Made by a program: the position numbers and the translations under genes | Notes under the pieces: generated by a model | The model's input: the letters and a program-made list of their open reading frames with translations, nothing else | Told to the model about the DNA's origin: nothing | The model's database searches: none | In this document: one piece after another, positions 1-64,000 of the stretch | Position numbering within the stretch: position 1 is the stretch's first letter | Layout of the letters: each line of letters begins with the position of its first letter | Assembly: GCA_030407005.1 (NCBI GenBank) | Contig: JAUDYN010000005.1 | Coordinates: 186,001-250,000, forward strand | Direction of reading: 5' to 3' | Length of the DNA stretch: 64,000 bases | Source of the DNA: Desarmillaria ectypa | Lineage: Eukaryota > Basidiomycota > Agaricomycetes > Agaricales > Physalacriaceae

Positions 1-157
1 AGCAGTACGTTCGGGGTCGCAAGCAGGGTGAGTCGGGACGAAATTTTCTGTATGGACTTGTAAGGCTTATCGCCGAGGATAGAGCGCCCAGGAAGAGCGA
101 GATGACGGCAGCTCGTCATTTACAAGGGGTCAACTTCGCACCCCACCGCCAACGGAG

Positions 158-1447
158 ATGGAGGACGTCGCAACCTCAAATATCATACACACTCTCCCTA
201 ATGAACTTCTGACACTCATATTTGAGGCAGGGTCTGTCCTTACATTCCCTTCGCTCGTCGAACCCAAGTCGCCTTTCGTACCTATCACAGTGAAAAAGGT
301 CTCGTCCTTCATGAATACGGTGATGCATGTCTGCCATCGGTGGCGGCAAGTAGCCATTCACACGCCAGCACTATGGACCACTCTACATATATCCCGGTCT
401 CGAAAGGCGCTGGATAACCTCCCCAGTGTGAAAGACTTTCGCAACCCTATGCCCTGGGTGACCGAGCATCTCATGCGGTCGCAGTGCCTTCCTCTAGACA
501 TCAGCCTCGACTGCCGGCACATCTCGATAAAATCCGTATTTAACCAGCTCATACCAGAGAGTCATCGCTGGCGCAGTCTCGTGATCACTATACCCTCTGT
601 GCAAGATCTCCCGAATGCCCTGTCCAGCCTCAAAAAAATCCCAGCACCCTCCCTTGAAACGCTGGAAATTACGTCCCTCAAGTACCACGACTCCATCGCG
701 CCGAACCTCACCTCCTTCTTCCGGGGCGGGCTCTCTCCCAACCTGTCCCACGTACGCCTGAACCGCGTCTCACTTTCCTGGCTCGCATTCCCGCTTAAAG
801 GCCTCACGACGCTCGATCTTCGCTTCGTTATCTGGCCGACCTTCCCTCACCTCGCGGAAATGCTTTCTGGGTCTCCGAACCTCCAGAACCTCATTCTCCA
901 CATTGACAACACCGCCGCTAAGCTCCTTGACAGGCGCGGTCGAGCTGCGATCACCATCCCCTCGCTTCGGTCCCTCGAGATCCGCTTATTCAGCCAGGGA
1001 TCACCGACCATTTGTCCTTTCCTCCAGATATTCTCCATACCTGCGTTGGAGAGTCTGACCTTGCGAGAAGTGACCTCGTCGGACTGGTGTAGGATTCTTG
1101 TGTACTTTCGCGTCAACTGCACGTCGTACCCGGTCTTACGCCACCTCAGGCTATCATGCATCCGGGGGCTGATCTCCGTAGATTCGAGCGCCGTGCGAGC
1201 ATTCCCGCAGTTGACACACCTCTCGCTGAACGGAATCTACTCGAGCGCGTTCTGTCGTCTTTTGATAGATGAGAAGACAGATGATGGGTATCGTGTGCCG
1301 GTGTGGCCAAATATGACGAGTCTGAGTATCAGAGGAGATGTCGACCTGAATGTCAATTTGTTAGAGAGAGCAATTATTGCGAGAAGGAGGATGGGGAGAA
1401 CGCTGACAAGCGTGAATTTGGATCATAGGATGCCTAGTGATGATTGA
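158..1447 (+). CDS. F-box protein with leucine-rich C-terminal region
   Basis: Single-exon ORF of 429 codons. Residues about 13-25 read TLPNELLTLIFEAG, the start of an F-box, followed by a CHRWRQVAIHTPALWT segment typical of basidiomycete F-box proteins. The remainder is a run of Leu/Ile-spaced segments (for example LTTLDLRF, LQNLILHI, LRSLEIRL, LTHLSLNGI) resembling irregular leucine-rich repeats. F-box proteins join Skp1 in SCF ubiquitin ligases and use the C-terminal repeats to choose substrates; that role is inferred from the family. The ATG follows a stop-rich leader, and the F-box lies at its usual distance from the N-terminus. The substrate cannot be predicted. No intron is needed. It has no obvious functional link to its neighbours. 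Confidence 0.85.
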   Translation: MEDVATSNIIHTLPNELLTLIFEAGSVLTFPSLVEPKSPFVPITVKKVSSFMNTVMHVCHRWRQVAIHTPALWTTLHISRSRKALDNLPSVKDFRNPMPWVTEHLMRSQCLPLDISLDCRHISIKSVFNQLIPESHRWRSLVITIPSVQDLPNALSSLKKIPAPSLETLEITSLKYHDSIAPNLTSFFRGGLSPNLSHVRLNRVSLSWLAFPLKGLTTLDLRFVIWPTFPHLAEMLSGSPNLQNLILHIDNTAAKLLDRRGRAAITIPSLRSLEIRLFSQGSPTICPFLQIFSIPALESLTLREVTSSDWCRILVYFRVNCTSYPVLRHLRLSCIRGLISVDSSAVRAFPQLTHLSLNGIYSSAFCRLLIDEKTDDGYRVPVWPNMTSLSIRGDVDLNVNLLERAIIARRRMGRTLTSVNLDHRMPSDD

Positions 1448-2790
1448 TTATGATAGTGTAAGTGGATTCTTCATCCTTGTTTCGAGCATGTGTTGATTCT
1501 TTTCCGCAGTTAGTTAGTAGAGGTAAGACTGGTCACCACTCTGATACCTTTTTATTTAGCGGTCTCAATTGCTATTTTGCTGTTTAATCTACTTTCTAAG
1601 TTTATGTGTTTGATGGGTATATGGGTATATCGTTCCCTGTGTGGCTGCTTTTACATCTCGGCCACAATCCTTTGGGACTAGGCCTTGGAATCCCTTAGGC
1701 CTGGCTCCCATGGACTGGGTGCGGCGTTGTGGTTCTCGCGGTGCTAGTAATGAACACTGAATTTAAGTATTTTTGCCCCTAAATATGCAGCAAAGTTTCT
1801 TTTCAGTATTTTTGTAAGAAAAAAACCGTGTAAATATTTAGAACTTCCTACTGGCAAATTTTACAGAAAACAATGAAACACTAAAAATATTTTTAGTGCT
1901 TTTTTCAGTGTGAAAAAACTTTGCGTATTTCATAGGTAGAAATGTGTTGTCTTTCATCCAATGGAAGTAACTTGGTCCCTTTGCTTCGAGATAAGGTTAC
2001 TTATGGCTACTCAGACTCCTTTGCCTGAAGTTATAAGTCTATTCACTGCGATAGTATGCATGCAAAAGAGCTGAGGGAAAAAGAGACCTAGGGGAAATTG
2101 CCACCCTCACCATTAGTCCGAGTCAGGCCTTGCCGTTTTGACTTTGCCCGATGGTCTCTGAGCCTGCGAGCTGCTCTAGATTGACGAGGGGACCCACTAG
2201 TGACCCACTCGACAAGCTTCAAGTACATGTGATGGTTGACGGCATTCGCTAATGCTAGATATTAAGAGTGGTACAGGGAAGTACGAGGGCCAGAACGATT
2301 AAACTCTAGCCTGGTCCCTGCATTTAATCCGAGTCAGACACAAGGTTCACTTGCGTCCACAAGAGACAACGGCAGACACATCCTACGCCGAAAGCACGTT
2401 CACCTTGAGGGAAGTGGAATAATTGTAATCATGCCGACCCAAACGCCGTGGTCATGCGACATTCCGCTGACGCCCCCCTCTCCCATAGTATGTGAGATAC
2501 GGGCTTTATTCCCATATCCACAGGCGAGCAGACAATTCCGGAATCAGATGAGAACTGAGACACAACGCTGCTCAACAGCATGTAGGCTTTATCCGGGCCG
2601 GTTCGGGTATCACGATAGCCGTCTCTAATTGCATGAGGAAGCGTTCATGAGCGACATGCATTTGAAACTGCTGCGAGATTCTGACGATTGATAAACGGTG
2701 ACTGGTTCAGAGCGTCACGATTTTCTCCGAAAATACAGGATATGGGGTATACAGTTCGTGAGTATGTGCTGGCCAGTTATTGGATCTTCG
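1448..2790. other. Intergenic, AT-rich; no gene recognised
   Basis: No ORF here shows a recognisable domain. The stretch holds the fold-back element listed separately (about 1790-1924) and otherwise looks like non-coding spacer. Confidence 0.6.
1790..1924. repeat. Fold-back (MITE-like) inverted repeat
   Basis: GCAAAGTTT at 1790-1798 is matched in inverted orientation by AAACTTTGC at 1916-1924. The inner flanks (TTTTCAGT-like and T-rich runs) also mirror each other loosely. Inside is a perfect 20-base palindrome at 1879-1898. The element is very AT-rich, about 135 bases long and has no coding capacity. Size and terminal inverted repeats fit a small non-autonomous DNA element or a strong hairpin. 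No clear target-site duplication was found. Confidence 0.5.
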
Positions 2791-3771
2791 TCATTGACCG
2801 GAACCTTTCAAGCGCCACGAGAAAACCTCTTTGCCAATTTTGACACAGATTGTATCAGCGTCGTAAAAGTTCATCGACTTGGCTGAGAGCCCGCTCTGGT
2901 ATTCCTGGTTCAATTTATCAATCAACCGGGAGGGGATACCAGGAATGGCGGGGAACTGGGTCTGTGATTCGGACGAAGCTTCGTCGCGTAAGGCCCAAGC
3001 GATGGATGCATGGAATCGGGGTTCTGCGTAATAGTATTTCTGACGAAACGCCTGAAGTGTCGGGGTCAACGCATTCGAGAGTTGAGAGAGCTACAGTACA
3101 TAGTCATGAGATAACGAAAACAAAGAGGAAACTGTGAATGTACCTGATGATGTCCCGCGCCAACTTCAATCGTTAAAAATGCCCTCGTTCGCTCGTCGTT
3201 AGTGAGCTCAGCAAAGGTCGAGAAGGAGATAGTGAACCTGTTATATAACATTAACGATATACAAATACGATTATCCGGTAAACGCCTGCCTTGAATGAGT
3301 TAGCGCAAGAGACTTCACGGCGCGTTTCAGGTCTTCCCTCTGGTAAGCACGTAGATATATCGGCCGAGACAAGGACACATGTAGCTCAGGTCCAGCATCC
3401 CCGTCCTTCGACCAGAAATCGTGCAACGTGGGCATCTCATCCTTCGCCGACTGAATAGCTTGACTGAGCAGAGAGTACAGTGCAGATTTCCGGTTCAACC
3501 CGAGAGATATATAAACATGAGCTGCCCATTGGCCATCAACATGAGGAGTATTCCGTTTTCTGCCTTGATGAAGAGAAGGATTATCTACGGGAGCTGCAAC
3601 AACTAAGGATGCTGAAAGAGTGGGTAGTTTTCTACCGCCTTGTCGGTTAGCTGATGGTAGAGCACGAGATGAGGAAATTACTCACTTCCGCTTCACAAGT
3701 TTTTCTTCATTATCTTCATCTTCGGAGCTCGAATATTGAACCAGAGAAGTCGAAGAGATGGCTCTTTTCAT
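2791..3771 (-). CDS. USB1: U6 snRNA phosphodiesterase USB1 (2H family)
   Basis: Spliced gene with about four exons. The first exon (ATG at 3771) encodes a short leader with SLVQYSSSEDEDNEE, like the Ser/acidic N-terminus of USB1 proteins. The second contains WAAHVYIS, then LHVSLSRP, the first HxS catalytic tetrapeptide. The third carries TRAFLTIEVGAGH. The last carries PRFHASIAWAL, the second HxS motif, and ends near SWRLKG. USB1 is a nuclear 3'-5' exoribonuclease that trims and caps the oligo-U tail of U6 snRNA with a terminal phosphate, protecting it for splicing. Both catalytic His-x-Ser motifs are present and in the correct order, so the enzyme should be active. Introns are about 50-90 bases with GT/AG borders (for example the donor GTGAGT after the first exon). 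Exact exon edges were read by eye. Confidence 0.9.
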
Positions 3772-4030
3772 CCAAACGAGAAAAGAAAGTGATCGTCAGA
3801 AAAGAAAACAGCGCGCGCCCAAAAAGGCAAGTTCAACCTTCTCGTTCAAGTTCACTGCTAACCATGCTTCGGGACCGGTACTACTATCATTGCACCTTTT
3901 GGCTCAAAGCTGAAAAGCATACAGTCCAATATCATGCTACAACCGACGTAATATTACAATACAATCAAATACAATTCTCCTGAATCCTTATCCACCGGCG
4001 CTCATGTAGCATCATAGCTCGATCTCATCC

Positions 4031-4571
4031 TCAAGAAGCCGTGATATTCTTAGTACCAGACTGACCATCCACCGGCGGCTTGGGGAACGTCACCTTCAAC
4101 ACGCCATTCTCCACAGTAGTTTTGATTTCGTCTTCCTGAACATGAGGTCAGTGTTCTGTTTATGTACACCGCCAAAGCATGCTTACCTTGATACCTTCAG
4201 GAATACTCAACGTCTGCGAGAACTTCTTGTATGACCTTTTGCTAATGGAATAGTTCTCGCCCTGCTCCTCCAAGGAATGGGTACGCTCGCTGGAGACAGT
4301 CAACTGGCCGTCTCGCACGTTGACCTGGACGTCCTCAGTCGTCATGCCCGGCACTGCCATGCTGGCCGTGACCATGTTTTGGCTTTCATTTTCACGAAGG
4401 TTGAATCTATCCGGCTTGTCAATACGTCTGGGTATTGACGGTCCATTAACAATACGAGACACACCTGGAGCTCAGAAGGCTCAATGTTCCAGGAGTGCGA
4501 TTCTCTGAACTCTCACTGGTAGCAGAGCCAGAAACGTTAAGATTGAAAAGACCGCCGATGCTGATAGTCAT
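4031..4571 (-). CDS. Small heat-shock protein (HSP20/alpha-crystallin)
   Basis: Three exons. Exon 1 begins MTISIGGLFNLNVS at 4571. Exon 2 begins after a 58-base intron and carries the alpha-crystallin domain: VTASMAVPGMTTEDV, then VNVRDGQLTVSSE, then FSQTLSIPEGIK. Exon 3 reads EDEIKTTVENGVLKVTFPKP and ends NITAS. The A-x-x-x-n-G-V-L-x-V-x-x-P signature is intact. About 145 residues, normal for a fungal HSP20. The family consists of ATP-independent holdase chaperones that bind unfolding proteins as oligomers. The intron positions match the copies at 17.9 and 56.6 kb, so they are paralogues. An upstream ATG at 4736 exists in frame, but TATA and heat-shock elements lie inside that extension, so 4571 is preferred. 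Confidence 0.92.
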
Positions 4572-4623
4572 ATTTGTGGTGAGAGGTGATGGGTTGATAT
4601 TTACAGACAGACGAATGTCCAGG

Positions 4624-4631
4624 CTTTTATA
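4624..4631 (-). promoter_or_regulatory. TATA box of the sHSP gene
   Basis: On the minus strand TATAAAAG lies about 53 bases before the chosen ATG at 4571 and just downstream of the heat-shock element, the usual order for heat-shock promoters. Confidence 0.7.
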
Positions 4632-4659
4632 TCGCAGTCTAGGGTGCTTACATGGTCCA

Positions 4660-4672
4660 TTCTGGAAGGTTC
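4660..4672 (-). promoter_or_regulatory. Heat-shock element (three units)
   Basis: TTCTGGAAGGTTC fits TTCnnGAAnnTTC, the three-unit binding site of the Hsf1 trimer. It lies some 30 bases upstream of the TATA box of the sHSP gene. Confidence 0.75.
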
Positions 4673-4739
4673 GACCATGTTCATGTGGCGTCTTACTGGA
4701 CAACAGCATCTCGGACCGTGGTAACGACACTTTCATCTA

Positions 4740-5551
4740 GCCAACTTGGTCTGTAACGGTACCGCATCTACCCGCCGACTCCTGCTCAGGTGCTCAAAAC
4801 TCAGAGAACAGGGAAAAAGAGATACTATACTGCTCTCCTTGTGTCCTTCATTCAAGCTCTCTTTACTGTCGTCATCAAGTTCGACTTATTCCAGTATGTT
4901 CATTGATGATGACTACCATTCTAATAAATGGGGTGCATACTCTCGGCTGCACCCGCGTTGTCAAACTCAAGCTGTCTTTCAGTTCTTTCCGGGGCCCGTT
5001 ATGACTCATGGCGGATGGCAAACAAGAAACGAACACTGACTGACACTGCCGTCCAGCTCCCCGTGAAATATGAGTATCGACGCATATGCTGACGATCGAT
5101 AACTGGGATTAGTCGTAGAACTTTCTCAAATCATCGTGGTCGCAGTAGCTACACCAAAGATTTCAGAAGATCTGGACGTTTCCTGCTCTAATTCAGAGGA
5201 CAACCTCACTTTGTTGATGCTCGAGCTTATATGGACAATCTAGCCGCATCCATTGTAGACGGGCCCGAAACTGCCAAGAAATTGTATAGCATATTCAAGT
5301 AAGTATCGGGCCGCGACGTACAGATGTGGTCCCGGTGTAACGGCCCATTCTGGATTCATCAACACTGATTCAACATCCAAATTCAGGGCTCCACATTTGG
5401 GTCATATACGGTCACGTTCTTATTCTTGTGGCCTTTCGGGAAGATTCGTTGACATTTTATATTTGAGTCATAGAATCTCCGAAATGTTCACTTTTAGGCA
5501 TGTTCCAGATAGCCCAGTCCTGTATCCCTTTTCGCACGAACTCGAACGAAA
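4740..5551. other. Intergenic spacer between divergent sHSP loci
   Basis: No protein domain recognised. It separates the intact minus-strand sHSP from the plus-strand sHSP pseudogene and presumably held both promoters. No TATA box or perfect heat-shock element was seen in front of the pseudogene. Confidence 0.5.
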
Positions 5552-5931
5552 ATGTCCGCTTTCTACTACAACCCTTGCTACCACGCACACCGCTTCTTTC
5601 ACGAGGCCTTCATCTCTCACGAAAGTTGTTCAGCTGCTCATGAATCCCAAACGAGTATTTCTTCTTGTAGTCGACAATACCGGAGGAACATGAACACGAT
5701 CGCTACGCAGACGTTATGGCAAGTTCCCTAAAACTTCGCGGTTACCTATGGTGTGGCAGCCGCCTACCGGTGGGAAAATACGTTTTCCGAATTCGCCGGT
5801 TTTCGTCGATACCGACTCGCTGGTGTTTTCAGGACACTGAAAGCGAAGCTTGGATAGACATTAGTGTCCTGACGGTCACACTCCCTAGGGCGCTGACGTT
5901 GGCGAAGCCAAGGAAGATGACGGTGTCCTGA
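5552..5931 (+). pseudogene. Decayed sHSP (HSP20) pseudogene
   Basis: The first codons read MSAFYYNPCYHAHRFFHEAF, clearly related to MSVYYYEPFYNFDRLLDTF of the intact copy at 56.6 kb. The end reads ISVLTVTLPRALT then AKPRKMTVS-stop, matching the C-terminal GLLTVTFPKAAPE...PKKITIS of its paralogues. Between these ends the alpha-crystallin core cannot be read in one frame: there are several frame changes and stops and the PGLKKEDV block is lost. The locus keeps both ends of the ancestral gene but not its middle, so it is a pseudogene. Orientation is plus, opposite to the intact copy just upstream. Confidence 0.72.
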
Positions 5932-6329
5932 GTGGCCGAATCTTGAACTAGGTATGTTTCGTCAAATAAAGGATGAGATTCACAAAAATATCCGTTGGTT
6001 GCATCCTCGTGTCTAAATGATAACAAAGTTGCCTTTGTACTTCCAATCTCTTCTGCGGGCATCTTCTTCAGTGTAATCAAAATCCATGAATAATACAAGT
6101 ATCATGAAGAATTAACATAAATATAAAAGGTCGCGCTGAACACACCGTATCGATAAGAAACATGAGTGATGAGATGGTTCTATGATACCGAGCATAATAG
6201 TACATCTACAGTATGGTAAAAAGGCAGCCTTAAGCTGCCATGCCCGATTAGTGATATACGAAACTGGCGGTCTAAGGTCCTGAAAACGAAGCCAAAGCCG
6301 AGGTATCCAATGAAACACAACGATTTCTT

Positions 6330-8070
6330 TTACTTCCTGAGATCGAACACAATACGGCCAGCGACTTTACCCTCCTTCATACCTTCGTAGACGCTGAAAA
6401 GGGGCGAAGATCAGTAAATAGGAACGAACGCTCGTATGTCGTAACTCACTCCTTGAGCTCTTCGATTTCTTTGCAGACGTAGTGGACCTTAACCTCGCCG
6501 CGGGCGGCGATGTCCATGGCCTCCCTGGCATCTTGACGGTTACCGACGTAAGACCCAAGAATGCTTATGCTCTGAGAAGGGCTTGATTAAGTTTTGTCCT
6601 CTAAAGCCATTAATGCATTTACCTTGAAGACGGTGAAGAAGATAGAGGCCTCAAGCTTAGCCTCTCCGGGCAAACCAACAGCCATGAGAGTACCACCGTT
6701 ACGAAGGTAGTCGACGGCTTGAGTATACCCGGAACTCTGATGTTCCAGGTCAGTCCAAATTAGGTCATAGCGGAGGAAAAAGTCCGTACCGACGCAGCCG
6801 TAACTACGGCTGAGTGTGCACCAAGTCCGCCTGTAGCGGCCTTAACGTCCCCAACGATATCCTTACTCTCCTTGAAGTCGATCCAGACATCAGCACCGAG
6901 CTTCTTGCAAAGTTCCTTCTTCTCTTCGCCGCTATCTACGAAAACGGTTACGGGGGTCTATTATAAGGAACGTAAACGCTTACCGATAGCAATAACGCGG
7001 AGTCCGCGAACTTTGGCATATTGAATCGCTAAGTGAATCAGATAAGCACAGGAACCGATGGGATGGGGTAATCAATGTACCAAGATGGCCCAGACCTCCT
7101 CCAGCTCCTGGTATGACAATCCAGTTGCCAGCGTTAGTCTGACTGTATTTGATAGCGCGGTAGACGGTGACACCCTATTATTCAGTCGTTTAGAATACTA
7201 TGTGCTATCAGATGAACGTTGGCCTTACAGCGCAAAGAATGGAGGCCGCCTCATCGGATGGGAAGCCTTCAGGAATCGGGGGTGACATGGTTGACAAATG
7301 AAACAGCATATTCAGAGAACGTTCCATCAACGTTGAAACCGCTCAGTTTAGCGTCCAGGCAAGCTAAGGGACCCGAAAATGAGCTTCTTGATGCCCCGCA
7401 CGAAGAAGCATCACCACTTACTCTGCTCACGGCCATTACGGCAGTCCTCGCAGTTCAGGCAACTGTGGGGGAACAGAGTTAAGACCGGCAAGATATTGAA
7501 AATGAAAAGATACCGACGAGTCGGCAAGCCACTTGATACCGACGCGATCACCGAGTGCAACTGGGGAGTTGGGAGTGTTGTCTCCAATAGCAACAACTAT
7601 ACCAGCACCCTCGTGTCCGCCTATAAGTGGGATGTTGGCTTTTAAGGGCCAGTCACCTGAGACAAGTACGTGAGAAATCGATAGCGGAGGAAATATTGAA
7701 TGCCCCTTACCCAACGCGGCATGGAGATCAGTATGGCAGCATCCTACGGATCAGGATCAGTGGTGATGAGAGCACTTTAGGCGCCTGGGAACGCACCGGT
7801 GGCTTCCATTTTGACGAGACATTCTCCGGGGGCAAGCTCCGACTGAGTCCTGACGGGCCAGTCGTTCTTGATCACAATACTTCCTCCGGTTTCCTCGATG
7901 ATAGCAACTCTTTGAGTTTTGGGGATTGTATAGTGAGTAGGCATGGCGGTATGATAGAAGGAAGGGCGAGAGAGACGGTTGAGAGAGGTAGCAGTTAGGG
8001 GACGGGTTATCTGGGGGTAAGCAAAACGAAGAAGGCTTGAACTGGGGCCCTTGCGAATGAAGACACTCAT
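6330..8070 (-). CDS. Zinc-dependent alcohol dehydrogenase (ADH1 type)
   Basis: Multi-exon medium-chain dehydrogenase/reductase. Readable blocks in order: [40 protein letters not shown] with the zinc-site His and Glu; [14 protein letters not shown]; a structural-zinc Cys cluster [31 protein letters not shown]; a nucleotide-binding [20 protein letters not shown]; and the terminus [13 protein letters not shown]. This matches fermentative alcohol dehydrogenase that interconverts ethanol and acetaldehyde with NAD. Two starts are plausible. ATG 8070 gives a 42-residue leader rich in Arg/Ser/Leu and poor in acids, like a mitochondrial presequence. ATG 7944 (MPTHYTIP) would give a cytosolic form. The longer start is annotated. 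There are about seven short introns. Confidence 0.94.
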
Positions 8071-9043
8071 TTTTATACGTATCTCTGGCAATTCAGTCCC
8101 GGAGGTATCACTTCTCAGGCTCTGGGAATGCCGTGTACTGATGATGATGATGTGACGTTGTGGGCTAGTCAAGGGCCTTTTATCATCCAGGTGACCTCCA
8201 GATTGGACCTCGAATTCGCAATTATGTTGGTGACACGCTTACGCGACGGCGTGGCTATTCAGGACTATTCTGGTTTATTCTGTCCAGTCCAGACAAGGCT
8301 CGAATTTCATTCCGCAATGATTGGATATAGTTACCTTTTCCCTGATTGGCTGCTGTCAGTGCGTCATCACCATATGTCATGCGGTACGTGCATGATTTTA
8401 CGGGATCACAGTAAAAGAGGTATGAGATACCTGGTATTAGCGCATTCGACTCTATGCCCAGCCAAAGTAAAGACCAGCGCTGTATTGATAATCCGGCAAG
8501 AACGTTCCTCGCGATCGGATGATCGATCCTAGTAACAACACAAGCAATCGTAATGTCGCTACGCAAAACAGTTTTTATGCCGTGGCGGATAGCCTGATAA
8601 GCTCTTCATTTGGATTTACACCTTCGGGACAGGTACCAAGCGCGTCCCGAGACTGCACACCGTATAATCCTTCCCTACAAGATCACTTTGCCCCATGTGA
8701 TATAGAACGTCTCTAATCGATGATTTTCCCGAGATGCGCAGAAGTAGAGCCAACAAAGAAAGGAGCAGCTGATCAAAACATAGGGAAAAGTCGCTCCGAC
8801 GGAATAGGACGGAAGAGCACGATTCCATTAGAATAGCACCAGCGCGCCCTTGGCGCGCCTTAATTAACCGAAAACATAGGGTATTGTTGGTGGCGTTGTT
8901 CACGAGGAAACAGACCATCACTTACCCCGCACTGCTCCCCCGCAAGAACCCTATCGATTTATGGAACAAAATACTCGTCAGAAGAATCAGAAGAAAGATA
9001 CGGGTAAAATTTAAAATTATATGACACAAATCCAAGCGGATTT
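8071..9043. other. Intergenic; no gene recognised
   Basis: Short overlapping ORFs on both strands carry no recognisable domain. The one oddity is a directly adjoining pair of eight-base palindromes at 8852-8867 (see findings). Confidence 0.5.
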
Positions 9044-10515
9044 TCATACCGTTCTGTCCATAACGAATTCGTCCCCGCTTAGCTCTTCATCCGAATCAAA
9101 GTCACTTCCCGCAATGTCATCTTCTTGTCGTACAACAACGACGCCACTTGTCGTTTCGTCGCTTTCTCCATCCATTTTATATTCCCCCACAGAATTCTCC
9201 GCATCGTTTTCAGCATCCGCTTTATCAAAATCTCCATCGGCACCCTCCATATCGTCCTCTTCATAATCCGACGGGAAAGCTATATCTTCTTGGGTTGGAT
9301 CCCAGGATCCCTCTCGAGTCATTGGATCATCTTCGTGGGCGTCCTCATCTCCCTCGGATTCAGACTCATACTCATCCCAAGCATAGCCGATGGGCGGCCT
9401 ATTCCATCCGCCATACGAGGGGTCTAACGCGGCGTCCTCCGCCTGTAGGATCAAGTCATATTCCCAATAAGAACCGACCATATTGGGTTGACCATTCACC
9501 TCGAAGTCAGGGACATCGTCGCCTTCATCGGCGGAGTCATCTGAATCCTCATGGTTATCCGCACCGCCGGGGCCGCTTTTTGACATGGACCTGGTAATCC
9601 ATACAACTGGAAATACTGATGGATCCTTAACAAATGTCTCCCAGCGTTCCGGAAAACAATTGGAGAACTCCGACCGCAGAGGGTAGATGAGCGCGTCCTC
9701 AAGCAATTCGATGAGGAATTCTCGCCCATCCTCATCATTAGAGTGAAGTTGAATTCGACGACCCAGGCATATTTTCCATTGATCAGTTTCATCCATTACC
9801 GGAGTACCAAAAAGGTCGAACAGATCCTCATCCGCCCGGGCCACGATACCGTGCTTCCTGGTGAACCTGAGTTTATACCTGAGGCACATAGCGACCGTAG
9901 CACCACGCCGCATAAGAGATTGAAATTCCGTTGGGGAGTTCGCATAGATGTCAGGCACCCGAAGATCTAGTGGCAAGTCATTCAAAGGTGTCGTTCCTCG
10001 CTGAGCGAGGGCACAGTCCAAGGACATTGCACAGTTATCATCGGTCGGAGCAGCCTCCCCAAGTATTGCGTCGTGCTCCTGTACAATAATGTTAATAGAA
10101 ATTGTAGGCATCAACGTTTCTTCCTCCCACCTCAGTCCACTCAAAAAATGTGGCGCAGTTGAGCCCTTGGCATACGCCATCAATCACTTCGTAGTGACAC
10201 TTAGGGCAACGATATACCCGGTCTGCGTCGTCCCAGACAAGTTCTGTACGAGAAATTGTCTTGTCTTCATCAGACGCGTCGCTTTCTTGGCTGGCTATAT
10301 CGTAGTCCTCGTCAGACTCGTTACCACTGTATTCCTCACGGCTACAGTTGTCATTATTGTTCACGAATGCCCGAAGAGCGCCTCTTAGCTGCGCGGTTTC
10401 CTGAAAGAAAAACCCCTTCAGACGCGTCAACAAAGCGAAGGAATCCAATTACGCGTCTAGATTGAGCTAAGAGCTGTCGTAATCTTTCATTTTCGCGTTC
10501 CAGTTGAAGAGACAT
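9044..10515 (-). CDS. Acidic orphan protein with CxxC motif pairs and N-terminal coiled coil
   Basis: Three exons read by eye. Exon 1 (ATG 10515) encodes MSLQLERENERLRQLLAQSR, a short leucine/charged helix likely to form a coiled coil. An intron ending TTTCTTTCAG follows. Exon 2 is Ser/Asp/Glu-rich and contains YRCPKCHYEVIDGVCQGLNC, two cysteine pairs resembling a zinc ribbon. A second intron ending TTGTACAG leads into exon 3 (EHDAILGEA...), about 345 codons, with very acidic Asp/Glu-rich stretches in its C-terminal half and a DEEL..DEFV tail. Total about 455 residues. I recognise no named enzyme; basidiomycete genomes carry families of acidic proteins with a short CxxC module, of unknown role. 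Nuclear location is only a guess from the acidic tracts. Confidence 0.72.
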
Positions 10516-10699
10516 GATAGAGCAACGAGAACGACGTGAGCAACTGATAGAGAAGGTTCAAAGGCCAAGGCGACGCGTACGTGACGAATATTCTGTGCAA
10601 ATGTATGCGGTTGCTTACTATCGGACCTACAAAATTTAGTACAAACTTCCTTCTTCGGCATTTGGATGTGCTTCACTGACTTGGACTTTCACCTGGGCA

Positions 10700-12770
10700 T
10701 TAATTCTGTTCTTTCTCCGCCTTGCTGGCCACAAATCTACACCGATCTCCGTCCTTCTGTGGTTCCAATTCAACAAAGCTGCCACTCGTCGTAGTAGTAT
10801 TTTGTTGCAGTACAATTTGATCTTTGCCGTCGGTGGCGTACCCAGACCAAATAGGGGATCGTTTAAGCTTGAGAGTATTAGGGTTCTTGGCGCGCACAAA
10901 GGATAACCAATATGCAATCAGTTCTTCTGCAAAAGCATTTTCCTCGGCTGTCATCGGAGAAAAGGTCGTTGTCCCATTAAATCTAATGGGGTTTGTTGTG
11001 AGAGTTTGAATACCGTGATCATGTGAACCTCGTACGTACCCAGTGTTAGTACCAAGGAACATCATCCAATTCTCTGCGGCATGTGCAACAGTAATCGTAT
11101 CCGAACTGGTGGGATTTGGCTGATTGTAGCGGTATGCCCAGACTTTCACTCCAGCGCTAGAATACGCTGTTCCTAAAATGGGACGCTAGTGACAGCAAAT
11201 ATCAGCATGACAGCTTCCAGAAAAATGTGTGGTCACGCACTGCGCATCTGAACACCGTCTCTCCACCGAGCACAAACAGTCTCTGAAGTTCCGAATCGAA
11301 ATCCGAGGAAGGGTAGGCCTGCACTCACCCCGACTTGGCATCAGAAGAAAAACATACTCCACGACAAGGAGAGGCAATCACCGCGAGGTACTCATCCACG
11401 TCCGCGTCGTCCAATCCAGGGTAGAAAAATTTTAGCGTCTGGCCAATACCGAGACTCGCAACCGACGTTTCGTTCGATGTTGAGCTAAGTTTAACTTGGG
11501 CTTATTCCATTTAAATCTGGTAGAAGACTGAATACTGACCCAACAATGAGGGGGACGCGAGCAAAGCGTCCTGAAACTATGGCTGTCGTCGGATGTTCGG
11601 TCAAAAAATTTCCATCAATGACAGGATGGAAAGAGCGGTATGGACCGGAGCTGCCACGAAATCAGCTAGTTAAACGTACATTTGAACTGTTTATACGTAC
11701 AAAGAAGCATCTTGAGCGCGAGCAAGATCTCCAATACTAGCATTCCGTAGACATTCCATTTGAGAGGCGAGGCCACCAGAACTACATCCAACTTTTCCCG
11801 CGTAGAAGTCAAATAAGGGCTGAGAATAACAAGTGAGTCAACATATGACTGCCCTGGACCTGCTGCCAGGCTACTAACATTTTGTTGCTCCGGAGAAGGG
11901 ACTGCACCACGGTACACACTCTGGGCTATAGCGCCAGAGAATAACTGCTCTCCTTCATGAGCGACGAGATGCAGCTCTACAGACGATCCACCAGCGCTCT
12001 CGCCGTTGATGGTTACACGTTCAGGGTCTCCGCCGAATGCTGATATTTGCTGCTTCACCCATCTGAGTGCTTGGATCTGGTCGAGAAATCCAGCGTTCAG
12101 GTCACCATGCTCGGAGGAACTGGCGAAGTCTGGATGGGCAAGAAATCCGAACGAGGAAAGGCGGTAATAGACAGAGACGATTACGACGTTGGGGCTTTGA
12201 TGTACCCAATGGTCGAAAGGCCAATTGGCAGGGTTCCCATAGATGTAGCCCCCGCCGTGAATATATACCAAGACAGGCACTACATAGGAGGTAAATCATG
12301 CGCTCAGACCGGGGTTTACTTCCGCACCCAGCTGACTTACAATTCCTGCCACTAGTCGGAGAATAGATGTTAACCTTTAGGCAATCCTCGCTCCCTGCGC
12401 CACCGGCGTCACCGGCTAGGAAAAAATAATGTGCAGATCTGCAAGGTAGTGAAACCAAGGAATAAGTACCACCCGTAGTGCCTTGAATGCAAGGTTCCGG
12501 ATAAAACGTAGCATTGATCACTTGTCCGAATGCCTCTGTCGTGATGCGCCCCGTATCCAAAGGCACGGGCGCACGGAAACGTCGGTCACCTAGGGGCGGC
12601 TCCGCATATGGAATACCAAGATGAGCAACTGTGTCGGGATAGGAAAGATTACCAAGATATCTGGCATATCCTGTGTCGACAATGAGTCTGTCACCACCAG
12701 CCGGGGCAGAAGACACCAAGGTATTCGCAAAATAGACAAAGAAGAGAACGGCGACCTTGACGGGAAGCAT
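10700..12770 (-). CDS. Secreted type-B carboxylesterase/lipase
   Basis: Alpha/beta-hydrolase of the COesterase family with several introns. The N-terminus MLPVKVAVLFFVYFANTLVSS is a signal peptide. It is followed by the family blocks HLGIPYAEPPLGDRRFR, SEDCLKVNIY, VLVYIHGGGYIYG (oxyanion hole) and VSVYYRLSSFGFLA. The nucleophile elbow is INGESAGGSS. A downstream exon holds the acid region (LFVLGGETVFRCAV), and the last exon has the catalytic His in TVAHAAENWMM. The protein ends SKAEKEQN. It should hydrolyse carboxylic ester bonds outside the cell, in lipid or cell-wall ester breakdown; the natural substrate is unknown. The triad residues are all visible, so it looks active. Length is about 550 residues, normal for the family. 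Confidence 0.93.
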
Positions 12771-13499
12771 TCTGACTTGGTTCGCCAGAGTGACGTGCTA
12801 CAGCTTAGGCTTGATTTGCATTCTTTTTTATGGCGAGTACTCGAATAGAGCTTCTCGTGAGAGTCCGCTCGGATTATCGGTAGCTCATGTTCGAACTTCG
12901 ATGTACGCGTGACGCTGGAGGCCCGGGACGAGGTCAAGAGGTCTGCCTGTGGGTACGAGACGCGCGCGTATGAACAATAGCTGGGCATCACAAGACAAAG
13001 CTTAGCCATTCGAAGCAGAACTCTCACGTAAACTGTTCTGATGATATGCCTCGGAGAGCGGCAAAAGGGCGACTGGTGGTAATGCGAGGCAAGTTGGGTT
13101 AGATGACAGTCGTCGGGCCGACGTCTCCGCTGAGGATGGAAGAATAGCGGAGTTAGTACTTGAGATATCTGATGAGTAGAAGATGACAACGATTGTGCGG
13201 CACGGGTGGAACGAATTCTACCGCCTCACTGAGTCAGTATGGGAAAAAGTCAAGTTAAGCGAATCGCATATGGTATGGAGATCAGCGAACGTCAGGACTT
13301 GGTAGTCAATACGTCGAGGGATTTTCCTTCTCGCCAAGTAGTATATACAGGTCCCATGTTCGTGGTATCCTACACGGGATCCAAAAAAGCTCTAAACAGC
13401 GGCAAATTTCTTCGGTCCGGATGTTTTCCGGAGGTCACAAGCTTCAGCACACAAGCGGCGAGTACGAACCTGAAGCAAGAGAGAAAAACATGGCAAACC
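12771..13499. other. Intergenic; no gene recognised
   Basis: Upstream region of the esterase. No domain or RNA gene recognised on either strand. Confidence 0.5.
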
Positions 13500-13695
13500 T
13501 TGACATGCTGGGAAGCTGAAACGTCTGACACGCGAGCTTTCCATACCTCCTCTCCCGAATAGCATTGCCCCTCCTCGTGCTCATCTGAGGCATTCCTCTC
13601 AGCTGATACAGTCAAGCGGCCGTTGTGGACGTCAATGGACACATCATTTCTGATAGTCCGGGGAAATTGAAGGTGGCGTCTTCGTGAAGATCCAT
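13500..13695 (-). pseudogene. sHSP (HSP20) relic, central exon only
   Basis: On the minus strand, MDLHEDA at 13695 runs into TFNFPGL, matching MDLHEDSV...TATFELPGL of intact sHSP copies but with about five codons deleted. After a frame change it continues as VSIDVHNGRLTVSAE, then SASQHVK, matching DVQIDVHDGRLTISGE and the end of exon 2. I found no first exon and no C-terminal TVTFPK exon nearby. It is therefore a truncated, frameshifted remnant of an sHSP gene. It sits about 600 bases from, and divergent to, the copy at 14.3 kb, so the two may derive from one inverted duplication. Confidence 0.72.
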
Positions 13696-14167
13696 CCTAA
13701 AGGGGATGGAGTCGGATAGTGGAAGAGCACAGGTGGACGAAACGCGTAGCTTAGTTTTAAAAACCGTTAGACGAGCCTTCAACTACTTTAAACGGCGCAC
13801 TTTAGTTGCCGTTGGTCGCTGCCCTTGATGCAAATTCTCCATCAGGAAGCAGCCCTCCAATTGTAGACAGGCTCGTATGGATTGCGTGCTTGAACAGCGA
13901 CGTGGCTAGCCAGGATGGAGCTCCGGATTTCTCGAAAGCTCGAGATCGCTATGGAACACCGGGAACTTGAAGAAGAATCTAGAAAGCTGGCGACGAGTCG
14001 CGATTCGATCACATGATCCCACCCTCCTCAAAATTGAACGAATATCGACGCGTTTGTGGATGTATATTATAGGTTGTATACCATCGGATAGTATGGCAAA
14101 AAGTGTCTTCTGTGCTGAAGAAAGAAGAGATCGTAGGTCCTGGTGGATACTAGGTCGCTGACTCCTT

Positions 14168-14256
14168 GGAATTTTCGACAACCTTCTTCGAGTTTCTCCG
14201 ACTGTACACTCGTCACCTGCAGTAGAAAGTTCGAGCACAAGTCTAGCGATATAAAG
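14168..14256 (+). promoter_or_regulatory. Degenerate heat-shock elements and TATA box
   Basis: At 14168-14185 the bases read GAA-tt-TTC-ga-CAA-cc-TTC, a four-unit heat-shock element with one unit mutated (GAA to CAA); the copy at 56.6 kb has the perfect form at the equivalent place. A second two-unit site, GAAAGTTCGAG, lies at 14225-14235. TATAAAG at 14250-14256 precedes the ATG by about 50 bases. Confidence 0.6.
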
Positions 14257-14304
14257 AACACTCACATATTCATCTTGCCATTCTATACGAACACACAAAC
14301 GACA

Positions 14305-14853
14305 ATGTCTATCTACTATTACGAACCCTTCTACAACTTCGACCGTCTCTTCGACGCATTCATTCGTCCTGCCGGCCAACTACTACAGGCCACGCAAGAC
14401 GCCGCCATTTCCATCTTGGAGCCGAAGTCAGTTCACCGGTCTTCGTTTCGGAACATCTGACTTGTTCCTCCAATACAGAATGGATCTCCACGAAGACGCG
14501 ACCAGAAACACGGTGACTGCGTCGTTGGAGTTGCCTGGCCTCAAGAAGGAAGATGTGCATATCGATGTGCACGGCGGCCATCTGACTATTTCAGGGGAGA
14601 AATATCCCATCTGAAAGGGGGGACAACGGCTATGCCGTCCGCGAGCGCAGGTACGGCAAGTTCTCGAGGACATTGAGGCTGCCCCAGGGGATTAAGGTAA
14701 GCAAGCAATGTCAGCTCCCGAAGACAAATGTAGAGTGTCTGACTTCATACGCAGGAAGAGGAGATCAAAGCATCCCTTGCACACGGTTTGTTGACGGTAA
14801 CATTCCCGAAGGCTGCACCCGAGACGACGCCGAAAAATATTACAATTTCTTGA
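14305..14853 (+). pseudogene. sHSP (HSP20) gene with a frameshift in exon 2
   Basis: Three-exon sHSP nearly identical in design to the intact gene at 56622. Exon 1 starts MSIYYYEPFYNFDRLFDAF. Exon 2 reads MDLHEDATRNTVTASLELPG and then LKKEDVHIDVHGGHLTISGEK. Close to base 14608 the frame breaks: the zero frame hits TGA at once, while the next frame continues with NGYAVRERRYGKFSRTLRLP. Exon 3 is intact (EEEIKASLAHGLLTVTFPKA to ITIS-stop). Apart from this single small indel the gene would be complete, so it is either a very young pseudogene or a sequencing/assembly error. As written, it would yield a protein truncated inside the alpha-crystallin domain. I do not give a joined protein. Confidence 0.82.
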
Positions 14854-15623
14854 ACAGTTTTTTTAGGATAATGTGTATAGCACTGTATTTTAGCGTCAAC
14901 AAAAATCTGTATTGGTTTTAGTGTAATGAGCGTGTGCAAAAATAAGGTGTGCCTATGATAATGATGTAACGTTTTTCTCACTACGCGGTCCTCCGCATGG
15001 CAGTCTCTAGTGCATGTCTTATATCTGTGGAAAGTTCCGTCACCAAGGAGGGCCCGTAGTTTCCCATCGAAGTCATCAGACTCGATTTCGGATATGCAAC
15101 CCGGGCCGTTTAGTCGGGTCCTTCTGCAGAAGATTCGGAGAATATTAACGTTGGAACCAAGGACAAATAATTCGTCGCTATGAAGCATTATTCCACGATA
15201 GACGCGGCACAATTCTCAGTCACTCAGAGCTGCAGTCTAATGACCTGATCCTTCACAATCAGAAAAATGCCGGTTATCAGAATTCTAGGGGGTGTTTCCA
15301 AGCTGTAAATGAAGAGAACGATAAATGCACAGTAATCATGTTAAAAAAGCGAAAGTTAATGCCCCTCGGAAGTCATTGAGAGGATTATACGGCCAAGTGC
15401 CAAGGTAATACAGGAAACAGGAATGAGCGCAGTCGGCAATTCCCGATGCATGTTGCCTTCTACTCTGAGGCTACCGCCCAACTGCCGCTGCTCACAATCC
15501 AGTCTTCCCTGCCACCTTTCTGCATGAAGAGGACGTAAAATGTGGGTCGAATCCGGGGCGCTTTCTAAAAAAAAATTGGAAAATTTACTAGTCAACAACA
15601 AACACATCAGTTCTCAGGTCCAG
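14854..15623. other. Intergenic; no gene recognised
   Basis: Downstream of the frameshifted sHSP. No domain, RNA gene or strong repeat recognised. Confidence 0.5.
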
Positions 15624-15830
15624 ATGTCACTGTCAGGGGAAATCATCGACTCTATTCTCGGGCATCTGTCCGACTCCGATTCTGGTATAACGCTGCGCAT
15701 CTGCACTCTAATCTGACTCTATGGACGTGTACCCGTCTCTTCCGAGATGCTTGTGCTGGCGGTGTCAATAAAATAGAACGGTTTGCCTATTGGGTGTCCA
15801 GTGATCATGTTCCGGCCTTACCGCCCCGGC
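15624..15830 (+). pseudogene. Probable F-box relic
   Basis: From the ATG at 15624 the frame reads MSLSGEIIDSILGHLSDSDS then ITLRICTLI-stop. EIIDSILGHL...LRICTL resembles the first helices of basidiomycete F-box domains, which usually run EIxDxIIDHL...LxxCSLVxRxW. A stop falls where the conserved Trp segment should be. The downstream frames remain somewhat open but without recognisable repeats. This is probably the decayed head of an F-box gene; chance similarity cannot be excluded. Confidence 0.4.
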
Positions 15831-15839
15831 CCTTACGTC

Positions 15840-17842
15840 GAGTCCCTTGTCGCAGAAGCGACGATATTTGCTAACGCGTAATGCTGCGAAGCACTGATGC
15901 GCCGTTCTGCCTCTTCTTCTGGCGCTGACATCGCTGGAAACGAAGGGATTTCGTCTAATGAACAGCAGAAGCGCATGTCCTTGCTCTGTCCATCGAATGC
16001 AGCTGCCAAAGTCCCGTCTAAGCTTCGTTTGAAAGGGCTTCGTCTCAGGGAGGCTCATTTTCCTTCACGGTACTGCGTGCACGAGGTCACTTGCGCATCC
16101 CCTTCAGTAGGGTCCCTCTTCCTAACGTGCTCAGCTGCCGTACAAGGAAGCCCGACGGAAGGCCTCTTCCTTCAGCATGACCAGATCCAACAATAGTGTT
16201 TTGTGGATCCTCTCGCACCCTCGTACACCCCTCAACCGGAGTTGGTTCCTTGAAAGCTAGCAAGAACTACTGTCTTGATAACACCAATGAATATCTCCAA
16301 ATTTTAGGTACCTATCTGAGTAGTTTCTCTATGTATGTGCACCATATGCTCCCCATCTGTCCTTGGTGTGTTCTACGTTTCGTTGTGCCCACCATCTAAC
16401 AGCCATTGTAGACAATAATGTTTTCAATGTCCCACGCGCCGGAGCTAAGAGCTCCGTCTTCATAGTACGCACGGACCCTTACTGTCACTACCAGACCGGA
16501 AGCAAACCACCCCACGGAGCTCCTCCCGCTGAACGATTTTCTATCGGGGACGCGCTTTCTGTCTCTTCGTCGCGTGACGATTGATATTTTTACTTTGAGG
16601 GTTCATTCAAGGACGTGGACACGCGTGTTCTTGCTGGATTGAGATATCAAAATATAGTAGCTGCACCCTTCTACTGGATGCTAATAGCTTCCCAATGCCG
16701 GCTCGGAGCTCGAGCTCCGTTTTGAGTTGAGGAGAGGCAATCTGAGCATGAGCGTTACATGCATTTCCAGTTCCTTGTACGCGTCTTATTCATTATTGTA
16801 TCTGATTTTCGAAACCCTTGGTGGTAAACCCAGACGAGAACAAACGTCCCCACGATTGATTTCTCCTTCGCATTTCGATCAATCTTTACGGGTCTAGATA
16901 TTGCATATCTTCAATCTGCGTCAGGAATCCTGGAATGCACATGCCTTCGCTTCACCGTAATGGATCTTGGGATCAAACTATGTTTAGGACACGGTGCCTC
17001 GTTCGCCACGGAACTGCTGCATCTATCCCTATCTTCGTAGTCAGGTACACGTCCCGAGAACTCAGTCTTTGATGACCCGCAGTCGTCAAACTCTGGATAC
17101 ATCACCGGCTATCGCATTTTTGCATCCCCAAAATAGGAAAACATGTGCGATGTATTAGTAACGGTAAGTCACTTTCCCCTCCATCAACTCCACCACTAAG
17201 TTACTTATACCACAAACAGAGTGGCAAGATAAGGAGGGCCGATGAAAGACACCAGTGGATTCTAGGGTTAGGTGTGCCCATTTCGTCTCGTGTCCATCCG
17301 AAAATCGTACAATGTCAACTCAACATTACCTATCCTCAAAATTTTCACCGACAGTGTCCATTGGCCATGAATTGATGTGTGTGGCTTTCATTTACTCACC
17401 GTTCTCTCGTTGACTAGGACTACCGAAACAGGACCCTATAAATCCAGCCTCGTGTGCTATAAAACGCCGATACATTTATGCTGGAGTTACTGATGATGTG
17501 CTTCCGATGCTGCTTGAATGTGAGAAGGAGCATGTCGATAAACGCAACGAAACTGATGCGTTGTAGTATGGAGTGTCATATCGTTCTGTTAACATTTTAT
17601 CCGTCCATCATGTTACCTTGCCTCAGCTTCGACGCAGCTCTCATCGCAGACTTCCAGACCTAAACAGAAAGTTGGCCTATCCTCGTGAAGAGACTGGACT
17701 GATAGCCAAAGAATACCAGAACTAATGCCACGCCGATGAATTCGCGTCGTAACTTCAACTGATCAGAACAATAAAGAGTCAGTCTTTGTTTGAATTGTCT
17801 TGAGTACCAAGTACCAAAAAAATTCACGCGCAGGTCGAAGGA
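15840..17842. other. Intergenic; no gene recognised
   Basis: About 2 kb without a convincing gene. It contains a perfect 16-base palindrome at 16704-16719 centred on CTCGAG, but nothing coding that I can support. Confidence 0.5.
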
Positions 17843-17850
17843 TATAAAAG
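17843..17850 (+). promoter_or_regulatory. TATA box of divergent sHSP
   Basis: TATAAAAG lies 42 bases before the ATG at 17892, matching the spacing seen at the other sHSP copies. No perfect multi-unit heat-shock element is visible in the 100 bases upstream. Confidence 0.6.
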
Positions 17851-17891
17851 GCTCCCTACAGCTCTCCCTCAACCCAACACACGGAGCAACG

Positions 17892-18391
17892 ATGTCTAAC
17901 ACGTCCTACTTTGCATACCTCCCCAAGCCTGTCCCCAAGCCTCCTGGGCCTGCGCAGGACCCCTGGATGCCAGAGTGCGTTGTCCCGTTACCCCGAATCA
18001 TGCCACCTTTAACCACGTCAGCAGCATGGACTTTCGTCAAGACACTACCACAAACACTGTTACCGCCACATTCGACCTTCCCGGCCTCAAAAAGAACGAC
18101 GTCGGCATCTTCTTGTGCAACGACGTACTGAGGATCGACGGAGAGATTCCCGTACGGGAACAGAAGGGTTACATCGTGCGTGAGCGCAAGTCGGGGAGAT
18201 TCTCGGCGTCGGTGTGTGTTCCTTGTGGAGTCCGGGTGAGTGGGCAATCTTTGTGTGGGATAAGCGCGAGTCATTGAGGTTTTCGATAGGAAGGACACGT
18301 CAAGGCTTCGCTTGAAGATGGTGTACTGACGATTACGTTTCCAATGCAGGTGGCACCAGAACCAGTGATGAAGCAAATTATGATCTCATGA
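17892..18391 (+). CDS. Divergent small heat-shock protein (HSP20)
   Basis: Three exons sharing the intron positions of the other sHSP genes. Exon 1 is unusual: after MSNTSYFAYLPK it is proline-rich (PVPKPPGPAQDP) instead of the YYEPFYNFDR motif. Intron 1 runs from GTGCGT to CACGTCAG. Exon 2 carries MDFRQDTTTNTVTATFDLPG and LKKNDVGIFLCNDVLRIDGE, then VRERKSGRFSASVCVPCGVR. Intron 2 begins GTGAGT. Exon 3 reads GHVKASLEDGVLTITFPM and ends IMIS at 18391. The alpha-crystallin signature is present and the frame is open throughout, so this looks functional though strongly diverged. The loop is shortened relative to paralogues (no SSEYEEEG stretch). Confidence 0.85.
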
Positions 18392-19592
18392 AATATCTGG
18401 GAATATAGTATACTTAAGTATAGATTTGAAATGTGTTCTCTGGATAAGCACATACTCACTCTGCCACTCAGTAAGAGGCTAGAAAGGCTAAGCAGATCTA
18501 GGGTCATTCTGCGAGTTCTTGAAGACCAAGTTGGAACAGTCCTGGGAGTTGGGCTTAGACTGGCAATGTATCATAGTATCAACAAAAATCTGTGACCTTG
18601 TTCAATGAAGCATAGGGAAACTGAAATAAAAGTACGAGCTAACCACAAAATCAGCGCCAATCCTATCCTGCACGATATCATAGAACTCGCCATTAGACGT
18701 CACCAGTAATTTTCTCCGTCGGGACTTCATACATCATCCCACCTCCACCATCCGCACATCCTCCCCGTCGCATTCCCACCGAAGCCAACCCCAGGCGGTA
18801 CTCGACGAAAGCGCCTCAGCCGTTTGCCCTCCGTACGCTTGAGATTCCTGACGAGAGAGGTGTTGCGACTCGAGACTCAAGACTCAGTGCGATAGAAGAT
18901 GAAATGGTCGAGATTGAGGGAGCAGTGTGAGATAGAGGAGAATATGCGCAGAGGTATGCGAGGGGAGACAGCGAGCCGGGCCGACGAGCAACTGTCCTTC
19001 TGACGTCCATTCGGGTTCGGAGAGATAAAGGCTTGATGAGCTAGACTTATAGCACTACATATTGTCTCTGGAAACAGTAGACTGGAATACTACTTGGAAG
19101 AAAATAACTCGAAATTTATGTACGCACAGCGACGAGCTATAATAAGGATGAGTGCCATTCCTCAGTATATCGAGGGCCATCTATGACGATCGCCTGGGCC
19201 TCAAGTCGTCAAACCTGCCTTGTCTTTCGTCCAAACTGACGACCTCAAAAAGAGCATGAATTGGGCAGAGAAAGCACCGACTTGACGATGAAGATATGGA
19301 AGGGCACGGAAAATTAGGATGCATTAACTTTGATAAGAAGAGACTCCACAGCTTTGCTGATCTTAAATAACCTGACCATTAGGGACTGGGTTAAGAATGG
19401 ATCTGCTTACATGGAAACGTTAAAACAAAACTAGCCGTGAAAAATAAATAACAGCCTTTCGTTCAAACACAAAAGGCATCATCGCCATCTGATTTGGAGT
19501 CCGTGACTAGGCCTAATTATTATGATCTCACAACGACATCGGTATGTTTCTCCCAGACAGAACTTATCCAATTTCATGAGATGATCAATTCT
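18392..19592. other. Intergenic; no gene recognised
   Basis: No recognisable protein or RNA gene on either strand. Confidence 0.5.
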
Positions 19593-20711
19593 TCAAGGAA
19601 CGACCAATGCTAGTCCACCATCAACCCTCACAACTGCTCCATTCGTATAGTCAGATACTGCCAAGTAGATTGCCGTCATACCCATCTCCGCATCACTAGC
19701 AAGAGTCGAATCAATATCCAACCTCATCCAAGTACTGAACACACTCACGTCCCTGGCCTCCTCGCAGGTATCGGAGCCCCAAACCCAAGTGGTGACTCCG
19801 AACTCGACATTTCCAAAACCTCAGGAGTGGCTATCTCCGACGGAAAGATGCCAGGCTCCAGCGCGTTCACTCGAATCGGGATACCTCTTCCAGCAAAGCT
19901 CGTCCCCAGAACGAATGTGAGCTTTTCCAAAGCAGCTTTCGTCGGGCCGTATGCCAACTAGTAAGCCAAGTTAGTTCCGAGTCAAAATTTTGAAGAAAAC
20001 GACAGCACATACACAGCCCGTATCCACTGGTGTGTGCAGCTTTGCCGCCACGCTGCTGATGTTGATAACGCTCGACGTGCCTTGAGGACGGGAATGCGCT
20101 CCTTTGATGAGGAGAGATTGGAAGGCGCGAACGGCGAAGAACGGAGCGATGGTGTTGAGTGCAAAGATATCCACCCAATCCTGTACCGTCTCGGGCTCAA
20201 AGGGATCTAATGCTGCGAGCTTCATTGCGGAAAAGTCTGGGTCGCGGCGGGAGGCACCGAAGCCAGCACTGCAAAAAGATTAGCATATGAAAGAAGGGAA
20301 TTGAGGATACTATAGGCAGACTTGTTGACAAGGATATCGAGCTTGCTATCGATTCCTTCGATGTGTTTTGCACCAGCCCTGACGCTTTCTTCATTTGTCA
20401 CATCCATCTGGAGTCTGCGTAAGCGTTAACAATGAATATCCTACAACACAGAGGATAACTAACGGGACAATGGATCCTGGGATGCCTGTGACTGACGCTG
20501 CAGCTTGCTCTAGCACATCCATCCTTCGCCCAGTGATGTATACTTTCGCTCCATTTGCAGCGAAAGCTTTAGCAATCATAAATCCTCTGTCAAAGAGTCA
20601 ACCGTGAGTTACGATTGAGGATCATAAGGCTTACATCCCTGTGCCTCCACCTGTAACGAGACCTACTCGTCCAGACAGCGACATCACCGTAGCCACATTG
20701 AGATCTGCCAT
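19593..20711 (-). CDS. Short-chain dehydrogenase/reductase (SDR)
   Basis: Classical SDR of about 300 residues with several short introns. It starts MADLNVATVMSLSGRVGLVTG at 20711. The cofactor loop TGGGTGIG follows. Then come the ITGRRMDVLE segment and QMDVTNEESV. NNAG is formed only after splicing: donor after AACAA (GTCTGC) joins TGCTGGC to give VNNAGFGASR. The catalytic block is SSVINISSVAAKL followed by YGPTK (Tyr-x-x-x-Lys). The C-terminus ends VDGGLALVVP-stop at 19593. The enzyme should be an NAD(P)-dependent oxidoreductase; the substrate cannot be told from sequence. All family residues (glycine loop, Asn, Ser, Tyr, Lys) are present. Confidence 0.93.
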
Positions 20712-22437
20712 GTTCGGGGAATACTGAACAGTCGAGTCTGTACACGGTCTCTTTTATTGCAGCATCTTTGGTATTATTCATCGAGACTGTGTCCCGGCGA
20801 AGGCGGTGGATGGTTGCGTTGGCATCACCCGCGTTCTGCCAGTATCGTCAGCAACTGTGACAAACGATTTCGGGCCAGGATAGCCCTTGAACCCTTATCG
20901 TGTCAGAGGAAGAGCTTTTGTAGTGATTATTCATAGTCTTTTACGCGATTCCCTTGGGAGGTGAGCCGATCAACGGATGCTGCACCTTCCTTCGAGCATT
21001 TCTGGATTCGGCTGACAGGGTAGACGAATAAATGAACAGAAGGGCGACCTACGGACTAAGCTTCAGTCGAGATGAATGCGCGTCCAGTATATTGGATCAC
21101 TCTTGCGCTAGCCGGAGGCTACAAAAAATCACCAGAAAATACTGAACCCCAGTACATTCCAATAAAGAGCTGGCTTCGTGGACAGCACAGACCTGAAGCA
21201 TGCGTGAGTATAAGCGTGGCCTCAAAAAGGTAAGTGGCGCCTGATACATCCGTTCAACAGCCTCAATACCGCAAGATATACAGGATGAAGTCTAGTTCCC
21301 ATTCATATTTGGGCTCTTTGCTTCCGAATACGCTGACTAACTGTCATCGCGAGGTGCAAGATGAGGCGGATATTGTGCGAGATCTCCAGCTCACATGGCT
21401 GTGCCGGCTTCGGCCTGGGGGTCGGTCGCGTTGGAATTCTCGTTCATGTTCTATTACCTTCTGCTTCATTCTCAAGGACCTTTCGCGGTATTAAGTCTTG
21501 TAAACCGTGTTAGGAATCGCGTTTGCGACAGATCTAACTCACAGTCGTTGTTCAGCTGGAAGAACTGCAGCCCCGTCGATACCACTTTTGTCGGCGTTGT
21601 CGATAAACCTTCAAGCTGGGAATTTCTTCTTTCTGCTCCCTAGCCAGTAATATGTTGGAATGCGTGTCTCATACATCCGCGCCTGTGCTCCTACCAAACC
21701 AAAGGTCGCTCATTTCTGTCCAACGATTATGTATGGTTAGAGTGTTGGTGTTTGGCGCGTCCTCTATGAGTCTCAGCACAGGAATTTTGTTGCCTTTGGA
21801 GGTAACCAGTACAGCGGGGACAGCACGTGCGCGCGAACTAAGCATCGGATACTTTGCACGTTGTGTTGTCTTGCCGGGTGGATCGTAAGTCGATAGGGAA
21901 AGACCTAACATCGCGTCATTCGCAGCCCTCTTGCGCACCAACAAGCCAAAGGCCAGATCTAAAAGAAAAACAAGGGCTGATCGTGAATAACAAGCAGTAA
22001 CGCACCAGGAATATCCATACGTCATCTCCATCGTCGAGAGCCACAAATGCTCATATAATCCTCATTTTCCCAGTGCTGACCTCCTCTATATGTGAGTAGG
22101 AGCCGTTATCAGAACTTCAGCTCAGTCTCGTTAAACAGTAGTAGTCGTGATCCAGTCTTCTTGCAGGACCGCATTGCTACATATCCTTGCCGCATGTTCG
22201 AAAGAGATCATAGTCAAACGATTAGAATAAACCACGGTATGTGAGACGAAAAATGTCGCGGTGCATAATGGCTGTCGGTTGGCAAGAAAGATACGGCACA
22301 GTCACTGCTAAAGGGTGACAAATTGCTTCGGTGTTTTTGTTCCAAAGATTGTTCCGGGATGAGCAGCGCTAGCAAAGGAAGATTGAAAGGTACATTCAAA
22401 AGAATCTAATGCATAAAAAGAAACACTAGAGATAAGA
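20712..22437. other. Intergenic; possibly decayed coding sequence
   Basis: Several medium ORFs occur on both strands (for example plus 21652-21888, minus 21669-22046) with some hydrophobic stretches, but I recognise no domain and no consistent splice pattern. It could be a remnant of a membrane-protein gene. Confidence 0.35.
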
Positions 22438-22498
22438 GAACACTAGCAGAATTCGAACCTGTAGTACATCCGGCCTTGACCACTTGACTGTAGCGTCC
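22438..22498 (-). pseudogene. tRNA-like relic lacking the anticodon arm
   Basis: Read on the minus strand, a 7-base acceptor stem (GGACGCT with AGTGTTC, allowing G-U) encloses a D-arm-like CAAGTGGTCAAGG and a T-arm-like CAGGTTCGAATTCTG. It resembles tRNA-Ser/Leu, but the anticodon and variable arms are missing (61 bases in total). It is best read as a tRNA pseudogene or a tRNA-derived short repeat. Confidence 0.55.
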
Positions 22499-23997
22499 CT
22501 TCACGATGAACATCAATGGCAACGATGACAGCTTGTAAACAAGAAAGGGCTCAAAACAAGGTACGGTGCAGAAAAGATTACTCTGCTTGGTTCCATTAAC
22601 GAAGACCACGACACGAGTCGAACGTGTGCATCAACTATGGAATGTTTACTTCTGGAGCACAGTGGGGCCACGAGAAAATGGGCGAGGACGTACGAGAGCG
22701 TGATACTATTGCGAATGTGCGGGAAGAATAAGAATAACCGAAGGACGGGACGCGCGTCTCCAGTAGAAAACATCTCTAAGCTTAGGCCTAAACGTTAAAC
22801 TTCAACGTACAGAGACGGAATCAAAAACAAATTCCAGACGCGTCTTGTCCCGCCACCACCCCCAAGTCAGAGAGTCGTTGCAGCTTGCAGTGACCGATAC
22901 GTAAGCCGCGGGTGCAAAGGAGCGTATGCGCAGTCGTAATTTACCTCAAGGACTCGATAGAAAAACCAAGGCAGAGCGCAAAAAAATCATTCGGACTTGT
23001 TGTATCCGCCAAGACCACTGCTCGGTCACAACCAAAAGAGGGAAAGATCACGGCACCATCATATTTCGCCTCCAGGAGTCGAACCTGGTGCATTAAGCTA
23101 CAATGGGCTGGCGGAGAGACGAGTAATACCGACCATCTCTGTCAAGTCCCTGCATCAGAGGAAAGAGACCGTGACGTCCAATCAAAACGTCTTTTCTATC
23201 CCTTTCTCTTGGCAGTACGTTCGAATGGACCTAGAACTCGAAGTAATAAAACTTCACCGCGTCTCTGGGAGTCGAAGCAAAGGCACAAGATGATATGTGA
23301 AGAAGAATATTTGACGAAGGATAAGGACTGGAAGAATGCACGTACTGGTCGAGGTAAAATCATTCCACATGAATCGGAGCAAGAACACTGACACGCATCT
23401 TCTCCTACACCGCCGCATTCCTTTGGAACACATCAGCCGTGTGAGTATAGATGACTTCGTACAGTGAGGAGGGGGGTTGTTGTTCAACCATAACTCGCCG
23501 CTCCTTCTGCACCTCACCCAGATGTATAAGCTAACTGAAAAGAGGCCAAACAGAAATGGAGAATGGCATGAACCGCAGCGGATGGGAAGGATCACCTGTG
23601 CAACGCTGGTAATCGGAGGTCGGAGCGCAGTGAATTCACCTATGAGCGTGTCAAGAAGCAGATCCCCGTACTAAGTATTGCATTCTTCCTGGCCAGAGAG
23701 GTAGCGCAGAATTGTGCTCTGCACCAATTTTTCATGCCCTACGCCTGCGCGCGTGAATGGTAGATGGTAACGAAATAATATGCAGCACAGCCACTGGCGG
23801 TAGTAACGCACTCATAGTCCAACACTTTGGCCTTTGCTGTATCAAAGAGTCTGGTTACTAGGAAATTGAGGCGACGGGCATTGCTTCGAACTATTGCCTG
23901 AGCACTGGGAAAATAAAAAATTACGTTCAAACTTCAAGAATTAATTTGGTCAGTACATATTTAACAAATATAAAATATACGAATCAAGCATTATTTG
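22499..23997. other. Intergenic with a second tRNA fragment
   Basis: No protein gene recognised. At 23067-23114 the minus strand carries a perfect T-arm (CCAGGTTCGACTCCTGG) followed by AGGCG and preceded by GTAGCTTAATGCA, a likely fragment of another tRNA. Confidence 0.4.
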
Positions 23998-24094
23998 CGA
24001 CACCAGCAGGATTTGAACCTGCGCACTCAGAGAGTAACAGATAGGATTTACGTTCTATTCTAATCTGTCGCCTTAACCACTTGGCTATAGTGCC
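23998..24094 (-). tRNA. tRNA-Ser (AGA anticodon) with intron
   Basis: The minus strand folds as a class II tRNA. The acceptor stem GGCACTA pairs with TGGTGTC. The D-arm contains CCAAGTGGTTAAGG. The anticodon stem CAGA/TCTG has loop TTAGAA, and an intron of about 15 bases follows the anticodon AGA. A long variable arm (ACTC/GAGT) and T-arm GCAGGTTCAAATCCTGC complete it, with discriminator G. The long variable arm and AGA anticodon give serine (codon UCU). The sequence is close to yeast tRNA-Ser in the D and T arms. The intron sits at the canonical place, one base 3' of the anticodon. Confidence 0.88.
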
Positions 24095-24307
24095 CTATGA
24101 GTCGGTCATACAAAGATAATATAAACCTTATAAACCTTATCTCAGGCCTATATCTACCTTATAAGCCATCATCCTTGTCAGAGACGACGCGTACTTTGAG
24201 GCTGAAGAAATCTTTCGACGACATCTTGTAGGAAAATATTCCACACTTTTATTCTTCCACTGACTCGAACGTAGAGATGGACCGGTTTTGGAGATCGGAC
24301 GAAGCCC

Positions 24308-24706
24308 ATGAAGGAGCTCCCCAGCGAATACACAGTCACCGACCCAGATTACCCTCCGTGTCAATACCAATATAGATTCGGCGTTACCTACCAGTGGCTT
24401 ATCAACTATGCGCGCCAACATAACCTCATCAAGGAACCAAAGAGCAATGACCCCGAAGATGTTCGAGCAAGCCTCGTCGTGTACTCCATGATCAACACAG
24501 TCCGCCATCTCCAACACCTCTGTCGCACAATAATCAAGTTCGCGTGTCCCATTTCCGTTGACTACAATGTGGTTCTTGCGCTCTATTCGAACCACACTCA
24601 AGAAGACCGGGAACTTGAGGATAAAGACCATGCTGAGGTCGTGGAGACGCTCAGCAAGGAGCTTGGATGTCCCGAAGGTCCCATGTGGTTCGAGGACGCT
24701 GCTTAG
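24308..24706 (+). CDS. Hypothetical protein
   Basis: Open frame of 132 codons starting MKELPSEYTVTDPDYP and ending GPMWFEDAA. It has no signal peptide or membrane segment. It is rich in Tyr, Asp, Glu and His, with a predicted helical, acidic C-terminal part (HTQEDRELEDKDHAEVVETLS). No intron is needed. Composition looks like a genuine protein rather than a random frame, but I recognise no family. It lies alone between tRNA-Ser and the NRPS-like gene, with no functional hint from neighbours. Confidence 0.55.
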   Translation: MKELPSEYTVTDPDYPPCQYQYRFGVTYQWLINYARQHNLIKEPKSNDPEDVRASLVVYSMINTVRHLQHLCRTIIKFACPISVDYNVVLALYSNHTQEDRELEDKDHAEVVETLSKELGCPEGPMWFEDAA

Positions 24707-25339
24707 TTCCCACTGGTCAGTATATAATCATCGTTCCGGGAAATTTAATCATCGGCGTCTGTTAGGCACAGGTAATTTAGGATCCACCGCTATGCTTCCG
24801 TTCCGCTATCTTGCCCTGCATGTACATCGAACCCAGGTGTAGCTGTACTCTGTCAGTACATTCCCACCCGCGGCAGTTCATGCTCATGAATGGCTGACGT
24901 GCCACTGCTATGAATTATCGCGGCATTGTTATGTACTCAGTGCCATGCACTGCAAAGCGGATTTTGTGACGGAGATGTGTGTGTGGGGGGGAATCGCTTG
25001 AGACTTCTGTTGCTTAGGCTAGGTGTGTATGCTTACTTTTACACCTCTTCATCCCAATGAAAGCTCCAAGATGTAGCTGCAGCTATGCCAAAATATCGCC
25101 GTCCTTTTAACTGGTCTACGAAATCGTTATCTTCTCGATGCAGGCTCTGACACAGCCTTGGGAACAGATGATATGGGCATTTCCTTATACCCGTTTATTG
25201 CCGTCTGAGCATGACGAAGCTTGAAGAAGACTGTATTTACTGCGGCAGGACCAGCCAAGGACAAAGCGAACGAAGTACATATTTTCTCTACCGAACCCTT
25301 CTCTATATCCTACAAAACCCAGTTCTCTTTTCTCTAGAA
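24707..25339. other. Intergenic; no gene recognised
   Basis: Spacer between a plus-strand hypothetical gene and the 3' end of the minus-strand NRPS-like gene. No feature supported. Confidence 0.5.
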
Positions 25340-28300
25340 TCAGTGAATAAATCCAGTCTTTCGCCAATGTGCTACCCATTTCTCCACAAGTTCCCCATTG
25401 ACGGTCGGTGCCTGCTTCAGACTCGGGGCGATCTTAGTCGTCTCTTCTGTCAAGAACACCATCGGCTTTCTATGTGACGGCCCATATCTCATACGGAAGA
25501 ACGGCTGCCACACAACGCGTGAGTCACCTATAGCCGCCCACCAAGAGAGGTACTCACCAACAACTTGATAGTCGGATTTTTCTTTCTGTCCTCATCCGAC
25601 TTTGCCAGCCTCTCTACCCACTCGTTCTTATCTACACGCTCGAAGCTCACACCAGATGCTTCTAGTTCCCCAAGAAGATCCTTCCAATGTGCCGATGTGT
25701 TGGGATTCACGATATGATACACAGCCGTAGCGGGCTTCGTCGCGTTCAATACGACCTCCGCTATACTCTTCCCCGCGAAATCTACAGGTAGCCACGATGG
25801 ATGCTCGTCAACCACAGGAAGCGCGCCCACAGTATTCGCACTCCTGAACATCAACGGCCACGCCTCCGTTTCGTTCCACACACCGCTTCAAAGGAGAAAA
25901 TCAGCATACACTCCCCTCTCGAGGACGGAACCACCCACTGCACAGAATCGCCGACCATCTGGCCTATCCGCAGAACGGATACTGGCACCCCACTTTTCTC
26001 CGCCGCGCGCTCACACAGCTTCTCCACGACCCACTTGCTCTGCGCGTAACCTGTTCCCGCAGCAGTTGACGGTGCAGGAGAAAAGCCCTCTGAACATGTC
26101 TCGTCCCTGGATCCCTGCCTACAGCTGATGGACGAGCTGAACGCGAATGATGCAGGCTCAAAGAAAGGTGACTCGAGACACAAGTTGATCAGGTTCACCG
26201 CACCACCGATGTGCGAGTCGTAGGACTCAATGTTGAGCACGAAATTCACAGGCCAGGCATTCTGTTTTTGAATCAAAGTGAATACCACGGCACGGAAGGA
26301 AGGTGAGGTTGTGACGTACGTGGATGACGTCTGTTACTTCATCTCGCAGAGCGCCGTACTCTTCTTCTGTCAACCCGAGGAGAGGGTCGTTAGCGTTTGC
26401 TGCGTACGACGTGACCTTGTTTTCGTCGACGGAGACCTTTCTGGCGGTAATGGACTCTCGGAGTCGTTCCATAGATTCCGCATGAGACTTGGCGCGGGAC
26501 AGGCAGACGACCTTTCGAACGAAAGAGGACGCTGTTAATTGAGAAAGGATATGAGCGCCAAGGGATCCTGTTGCGCCAGTGAGGAGCTATGCATGAGTGA
26601 TGTGAGTCTCTTGTTTTGAGGTGTGAGGAATCCGGGCTTACGATTACGCGTGCGTCGGTAGGCTTCGGTAGAGCAGTAGCTCTGGTTGTATGTTTGCCAA
26701 CCTTGGCACTCCATTTATCGAGCAGTACCAGCATCGTAGCTTCGTGTCCATTGTCTACTTGAGCGCCACTACCGCTTTGCAATCGCAGGAGATAATCAGC
26801 AAGTCTGGTGAAGCGTCAATATTAGGGGCCCAATCAAGGATGGAAATGGACACACTTCTCCACCGATGGATGCTCGTATACCACTAGCAAGGCAACTGTG
26901 AGTCTTTCATCCTTCTGGAAGTAAAATGTTCTCCCTTACCTGTCTGTCCAAGGCTATGAGTCCCCAATTCAAGCTCCTTCTGCAAGCTATTCCGTATCCT
27001 CGTCGCCTGTAACGAGTCCACTCCAAATGCGAAGAGATCTACTTTTCTATCGAGCTTTGCCGAGCGACTGGGGCCAAGGGATTTGGCGATCGTGTCAAAG
27101 ATGTACATCTCCAGCTTTTCCCGCGGTAGCGTTTTCTTCTCCACCTCGACGTCAGTTCGGTCGAACCGGGCGTAGATACTTTCTGAATACCAGTTAATCA
27201 TGGTACTATTGGCTGGTATCAAAGTAAGTGACATACCTATGAGGTCTTTGAACTTTGCATAGCATGCCGGTCGGAGTATGCTCATCTTGGTGGCCACCGG
27301 GATATCTGTACCATACCTGTGTTTTTTCCATCAGTTTCTCTCTCGCGAAATAGCATACGGACACGCACGGCAAGAATTCTACCATCTCGGGTAATAACCG
27401 TGAATGTGTCGGTGCTTCAGCATTGGCTTGCTCAATGACGGGCCAGACTTTGGACACGAGCTCGTCTCGGGAGAGACCTTCTTCATGTGCGAGGTCGGAG
27501 GGGAGAATTAAGCATCCTGTTTGTGGTTTGCTGGCGCCGAAGATAATGGCTGGGAAGACGTCAGTGGGCGGAAACCTATAAATGACGCTGGCTTTACCTT
27601 CCGCAACGTATGGACTGTTTCCTCGGATGCAGAGTTCCATGGGGACTGTATCGCTAGTCAGCAGGGATAGATCGGCTAGATGGATTCTTACCGGGGTTGG
27701 TCTTCTCTCCAAGGATATGGACGAGCGTATCATCAAGCCTTCCGATGTATTTGTACAAGTCCTTGCGCTCGGGATGTCGGAGGAAGAGGTCCTTGGTCGC
27801 GTAGGAACCGTCGGGGCGGTTGGTCTCGATCTAAGAAGTGCTGAGATAGTGCACTCCAAAGTCGAGAAGAGATTAACAAACCTTGGGAGGATACCCGTCC
27901 TTGACGATAACTTCAAATGTGTCACCACCTTGTGGTTCCCAAACGAGATAGTTGGCTGAACCGAGCAGAGGGCGGGTCCAGTTCCAGAGTTTGTCCGTCG
28001 CGAAGTTGCGGTTGGAATTCATCAGAGATCCGGTCTGCAATAGGTGAATTAGGTTTATTGATGAATGGAACTATTTTTACCTCTGTTGTTCCGTAGATGC
28101 TAAGCAAGTTCACTCCAGCTTGGATGAGTCTGTCACCTAGATCATCCTGATTATAAACGGAATTAAAAAAGAAGTGGAGGTGTATGAGTGAGGAGCCTAC
28201 GGGCAGAGGAGCACCTGCATATCCGACGATATCAAAACTGGCTAGAGCGTTGACGCCTTCAGGCGTTTCCGCAAGGAGCTACAATGATTGTTGTGAGCGC

Positions 28301-29347
28301 AAGCTTTATAGGAAATATGAAGGAAAATAATACCTTAATAACATATGGTACAGCATAACATTGTCGGACAGGAGGAGATGCAGCGAGTACGGCACAGATG
28401 TTACTGGATGTTAGAGGCAGATGAGGCGGGAAGAGCGTCAGCGGTTGACCGGGATAGATACACCGGAATCTAAGGATAGAGTAAGTTAGTTTTCGTCAAT
28501 GGACCACAAGGCAAAGAAACTGACACAGCAAAGTGACCGTATCCATGGAACACAGGCAGGGTACTGAAACCAGGCTTGTTCTGGTTCAACGCGACATTTG
28601 CAATGAGACCATAGTGGGTAATGCGGACTGGTTTAGGGAATCCGGTCTATGAAGGAAAGGTCGAGGCGTGGAAACATACTGGAAAATATCAGGAAAGGAC
28701 TCACCGAGCCAGAAGAGTGCAGAATGACAGCGGGTCGTTTGCTCTCCTGTTCTGGTGTCAGAACGGCTGGGAAGGGTTTAATCTTGATGCTCTCGACCCC
28801 TTCGGGACCCCACAAAGGGAAACGTTTATCTTCGACGAGCTCCACCGCGTATTCTTGGTCGCGAAGGAGCTTCTGCGCGTCATGTGCTTCTTGGACGAAT
28901 TTCGTGCCGTAAATAAGGTGGGTGGCGTTGGTGAGCTTGGTGAGGTGTGCCACTGCTGGAACGGAGTTGTTCACCGAGAGAAGGAGGGCGGTCAGACCGA
29001 GCTTTGCAAGGGCCATCTCGAGAAAGGATTCGTCGATCGCTGTGCTTGTCAAAACAGCAATGGTCTGCACGGGAGGTACCTCGCCTAGGCCCGTCTTTGG
29101 CGCGAGGCCGAGGGAGGAGTAGTACCATGCAAGGCGGTCAACGGCAGATTGGATTTGGGAAAAGCTACACGAGTGTTAGTGCGAGTCAACAAGAGAAAGA
29201 AAATCAAGGGTACGTGAGCGAGCGCAATACTATGGCAGAACCATCCTCAGGCGACCCCGTATAGATAGCAGGATCATCCGGCTGGTCTCGTGCACGAATT
29301 GCGACAAGTTCTGTAATGGACTTCGCTTTAAAGGTTACTGCGGGCAT
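25340..29347 (-). CDS. NRPS-like carboxylic acid reductase (A-T-R)
   Basis: Large multi-exon gene (about 1,080 residues). Domain order: an AMP-binding adenylation domain, then a carrier domain, then a thioester-reductase domain. Adenylation blocks include AVILHSSGSTGFPKPV, SIYGTTE and the IGRLDDTLVHILGEKTNP loop. The carrier has DLFAFGVDSLQATRIRN with the phosphopantetheine Ser. The reductase has LLTGATGSLGA for NADPH and GYAQSKWVVEK with the catalytic Tyr-x-x-x-Lys. The last exon ends HWRKTGFIH at 25340. Such enzymes activate a carboxylic or amino acid with ATP, load it on the carrier arm and release it as an aldehyde or alcohol. No condensation domain is present. The substrate is unknown. 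ATG 29347 (MPAVTFKAKS) is chosen; an in-frame ATG at 29389 adds 14 residues. It is divergent from the transporter at 29738, sharing a promoter of about 390 bases. Confidence 0.94.
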
Positions 29348-29737
29348 GATGACTGAGGAACTGGATACGGAAGGCTGCTGCTGCTTCAAATACTAACGAG
29401 GGTTCTGCGCAAGGGGATACGAGATAGCAGCGGCCCGTATCCGGATCGTTTTTCCGTCTTGTCCTCTGATATGGAGCAGGTTGTCAAATCCAAATATAAG
29501 CATGAGGTGATCGCATTCAAACCAAACACAGCCATATTGCGATCCTGCATCCTACCGCACATTGTTTTTGGTCAGTTGGCCACCTATGCCCTACATTTTT
29601 GACCGGGCCGCCTGAGCATAGTTCGGATGCAAAGGGGAAAGATAAAATCCATATGAAACGTCGTATAAATAGTCTCTTCGGAGTTCCTGTTTTCCTAGGT
29701 TCTCTGTGACGTCCCACGGCTACCTTATCTCAACACT

Positions 29738-32271
29738 ATGACCATCACAACAGCTCATACCATTCCCAACGAGCATGGGGGCGCTCCACCCGACGACGAG
29801 AAACCACGTACTCAGGAGATCACAGGAGTGAAGTACGATTTCTCATGGGTAGAAGAGGTCCAAGTCGACGAAGATGTATCGTCCGGATTTTTTGGTCGTT
29901 TCCTCAAGAAGAATCCTTCGGCAGCATTTATTGCTGACGTTGCAAAGATGAACACCATGGAACTTGATCCCAAGGTCATCAGACGCTTGGAACGCAAGAT
30001 CGACTTGCTTATTATCCCTGCTCTGGCTACGTGCTATATGGTAAGTTTCTGGCTACCTGTCGTTTCTGGTCTGCTCATCAACACTTTCCAGTTCTATTAC
30101 ATGTCAGTAGGCAAACGTGTCACTCTTCGCATGTCCTCACCTCTCTACCATTTTAGCGACAAGACAACTCTTTCGTACGCAGCTATCTTCGGAAGTAAGT
30201 GTCTAGTAGTTTCCTATAAAAGCTGCTGATTTTTATTCCCAACAGTCCGCACCGACTTACATCTGGCGAGTTCAGAATACGTGAGTTCGCTTCGCTTGAT
30301 GACACCAGATGATTTTCTAACCGACTTCACAGAGCTGGCTCTCCAGCATCTTCTATTGTGCGTAGCTATTTTTATGCCTCTTTGCTGTTCTTCACATTCC
30401 GCGCAGTTGGATGGCTCGCCTGGGCCCTACCGACTAATCTACTAATGCAGAAGTTTCCCCTCAACAAGTATCTCGCAGCCAATGTCAGCATCTTTTTCTA
30501 ATCAATGTCAATTCCGTTTACCTTACGAGTCTGCCCCGCAGATATTCCTGTGGGGTATTCTTCTTATGGCCCAAGCGGCTAGTCGGAACTTCACGGATCT
30601 TGCGGTGCTACGGATATTGTCCGGTGCATTCGAAGCCACTGCCGACCCTTCATTTGTCCTCATCACAGCAACTTGGTACACACGGAAACAGCAGCCCACT
30701 CGCATTGGCTACTGGTATCTGTACGCGGCCGTTTGTTTGTTTGACATCTTCAGTAGTCTCTGATTTTTTCGTCAGGGCCAACGGTCTTGGTATTGCCTTG
30801 GGTGGTCTGTTTGGGTATGGCATCGGCCAGGTGTGTGAATCATGACTCTTCACGAGGACTGACCGTAACGTTGGATTACTCCTAGATCAAAGGTGGGAGA
30901 CCACCTGACTTCTTCAGGTGTTCAAAATCTCGCTAATCATCTGATACGTTCGTAATAGGGTCTCTGCCTTCGTGGAGATTCGAATTTATTATTATCGGCG
31001 CTATTTGTTCTTTGTGGGCTATCATTTTGTGGATATTCGTTCCCGACTCGCCATACCACACACATTGGTTTACCCGCACGGAGCGGGTGATGATAGTCAG
31101 TCGGAAACGTGATGACCAGAATTTGACAGATAATCGGGAGTAAGTACCTGTCTACTCATTTACCCTTCTACCCGAAGATGTTCACCGCGACTACACGTCA
31201 GATGGAAGCCTAGCCAAGTATTGGAGGCGATCATCGACCCCAAAATTTATCTTTTCTTCTTGTTTGGATTTACGGCAAATGTTCCTAACGTGTGTAAATC
31301 ATTGCGAAGCCATTTCTCTGTCCTGACGCATAGTTCTAGGGAGGTACATCCAATTTTGGGACTTTAATTGTCAAAGGGTGTGCATTTTTCGATTGACTTT
31401 CATATTTCTGACGAGGATCTCTCACATAGGTTTGGGTTCAACACTCTACAAACAACGCTCATGCAGATTCCTTATGGCATTATCATATCCTCGATGTATG
31501 ACCCTCCTTCTTCCTCCCACCCTTATCATTTACACCGGAGTTTTTAGCATACTTATCGCGATATACATAAACTCCAAGCTGCCCAAAGGAAATAGAACGT
31601 GGCTCATGGCCGTCACTAACATTCCCACAGTTGTTGGATTTGCGATGATTGCCTGGTGCAAAGGCAAAGCCCCGCGACTTATCGGATACTGTAGGCACTC
31701 TTCATTGTAGGCGTGTACTCCTCAATGACGCGCGCTAATAGGGATGACCGGCGCTTCCAACGCTACCTTCGTCCTTGGCCTATCTCTCGTCTCTGGCAAC
31801 GTCGGTGGTCAAACTAAGCGTTCAATCGCCAGCGCTGCTATATTTTTAGGCGTCGCCACTGGGTACGATACCATCATACCCATTAAGTTTCTAGAAATAA
31901 CAAGATGAGTATTTTAGGAACATTGTCGGTCCGTTCCTGTTTAATGACTCAGAAGCACCCGGATATCTGACAGGTGTTGTTGGATGTATGGTTTCTCGGG
32001 CACTTGAGGTGAGTCAACGTTGACCGATCTTCTTATTTTACATGTGCTCGTCGTGCAGATTGTCATCATCCTTATCCTCCGTGCGATATTCGTCATTTCT
32101 AACAAACGACGGGACCGTGCTGCTGCAGAAGGACGCGTCGAATATGATCCTAACCTCACAGGTTTGGAGGATATTACTGATTGGAAGAACCCAGCCTTCC
32201 GATACGTCGCTGTAAGTCTTCTCTCTTTTCTTTTTGATTGGACCATTAAAAACAAGCGATGTTCGCAGTGA
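29738..32271 (+). CDS. MFS transporter, allantoate permease (Dal5-like) family
   Basis: Multi-exon gene with a hydrophilic N-terminus (MTITTAHTIPNEHG...) and about 12 membrane helices. Characteristic blocks are RRLERKIDLLIIPALATCYM, IDKTTLSYAAIFG, FYFGWLAWALPTNLLMQKFP, LRILSGAFEATADPSFVLI, TWYTRKQQPTRIGYW, GGLFGYGIGQ and PSWRFEFIIIGAI. The C-terminus is NPAFRYVA. These match the anion:cation symporter branch of the major facilitator superfamily, which imports allantoate, vitamins, dipeptides and other small anions. The gene starts 391 bases from the divergent NRPS-like start, so co-regulation with that enzyme (export or precursor uptake) is plausible but unproven. The final segment can be read with or without a last small intron; both end at the same stop. 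Confidence 0.92.
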
Positions 32272-32742
32272 ATTTTTGTTTACGACTGTACAATAGAATG
32301 TTGATCTGTATAATGTATGTCTAGGACATTCCTAGTATCTGTGTGCGCGATGTGTAGCATCTGGTTAGGTGGAGTTTCGACAACGTATATCCACAGGTTG
32401 GACCCCTCGGTTCTCCTGCCTTACCTACATCCTACTCTACATCGACAGACCTAACCATTTTCATCTTTAAAGGAGCCGCAGAAGCAGAATACTATCCCGA
32501 GATGGGCGACGACCGCTTCCGAGCTTCTCTTTCTGAGTCATCCACCTCGTCAGTACCGGGAGTGGCTATCATCGTTGCTGAACGCCGCATCTCTATCGTC
32601 CGATCCGATCTCCCCCAATGAACTGCCAACTTCTCCGTGCGTCACGTTCGCATCACCATTCGAAGGACCCGATGATTCTGTCACTCGACGCATCGTAGAT
32701 TCATGAACTCTTCGCCAAGACCTGCAAGTGTAGATATGATAC
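32272..32742. other. Intergenic; possible exons of a decayed gene
   Basis: An open frame here contains SSDPISPNELPTSPCVTFAS with protein-like composition ending near 32705, just before the zinc-finger fragment. It may be the former N-terminal part of that locus. Confidence 0.35.
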
Positions 32743-32976
32743 ATGGCTTCCGGTTGCATCTCCAAGTTCCCGTTGATAGATGGTTACGCCTCCATCGATC
32801 AGTACTATGAGGTACACCTCGAAATTCAAAAGCACAAAAATGCTAAGGCGTGCACCTATTTTAAATGCGACAAACACACCAATGTTGTGTGCGATACGAT
32901 AAGGCATACTTTTCAGGAGACACATGAGAAAGAGAAGAGACTCGAGTGTACGCTGTGTGGGACGGCGGTTGATTGA
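32743..32976 (+). pseudogene. Truncated C2H2 zinc-finger copy
   Basis: A 77-codon frame contains ACTYFKCDKHTNVVCDTIRH, then HEKEKRLECTLCG and a stop. This matches RCVYFGCNEHKNSVGDMRRH...CKRFRCGDCG of the intact zinc-finger protein at 34115-35158 but stops where the last finger's His pair should follow. No upstream activation region comparable to the intact gene was found. It is probably a duplicated and truncated zinc-finger gene, though a tiny functional protein cannot be excluded. It lies in the opposite orientation about 1.1 kb from the intact paralogue. Confidence 0.6.
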
Positions 32977-34114
32977 AACACCTATAAGCTATGGTTTTAA
33001 TCTTACACGCGCACCGTACTGTGAGTTGAAGGCTTGTCTGGGCGCAGGGCAATTTTGAACGCATACAAGACATGGAACAGTTATAAACGGGAACAACTTG
33101 AATGATAAGTGTCGTGAAAAACGGGGGATCAGGGGATCAGTTCGTTCCCAGTTAGTACATGCGCGGTGTCAGGCCAATAGTATTGCGCTTGGCTGAGCTC
33201 TGCAAACGCATGCAGATGCACACTACTGTACCTAATTTACTAGAATCTTCTACAACTTTCCTAATACTTTCCCCTTAATCAGCAAGTTCGGCACGATGCC
33301 GGATTGTCATCATCTCGGCTCAACTCTCGAATTCTAACAGTAAGTTACCACAGGAATTTGTTGGCTAATATCAGTCGTTTGTACCCCTGGAGGTCATAAC
33401 CATTTCGGGCTACCGTATCCACGTGGCGTTTTCAACCTTGAACTTTTACAATCAAGATGCGGTAGTAATATTCGCGCCGGCCCGGCACTCAGGCCTCAGG
33501 CCTCGTATACCCGACACGATGGACCAAATTTACTTTTCACGTTTCTTGGACTCTCACTCAAACCCTTTCTGGTTTTTGTTTAGCTCTCTTGCCTAGCATT
33601 AAATTGGACCATGCATTTCTGGTTCGCAAGCATGATAGTGATAGCCACATCAAAATTCCGTTGAGCAAGGTCGGTTTCTGTGGCAAAAATAAGAGAAAGT
33701 TCAACTAACAAATTGATAGGAGTCCGTACTTTTGGTGGCCTCGCTGTGTTGAATGATACTATGTCACCGCAGCAATCTTCGTGGACTAGTCACTGGCGAC
33801 CGGGACTCAGTAACAGATTGCTCTTCTGATCAATGTACTTCACGTTTTCTTATCCGCACTGCCATCCCAGAGGGAGACGAAAACCGTATCACTTACACGC
33901 GCCAGTGGATAACATATATGACGGCCGGTATCCAGCACCTTTGCGCCAGATGTGATTACAGGCTACAGGTAGATACATTATAAGTAGTAAGTGCTCTAAT
34001 ATTTAGTCCATGGCTGATAAAACAGCACAGTATACCCTAAAGAACGGTAGCATAGCGAATGGAAAAATAAGTCTTGAACACTGGTTAACAAATTCGGCCA
34101 CGAAGACATTACAA
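32977..34114. other. Intergenic; carries a dispersed repeat
   Basis: No gene recognised. About 33157-33212 is similar to 62417-62477 (see findings). Confidence 0.45.
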
Positions 34115-35158
34115 TCATACTTTTCTAGCCTTTTGTCTGATTGGTCGGTCTTCGGCATACATACCCTTGCACCTCCCTTCAAAGTTTATCTGGTGTCTCT
34201 TCACAGGATCTGGCCGCTGGAATAGCCCTCCACAGTCCCCACACCTAAACCTCTTGCACTGATGTATCTCCGATATCAAATGTCTTCGCATATCCCCCAC
34301 ACTATTCTTGTGCTCGTTGCATCCAAAATACACGCATCGGGTAGCCTTGGGATTCTTGGTAGCCTTGGATTTATTGGTAGTCTTGGGCTTCTTCTTGCAA
34401 GGGTGGGCCACATGCATATGGTCAATAGCGGCGTTGACACTGTTAAACTCCTTGTGGCACCCTGGCTTCATACAGCGCACATGATGTGGATCATCGTGGA
34501 ATACATAGCGCTCGAGAGAGTTTTTGAAGTCTCCGCCTTTGCTGCGCGATTGTCTAGCATCGGTGCGGTATATAGTTATCGTCGCTGGCAACTCGGAGAC
34601 TCGCCCACGTTTGTGACTTCCTGACAAAGACTCGGGCTCCTCGTACCCAGACTCATCGTACTCGGGCTCTTCAAAATCAAAGTCTTTGTCTTCCATATCG
34701 GCGGGACATGAATGGGATGACAGCAGGGAAGATGGCGTTGAGGTGACCGGGCTCTGGCATTGGGCGAAGGGCAGAGGGTCCGTCGCGAAGTCATCCACGA
34801 AATCAGGATCTACGTCGTAATCGGCGTCCTCGTCGTTGGGATTGATCAGCTGAATGTCAGATGCTACAGAAGGGGCTGATATCACCGGCACGACATCTGC
34901 CGGAGTCGTGGCTGGCTGTGTCAGGAGGAAGAGGGGTGTAAATGCGTCGTAGGTCGGTGTCGAGTCAAGCGTGTGGATGAAGTCGGTTTGATAATCGCCC
35001 ATCGACAAGAAGCCGTCTTGGTCCAAGCCAAGTACCGGTTCCGGGAAGACACTGTCAAGAATGTCGGAGCTGCTGAAAGGAAAGGGAGCGAGCTCATAAA
35101 GCGAGTTGTAGTCCTCCATTGGTGGGAGATGCTGAGGTTCGAGTGCGAAGAGAGCCAT
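34115..35158 (-). CDS. C2H2-type zinc-finger protein, putative transcription factor
   Basis: Intronless, 347 residues. The N-terminal half (residues 1-180) is rich in Pro, Ser, Asp and Glu with hydrophobic spots, like an activation region. A basic stretch HKRGR occurs at about 182. Three finger-like units follow: C229MKPGC...H..H near 252, C275VYFGC...H near 299, and C306GDC...H near 322 ending with C330 instead of the last His. A Lys/Thr-rich linker (KKKPKTTNKSK) separates fingers one and two and could serve as a nuclear signal. The role is inferred as DNA binding; the target is unknown. A 12-base G run lies about 40 bases upstream of the ATG. A truncated paralogue is nearby at 32743. Confidence 0.82.
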   Translation of the reverse strand: MALFALEPQHLPPMEDYNSLYELAPFPFSSSDILDSVFPEPVLGLDQDGFLSMGDYQTDFIHTLDSTPTYDAFTPLFLLTQPATTPADVVPVISAPSVASDIQLINPNDEDADYDVDPDFVDDFATDPLPFAQCQSPVTSTPSSLLSSHSCPADMEDKDFDFEEPEYDESGYEEPESLSGSHKRGRVSELPATITIYRTDARQSRSKGGDFKNSLERYVFHDDPHHVRCMKPGCHKEFNSVNAAIDHMHVAHPCKKKPKTTNKSKATKNPKATRCVYFGCNEHKNSVGDMRRHLISEIHQCKRFRCGDCGGLFQRPDPVKRHQINFEGRCKGMYAEDRPIRQKARKV

Positions 35159-37511
35159 TGGACAAGTCGTATCAAACGAACGTGGCAGTCGAACGGGGGG
35201 GGGGGGAGGTGTCTTGGGGATACTGAGGCATTCAGCAGCAGGATTAAATGGTTACTCAGTACATTCTTTGTCTTGATTGAAGCTCAAGTATTGACTTTAC
35301 CATTAACGTAAAATCAAACCCTGATTTGCAGCATGATCGAAACTAGTGATGGTTGTCACTAGTTGAACAAAGACCTGAGGTAGAGTCGAGTCGGATGGTG
35401 CTCAATGGTGAAATTCCTAGGAACGTTTGTCATGTATTGTCTGAAATCCTTCTAGCAACAATACTATTTCCAGTGGCCGGTGATTCTTGCCTTTCTTAGC
35501 TTAGTACTATGATTTTTCAATGATTTTCAACGGGTCCGAGGCAAAAATTTTTAATAAAGAGAGATTTATGGGTTTTCCCTTCCTAGACCATTAATAAGGC
35601 AGTAGATGTCGGTGATTTCTATATATTTCGTGGTCGAAGCAGGAGAAAGACATTTGTCCAAGACATCAATACGCTACAGCAAGCCAGTACGTGCCGGTGC
35701 CGGCCGTCGGTAACTATGGCCTTGATGCGGTCATTGCGCGGTCACGTTCAAGATCGATACCGACGCGCTCCAGCTTCCACTCCTTCAGTCTTGATTAGAA
35801 CATATTTCGTTTTTTTCCCATTATATTCCCTGTATTATGAACTAAATATACTACTCAAGCAAAGAACCTCACTCACCTTGAAATTACTGGCTGGCAGTGG
35901 CGAGTGTCGACTGAGAGCAGGCCACCTATGACATTAATTTAAAGATTAACCATTAGAGATCATTTTACTTGCGTAGCATGTATTATTAGCATAAAGCTGC
36001 AATGCAGAGGACAAATTGCGACCTATATCTCATTATTGTCCTGATTTAACTCCAGATCACTTGCCGCAGACCCGGCAGTGTTCGATGTCAGCGACGGATA
36101 CACAGTCCATACATCTTCGACTCCGGACTCTTTGGAGAGCCAGAACACAGGATATCCTAAAAGCCTCAAGGCCTTGCATATAAAACAGGGCATCATTGTT
36201 TCCTCCTTCGAAGGTTAAAGGAGGTACATCTGTAATTCATGGATGGGCCTAAAGCAAGAGTATCTCCAGTTAGGGCCACGAATTGCCTAATTGTCTCTCG
36301 GCCGTCCTTCGATCAGTTTATATCATCCACTGCGTTGCAGTTGTCATGACTCAGAGGAGTGGGCTCCTTACAGGGTGCATCTCGTCAATTGAAAAAATTG
36401 CACCTAATGAACTTTGTCACTAAGGGTCATAGGAGGACTTGGAGCACGATGCTACACTGAAACTTGAGTTAATCATACCTCGATATGACGTCAGTCCCAG
36501 ACTTGTCATTAGCAGCTGAAGGTAGGATGTACTCGAAGCGCGGGCTGATGATGACTTTTTGATTGTAAAGCAGTCAATCACACGATCTGACTCTCATTGA
36601 GGGATGATGATTGCTAGGTCGTGCAGCCCAAGATGGGGGCGGTATGCAGAACGAATTCAAGCCACTGCCAATCACAAAGACGACTCAGCTTTCTGGAAAA
36701 GTCGTTGCTGTCTGTTCGAAAGATCTATCAAAGATCGTCCGACTCGAGTTTTTTCGACATCCAAGTCACTAAACCCGGCCTGAGAACAAAGGCAAAACAT
36801 TCGTCCACAAGCATAGTTACGCCTCCTTAGCCGCCGGGGAGGGGGTTGCTTTGATACGATGAGCAAAAAATATCAAGTCCTGAAAGGTGGTCAGACCAGT
36901 CAGATGACGCACAAAAGCGAATAAATAAGAAAATCATCATGCTGCACATACACTCATTTTCTGGTCGGCGGTGACCAGACTTCCAGAAATTCTATCGAAC
37001 GGCTTGCGACCTAAGACAGGCCCTGGGGACGGGAGGAAAAAGCAGATACAAAGGATATGGTGCCCATCAGCCGCAATCCCCATTTAAACCTGCAGAGCTC
37101 TTCCTTCAAACCACCATCGTTCCCTCCTCATCTTGCGATAAATGCAATTCCACCTTCAGCCGTAGATTCATTACCTCATTTATACACTTGAAATTGACCG
37201 ATGCAGGCTCCAGAAGCTCCCCCCAGGCAGGGTCCGCATTGTGGCACACCCGTGGTCGAAACCAAGAAATTCCATCCAAGATCGGCATATCTTACTTGGC
37301 ATCATGTTGGTGATTCTGAACTCGGGTTTGGCAATGTGAAGGTTAGCGTTTTCCAAAAGTAACAGAGCAGCGGGAGAGAAGAGGTATAAATTTTAGGGAC
37401 CTGCCGATAAGCGTGGTCCAATTTTCACTTGGTGGCTCAATTTGCAAATTGAAGCAGGATCTTCGCTCTCTTTCTCTTACCCTCACGTCGCCGTCGACTC
37501 TTTTCCACACT
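35159..37511. other. Intergenic, 2.3 kb; no gene recognised
   Basis: Contains a run of twelve G at 35195-35206 and several short ORFs on both strands, none with a recognisable domain. Confidence 0.5.
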
Positions 37512-39980
37512 ATGCCCAGCTTCAAGTTACCACCAGACTTCAAAATGCCTGACCTCAGCACCCCGGTCGAGTTCCCTGTCGGACGTTCGGAAGCAAGCAT
37601 TCCCATACGTGATATGATGGGCACAGTAATGGCCGGAGTCAGCATTAAGCTAGTGTTGTAAGTATTTTTCCTTTTTAATTTTCAAAAAATTCTGACGCCA
37701 CCGCAGAGACGACGCAAAAAATCTTTTCCAACAAGGAAAATACGCGGAATATGCTGCTGCTTGCACACAGGCAGCACGTAACCTCGTCGAGGCTAATTTT
37801 ACTCTTTACAGGGTAGCAGGATGCGATGATAGTGTGCGATGCAGCCTTTACGAGTCGTTTAACCCCCTGTTCGGCGATACTTGATGACCTGTTGTAATGG
37901 AGTAGCGGGAGCCCTGGTTCATCAGAATAAACTTGAGGAGGTAAGCCTCAGAGAAATTTGTTTTGGATATTTACAATATTGTTGAATAGGCTTTAGGCTG
38001 GTATGAAGAGGTCGAGATTCTTCATCTACATTGCAGCTTCGAATCCCCACAACCTCTTTTCGGTAAGTTTCATATGTGTATTTTTTCTTCCTCCACTCGA
38101 GCTTCCATCAGACTGGAAAGACTTTCACTTTGATTTGCCTGATATGACTCTTCAGCACATCGCCAAAACAGCAATGGCCGACATCTATCTTCGACTTGTA
38201 AATACTGGCCGCGCGTCGTACACCCGTTGGAGGTGTTTCACCATCTATCAAAGTATGCCGGCGCCGCACCATTCCGGAGAGATCAAGGTCCTCAACAATG
38301 TGGACTCCCTGGTAGACTTGCTGCTGCTCCATCATCCGGATCCTTCTCGCACGCCAACCTTGGAAGTAACTGATCCGGGTTTGCAAGCCCGCAGTTCGTG
38401 GAAACGCCTCCACACTAAAGCAGGGAGTGGTATTGCTCCTCGTAGCAACTTTGCTAGTTTTATTTGGGAGGGTGGTTCTTCTCCTCGACTTGATATCATG
38501 GTGTGGCTCTGACTTTTGAATAAACGTAGGAAAACTGTATGTAGCTGGAGGCTTTCAAGGCATCGCCATATGGCCTCATTACTGTGATATTTGGTGTCTG
38601 GATCTCACTGCATGCGGCTGGAAAGAACTTGCCAAATATCCAGTTGTCGGGCCCGAATACCGGTGTATCATGCGAACCTGGACAATGAAGGTGTACAAGG
38701 ACGAGGCATACCTGTTCACCGGTAAAAAGCAAGTTGATTACTTTGACCTAGAGAAAGGTCAGTGGGGATCAATCAACACGATGTACGAGCGCACCACGGT
38801 GGACAAACGCGCCGGGATGGACAACTGGCTATATCCTCATTCCATGGTAAACTACGCGTGCATGGAAATCGCGAATGGTAAACTATATGTATTCGGTGGG
38901 ACGCACAACGGTAACAAAGTTGGATGCAATCTTTTAGTGGAGCTCAACCTCGGGACGAAAAAGTGGCGTCGTCTAAGCGGACATCTTCATCCGAAAGCGG
39001 ATCCTCTGGCCCCGGATCTACGCAAGACGGCGATGAGCTGGGTCAACAGGGAGCAGGATCGGTTATTCATTTTGGGCGGTGAGGCAAATCGCCCAGCAGC
39101 GACGCGGGGAGACCCGATACATGCAAACGACAGTTTCATCTTTGAGAACATGTGGAGTTGGCACATACCTACCGAGAAGTGGCGTAGGGAGCACATATCG
39201 GGCAACTTGCCCTCTGCACGGTCTGAGGTTGCTCATGTCTTCGTAAGTGTCCATGTACATTCTTCAATTTCTCTTACGTTTTTGCGTCAAGAACGCGGTC
39301 CTGAACAAGTTCTTACTCTTCGGAGGGTATTCGACTGGCCAAGATACGATCGTTCTGTCAGATGAGCCTAGAGGTGGAGGTATGAGCTTCGAGTTCACTT
39401 ATGTTGCTGACACGTTTATGTACGATCCCGCTCCGGTGACTGGTAATCCAGACGCAGCACCAATCATGAAGCCGCCCAAATGGAAACACGTTCTCACAAG
39501 GGGTTTCCCAATGTATAGGTACCTCGGTCCGACTCTTCTGATACTGATTAGCAAATTCCCTTAGGTGCCAAGCGAACCTCATCGTTGACCCCGACAATGG
39601 CAAGACGTACATGTTCGGCGGATACATCAACATGCAGCGCGTGCCGATGTGCAAGCAGAACCGGGCGCCATACGTCAAGGCCTTCAACGACTTGTGGCAG
39701 TTGAAACTCGATACCCCCGGAAGTGACTTTGCAGATGTAGATGTTGAGGAGGTGGTGTTGAACGCAAGGGCTGGGCTGTGGCGGAGGTGTTTCAATTGTG
39801 CATCAACAGGATATATACTTAAATGTGGAGGTATGTTTTTTTTTTCAGATTATTTTCTAGAGGAGGCTTTGACGGTCCGTTGCAGGGTCTTGTGGAGGAC
39901 GCGCCTACTTTTGTGGAAAGGGGTGTCTGAGAGAAGGTTGGAGGGCTCATAAAGAGCGACATCGCTGTAGGAAAGCATGA
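37512..39980 (+). CDS. TPR-Kelch-MYND finger protein
   Basis: Multi-exon gene of about 700 residues. It starts MPSFKLPPDFKMPDLSTPVE. Next is a TPR-like helical part (AKNLFQQGKYAEYAAACTQAA; later ALVHQNKLEEA). A series of Kelch-type blades follows, for example KLYVAGGFQGIAIWP, GKLYVFGGTHNGNKVG, DRLFILGGEANRPAA, KFLLFGGYSTGQ and KTYMFGGYINMQ. The C-terminal exon gives a MYND-type zinc finger: CFNCASTGYILKCGG, CGGRAYFCGKGC, then WRAHKERHRC. Kelch propellers and MYND fingers bind partner proteins; no enzymatic domain is seen. The combination occurs in agaricomycete proteins of unknown function. Splice junctions such as GTAAGT after KLVL and GTATGT before the last exon fit well. Exact borders in the TPR part are uncertain. 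Confidence 0.87.
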
Positions 39981-40162
39981 GCGTGTCTAAGCATCTTGGA
40001 AACGCTGACATCATTACCCAACGGATATATGTTGTATTTAGAAAACTTGTACGTACTTCGATTATCCGAAATTATGTAGTATTAATATCAACTTGTATAT
40101 ACACGGCAGTACTACTTTACAAGGCACCCAAAAACATATACGGTGTTTCCTAACTTGCATGA

Positions 40163-40603
40163 TCAACGCAATTTGCAGTCGGTATTCAGCATTCGTAGGA
40201 CATTCTCTAAATAATGTTTCTGTCCCAAAAGCTGATGGCGCCTGAAGCTATACACATGGGCCCTACCCGCGTTGAGCATTCTAGTGACATGGAGGGCCCT
40301 CAGATCCGTGGGATCTGGATCAAAGGTTGCTTCAAGTAGAAGGCCGATCTGCTCAACATCCGCCTCGATATGGAAGACTCTATGGGCAATATCTTTTGGT
40401 TCTTGGAATGACTCCGAAGTGAAAAGACTGCATTTCGGACAGATTCGTTGTTCGTCAATGGATTCCCTGAAGCAACGGTCGAAAAGCGAATTTAAAGAGA
40501 CGCCGGTTTGTTTTGCCACTACAAGAATTTGGTTAGTTAGAAAAACGAGACAGGGGTATGAAACGCTCAACTGATCAGAACGGAAGAAGAGAAGACGTTT
40601 CAA
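40163..40603 (-). CDS. Hypothetical protein, uncertain model
   Basis: A minus-strand open frame of about 115 convincing codons follows a plausible acceptor (CTTGTAG) near 40519: TGVSLNSLFDRCFRE, RICPKCSLFT, then IEADVEQIGLLLEATF and a Leu/His-rich C-terminus ending NTDCKLR. An upstream exon may lie around 40800-40860 with donor GTCAGT. There is a CPKC pair but no full zinc motif. I recognise no family. It could be a small gene or the 3' end of a decayed one. Its tail faces the UstYa-like gene's promoter side only distantly, so no functional link is claimed. Confidence 0.4.
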   Translation of the reverse strand: MKRLLFFRSDQLSVSYPCLVFLTNQILVVAKQTGVSLNSLFDRCFRESIDEQRICPKCSLFTSESFQEPKDIAHRVFHIEADVEQIGLLLEATFDPDPTDLRALHVTRMLNAGRAHVYSFRRHQLLGQKHYLENVLRMLNTDCKLR

Positions 40604-41224
40604 TCAAGGAAGATGAAACGGAATATCGAGTGGGCTGTAATGTGGAGAATTCTATCACTGTCTGGGGGATTATAAGGAAAATTGAGAACAAAGACCCTCA
40701 GGCTCGGGCCACAGGGCCTCAGCGAACACCACCTGACGTCCGAAGAGAACAAAGGTAAACCGCCAAAGAAAATTTGTTTGATGGGGCCCGGTACTGACCT
40801 TTCCATAGCTTTGACCCGGCTTGGCTGTCGATGGTGCTTCAGGGCAACATCATGACTAGTCGAAGGGAGACTGTACGATAAAGAACAGGAAGGTCCGATT
40901 TCCGGTATTCAAATATTCAGGGACAATCTTTGTTTTTCATCGTGAAGGGCAGAGGCTTAGTGTCTTACGCCCTCAAAATAGGGTACAACTTAACGCATCT
41001 AGTTTTGGGAGCGAGCGAGCAAGGAGAAAAACTGGTCCATTTTTCGTCATACATCCCGGGAGCTAGCGCCTGTGGCGGATGGTTCACTGTGGTTCAATAG
41101 TAGAAGAGTTAGTTTGAATTGGAGGTCCGTGCGCTGCCAGCCCGGCGTCCGAACCCCCTTAGGCAGACGCGCTGCTGTCTCGTACTCGTAATATTATACA
41201 CAGGTAGCACTGGGATGATAAGAT

Positions 41225-42205
41225 CTAACTGATAATAGGTGGGTCTGGTAAGTCATCTTCTACAAAAAGGCGAATGTCGATCCACTCGTGAATTCTGCGC
41301 TCCCGCGCCCATTCTCGAAGCTTGTCGAAATTGCGGCATGAATGTGCCTGGGAGCTGTATCCTACGACAGCCGAGAGCTCTTCGCTCCATTGCCAGACAT
41401 TCACAGAAATATCTGCACTACACCTACAGAACAATTTCAGTCAGTGTCGTCGAGCTTCACTGTCAAGACTCGCTCACATCAAAGACTGGCGGATCGCATC
41501 GACACAGTGGGAGACATGTTCAGGATTTGCTTGAGGGTCATCGAAGTGATCACTATAAAGAGCATGACGGACGACGTGCTATCAAAGGGTTGAGTTACAG
41601 TGAAAAGGGAAACAGGTATTGGAATCCCTACTCACAAGGCAATGGAGCTGATGGAAAACGTCCAAACCAGCAAGGTAGTATCCATCTTCACCGTAGATAG
41701 GATAAGTCTTATTTGGAAGAAGAGCCGCCTGGCTCCTTGGTATCTTCAAAAGTGTGTCTGCGGTGACGATATGAGATGATGTATGAGGATGCCGTTAATG
41801 TAGATCACTGACGGTTATAAAGATCGCCCCAAGCTCTATCAGCGTCGGCGTCAAAACCTTGGTATATTGTTTTTTCTTCTCGCCCAACGGTGAATACTCT
41901 TACTTCGTTCTCCAGAGCCTCTTGAGCAGGCGCTACACAAAAGGCAACTAAGAAGGTCAATAGCATCAACTGATGTGACACTCACAATATAATAATGGAC
42001 GATCCACGAAGATGGGATGACATTCATTGGTTCCGCGAAAGTTAATGATCAGTGAGAACGCCAGCACGATAGCTTGCATGAAGATGACCCCAATGTAGAT
42101 CTTCTCACGCAATTTCGAACGAGTCTCCCGAGTCTTCCGTGTGGAGTATGGGTCATCGTCAGGAGACACTAGTGGGACATAATCCAGCGACTCGTTGCCC
42201 ATCAT
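41225..42205 (-). CDS. UstYa-like DUF3328 oxidase
   Basis: Spliced type II membrane protein. A short cytosolic tail (MMGNESLDYVPLVSPDDD) precedes one transmembrane helix (IYIGVIFMQAIVLAFSLII). The luminal part has APAQEALENEVRVFT, then DRAWGDLYN, then KTYPIYGEDGYYLAG. The first metal-site motif HQLHC follows. After an intron, HVSHC gives the second HxxHC, continuing into IRQSLMCSADISVNVWQW. The two HxxHC motifs define the UstYa/DUF3328 family, which oxidatively cyclises ribosomal peptides (ustiloxin, asperipin, victorin) and acts in other mycotoxin pathways. Both motifs are intact; the second exon junction (TTGAT to GTGTAGTGC) restores the Met-Cys pair. The start at 42205 is about 1 kb from, and divergent to, the signal-peptide/repeat locus at 43253, the arrangement expected of an enzyme and its peptide substrate. 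Confidence 0.9.
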
Positions 42206-43207
42206 GAAGAAAACGTATTTTGCGGGGTACAGGAAGGAGCTCCTGTTGTATAATGTATTCCAAGCATCAAAATACTGTTCTAGAGATTAGTAAAAGCATG
42301 GACTTGATTTTTCAAAAAAGGAAGCGGACCTGAGGTAGCAAAGAGTCCGTGCCTGATTAGAACTGTCGAATGCTTTGACAGATTCACTGCGTCACGTAGC
42401 TAACCCCAGTCCTGCGACCTTTTTGCGAGTTGACAATAGCTTTGGCCAAGAAACGTAACCATTCATTTGGCATATAATTTCCACCTTCTCGTGCGTGCCT
42501 CAGCAGCTGTCAATGTATCGACTCTGCATCTAGTTCAACTTTGCTGATGATGGACGGACAAAAAGTGCCTCGGTATGACCCTACCACCATGTTTGCACAT
42601 TTCGCACATAGATAAAGGTCCCAAGAACGAGAAAGTTACACAATGGCTCAGACTGAGCGACGTCAAGAAAGGTGTTGCGTACCGACACAAAGCATCGAGG
42701 TGGGAAACAGGACCCGGAACAGCCCGTTGCCGACTCGGCAAATTCCGCCAATCCTTCAAGCTTCGACTTTCAAGTTGCACTTTGTACCTCCACATAACTA
42801 ACCACCCCTTCAGGAACCACGAACCGTGAGGTAAAATTACAATCATTCCGACTATGACTTGTTTACTCAGTCCTTATCATGTGGGCAGCGTGCGGCTTCT
42901 TCACGGTCTCTTGACTCTCTTCGGTGGTCAATACCTTGCGGCGATGTCACTTGTACCGGCACTTTTTCTCTTTCGAGTCGAAGTAATTTTAATTTTATGT
43001 CCATATTGGACTCAGAATATTCCAACAGGCCGGTAGCACTCTGTTTTGACAGATCAATCATGTAACTCGTCTCCATCCTTTACCTTGAGGTGCTTGCTGC
43101 GAGATCCATATCATTCTTGTCACTGAGCAACCTGAAAACTATGACTGATACAATTGTGCGTGAAATTGTGCATCTCGTCCTCGTGCTCAGTTCGGAGGCA
43201 TACTCGC
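42206..43207. other. Divergent promoter region
   Basis: About 1 kb between the UstYa-like start and the repeat-peptide start, containing no convincing gene. It probably holds both promoters. Confidence 0.5.
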
Positions 43208-43214
43208 TATATAA
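43208..43214 (+). promoter_or_regulatory. TATA box of the repeat-peptide gene
   Basis: TATATAA lies 45 bases before the ATG at 43253, the same spacing as the TATA boxes of the sHSP genes in this window. Confidence 0.5.
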
Positions 43215-43252
43215 TCCTTAAGTTACGATGAATCCATACCGTTCGATTCATC

Positions 43253-44359
43253 ATGTTGGGAATCATGAAACTCACCGCTTTTGTTTCCCTTGCTTTCTTT
43301 GCATTCGGGAGAGCCGGTGCAGGGATCATTGTTGTACGTGTGCAGCTTCATGCTGCTGGTCCGCACCTCGCTGAATACAATCCTTCAGCGTCCTCGTGCC
43401 GAACTTGGCTCCGCGTAAATTCTGAACATTCTCCTCCTTTAATAGTTGTCTAACAGCACTGCAAGATATGACAACGGCCCGAAGACCTATAGGGTTTGTC
43501 TCGTGAATTAGTAAGCTCCCAAAGACGCCCGCCCGTTTTGTTGATTGATGATACCCGCGACAGCTATAACGAGACCTTCGATCTCACCGATATTAACCAT
43601 AGGCTCGTCAGAAAGACATTGACTCCATAGCACCGTGAGTTCTCTCTAGGCCTGACACTTACCAGCGGATGACTGACATACATATATCTCTGCCAGTTAT
43701 GCTAATGGGCCGGATACTTATTGGGCCCGCGGTGTTGAGGTAGGTTTTCTTCTGGTTCCCTGTTGGCTATGTTCCTTCAAGCTTTTGAAAATTACAGGCT
43801 CGCCAGGAAACCTCTCCGGAAGTATAGTTGTATGAAGGCATCGGTCAAGTAGCTGACTATATCATCGGAATAAACAGTTACGCCAATGGACCCGACACTT
43901 ATTGGGTGCGTGATGAAAAGGCAAGCAAGTTCTTGTATGGTCTATTCGCAAAATAACTCTCCGCCCCTTAGGCCCGCGAGAAAGAGGTTGACTCCGCTGT
44001 GCCGTGAGTAATCTAATTGACACAATGGTTACAATCTGAAATAACATGACTTGCAGTTACGCAAACGGGCCTGATTCTTATTGGGTACGAGATGTAGAGG
44101 TACGGAAGCCTTTGTTTTGCCACCGCTTCCAGGGATGTTTATGCGCTCCATTCAACAGGCTCGTCAGGCAGAGGCTAATCCGCAAGTGGCCTGCTGATTA
44201 CCGTCTACATACGATATCAACATCACTTTCTCAGCTACGACAACGGTCCTAACACCTATTGGGTTCGCGATTTGGAAGTTGAGGTGAGGGCACCCGCTTT
44301 TCGGAAAGTAATCTCGCCAGTGTTACTAATGCGATTTATAGGCCCGCGGGAACCAGTAA
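43253..44359 (+). CDS. Secreted mini-exon repeat peptide, candidate RiPP precursor (damaged)
   Basis: Exon 1 (43253-43333) encodes a signal peptide: MLGIMKLTAFVSLAFFAF, then GRAGAGIIV; a second Met at 43265 is equally possible. Donor GTACGT follows. Downstream, two kinds of mini-exon alternate. Core exons (43466-43502, 43697-43739, 43878-43920, 44057-44099, 44235-44283) each encode Y-[AD]-N-G-P-[DNK]-[ST]-Y-[WR] and end in phase 0. Spacer exons (43389-43414, 43603-43634, 43798-, 43972-44003, 44159-, 44342-) mostly begin A-R-[QE] and restore phase 2. With GT-AG introns the frame is open from exon 1 through two cores, then meets TAG at 43825. The spacer at 44159 lacks a usable donor and the core at 43878 needs a GC donor. 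The last spacer ends in TAA at 44357. Two Tyr and one Trp per core suit UstYa-type cross-linking, but no Lys-Arg Kex2 sites are seen. Function is inferred; the locus may be decaying. Confidence 0.5.
43389..44359 (+). repeat. Tandem array of ~180-bp units, each with two mini-exons
   Basis: The YxNGPxxY-coding segment recurs at 43466, 43697, 43878, 44057 and 44235; the last four are spaced 181, 179 and 178 bases apart. Between them a second segment beginning GC[CT]CG recurs at 43603, 43798, 43972, 44159 and 44342. Exon segments are far better conserved than the intron segments between them, which suggests past selection on the encoded peptide. A further spacer-like copy (GCCCGTGAGGAAGAG) appears near 44449. 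Confidence 0.85.
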
Positions 44360-44780
44360 ATGTAAGTCGTCACCTTTGACCTGCTTCTGGGTTTCATCGG
44401 CTGATCCTTGTTTTAGGTATGGTGGTAGGCCGGCCTCTTCAAGCATTATGCCCGTGAGGAAGAGGCAAGTCGCCTTCATTTGACTCCTAGGACTACAATG
44501 CTAACCCATCGTCATAGTATAAGTAGTTTTGGTTGAACTTGCATCCGTGTTGAGTTGGAACTCGTCCACAATTTTGAAGTATAAGAGTTGTCTATCAAGT
44601 ATTTTTCATGGATCTGTGTAATGAGATCCCTCACCGTCAACGTCTGAATATTTCCCAGATTTTATCCTATTGCACAACCAGACAGTTCTCCGAGGGAAGA
44701 GCTGTGTAAGTACTAACGAATGCACTACGCGGTATTTCCCTACAAGTTCATTGTGATATATTATGTAGATCCCTCCAACA

Positions 44781-44847
44781 CGTTATCATGAACGACTTTG
44801 TCCCCGAATTATGCCGCAATCTCCTCCAGTATCTCACCTTTGATTCC
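44781..44847 (-). pseudogene. Relic of a sugar-transporter C-terminus
   Basis: On the minus strand, 44847 downward reads GIKGEILEEIAA-stop-FGDKVVHDN. The intact transporter just upstream on the same strand ends KGKTLEEIAA.FGDDVVHSE at the equivalent place. The match covers about 22 codons with one stop, showing that a tandem copy of the transporter gene once lay here and has almost vanished. Confidence 0.65.
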
Positions 44848-45147
44848 ATGCAAACCTCTCAATGGCCAATGATAAGACATCGTAAAGGACCTATGCTGAG
44901 CGGCCAGTCATCATAAACCTTTGCACTGAGCGTCAAACTGCAGGCGGCCCGGCTCAGGCTAGGAATAGAGGGAGAAATAAGAAGGTTAAATTTTAAATCG
45001 TAGAAGCCACCATACTGCGAAAGGGTGGGGTGCGAGTGAGTGGAAAAGTTGTAGTGCGTTCCGCCCGACAAGATGTACCTAATTGACGCGCCTTCTATGC
45101 ACCTTGTCCAGATGATGTACCATTCATTATACTAACGATTAAATACC
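44848..45147. other. Spacer between transporter relic and intact transporter
   Basis: No further transporter exons could be recognised; non-coding as far as I can see. Confidence 0.45.
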
Positions 45148-47506
45148 CTATGCAATAGTTTCCAGTCTTTCATCTTGCCCTTTGCCCAACGAAGCCCCCT
45201 CGGATTCAGAATGGACGACATCGTCTCCAAAAGATGCTGCGATTTCCTCCAGGGTCTTTCCCTTGGTTCTATGGTCATTATAAAAAGATGTTGATAGAGG
45301 AAGGTCCAAGAACTTACTCTGGAAAGTACACGAATATCCCAACTGTGGCCACGAAGGTTGTCGCAAGAAAGACGTCTGTCAGAATGTCAGTGTCATTCTT
45401 TATGGCTCGAGAAAATGACTTACAGTAGAAGTTCGCACCGATGTTTGCAAAGGCCTACCAAACAAGTAATTCAGCATAAAAAAGAGGCCGAAGTTCACTG
45501 AAAGAAAAAACAAACACTAGGACCTGCTTCTGTGAGAGCAACATTCCATACAAAGTGTGACGTTGATGCTAATCCCATACTGCGGTGCGAATTACAATTC
45601 AACGGACGAAGAATCAAAGAATATGTATACGCACACTTTACTTCGTAAAAAGACAGGGAGAACTTCGACACCATACAGCCAAGTAGTACTATTCAGACCC
45701 AGGTCTTTCGGCGGCAGATTCAGAGGAGGTGACCGATGAATAAAGGCCAAAGGACTCACAATAGATGGTTGTAAACAGATAAATTCCGAGGAGCGCAAAT
45801 CCTTTCCCCACATTATTGTCGGATCCAGCGAAGTAGCGTGTCATCAAAGCGGAGTAAAGGAGATCCACACATAACGCAGATGTGCCCCATCTCAGGAGAT
45901 TTACACGGCCGAATCTGTCTAAAAAATAGATCTGTTTGTGAATTAAAAAACTGTGCATGGACGATGGTAGAATAAATCATAAGCAACGGGGCTCACCGAG
46001 AATACATTCATGATGAGACCTACGGTCCCGTAGACGCCAGCTAGCAAGAGTATAGTTTGACCGGTGATGCCCAAATTCTTGTAGAGCGTTGTTTGGTAGT
46101 AGCCTCAAATTCTGTGTTATAAATCTGACCATTGAAGGAATCAAGGATTAGGAAACTCACCAACAACATTGACTCCAGTCAAGGACGTCATGCTCTGGAC
46201 GGCGACTGAGATGAGAATACGTTTCTTGTACTTTGACCAAGCTTCCGTGAAAGTTTTCACTTCCGTCGACTTCAAATTAGGATGGTAAGAATAAAGTGGC
46301 TTTAAACAACTGCTGAACATACTTTTTCGAAGAGTATTTGTTCTCGCATATCATCAAATTCTTTGTGCAAGTCTGCCTAGAAATGTTATCTCAGCAGCGC
46401 GAAGGACTGAAGACGAATGCCTCTCACACCAGAAAGACCACCGCGAAGTTGAGTGAACACCATACGGGCTTCATCGTCGCGGCCTGAAGTTATGAGCCAT
46501 CTCGGGGACTCCGGGAGAAAGAATTGCAGGCCGAAGAAGAGTATGATTCCCGGTGGGATTTGAAGTGCCAGTGGGAATCGCCACTGAAAAGATGTCGTAG
46601 TGGGTGCGTATCCGCAGGCAAAGCTAATAGAAGGTGATAACGCGATGAGAATACAGAAAATCCCAAAGCTTACCCAACCCAGTTAGCTGACAACTACAAT
46701 GAGAACGACGACTATAGTAAGGCTAAGAGGTCCTTACCAAGGAAAGTACCAAATCCTATCATGTATCCTGAAAGTCCACCAATCAATCCACGAGACGCTG
46801 GAGGCCTAGCATGGAATATGAAGATCGACATATCAGACAGATATGAAACATCAGTACGGACGAAATCTCAGAGTTGTATATAGGAACGGTGCCAATGAGA
46901 CCTCCCCTATAGATGTATGTATTAGCAGATGCAAATCTCAGTGAATCTGTAACCTTCATACACAGCAACGCCAGTCAGTATTCGTCCTACGAGAAACATC
47001 GCATAGTTCTGAGCTGCCGTTTGAATGATCGTTCCTACGGTGACCTATGCCGGACTATTAACGCTGGGATGATAAATGGACAAGACCGTCGGCGTACCAC
47101 CATGCACATCAGCTGCATATATCGTTTCCGACCTAGGTAATCCCCCAAAAGACTTTGTGTTATAGCACCGACAGCTTCGCCAGCGATGTACGTTGCAACT
47201 ATAGCCCCAGTAGCTGCGGCGTTCGGATTTCCCATGTCTATAAATATGTCAACCAAGATGACGAAAGAAGAAGAGAGCTCACAATCTTTGAAGCTCTGAT
47301 GGGCGATGCTCGTGGTGATAATTCCCGTATCATATCTACCGTGCCAGTCAGCCTTAGAAAGTACTCCACTTACCGAGAGGATGAGCCCACCGACCCGAAG
47401 AGAAACGACCCTGTGGAACGTGGATATAAAACTTGACGAGAAAAAACCGCGGGATGGTCATACCTAAGCCTGCGAAGGCCCCAAGCATGACAACATAGCC
47501 CTTCAT
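45148..47506 (-). CDS. MFS sugar transporter (sugar porter family)
   Basis: About ten exons and 12 membrane helices. The N-terminus is MKGYVVMLGAFAGLG at 47506, then YDTGIITTSIAHQSFK. LLGDYLGRKRYMQ carries the D-x-x-G-R-K motif. GGLIGTVPIYNSEIS and RGLIGGLSGYMIGFGTF follow. LPESPRWLITSGRDDEA is the PESPR signature. DRFGRVNLLRWG matches the second D-R-x-G-R motif. GVEVLPVFLRSK corresponds to the E-x-x-P-x-x-x-R-x-K motif. The tail has FPETKGKTLEEIA-type sequence and ends DERLETIA at 45148. All sugar-porter motifs are present, so it should be a functional proton-coupled or facilitative carrier for a sugar or a related polyol or quinate. Lying in the UstYa neighbourhood, it could also export or supply that pathway, but this is speculative. 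A decayed tandem copy lies just downstream. Confidence 0.92.
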
Positions 47507-49116
47507 GTTGCGTGTCGTAAATTACAGTAAGATACCAAAACCAGAACAATTCCTGGGTTACTTTATAGTCCCCTTCATCAACTGAAATCAGACATAACCA
47601 GAAGGTTCTATGGGGTAAAGAACTCGAGAAGCATGCCTCATGACAGGATGACTAGGTCCCATGCCAAAGATTGAGTGGCATGGCGCCGCTTGAAGAGGTC
47701 CGGACTCCTGAAAAAGCGAATGGTGTGATCATGCTGCGGCCATGGTTTGGTGTTGTTCCGGGTTCGATATCGAAACATGCAGAGCTGCCGTCAGCTTTTT
47801 CAAGGGATTAGACCAGTATTGCGCTGCTTGTATCCAAGGTAACCCGTCTGGACTCTGATAAGGTAAACATTGGACGAGCAAGAGACTTTGAAAAAGGCCC
47901 GACCGGGATACAATTGCAAGGTTCTGCGCTGATGTCAATGATGTCTCAACCTCCCCTAGTTCGAGAGCTTGGAGCAAAGGGGCACATCTACGGAACGAAT
48001 GTTTACAACGATAGTAGTGATTCGGATGTTGTGAACGTTGACCAATGACCTACTAGTACGGGGCCTCTAGTACGTTGACGGAACGATCGGGTTACGTGAC
48101 CTTACCGGCCCATCCCATCCCATCCGTTCTGCCTTCTTCCCCTCAACCCCGCCTTTTTTAGACTCTGCAATTCATACAACCGCAGCAAGTGCATAGTAAG
48201 ACGCGGTGGTATCTCTGTATCTCAGGTCTCCCCCTTCCGTCTTGATCCAGGTTCCCTCCTTTTTGAAGCTAATTTTCTCGGGTGTGCCGATACTGAGTGT
48301 GGAATACATGGTATACCTTCTTTCCCCTGACAGCTCTTTTTACTTATTCACCGCCACAACAACTATCTAGTGTCTACAGGTGTCTACTCTGGCATTAAGG
48401 CGTATACTCATTGCTACTCGATTATTTGCCGTTAACGAACGTTTCTGATATTCGACTGCTTACCTGAGTAAACTCGATGACTGATTCAAACAAAGTTCAT
48501 TCAATCTCTTTAAGTCCCTCCGTCAGTTAACAAGATGATTTCGTTGATACGTCGCTTATTCCTTTCTTGTCTCTTAGGATCTCCAATGCTGACTCCGTAC
48601 ACGCGTGCTGCAATGAAAACTTGGTCATGTTCTCGCTTCTGGCCCTCATGTTGGACTACAGATAAGAACGCTTACACGAGACTCGTATTGCGATGGCATG
48701 CTTCCCTTGCGTGCTTTCCTATATGGTAATTCACATGGTGCCGGACATACTTGATGATGTTGTCGGTGGTATTATGTTCTTTGTCGTCAACGCAATTTCG
48801 TCGTGACATGGAGAATCCAGAAGGCATGAGAGTCCAGCAGGACCAGATAACGGGATTCTATCGTCTCCCATGCATTCATCTGTTTAAATGCTTTCGTACA
48901 CACGCCCATGGTTTGTTCAGATGGTCATACATTATAAAAACTTGTGGACCAGCTGCCTATCTTTCCAGTGAGAACTTTCTATCATACAGACTAGCGCGAT
49001 AAGAAAACTTGCTGTGATACGCTAGGGTAGGACTACCACCATGGAGGATATAAATTTGGACCCTTTAGGGCTAACTCTTCCAAGGCGTGTGTACTCAGCC
49101 TTCAACCGGTCTAGGA
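47507..49116. other. Intergenic; no gene recognised
   Basis: A minus frame at 47729-47977 (MLQALELGEVETSLT...) and plus frames at 48535-49002 look moderately protein-like, but none shows a known domain or a consistent splice pattern. Confidence 0.4.
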
Positions 49117-50364
49117 ATGGACGATAGCAGGGAGGACTCGTTTCCCGGGCGTGATGGATACTTCAATTGCATTCTCATTGAGGCGTTGACCCATGGTGAG
49201 TTCTTCGTTCACATCCTAGGCTTCTCCGAACTTTTACTCGCTTTCTTCCAGGAATGTATACCACCTTAGTTATGGTAGCATTCTGGCAAACAGGCGCGGC
49301 GACAGCGTTTGATTATCGTCCTTCGATCTGATTTCGGAAATAGCATCCATGAAGCGCACTTCAGTTCGCGGAGTGATGCGTTGTGTCGTCCTGACTATGT
49401 ACTTTTTGGCGACTTTTCATCTTAGTGTCCGATGGTACTGGGTACGACAAGCCTTCGTGGTAAATGCCAGATCGTCGTCGGATACTTTCTTTACTTTTCT
49501 GGACGAGAAATACTTCTGGGTATGGGTCGCAAGTGGAACGGCTTTTAGCATTAACTCGTTTATTGCAGATATTGTTCTTGTTCGTGGATTTACTACGTCT
49601 TCTTTCTCTCCCTGATCGATCTAATTTCACTGTAGATATGGAGATGTTGGATAATCTGGAGTCGAAACTGGAAGGTCATTATTTTGCCTATCCTTTGTAC
49701 GATCACGGGCACAAGTATGTCGCTCCATTGTCCTGTGTTGACGATATGCTGCTAAATTATTTTGACTTTGAGTTTTCAGCGGATTGTTCCTCTATCAAGA
49801 AACCTACGTTTCTACCACCGTAGAAGATGTCTCGGCGTGGGGCGGGTCTGTCAACTGGGGCGTCCCATACTTCACCACGTCCCTCGCTACGACACTGATG
49901 TGCACGATGCTCATCATATATCGACTTTGGACGGTTGGAAGAACCACAAGCCCGATATCGCAGGGCTTCAAAACATACAAAAGCGTTATCGAGATATTGA
50001 TTCAATCAGCAGCCCTATATTCTGTTACTATGATTCTCTTCCTTGCGTTCTTTATGCAGAACGATATCAAGAGTATGTATCCGCTACCTATCCTAGATTC
50101 CATGACCGTGCGTGTGCTTCTTATTGCTCTTTGCGTGTTATGTGTACTAATGCTCCCCGCTAGGGTATGGTCCCGACTTCGATTATGATTCGAGTCGCTG
50201 CCGGCTGGTCCCATCCACAGCTTAGCAGAGATGCAGGGTCGGTGTCCTTACAGCTGACGCCCACTCGTCATCCCGGCACTTTGTCCACTTTACCCGACAT
50301 GACAATTTCCGAGTCCGGTTCAGATCTAGATGAGCAGAAACTGGATTCTACTGATCATGTATAA
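49117..50364 (+). CDS. Basidiomycete seven-helix membrane protein
   Basis: Spliced gene starting MDDSREDSFPGRDGYFNCIL. Hydrophobic helices follow: MYTTLVMVAFWQTGA (after an intron ending TTCCAG), VVLTMYFLATFHLSV, WVWVASGTAFSINSFIADIV, VPYFTTSLATTLMCTMLIIYRLW, EILIQSAALYSVTMILFLAFF and MTVRVLLIALCVLCVLML. The hydrophilic tail contains VPTSIMIRVAAGWSHP and ends LDSTDHV. The ASGTAFSINSFIAD, CTMLIIYR and IxxRVAAG segments recur in a large agaricomycete family of putative seven-transmembrane proteins of unknown function. No catalytic motif. A receptor or sensor role is only a guess. It converges on the P450 gene with 126 bases between stops. Confidence 0.8.
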
Positions 50365-50490
50365 CTGTCGTTAGGGACATAATCATATTCTTGCACGCCA
50401 TTGATTGATCTAGACTGTACTTACAAACAAAATCTTATATAAGGAGTGGATATGAAAGACATGGATAATAGGACACAATCATTCGAATGA

Positions 50491-52805
50491 TCATTCATCC
50501 CTCGCCGCCAGCTTAACCTTCAGACGTAGCTGAGATCCTTTCTCAATCTGTCCTTCAACCGTCGGGGTCATAATAAATGTCGACTCTCTCCTAACCTTCT
50601 CGTTATCGTCGAGCGAGAACTCAAAGGTTCTCAAAAGTTCAATCATGAATGCATGTAATTCCATAACGCTGACAAGATATGAGCACGCTTCCGTAAAGGT
50701 TCAAAGAACGCCAACGTACGCGAATCGCCACCCAATACACGATCGGGATCCACCAGAAAATGTAAACCTTGGTCGCGTTGAATTTAGAAACAGTGACAAT
50801 CAAAGGATATCTTACAGGCTCGCATAAACGCCCAAAGCTGACTTCGTGTTTGGGACCGTATCACGCAACCACCGATCAGGATTGAAGACGTCCGCATCGT
50901 CGCCAAAGATTTCCTTGTTCCTATTCAAGTGCTTCATCAATACATGATTCTGAAGAAAGATGAGAAAGGGTGAGGTCAACCTGTTGTATGCTGCAATAGA
51001 AGCAATAATCTGGGTCCCTTTTGGGATCGGTAGCTCATGTAAGACTTTCCCCGAAGTAGTGGTGATAGGTGTGCTCAACGGAAGCACGTCATCTTGGTAG
51101 GCATATCTGAAAATATCATACACTACGGGATGGTAGCGGAATGTCTCCTTCATGTTTCTCGTTAGTAAAGCGAATAAATATCATATAAACGAAAAATTAA
51201 CCTTGACCATTGCCGATAGGTAAGGCATCAACTCTAGATCAGCTGGTAAGAAACTGCTATCACCACGTTCGCGGACGACCCGCTCCATAGCGCGTATTTC
51301 TTTACGAAGTCTTTCTTGCATCTCGGGCTTTCTGCACATCTCCAGAAGCGCAAAGGATATGGAGTTAGCTGTCGTTTCATGGCCGGCGAGGATGATTGTG
51401 CTGATGCAGAGAACGGGTTGAAAAAGAAATTCCACTGTATAATCAAGAAAACCTACTTCATCTGAGCTAGTAACTCCTTTTGCTCCAATCGTTTTTGGGG
51501 GTTTTCAGAAGCATTGGCTTTGACCAGCATGCTCATGATATCCCTGCGGCCATTCCCCTCGAGCACGGCTTTGGACTTCTCCGTGACAAGGTCTTTGGCG
51601 AGTACGGTGGTCAGCTTGTTCGTCTTCTGTGCGTGAGCGAGACGTGGGGATCTGGAATTGTCCATGATAAATCCCGCGAGGTCGTATGGGAGGTTATCCA
51701 TGATAGAGAGGGACAGGATCGCAGGTTTGCTTGGGAGACCGAAAGTGTCGAACCTGAAGTGGCAGCAGTCTCATCAACTGGGAGACGCGATAAAAAGAGA
51801 AAGGGTGGGAATTACATTAAGTTGGTGTAGGCTTTCACGAGGGGGTTATCCAGACTATCCAGAGCTCCAAATTGGTAGTCAAATGCGGCTGTGAAATGCG
51901 ATAAGTAAATATAACGCGACGATAGGTCGTGCCCTGTTCATTCACCTTCACCGATAGCATCTAAAGCTGCGCGAGAAACCCAAGACGTTACATCAATGAC
52001 AATTGACTGGCCACTGTTAAGCGCCATGATATCCTTCCACTTTTGAGCCATCTAGAAAGAAGGCGTGAATATTTGTTGTGAAAGAGTCGTGTAAGCACAA
52101 GTTAACCTTCTCAGCGCAAGCAAAGAATATCGGGAAGAATGATTTAGATTGGGGGCCGCCGAATCCAGGGAGCATGACTTTTCGGTGACGTTTATGGTCG
52201 TCACCTAAATATCCAAGGAAAAGCTTAAGTAATACATATACATATATATTGACGAAAAGAACTTGCCATCCACAGCCGTGAGTCCTGGACCAAGCACTAT
52301 ATGTGATAGCTGACGTCGTCCGGTTACTTTGGGGAACCTATAACTCGCCGTGTGATAGATATATTGAAGTGCTTTGGGATCCGAGACGAAGAGACGGTCT
52401 TCCTGGGAAATATTAATTTAAACGGTGGGGTTGTACAGTAAAAACCAGTTCTTACTCCCAAAGGCGCGCGCACGCGGAAGACATCTCCATACATCGCCTG
52501 CCATCTGAAGTCGACCTGCAAAAGTTGAGGGGAGGAAGACAGGAATTACAAACGACGCATACTTCGCCGGCTTGTGCTTGTAGAAGCTCCGGTAAGTTTC
52601 CTGGTAAGGCGACCGATTAGCTTACTATACATGCAAAGGCATGGAATAGCGATTTACCATATAAAAATGATTTGGATACAGGTCCCGGAATGTGAGAAAT
52701 AGAGATGCGCGACCACTGTTTATATGTGAAATAGATAGTGGTAAAAATGATGATGAGGAGGATTTCTGCGAACATGACTATGAGGAAACTGGTAGTCCAT
52801 CTCAT
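50491..52805 (-). CDS. Cytochrome P450 monooxygenase
   Basis: About twelve short introns. The N-terminal membrane anchor is SFLIVMFAEILLIIIFTTIYF, followed by the proline hinge ISHIPGP. DFRWQAMYGDVFRV and KVMLPGFGGPQSKSFFPIFF follow. The I-helix motif is AGHETTANSISFAL. The K-helix ExxR is KETFRYHPVVYDIFR. The DPDRW-like NPDRWL segment follows. The haem loop FSGGSRSCIGWRFA is completed by splicing near 50750-50780, with the Cys ligand present. The protein ends VKLAARDE at 50491. Length is about 530 residues. It should be an ER-bound haem oxygenase using a P450 reductase. The substrate is unknown; in this neighbourhood a role in tailoring a secondary metabolite is possible. No damaged motif was seen, so it looks functional. 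Confidence 0.96.
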
Positions 52806-54214
52806 AGAATCCTGAAGGGACCTTTAAAAGGGCCTCCAAGGGGCCGTTCCATCACGGAGAAGCCTGGGTTTGAATAAGACAGTATACATGATGCAGGTAA
52901 TAGAGATGATGTCGAGGGAATATCTGACCCCGTATTGATAATACAGAGGTCCAAATTCGTCGCGTGTGACAGGACCGAGGGAATAATGACTGCTTCGACC
53001 TGTGTCAATCTCACGTGGACAGTAAAATAACGGCAATACCCTCGCCCGTAATGGTACTAACTCCGTCCGATTGACGAGGGTTTCAATAAGAGTGCTATGA
53101 TTACTATTGGGATGGATACCGTTTATCCTAGGCAAAACGGCAGAGCGGTTAATTGGAGGGTAATGAGGAGTTAGACGCCTCAGGAAGACTGCGGGAATGT
53201 ACTCACGGTGGACCCTTCGGTTGCTTTCCATGAAAATGGGACGTGGCTTCCTGCGAGATGAAAATAGAAGTCGCATGCTCCCCTCAAGAGAATGCCGCTC
53301 AATGGTATAAGCAAAAATTGTAGGTCACAGTTCTGACCAAAAGACCCGGAGCTTGTCGAAGCACATTGACGTAGGCTGAGTGCTTAAACGTAAGTAACGC
53401 GAATACTGAGTGTTTAAACGGCAGTGCATATCGAGTCGCAAGATGTCAAGGAGAACATAATGCTAGCAATCCAAACATCGATATGTAGCAGATTCAAAGC
53501 AAAGAAAAAGATAAATGATTCAGTGAACTGGGCAAGAAAAGACAAACCGCAAAAAATAACACTGACCTGACACCCGAAAATGTGACCATGAGTCGGCACT
53601 TTCGGGCCGAAACTTTCCGAGATCGTTCCACCGAACCTCAACGCGAGGAAATTACCTTCCTTTCTGCACTCTTACAGATAACTGTCCATGGCGGGACCTA
53701 CAAATAGAATACCGCTTCTCTAAAAAGAGGGGCGTTCTGTTCCTTTGAGCTCCTTATGGTTCCGTTATTATCGTTGAGCGTCTTTGCTCTCTTTTTGGTC
53801 CGAGAGGTGAGCTTCCTTGGGCATTGCTGCTGCGTATTCTCATCGGCCCGTAATATTGCTATAGCGCTCGCACCTCCCACTGCAGCCATATCGATATATG
53901 CCCCGACAGCCAACGTCACTGTAACAGTGTTGATACCATACCAGTAACCACCCATTTTCGCATGTTTACTGCTTGGCCCAAAAGAAAAGGAAGGATTGAC
54001 ATTACTACGACGTCTTAGCGCTGCAGCTCGTATCGTTTTATGGCCAGTGACTCCTCCCACTTGAGCACACGCAGGTCCTACCAGTGGCACCGACAAAGCC
54101 GTCAAGCTTCATTGTTCGTCCCTCTGTGCCACCTCAACGCCTTTGTCTTGCTTTTGTCTCTTTATAAACCGGTGATATCGTCCTACGCTGCTATTCTGTA
54201 CTTCCATCTGGTGC
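52806..54214. other. Intergenic; no gene recognised
   Basis: Minus frames at 52824-53276 and 53698-54105 are open for 135-150 codons, and the latter has a hydrophobic stretch. Neither shows a known domain; they are left unassigned. Confidence 0.4.
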
Positions 54215-56013
54215 ATGCCTTCTCATCAAACCTCTTCGCCCAACCTGAAGGTACCTTGTATCCCTTACCCATCCATACTCAGCGATCTCACTCATCCATA
54301 GGATGCCGTCAGGCTTGGATCGATCACAGCAATCCAGTCTATCCCAGCCGCACTCGTCTATACAGCATACGCCCCAATCCTTGCCACCCACCTTTCAAGC
54401 GATAAAATACCCAGTCAACTGCCGGAACAAACCTCTGGTTCGCCATCTTGTCGACCTATAATCATTGCCTTTGAGTGCCTCCTTTCTCTGGATCGAGGTC
54501 TTCAGGTGATTACCACCACAGGCCAAGAGAGACTGATATCATCTATCATATTACCACTCTGGCCGGACGTCCATGCGTGGTCGCTCTTTCTCTTACGATG
54601 GATCCAATCCTTGGACAAGGAGGAGCGCCAAAAGGTCTTTCAATGTGGATGCTGCTGCTATCAAACTAATATCATCACCGGCGTCCTCTCCCTCCTCATC
54701 GGCCTGACTGAGTTTGCTGAATCCCGCCCTTTCGTCACGTCCTCTCGCGCGCTTTTCCTCGTGGCTCTAGAGCTGTGGCCCTCCACAGCTGACAGATCCC
54801 CTGGGTGGACAGACTTCTCTTGTATATGCGACTTTCTCTGCGTGTGTTTGTATGGACAAAACGACATCAACGCGCCCGGCGTATTTCCATACGCTGCTAT
54901 CATACAGGAGCTCGAAAGTAGCGCTATGGACACTGCACGAATGCATCTTACGTGTCTTCTCCTCGAGGCACATCGACCCGAGCTGAACGTTGTCAATCTC
55001 GACACGCAATATACATTGATGACTTGCCTTACCGCCGCTTCACCGACATTACGTAGGGCATACCTAGACCACAGCGCCGTTCGCTGGACGGGATTTGTCT
55101 TATCTCGCCTCACATCCCAAGAGCCTGCCTGCGCTCCTCGCATGCTGATACACGTCCAAAGATGCATGATGGCTAGCGCTCTGTTTCTCATCGAGCATGT
55201 CTGGGGTGACTTGCGCCGCATGGCATCAACTGTGATACGATCTGCGCTCAGAGGCGAGCAACTCCTTTCGAAGATGCAGGATATCCAAGGATACGCGAGT
55301 CATACAGGGGGGTACTTTTCGCAGCTTCTGCATGAGATGGCCAAGTATACTGTCTTTCGGTCGGCGTTGCAACGCATCGAAGAAGGGATAAGATCTACGG
55401 AACGGAAGAAGCTCGATGTCGGGATTGCTCAAGGGGACGTGTTTAAAGCGTGGAATCGTCTGAAGGATATCGTGGAAGAGAGGACTGCACTGGAGCAGGA
55501 GCATGTCCGGGAAGGTAAACGTTGCTCTAATATTTCGGTTGGTCCAACTTTTTCTGCTTCGGTAGAGTACTATCTCTCTGACTCCGGCACCTCTGTCAGT
55601 GCGCAACTACCATCCATGGGACCCAGTACCAAGTCTGCTCAGGATGTAGGTACCCGGTAAACTACTCCGTGGACTGCCAGAGAGAAGACTGGCCGGAACA
55701 CAAGCTTGGATGTCGTTTACCAGCGCGTTCTGCGGTTGACGAGCAGTTCATCTCGTTCCTCGCCAGGCGGGCGGCCAGGAACTTTCAGGGCGGTATACGC
55801 GCCAAGATCGACTATCGGACCGTACCGCCAACTTGTACTGTGCTAGGAGGTGACGACTTCCGAGACTGGGAGGGTATGGAAGATATTTGTAGTAGAGTCC
55901 CCCATGCGGTGGTGAACCTCCTTCATGTTTTGACTCCCGGCCATGATGATGCCGGTGTTGGGCGGATCCTGGCGGATGTTCCTTCCTTGAGGGTGGGGGT
56001 AATGCTACACTGA
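54215..56013 (+). CDS. MYND-type zinc-finger protein
   Basis: Three exons. Exon 1 (ATG 54215) gives MPSHQTSSPNLK and ends at 54250. A 51-base intron ending CCATAG leads into DAVRLGSITAIQSIPAALVY. The long second exon is helical, with WPDVHAWSLFLLRWI typical of agaricomycete MYND proteins, and ends near EHVREG with donor GTAAAC. After the next intron (acceptor CTGTCAG) the finger reads VCSGCRYPVNYSVDCQRED, followed by WPEHKLGC. A C-terminal stretch of about 100 residues ends VGVMLH. Total about 560 residues. MYND fingers mediate protein contacts. These fungal proteins with a long helical N-terminal region have no assigned function and no SET domain is present. The chosen start requires splicing; an unspliced start would lose the family's N-terminal region. 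Confidence 0.87.
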
Positions 56014-56478
56014 TAGTACGTATGCGGGCTGGTTGTCTGTAATCAGCCAGATAACGTCGTACACTGAATAGATCTCCTTTTACCTACTGAATATGTACTG
56101 ATGAATACATCCCTTGTTCCGTGGAAGAACCCACTAGCAAGCGAACCTGTGTCTCGCGTGTACCCTTTCCCGGTGGCCCAAGCTCTCCATTGTGGAATAA
56201 ATGATGTATACTTGCGTCCGGCGTACCCGTGCTGTGTAATGATGATGATGATGATGATGATGATGATGCTCCGAAGTTCTCGAAAGCTCCAGGTCAGAGA
56301 GGTCCAGACTCGCGTCAGGTAACGGTCACGTGATTTAAGTGACCTACCGCTTCGAAACCGGCCAATAAGTAGGTCTTGCGTATCTTAGCACAATCCAGGG
56401 TGGCAAGACTCGCAGAATACTTGACCGCACACAATATGGCGGGAAGGGTGGAGCTGACGGTCTTGGGAACTATTCAAA
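56014..56478. repeat. Spacer with (ATG)10 microsatellite
   Basis: A perfect (ATG)10 tract lies at 56239-56268 between the MYND gene and the sHSP promoter. A shorter GAT-rich tract occurs downstream of the same sHSP gene near 57305-57336. Confidence 0.8.
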
Positions 56479-56496
56479 GAAAGTTCGAGAACGTTC
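56479..56496 (+). promoter_or_regulatory. Perfect four-unit heat-shock element
   Basis: The bases read GAA-ag-TTC-ga-GAA-cg-TTC with exact 5-base spacing, the ideal Hsf1 site. A second two-unit site (GAAAGTTC) lies at 56541-56548. TATAAAAG follows at 56568-56575, 47 bases before the ATG. Confidence 0.9.
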
Positions 56497-56621
56497 TCCC
56501 GCTTGCACGGTGTCTCACGGTGTATTGGTCACCTGCAGCGGAAAGTTCGAGTTTAAATAGCTAGGAATATAAAAGAGCCCCATATCACCAGTACTACAAT
56601 CACCCAAACATTGAAGCGACG

Positions 56622-57181
56622 ATGTCTGTCTACTACTACGAGCCCTTTTACAACTTTGACCGTCTCCTTGACACCTTTGGCAGTCGTCCCATAGGACAAC
56701 AGCTGACAACGTCCACCGACCCTACGATGTCCGTGTTCAGGCCAAAGTAAGTGGTCCTCATCATTATGACATCATCTAAATTCTGACTACATCGTTCCTG
56801 TAGAATGGACCTGCACGAAGACTCGGTCAAGAACAACGTAACCGCCACCTTCGAACTGCCCGGCCTCAAGAAAGAGGACGTGCAGATCGACGTGCACGAT
56901 GGCCGTCTCACTATCTCTGGCGAGAGCAAGGTGTCCTCTGAGTACGAAGAGGAAGGTTATGCTGTTCGTGAGCGCAAGTGCGGCAAGTTTTCTAGGATGT
57001 TGAGGCTTCCTCAGGGAGTCAAGGTAAGTCATCATGATCATTTTTTTTTTCAAGGATAGGTCCGTTGACTAGAGTTTTACAGGAGGAGGAAATCAAAGCT
57101 TCCATTGAAAATGGCCTGTTGACGGTGACGTTCCCCAAGGCAGCACCTGAGACGGCGCCGAAGAAGATTACGATTTCCTGA
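56622..57181 (+). CDS. Small heat-shock protein (HSP20), intact copy
   Basis: Three exons. Exon 1 is MSVYYYEPFYNFDRLLDTFG onward to SVFRPK. Exon 2 starts MDLHEDSVKNNVTATFELPG, then LKKEDVQIDVHDGRLTISGE, EYEEEGYAVRERKCGKFSR and MLRLPQGVK. Exon 3 starts EEEIKASIENGLLTVTFPKA and ends KKITIS. The alpha-crystallin domain and the G-L-L-T-V signature are complete, and the I-x-I-like tail (ITI) is present. The product is about 147 residues, a cytosolic holdase chaperone. The promoter has the best heat-shock element in the window, so strong heat induction is expected. Its upstream sequence resembles that of the copy at 14.3 kb (shared TTCTCGAAAGCTC and GAAAGTTCGAG blocks), so duplication included the promoter. 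Confidence 0.95.
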
Positions 57182-57841
57182 ACAAAAAGTTGATTTGAAT
57201 GTTACGGCCGAACTTTGTATCAATAGTATGAATGAGAAAATGTATGTTTTGTAATCAATCATCCGAGCGTGTGCTCGTCTATTGGGCAACAGAGTGACGT
57301 CGTGTGATGATGAATGACGATGATGATGATGATGAATGCGAGGTCGAGAATGGAATTTCGGTCCGACGTAGCTTAGAATAACACGACCACTGCCGCGGCA
57401 TTTTTTATCCCGACTTTCCAGCCAAAGTTGTTGCCAACAGCTGAGGTCGGAGAATCAGCACGCTGGTGGACGCGTAGAAGCCATGGTAGTAGAACGTATG
57501 ACTAATATTCATTCTGGGCAGGCGGCAACTTTCTGGAAACTTTCTCTACGAACATGGATGCATACTTGACATACTGGCTCGAAATGCTCGCCAACACTAT
57601 TCATGAGTGGCCCGACGTCGCCGGAGCGCTCAGGATGTACCTGCCACCCTTGATCGCGTGCGGACAACTCCGACTGTGGGGCGAATCGTTGACCGGACTA
57701 AAACCCTTACCTTCTTTCTTCCATGGATCCTGGGTTGTGGTACGTAGCGAACTTGGTCGTTATTTCCTCCATCTCACCTTTATTCTAGGCAAAGAACATG
57801 GTGAGGGTTGTTTTTGATGGCCACCCACCCTGACTTATCGT
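57182..57841. other. Spacer with an unassigned short ORF
   Basis: A plus-strand frame from 57554 (MDAYLTYWLEMLANTIHEWP) to about 57738 is protein-like and ends at a good donor (GTACGT). I could not join it in frame to the acyltransferase start at 57842, so it may be a separate small gene or part of a 5' leader. Confidence 0.4.
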
Positions 57842-59022
57842 ATGAGTAGGACACAGCTTGCTTCCTTATCTTTGCCTCCAATACCTCCCGATGCTAGGTC
57901 AGCGCTCACGACGAGGACATTTCTGACGATACTTCTACCGCCTTTCCTTTCCTATTATCTCGCAGCGCGTCTCGCGATAAGCGACCGAGCGCTTTCAACT
58001 CGAATTGCCTTTCTTCCCGTAGCACTCTATACCACGTATAAATGCGCCATATCACTCGATCTCGCCCCTGGAGAAGAGAACGTGAGAGAAAGATACCTTA
58101 ACGATGTTTTACTTGTACGTCTACGTAGCGCCACACTTGGAAGCTTGGTGCTCATTTCCTATAGCACTCCATGGTCTTATGCTCCTCACGTATCGTCACT
58201 TGGACCTTCACACGAACCCCACCACATCGACTGGATCTATCTTTTCCTTCGTCGCCTCTCCAACTCTGTCTGAACCTCCGAGGATACGGCTGGAACTGGG
58301 GACCACCGAAAATCCGTGCACCACGAGAATGGCGCCCAACGAGTTCCATCGCTCGCTTCGTTATTGCCACCGTCCTATCCGTCCTATTCCATATGATCAT
58401 TTTCGACATCGTACTCATACAAATCGAATACATCGCCCCAGGAACATGGCAGTCCCCCCGGGGCGCACCCTTCCTCCCACCCTCCGGCTACCCAAACCTC
58501 AAGACTACCTACCTTTCCTTCCTCTCCTTCTTCCTCATATACAACTCTGTTCAGATCATCTACGACGTCTCCACCCTCATCGGTGTCGCCCTCTTCCAGC
58601 AATCACCCAGCGAATGGCCACCTCTCTACGATAACATCATCCTCACAACGTCCCTAGCCCAGTTTTGGGGCCGCAGGTACCACCAGCTCTTCCGGCAGAC
58701 TTTTTTGGGGCCTTTATCGCTCTTACCGCTACCTGAGTTTGTGCAGCTATTTGGAGCTTTTCTGATATCGGGTGTTTTCCACTGCTTAGGGGTGTGGGGG
58801 TATGGTAACGGGGCGCACTGGTGGCCGATGGGAGGGTTCTTTGTGGTCAATTCTCTGGGTATCGTGTTGGAGAGGGCGTGGTCCTATCTCTTTGGGAGGA
58901 AAGTCGGTGGAGTGGCCGGAATGGTGTGGACAATCCTGTGGTTGGCTGGTTGGGGAAATTGGTTATTCGATGAGTACTCGAGGAGGGGTATGATCTATCA
59001 AAGGATATTGTTGCTTTTTTAA
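57842..59022 (+). CDS. MBOAT/wax synthase-like membrane acyltransferase
   Basis: Multi-exon integral membrane protein. It starts MSRTQLASLSLPPIPPDARS, then helices TFLTILLPPFLSYYLAARLA and FLPVALYTTYKCAISL. After introns near 58110-58190 and 58200-58270 comes LRGYGWNWGPPKI, followed by IARFVIATVLSVLFHMIIFD. The active-site blocks are FWGRRYHQLFRQTFLGP and LISGVFHCLGVWGYG with a conserved His. The tail has GMVWTILWLAGWGNWLFDEY and ends ILLLF. This architecture is that of wax synthase-like MBOAT enzymes, which esterify alcohols or terpenoids with acyl-CoA; in mushrooms relatives acetylate secondary metabolites. The acyl donor and acceptor are unknown. The start is the first ATG giving a normal N-terminus for the family. 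Confidence 0.85.
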
Positions 59023-59146
59023 TAATGTACTGTATTCAATAGACTATGTAGCACCATCAGAAAATTCATTCTTCCTTCCTGTTCGCGCGAGCTTGAGAAC
59101 TGCTGATGCCTAATTGAATAATCCTTAAGATACCACTAAAGGCTAT

Positions 59147-59230
59147 GGCTTCCTGGCGCAATGGTAGCGCGTTTGGCTTCGATTGCTAAATGATACCAAA
59201 AGGTTGCAGGTTCGAGTCCTGCGGTGGTCA
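59147..59230 (+). tRNA. tRNA-Arg (TCG anticodon) with intron
   Basis: The acceptor strand GGCTTCC pairs with GGTGGTC (one T-T mismatch), with discriminator A. The D-arm is GCGCAATGGTAGCGC. Anticodon stem TTTGG/CCAAA flanks loop C-T-TCG-A and an intron of about 12 bases (TTGCTAAATGAT). The T-arm is TGCAGGTTCGAGTCCTGCG. The anticodon TCG reads CGA (arginine). The D-arm and the AAAGGTTGCAGG segment match fungal tRNA-Arg. The acceptor mismatch slightly lowers confidence in full function. Confidence 0.85.
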
Positions 59231-59661
59231 TATGTGCGCATAAATATTATTTAGTTTTATTTTGGCCGGGACCTGGGTTGATGATAGGGCGAATATTTTT
59301 GCTGTATGTATGTATGGTCTGGTATGCTTTTTCTCTTCTCGCCCAGACTTATTGGATTATAGACATAAGACATTTTACATTATTTACTCTTTTCCCTACA
59401 ATACAACCAGTGAGAGAACTACACTCATTACCGGAAAAAATCTGGTTGCTCTCAGTCAATGGCTCTCATGCCGGCGTATATGTGTCTTCAATCTTCCGTG
59501 GCCCGACACTGAGAGTCGTTTGCGCTACTGCTCCTGGTACGAGTCGTCGGGTCTTGTCATTCACCTGTTTGTGTTCGCCCTTCAGTTTCATCAGGCTTAT
59601 ATGCAGTTGTCTGCTCCAGTCACTACGAAACGACCTTATCGTATTAGATATTTCATTGACA
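59231..59661. other. Intergenic; no gene recognised
   Basis: Short spacer between tRNA-Arg and the 3' end of the HET gene. Open frames here have no recognisable domain. Confidence 0.5.
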
Positions 59662-61561
59662 TCAACTCAGAGTAACACACGACCATCTGGCCAGCGTGTT
59701 CAGTCTATGTAGTTCGTTCAATCTTTGCAGTTCGTATTCAGGAATTTCGAACACTGATACTTTCTCGAATTTCCAGCGTACCTGCATTCTCCCAACTGCC
59801 CAATGACCCTCCATGACCTGCCACTGTAGTCCGGTGCTGCTTAACAGTGTATATCGATCTTCGGGTATTGGGCACTGGTGGGTGGCGATAATTTGGAATT
59901 TATGAGGCTTGGATCGCCGACCTTGACCTCTGACCGTCAGCTCTCCATGTCGCACTCCTCCTTCTGGGTCTGCTACATCCAACCCTCGCACCCAGCCACT
60001 CGGAATCCAGTGTCCAGTATACTGGTCGGCCTTCGTCTTGTCATCCCAGCGAACCTCAGCGCAGAGGTCCGGGTCGTTGCCAATCGACAGAACGTCCTCA
60101 GTCATGACCTGTTTCCATGATGGTCTCCACGATTTGTCTCCGTTTCCAGGACTTGGATATAAAAAAAGCAGCTGAGCACGATACGGCTTCTGCATCGTGG
60201 TCACCAGCGCCGCCCAGGCATCCTCAACAGACTGCGTCTCGTAGTACGCCGGTATCGTCTTCGACTCCAGAAGAAATGCGAGCCCTGCTACTTTATCCAC
60301 AGGATTCTGCGACACGCGATCCTGCATCTGCGCCAGCGCATCAAATATATAGTCTGAGTAACCACTGGCGTGGAGGTTCCTGAAACACCCCAGTTTCCGA
60401 TACAATGTTCTGAGTCTGTTCTCTGCGTGATGATCCTCCCCGTCTATCTGCATGGCGCTCGACGAAGAGTTACCATCCGTGATCCCACCAACAATCCTAT
60501 CCCTGCTGATCTCTTGTAACGTCCACGCGCGATTGAACCAACACCGCTTGCTTTCCAGGCTGTCTGTTCCAAAACTGAAAGGCAGGCCCAGCCCGCTAAA
60601 GTAGTACACCACCCTCGTAGCCATGAGATAGACGTGTCCGATAGTCGGCACATCGAGCTTCCACTCTTCCTCGCGCAGATCTTCCCTCTGCCCGCCTTTC
60701 TGTCTCAAACAGAGAACATCCAACCACACGTACTCTGCTCCCCAATTCAGCATCTCGATGCGGATGAGGTCCAGGCTGGTGCCTTTGGGGATCGGTACGG
60801 GCCATTCATATCCGTTAATGGGCGTCAGCACATCAGAACGATCTTCCTCGTCCATCCAAGCATGTGATATCGCCCAAATCTTCTTCGGACTTTGGATAAC
60901 CCAGTACGGCACCACTCTGTTACTGTAGAGATCCCAGACACGTCGAGGGGGCGTCTTTGGCTTGTTTATCCGTGAATCAGAGAGCTGTCGCATTTGCTGA
61001 TCTTTCTCTTGGCAGATTTGCACTTTGTCTATCATATCGCACATGCTCTCGTGCCAAAATGGGCGGAGGAGGCCAAATGCGGTGCCAAAATCGTAACCCA
61101 TTGAGACATAAGCGTCAAAAAGAGAATATTGAGAACGGGTGTCTCTCTTGGAGGTTCTGAGGATGCGATTGAGTTCACTGAGAAACCCAGCAGCGTCAAA
61201 ACTGGCGCAGGGTCTATCAGCGTTACAGCGTGGTAGGACGGGATAAGTTGTGCAGGTATAGGTCCGTTGCATTGGAACTTGGATCGATGATACCGCGTCC
61301 GGTTGCTCATTCTCGGTATCAGCGAAGAGAGTGACTTCGTGGAGATTCTGGAGAAGTTCCGTCTATACGTGCATCAGTTAAATACAGCGCATTTCCTTTC
61401 TGTTTGTTCCAGCCCACTTACCCTGGCTTTCAGACGTGTATCATCCTTCCAGTGCTGCACTGTATTGAAAAGCAGCTCTTCAAAAGATAAATTACCTAGC
61501 TGAAATAAGGACATGAAATGAAAGTGGAGTAACGGCACATACCGTTCAAGTTAGAGTCCAT
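59662..61561 (-). CDS. HET-domain protein (heterokaryon incompatibility family)
   Basis: Three exons. Exon 1 (ATG 61561) gives MDSNLNG. Exon 2 gives NLSFEELLFNTVQHWKDDTR. Exon 3 continues TELLQNLHEVTLFADTENEQ and then runs open for about 560 codons to 59662. The HET core is IWAISHAWMDEEDRSD, then GTSLDLIRIEMLNWGAEYVW, then LDVLCLRQ, followed by VPTIGHVYLMATRVVYYFSG and CWFNRAWTLQEISRD. HET domains act in fungal non-self recognition and cell death in ascomycetes; in basidiomycetes such proteins are numerous and mostly uncharacterised. No NACHT, WD or other partner domain is seen. Length is about 590 residues. Confidence 0.9.
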
Positions 61562-64000
61562 ACTTCAGTTGGTCGAGCGGAGAATGAGATGTTAGCCAGT
61601 GAAAGGCGGAGTGGTGTCGAGGTTGTAATTGCTTTGAGATATTTATGGGATCCAGGACTGCGACGGATTACATGCAATAGGCGGCAAGCTGATAGACAAC
61701 GTTGTTCAAGGAATAAACTTTAGACGGTATCCACATGAAGGGGATATCAGAAATAATCCACTGCGACCGGCATCATCTTCCTAACAATTACAAGGACTTG
61801 TGGACGCAGCCGCATGAGAGGCAAACAAGAGTTTATTGTCTGGATTCGCTAGCCGGAATCAGCAATACAAGGTCACTATGCTCGGCAGCAAGTGAGATAC
61901 TATAGTAGGAAACGCCGAGATCACAGATCATGAAGTGGGCAGGAGCCGCTCCCGACGGATGATTACATGACGCCGTGAGGAGGGTACAACACTATTTCTG
62001 CCTTGAAGGGAGGTCGCTATTCCATTGCAGGACAAGCCCATACACAAGGAAACACTACAGCGATAGCTTAGTCTCGAATATGGTAGTGGTGGCAACACGG
62101 CTACGGTATTAGTGGCTATGTGGGCTACACATGGGTTGAATCAGGGTCGATCAAGTATATTGCCATCATCTATTCTTCATTGTTCTTTTTCATCCTCTCT
62201 GACGAATCGCCGATGAGCTGATACAGACAAGACAAGGAATCGTTCAATGGACGCTTCTTAAGCTCCACTCTCGGCGGTTCTCACAACCAGAATTAAACGC
62301 CGCAAGATTGAATATGTTCCTGCTTGGGAGATCTCGGGTATGTGCACGTAGCCGGGCCTCTTCGGCTTTGGGAAAGTGTCGTAAAACGGAGGACGAGAGG
62401 TCACTCTCAGCCTGACCACATCCGCGGTTGAAATGCGGTCAATAATATTCGCTCGGCCGAGCTCTGCAAACGAATGCGCTATTGCCCAAGAGGTCTGCAA
62501 AGATGTTACATGATTCGTACTACCCCCATAGGGAAGGGGACATAAACGGTAACAAAGCCGTAATTATTTGAGGCGCCGGTTTTGAGAAGGAATAATGAAC
62601 TCGGAAACCGAATAATCCATAGCTATGATGCTCCAAGCGTAACATTGAGTTGAGTTGAGAGTCTATCAATCTCTGAGCTGGTGCAGAGTGCATTGGCAAG
62701 AGAAGACGATATGACAGTAATGACTGGTATAAGCCAGTGGCTTAGGAACCTAAATCAATAATTGTTCTCGACTGACCTCGGAGACAGCGGAGATAGTGAC
62801 TTTAGGGAGACCTTCATAACTGAAGAGGCGCCCAATGTGCCTGAAATACATTACAATATTTATTACCTGACTGCTGATATGTTGGCACACGCACCATTAC
62901 GACGTCATGCGGGAGGTAAGAAACTGCGTTTAATACGCGTCAATCGTTTGTCCTAAAACGAAAAAAATTGGCGCGAGTAGTCCGGTCTCAAAAGCGCGTC
63001 TCACCCGCTTTGTGCGAATCGGTAGGCTTTCTATCAAGTGGAGCGTGGATGATGTGCTCAAAAGAAAGGCACTGTGGTAGGAGCCCATATTAACGTAGCT
63101 GGAAACGTCCAGCTCCTGAAGCTCTGCATCCTTCTGTCGATTTCATATAGCTCTGGGCGAGTAAAATTAAACGAATCAGAGATAACTGTAGCTATCATAC
63201 CCAATCCGACGCTCAAAATCTCGCTTGTAACGACAGTGACTGGCTTTGGTGACATAAAACAGAGACTTTGTACGACTCCTTAGTATGCGGTCATGTCTGA
63301 GTTCATATCAACTTTTTCGGGAGAGAAAGAAAGCTGGGAAGGCATATAGCTTACCCCCGTGTCATTTCGTCCTAGTTGAATAGCTCTGCAAGGAACGATA
63401 GTACACAAAACAGTCACTAAGGGAAGCAAAGTGCAGACGTCTGGATAACGATCATTGCTAGAGGCATGCAAGACAACGAGAAGACCGCTCTGCTTACCTC
63501 CAAGCAGAGATGCGACTCCAAACACGGGGAATTTCTCCTTATCCTGGCCATCCGATGGCATATAATAAATATACTGAATTGACTATTCCAGAAGAGTTTC
63601 GACAAGTAAAATATTCAGAGAGGCACGAAAGACAGTAGAGACAAGAAATCTCAGGTAGGAGGTTAGCTGTAAAAGAGATGTGACTTCCGGCTCCATCCGG
63701 CACGGCTTGCCTTCCTGTTCGAACGAAAACCTCGGCGGCTACCGTTGCTCTGATGTTCGTCGTATTCCGGTCTCGAAGACCCCATCTTCTGCTCTTCCTC
63801 CTGGACAATAACTTACGTTTTTGATCACCGAGCCGGCGTAATGCAATAGTTCTCAATTTTGCGACCAATGCTCCGAAGCACGTCAAACGTACAACTACTC
63901 ACCTCTCGATGATGAATTACTGGTGCGATAGCAAGAACTGATGATGAATATAACGATGTGGAAGATGCAGGAAAGAGGCGATGGCAAACCGGTTGAGCTA
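61562..64000. other. Terminal stretch; no confident gene
   Basis: Minus frames at 62258-62500 (MQTSWAIAHSFAELGRANII), 63058-63255, 63280-63561 and 63539-63886 are open but show no recognisable domain. The second and third contain hydrophobic segments and could be exons of a membrane protein running off the window edge. About 62417-62477 is similar to 33157-33212. Confidence 0.4.

What the first reader, a model, noticed from the sequence alone, without database searches (positions are those of the whole stretch)
41225..52805. Candidate basidiomycete dikaritin-like (UstYa-type) RiPP locus
A complete DUF3328/UstYa-like gene with both HxxHC motifs lies divergent to a gene with a signal peptide and repeated short peptides Y-[AD]-N-G-P-x-[ST]-Y-W. 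A transporter and a P450 follow within 10 kb. In ascomycetes, UstYa enzymes cross-link Tyr-containing cores cut from secreted, repetitive precursors, and the pair is usually adjacent. Cores with two Tyr and one Trp would suit such chemistry. Against it: no Lys-Arg Kex2 sites, the array has lesions, and sugar-type transporters and P450s are common neighbours of anything.
Basis: partly seen in the sequence, partly recalled or inferred. Interest (0 to 1): 0.88.

Follow-up and report, generated by a model that had tools for sequence, protein, structure and literature searches.

The report
Mushroom multicore peptide precursor beside UstYa
In a mushroom, probably Desarmillaria ectypa, a gene that encodes several near-identical copies of one short peptide, split over tiny exons, sits next to an oxidising enzyme known from fungal peptide toxins; related precursors occur in three other mushroom genera, so this is probably a small, unreported family of modified mushroom peptides.

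Summary
Window 42205-41225 (-) is an intact five-exon UstYa gene. Window 43253-44359 (+) is a gene of about 12 exons: a hydrophobic N-terminus, then five repeats, each a pair of tiny exons (core [P]YANGPDTYWVRDVE, spacer ARQKEVDSAVP). Four cores fit the motif exactly. Between copies mainly third codon positions differ, so selection acts on the peptide. A protein search found relatives in Armillaria nabsnona, Guyanagaster necrorhizus and a Coprinopsis; in the last two the contig length equals that of a contig carrying a UstYa relative. The atypical first repeat is conserved in two relatives, so it is no lesion. The sequences of the four species show no dibasic Kex2 site: the array is built and linked like a dikaritin precursor but fails that family's definition. 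A second array in the same genome, one exon per repeat with Kex2 sites, lies 0.5 kb from another UstYa gene. Most likely: a secreted multicore precursor whose cores a UstYa oxidase modifies. Not shown: expression, chemistry, the protease, and whether this copy works (one splice donor is neither GT nor GC). New variant of a known kind.

The parts
41225..42205 (-). UstYa (DUF3328) oxidase gene; exons 42205-41986, 41932-41813, 41757-41636, 41578-41478, 41423-41225; 253 aa
   Evidence: spliced by GT-AG; Pfam UstYa 154 bits; 88% to Armillaria novae-zelandiae, 87% to Guyanagaster
43253..44359 (+). multicore precursor gene, about 12 exons
   Evidence: relatives P0104, P0106, P0107
43253..43333 (+). 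exon E1: hydrophobic N-terminus (MLGIMKLTAFVSLAFFAFGRAGAGIIV), taken as signal peptide
   Evidence: resembles MKFSAF...ANAGIII of Armillaria and Guyanagaster; no signal-peptide program was available
43389..43414 (+). exon E2 (RPRAELGS-)
   Evidence: RPRVELDS / RPRTEADS in the relatives
43466..43493 (+). exon A1: atypical first copy YDNGPKTYR (one search gave 43457-43502; these ends fit the relatives better)
   Evidence: YDNGLKTYE in A. nabsnona, FDNGLKAYQ in Guyanagaster
43603..43634 (+). exon B1 ARQKDIDSIAP
43697..43739 (+). exon A2, core YANGPDTYW-ARGVE
43798..43817 (+). exon B2 ARQETS-; the intron that follows (43818-43877) starts with neither GT nor GC
43878..43920 (+). exon A3, core YANGPDTYW-VRDEK; next intron starts with GC
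43972..44003 (+). exon B3 AREKEVDSAVP
44057..44099 (+). exon A4, core YANGPDSYW-VRDVE
44159..44181 (+). exon B4 ARQAEANP; next intron starts with GC
44235..44283 (+). exon A5, core YDNGPNTYW-VRDLEVE
44342..44359 (+). exon B5 ARGNQ and stop codon
44417..44470 (+). possible decayed last copy downstream of the stop (GGRPASSSIMPVRKR against RGPTSYWVRNAEDE in A. nabsnona); ends approximate
   Evidence: compared by eye; weak
45689..47457 (-). sugar-type MFS transporter (Pfam pieces); link to the pair untested
   Evidence: three pieces match Sugar_tr
49313..50364 (+). multi-pass membrane gene of a large unnamed family; its closest kin in the genome are not beside UstYa genes; ends approximate
   Evidence: no Pfam match for the pieces tested
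50480..52823 (-). cytochrome P450 gene; link to the pair untested; ends approximate
   Evidence: 2 of 4 pieces tested match p450; haem motif FSGGSRSCIG

Best explanation
The pair encodes a secreted multicore peptide precursor and its UstYa oxidase. Inferred course: the precursor enters the secretory pathway; the membrane-anchored UstYa, a copper enzyme by analogy, oxidises each YxNGPx[ST]YW core, most plausibly joining or desaturating aromatic side chains at positions 1, 8 and 9; a protease then frees the cores at a single arginine two residues after the Trp (W-V-R|D), with trimming of the Arg. Shown here: gene anatomy, selection on the peptide, relatives in three further genera, and a contig-length match with a UstYa relative in two of them. 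Inferred: secretion, oxidation, the cleavage site and the product. Whether the D. ectypa copy itself still works is open.
For: Intact UstYa next to the array, divergent, 1.05 kb between the start codons. Between the four full cores, differences fall 6, 3 and 29 of 54 comparisons at codon positions 1, 2 and 3; pS 0.92, pN 0.07; variable columns 2, 1, 7 of 9 each, Fisher p 0.0036 if columns are taken as independent. Relatives: P0104 A. nabsnona E 5e-41, P0106 Guyanagaster 3e-35, P0107 Coprinopsis 7e-3 but carrying AYANGPDSYWVRDE. Contig lengths equal those of UstYa relatives: 1,135,965 for P0106 and P0002; 729,199 for P0107 and P0017. Over 13 full units of four species Gly4 and Arg11 are 13 of 13, Pro5 and Trp9 12 of 13, Asn3 11 of 13. 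A second array with an intact exon-per-repeat gene lies 0.5 kb from another UstYa gene of the genome.
Against: No transcript or mass-spectrometry data. No dibasic sites, so the usual Kex2 route is absent and the protease is unknown; the candidate Arg is missing in the third Coprinopsis unit (TYWAEE). Tyr1 is Phe in 3 of 13 and Tyr8 is Arg or Phe in 3 of 13 units, and the conserved first units have no Trp, which speaks against a strictly Tyr-dependent cross-link and against every unit being a product. One intron lacks a GT or GC donor. The linkage in Guyanagaster and Coprinopsis rests on equal contig length; the distance is not known. At 10 of the 12 UstYa loci I saw no array (at C30 only 3 kb, read by eye), so UstYa genes often seem to stand without one; an array with more divergent or fewer copies would have been missed.
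Confidence: 0.72

Rival explanations
1. The array makes linear secreted peptides (signal, surface-active or pheromone-like) and the UstYa neighbour acts on something else.
For: KEP peptides detected in four Agaricomycete species were linear or minimally modified (PMC9769878: outline with abstract, introduction, discussion and one results section read); UstYa loci without an array seen here are the majority.
Against: Contig-length match with a UstYa relative in two further genera; no dibasic sites, so it is not a KEP.
Confidence: 0.15
2. In D. ectypa the precursor is a dying gene: the pathway works in relatives but this copy is spliced wrongly or not expressed.
For: One donor is neither GT nor GC; by eye the gene ends one repeat before the last repeat of A. 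nabsnona, with a decayed-looking copy behind it, though repeat number differs between all species seen (Guyanagaster's model has four units); no D. ectypa protein with this repeat was among the hits, which covered lengths of about 37-222 aa only.
Against: Four exact cores, 10 of 11 introns with GT or GC donors, pN far below pS; the UstYa next door is intact. Agrees with the best explanation for the family as a whole.
Confidence: 0.35
3. A prolyl-oligopeptidase substrate like the cycloamanides: cuts after the Pro before Tyr1 and after Pro5 or beyond.
For: A Pro or Ala often precedes the core (AP|Y, VP|Y, NP|Y, EPA|Y).
Against: Cycloamanide precursors are processed in the cytoplasm (PMC9769878 introduction) and have one core and no signal peptide (recalled); the array has a hydrophobic N-terminus and several cores.
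Confidence: 0.04
4. A chance peptide repeat beside a UstYa gene.
Against: 0 of 200 resamples gave more than 2 copies; relatives in three genera.
Confidence: 0.01

Closest known systems
Dikaritins / ust-RiPS (ustiloxin, phomopsin, asperipin-2a, victorin)
   Same: repetitive precursor with hydrophobic N-terminus, Tyr-containing short cores, adjacent UstYa (DUF3328) gene
   Different: no dibasic Kex2 sites in four species; core YxNGPx[ST]YW with a nearly constant Trp; repeats split over exon pairs; basidiomycete; one UstYa gene found in the window
KEX2-processed repeat proteins (KEPs)
   Same: multicore secreted-type precursor; Umemura 2020 counted 103 of 1680 basidiomycete KEPs with a DUF3328 gene among the 15 nearest genes (PMC7329392, passages read)
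   Different: that definition demands KR, KK, RK or RR between repeats, which this family lacks, so such surveys would be expected to miss it
C23 array of the same genome (this work)
   Same: multicore precursor 0.5 kb from a UstYa gene, repeat unit in its own exon
   Different: unrelated core GVDVPASMEGLTGASPDTAF, RR or KR at the end of 4 of 5 units, one exon per unit, all 5 introns GT-AG
Ustilago Rep1 and ascomycete alpha-pheromone precursors
   Same: tandem peptides from one secreted precursor
   Different: linear peptides with dibasic sites; alpha-pheromone genes are mostly not accompanied by DUF3328 genes, with a Rutstroemia exception (PMC7329392, passages); for Rep1 I saw no statement on neighbours

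Membership tests
UstYa / DUF3328 (PF11807) | Pfam match above the curated cut-off | tested here: met
   154.1 bits, cut-off 25
UstYa / DUF3328 (PF11807) | two HxxHC motifs | tested here: met
   HQLHC and HVSHC; H148, H151, H174, H177, C178 invariant and C152 nearly so over 58 of the 103 hits aligned, numbering of P0001
UstYa / DUF3328 (PF11807) | N-terminal membrane anchor | tested here: inconclusive
   helix 30-56 in the model of the relative P0001; topology not tested
UstYa / DUF3328 (PF11807) | copper-dependent oxidation of a peptide | not testable with these tools
   only the title of Chiang 2025 seen, in a reference list; paper not held
Dikaritin | secretion signal on the precursor | tested here: inconclusive
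   hydrophobic N-terminus in all four species, judged by eye; no predictor at hand
Dikaritin | several near-identical cores in one precursor | tested here: met
   five copies, four fitting the motif exactly
Dikaritin | UstYa gene linked to the precursor gene | tested here: met
   1.05 kb in D. ectypa; equal contig length in Guyanagaster and Coprinopsis
Dikaritin | dibasic Kex2 sites between cores | tested here: not met
   0 KR/RR/KK/RK in the sequences of four species, D. ectypa in two pieces
Dikaritin | cross-linked Tyr in the product | not testable with these tools
   no chemistry; Tyr positions not invariant
KEP (Umemura 2020 definition) | at least 3 repeats of at least 8 aa between KR, KK, RK or RR | tested here: not met
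   definition; for the window family; the C23 array has such sites

The most novel reading that the evidence does not exclude
A separate class of Agaricales RiPPs: multicore, UstYa-modified peptides with a conserved [YF]xNGPx[ST]YW core, released without dibasic Kex2 sites (candidate cut after the conserved Arg two residues past the Trp), from precursors whose repeats grew by duplicating intron-containing units, so that gene finders and Kex2-based surveys overlook them. The nearly constant Gly-Pro turn and Trp would suit a Trp-centred cross-link that I do not recall from ascomycete dikaritins.
Probability: 0.45. Interest if true: 0.8.

Novelty: new variant of a known kind. Interest (0 to 1): 0.66.

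Why it matters
UstYa genes are numerous in mushrooms (15 by my grouping of the 18 matches, one of them below the cut-off; 16 in Pleurotus, PMC8893723, passage), but as far as I know few have an assigned substrate there; [quoted passage not shown] This pair gives a named substrate candidate for a UstYa group found across Agaricales. Surveys that require Kex2 sites and good gene models would be expected to miss it. The question becomes testable with one enzyme and one 12-residue peptide. The exon-per-repeat design, seen at two unrelated loci of one genome, suggests that more such precursors may be hidden behind introns.

Tried and rejected
A first homology search with the A3-B5 piece alone found nothing (1 candidate, none at E up to 1). 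The hits came when the two pieces and the C23 array were given as three rows of one alignment. I do not know why the first search failed: length alone does not explain it, since P0107 (112 aa) lay inside its range and P0106 (119 aa) at its edge. The alignment mixes two unrelated arrays, so its E-values are not family statistics; I judged the five hits by their sequences.

Other copies of the motif in the genome: the two DNA patterns gave scattered single hits outside the window; the nine places were translated around the hit and none showed the repeat by eye. One (L044, NGPNTYW beside what looks by eye like P450 sequence) was read and dropped as chance. A protein search of the genome with the array piece matched the array only, 3 of 3 matches. 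A degraded UstYa relative at C30:205330-205682 shows no array in the 3 kb seen.

Repeat scan of UstYa flanks: with 9-residue words only the array, the kelch gene and the C23 array stood out. With 8-residue words two more sets appeared (L021 TPSACQ, L031 AKSAxSQ), read by eye and rejected as non-coding, transposon-like repeats, and a weak three-copy set in L037, not followed. With 7-residue words chance sets appear in most loci.

The 7TM gene at 49.3-50.4 kb looked like a possible partner; its closest kin are not near UstYa genes, so I do not count it.

A fold search of the UstYa model (P0001, mean pLDDT 80) against the PDB gave nothing (best E 2.1); a sequence search of the PDB neither (one match, E 0.57). 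No mechanism could be read from structure. The bacterial promoter scan has no bearing on a fungus.
Full report
What the source is. The window is G000:C28:186001-250000 of a 40.6 Mb genome in 32 contigs. The UstYa protein is 88% identical to one of Armillaria novae-zelandiae and 87% to one of Guyanagaster. A protein named as Desarmillaria ectypa (P0105), identical to the C23 array over 85% of that query, lies on a contig of 4,257,259 bases, which is the length of C23. I therefore take the source to be D. ectypa (Physalacriaceae).

The enzyme. Splicing 42205-41225 (-) by GT-AG introns gives 253 residues without a stop, with HQLHC and HVSHC and a Pfam UstYa score of 154.1 bits. Over 58 of the 103 hits, aligned, both His of each motif are invariant, as is the second motif's Cys; the first motif's Cys is nearly so. 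A quick tree of the window protein and 35 of the 103 hits places it with Armillaria and Guyanagaster, next to a set that holds Gymnopilus, Galerina, Cyathus, Phlegmacium and Coprinopsis proteins; support is moderate (SH-aLRT 86 for the 14-row set), 16 of 33 inner branches are drawn open, and the program warns of long branches elsewhere. No solved structure resembles the model or the sequence.

The array gene. It starts 1.05 kb away on the other strand. Exon E1 encodes a hydrophobic N-terminus. Five repeats follow, each as a pair of exons: an A exon with the core (43 nt in A2-A4, 49 in A5, 28 in A1 as revised) and a B exon with a spacer (18-32 nt), with introns of 51-62 nt from B1 on. An A and a B exon of the common sizes, 43 and 32 nt, add up to 75 nt, so such a repeat can be added or lost without breaking the frame. 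Of 11 introns, 8 start with GT and 2 with GC; the one after B2 has neither. With the relatives as guide, the first copy is best read as 43466-43493, giving RPRAELGSAYDNGPKTYR-ARQKDIDS, next to RPRVELDSAYDNGLKTYE-ARQKDIDS in A. nabsnona. That copy is a conserved odd first unit, not a lesion.

It is more than chance. In 200 resamples of the 12 kb with the same first-order make-up, no set of similar 9-residue words had more than 2 copies; the real + strand has 4 under the same rule. Among the four full cores, differences fall 6, 3 and 29 of 54 comparisons at the three codon positions, pS 0.92 and pN 0.07; counted by column, 2, 1 and 7 of 9 vary (Fisher p 0.0036, columns taken as independent). Introns at the same place of different repeats are 53-68% alike after gapped alignment, against a mean of 53% in 100 shuffles of one intron pair; the A exons are 63-77% alike without gaps. 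So the peptide has been held while the DNA drifted.

Relatives. One search with the array pieces and the C23 array as separate rows returned 5 proteins at E up to 10 among 3421 candidates. Three carry the window's repeat: A. nabsnona (195 aa), Guyanagaster necrorhizus (119 aa) and Coprinopsis sp. MPI-PUGE-AT-0042 (112 aa, E 0.007, with AFDNGPKSYWVRS and AYANGPDSYWVRDE). The other two are the C23 family: the D. ectypa gene and a 65-residue piece (E 0.54) with MEDLTGASPDSAFRRG. The Guyanagaster protein's contig has the same length as that of P0002, one of two Guyanagaster UstYa proteins listed and the one closest to the window's; the Coprinopsis protein's contig has the same length as that of P0017, one of three listed. 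For A. nabsnona no separate UstYa row is listed; entries are clustered at 90%. Distances along the contigs could not be seen.

What is conserved. Over 13 full units of the four species, Gly4 and Arg11 are 13 of 13, Pro5 and Trp9 12 of 13, Asn3 11 of 13, Ser or Thr at position 7 13 of 13, Tyr1 10 and Tyr8 10 of 13. Left out before that count: the first units of D. ectypa, A. nabsnona and Guyanagaster (no Trp), units 6 and 7 of A. nabsnona and unit 3 of Coprinopsis (other lengths; the last has no Arg at that place). The sequences of the four species lack KR, RR, KK and RK. Umemura 2020 defines KEPs by such sites (PMC7329392, passages read), and Vogt 2022 describes dikaritin precursors the same way (PMC9769878, introduction and discussion read). 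So the family works like a dikaritin precursor but is not one by that definition. The conserved Arg11 is my candidate for the cut; that is inference.

A second array in the same genome. An open frame with the UstYa match ends at C23:3355827. 0.5 kb downstream on the same strand lies an intact gene of six exons: a hydrophobic N-terminus and five units like VDVPASMEGLTGASPDTAF, each in its own 62-66 nt exon, all 5 introns GT-AG, units 1-4 ending in RR or KR; pS 0.63, pN 0.13 between units. The public D. ectypa model (P0105) contains units 1-4 as I splice them but misses unit 5 and has extra sequence in front. This is a KEP-like gene with a UstYa neighbour; it shows that repeat-per-exon precursors next to UstYa genes occur twice here, with unrelated cores. 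The flanks of the other UstYa loci gave no further array: 2 of 12 loci by my grouping (at C30 only 3 kb, read by eye).

How it most likely works. Precursor into the secretory pathway, oxidation of each core by UstYa, cleavage, export. DUF3328 proteins are credited with oxidative cyclisation, chlorination, hydroxylation, transacylation and the formation of dehydro residues in peptides (PMC10880069, passages read). That they need copper I know here only from the title of a 2025 paper in a reference list. Because Phe and even Arg replace Tyr in some A. nabsnona units, a Tyr-only cross-link is not secure; Trp9 is the steadier aromatic residue.

Not in print, as far as searched (open-licence PubMed Central; listings with titles and starts of abstracts): the core letters gave three unrelated papers; searches on exons, introns or microexons of repeat precursors, on UstYa or DUF3328 in basidiomycetes or Armillaria, on DUF3328 and copper and on D. 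ectypa listed none that describes this family. Subscription papers, supplements and most bodies were not read.

Noticed in passing
G000 C23:3351782-3352318, C23:3371281-3371775, C12:524815-525156, C12:542283-542684, C28:2811939-2812325, C31:228088-228423: A subfamily of multi-pass membrane proteins without a Pfam family sits beside UstYa genes: 6 of its 8 members found lie 1.0-5.5 kb from one (the other two: C3:302976, C28:2840784), against 0 of 36 members of the wider family within 10 kb. The 36 are the rows down to E 1.4e-8 without the window copy, which lies about 8 kb from its UstYa; 16 weaker rows, 7 of them the subfamily itself, were not counted. The grouping is post hoc and two of the six were the queries, so the Fisher p of 4e-6 is rough; joint duplication may explain part. 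A weak match (E 0.004) lies between the two UstYa genes of C27.
   Followed up: partly
L023 6355-7080 (G000 C23:3356355-3357080): Intact KEP-like gene, five units GVDVPASMEGL..AF with RR/KR, one exon per unit, 0.5 kb from a UstYa gene; the public model P0105 misses the last unit.
   Followed up: yes
G000 C23:3350000-3372000 (L023, L024, L025): A duplicated divergent pair of UstYa genes, a P450 between the pairs and an amino-acid permease: looks like a peptide cluster with the C23 array; no array found at the second pair.
   Followed up: partly
L052 (G000 C30:204501-207500): Degraded copy of the window's UstYa gene (69% in its best part, stops inside another), no array seen in 3 kb.
   Followed up: partly
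window 43921 and 44182: Two of the array's 11 introns start with GCAAG (GC-AG introns), a high share for one gene as far as I recall.
   Followed up: no
window 27209-29175 (-): AMP-binding_C_3 (60 bits) and a sub-threshold AMP-binding piece (24.5 bits, cut-off 29.9): an NRPS-like or other adenylating enzyme.
   Followed up: no
window 59665-61362 (-), 58165-59019 (+), 12105-12797 (-), 83-1444 (+): HET-domain protein, MBOAT acyltransferase, carboxylesterase piece and F-box protein.
   Followed up: no
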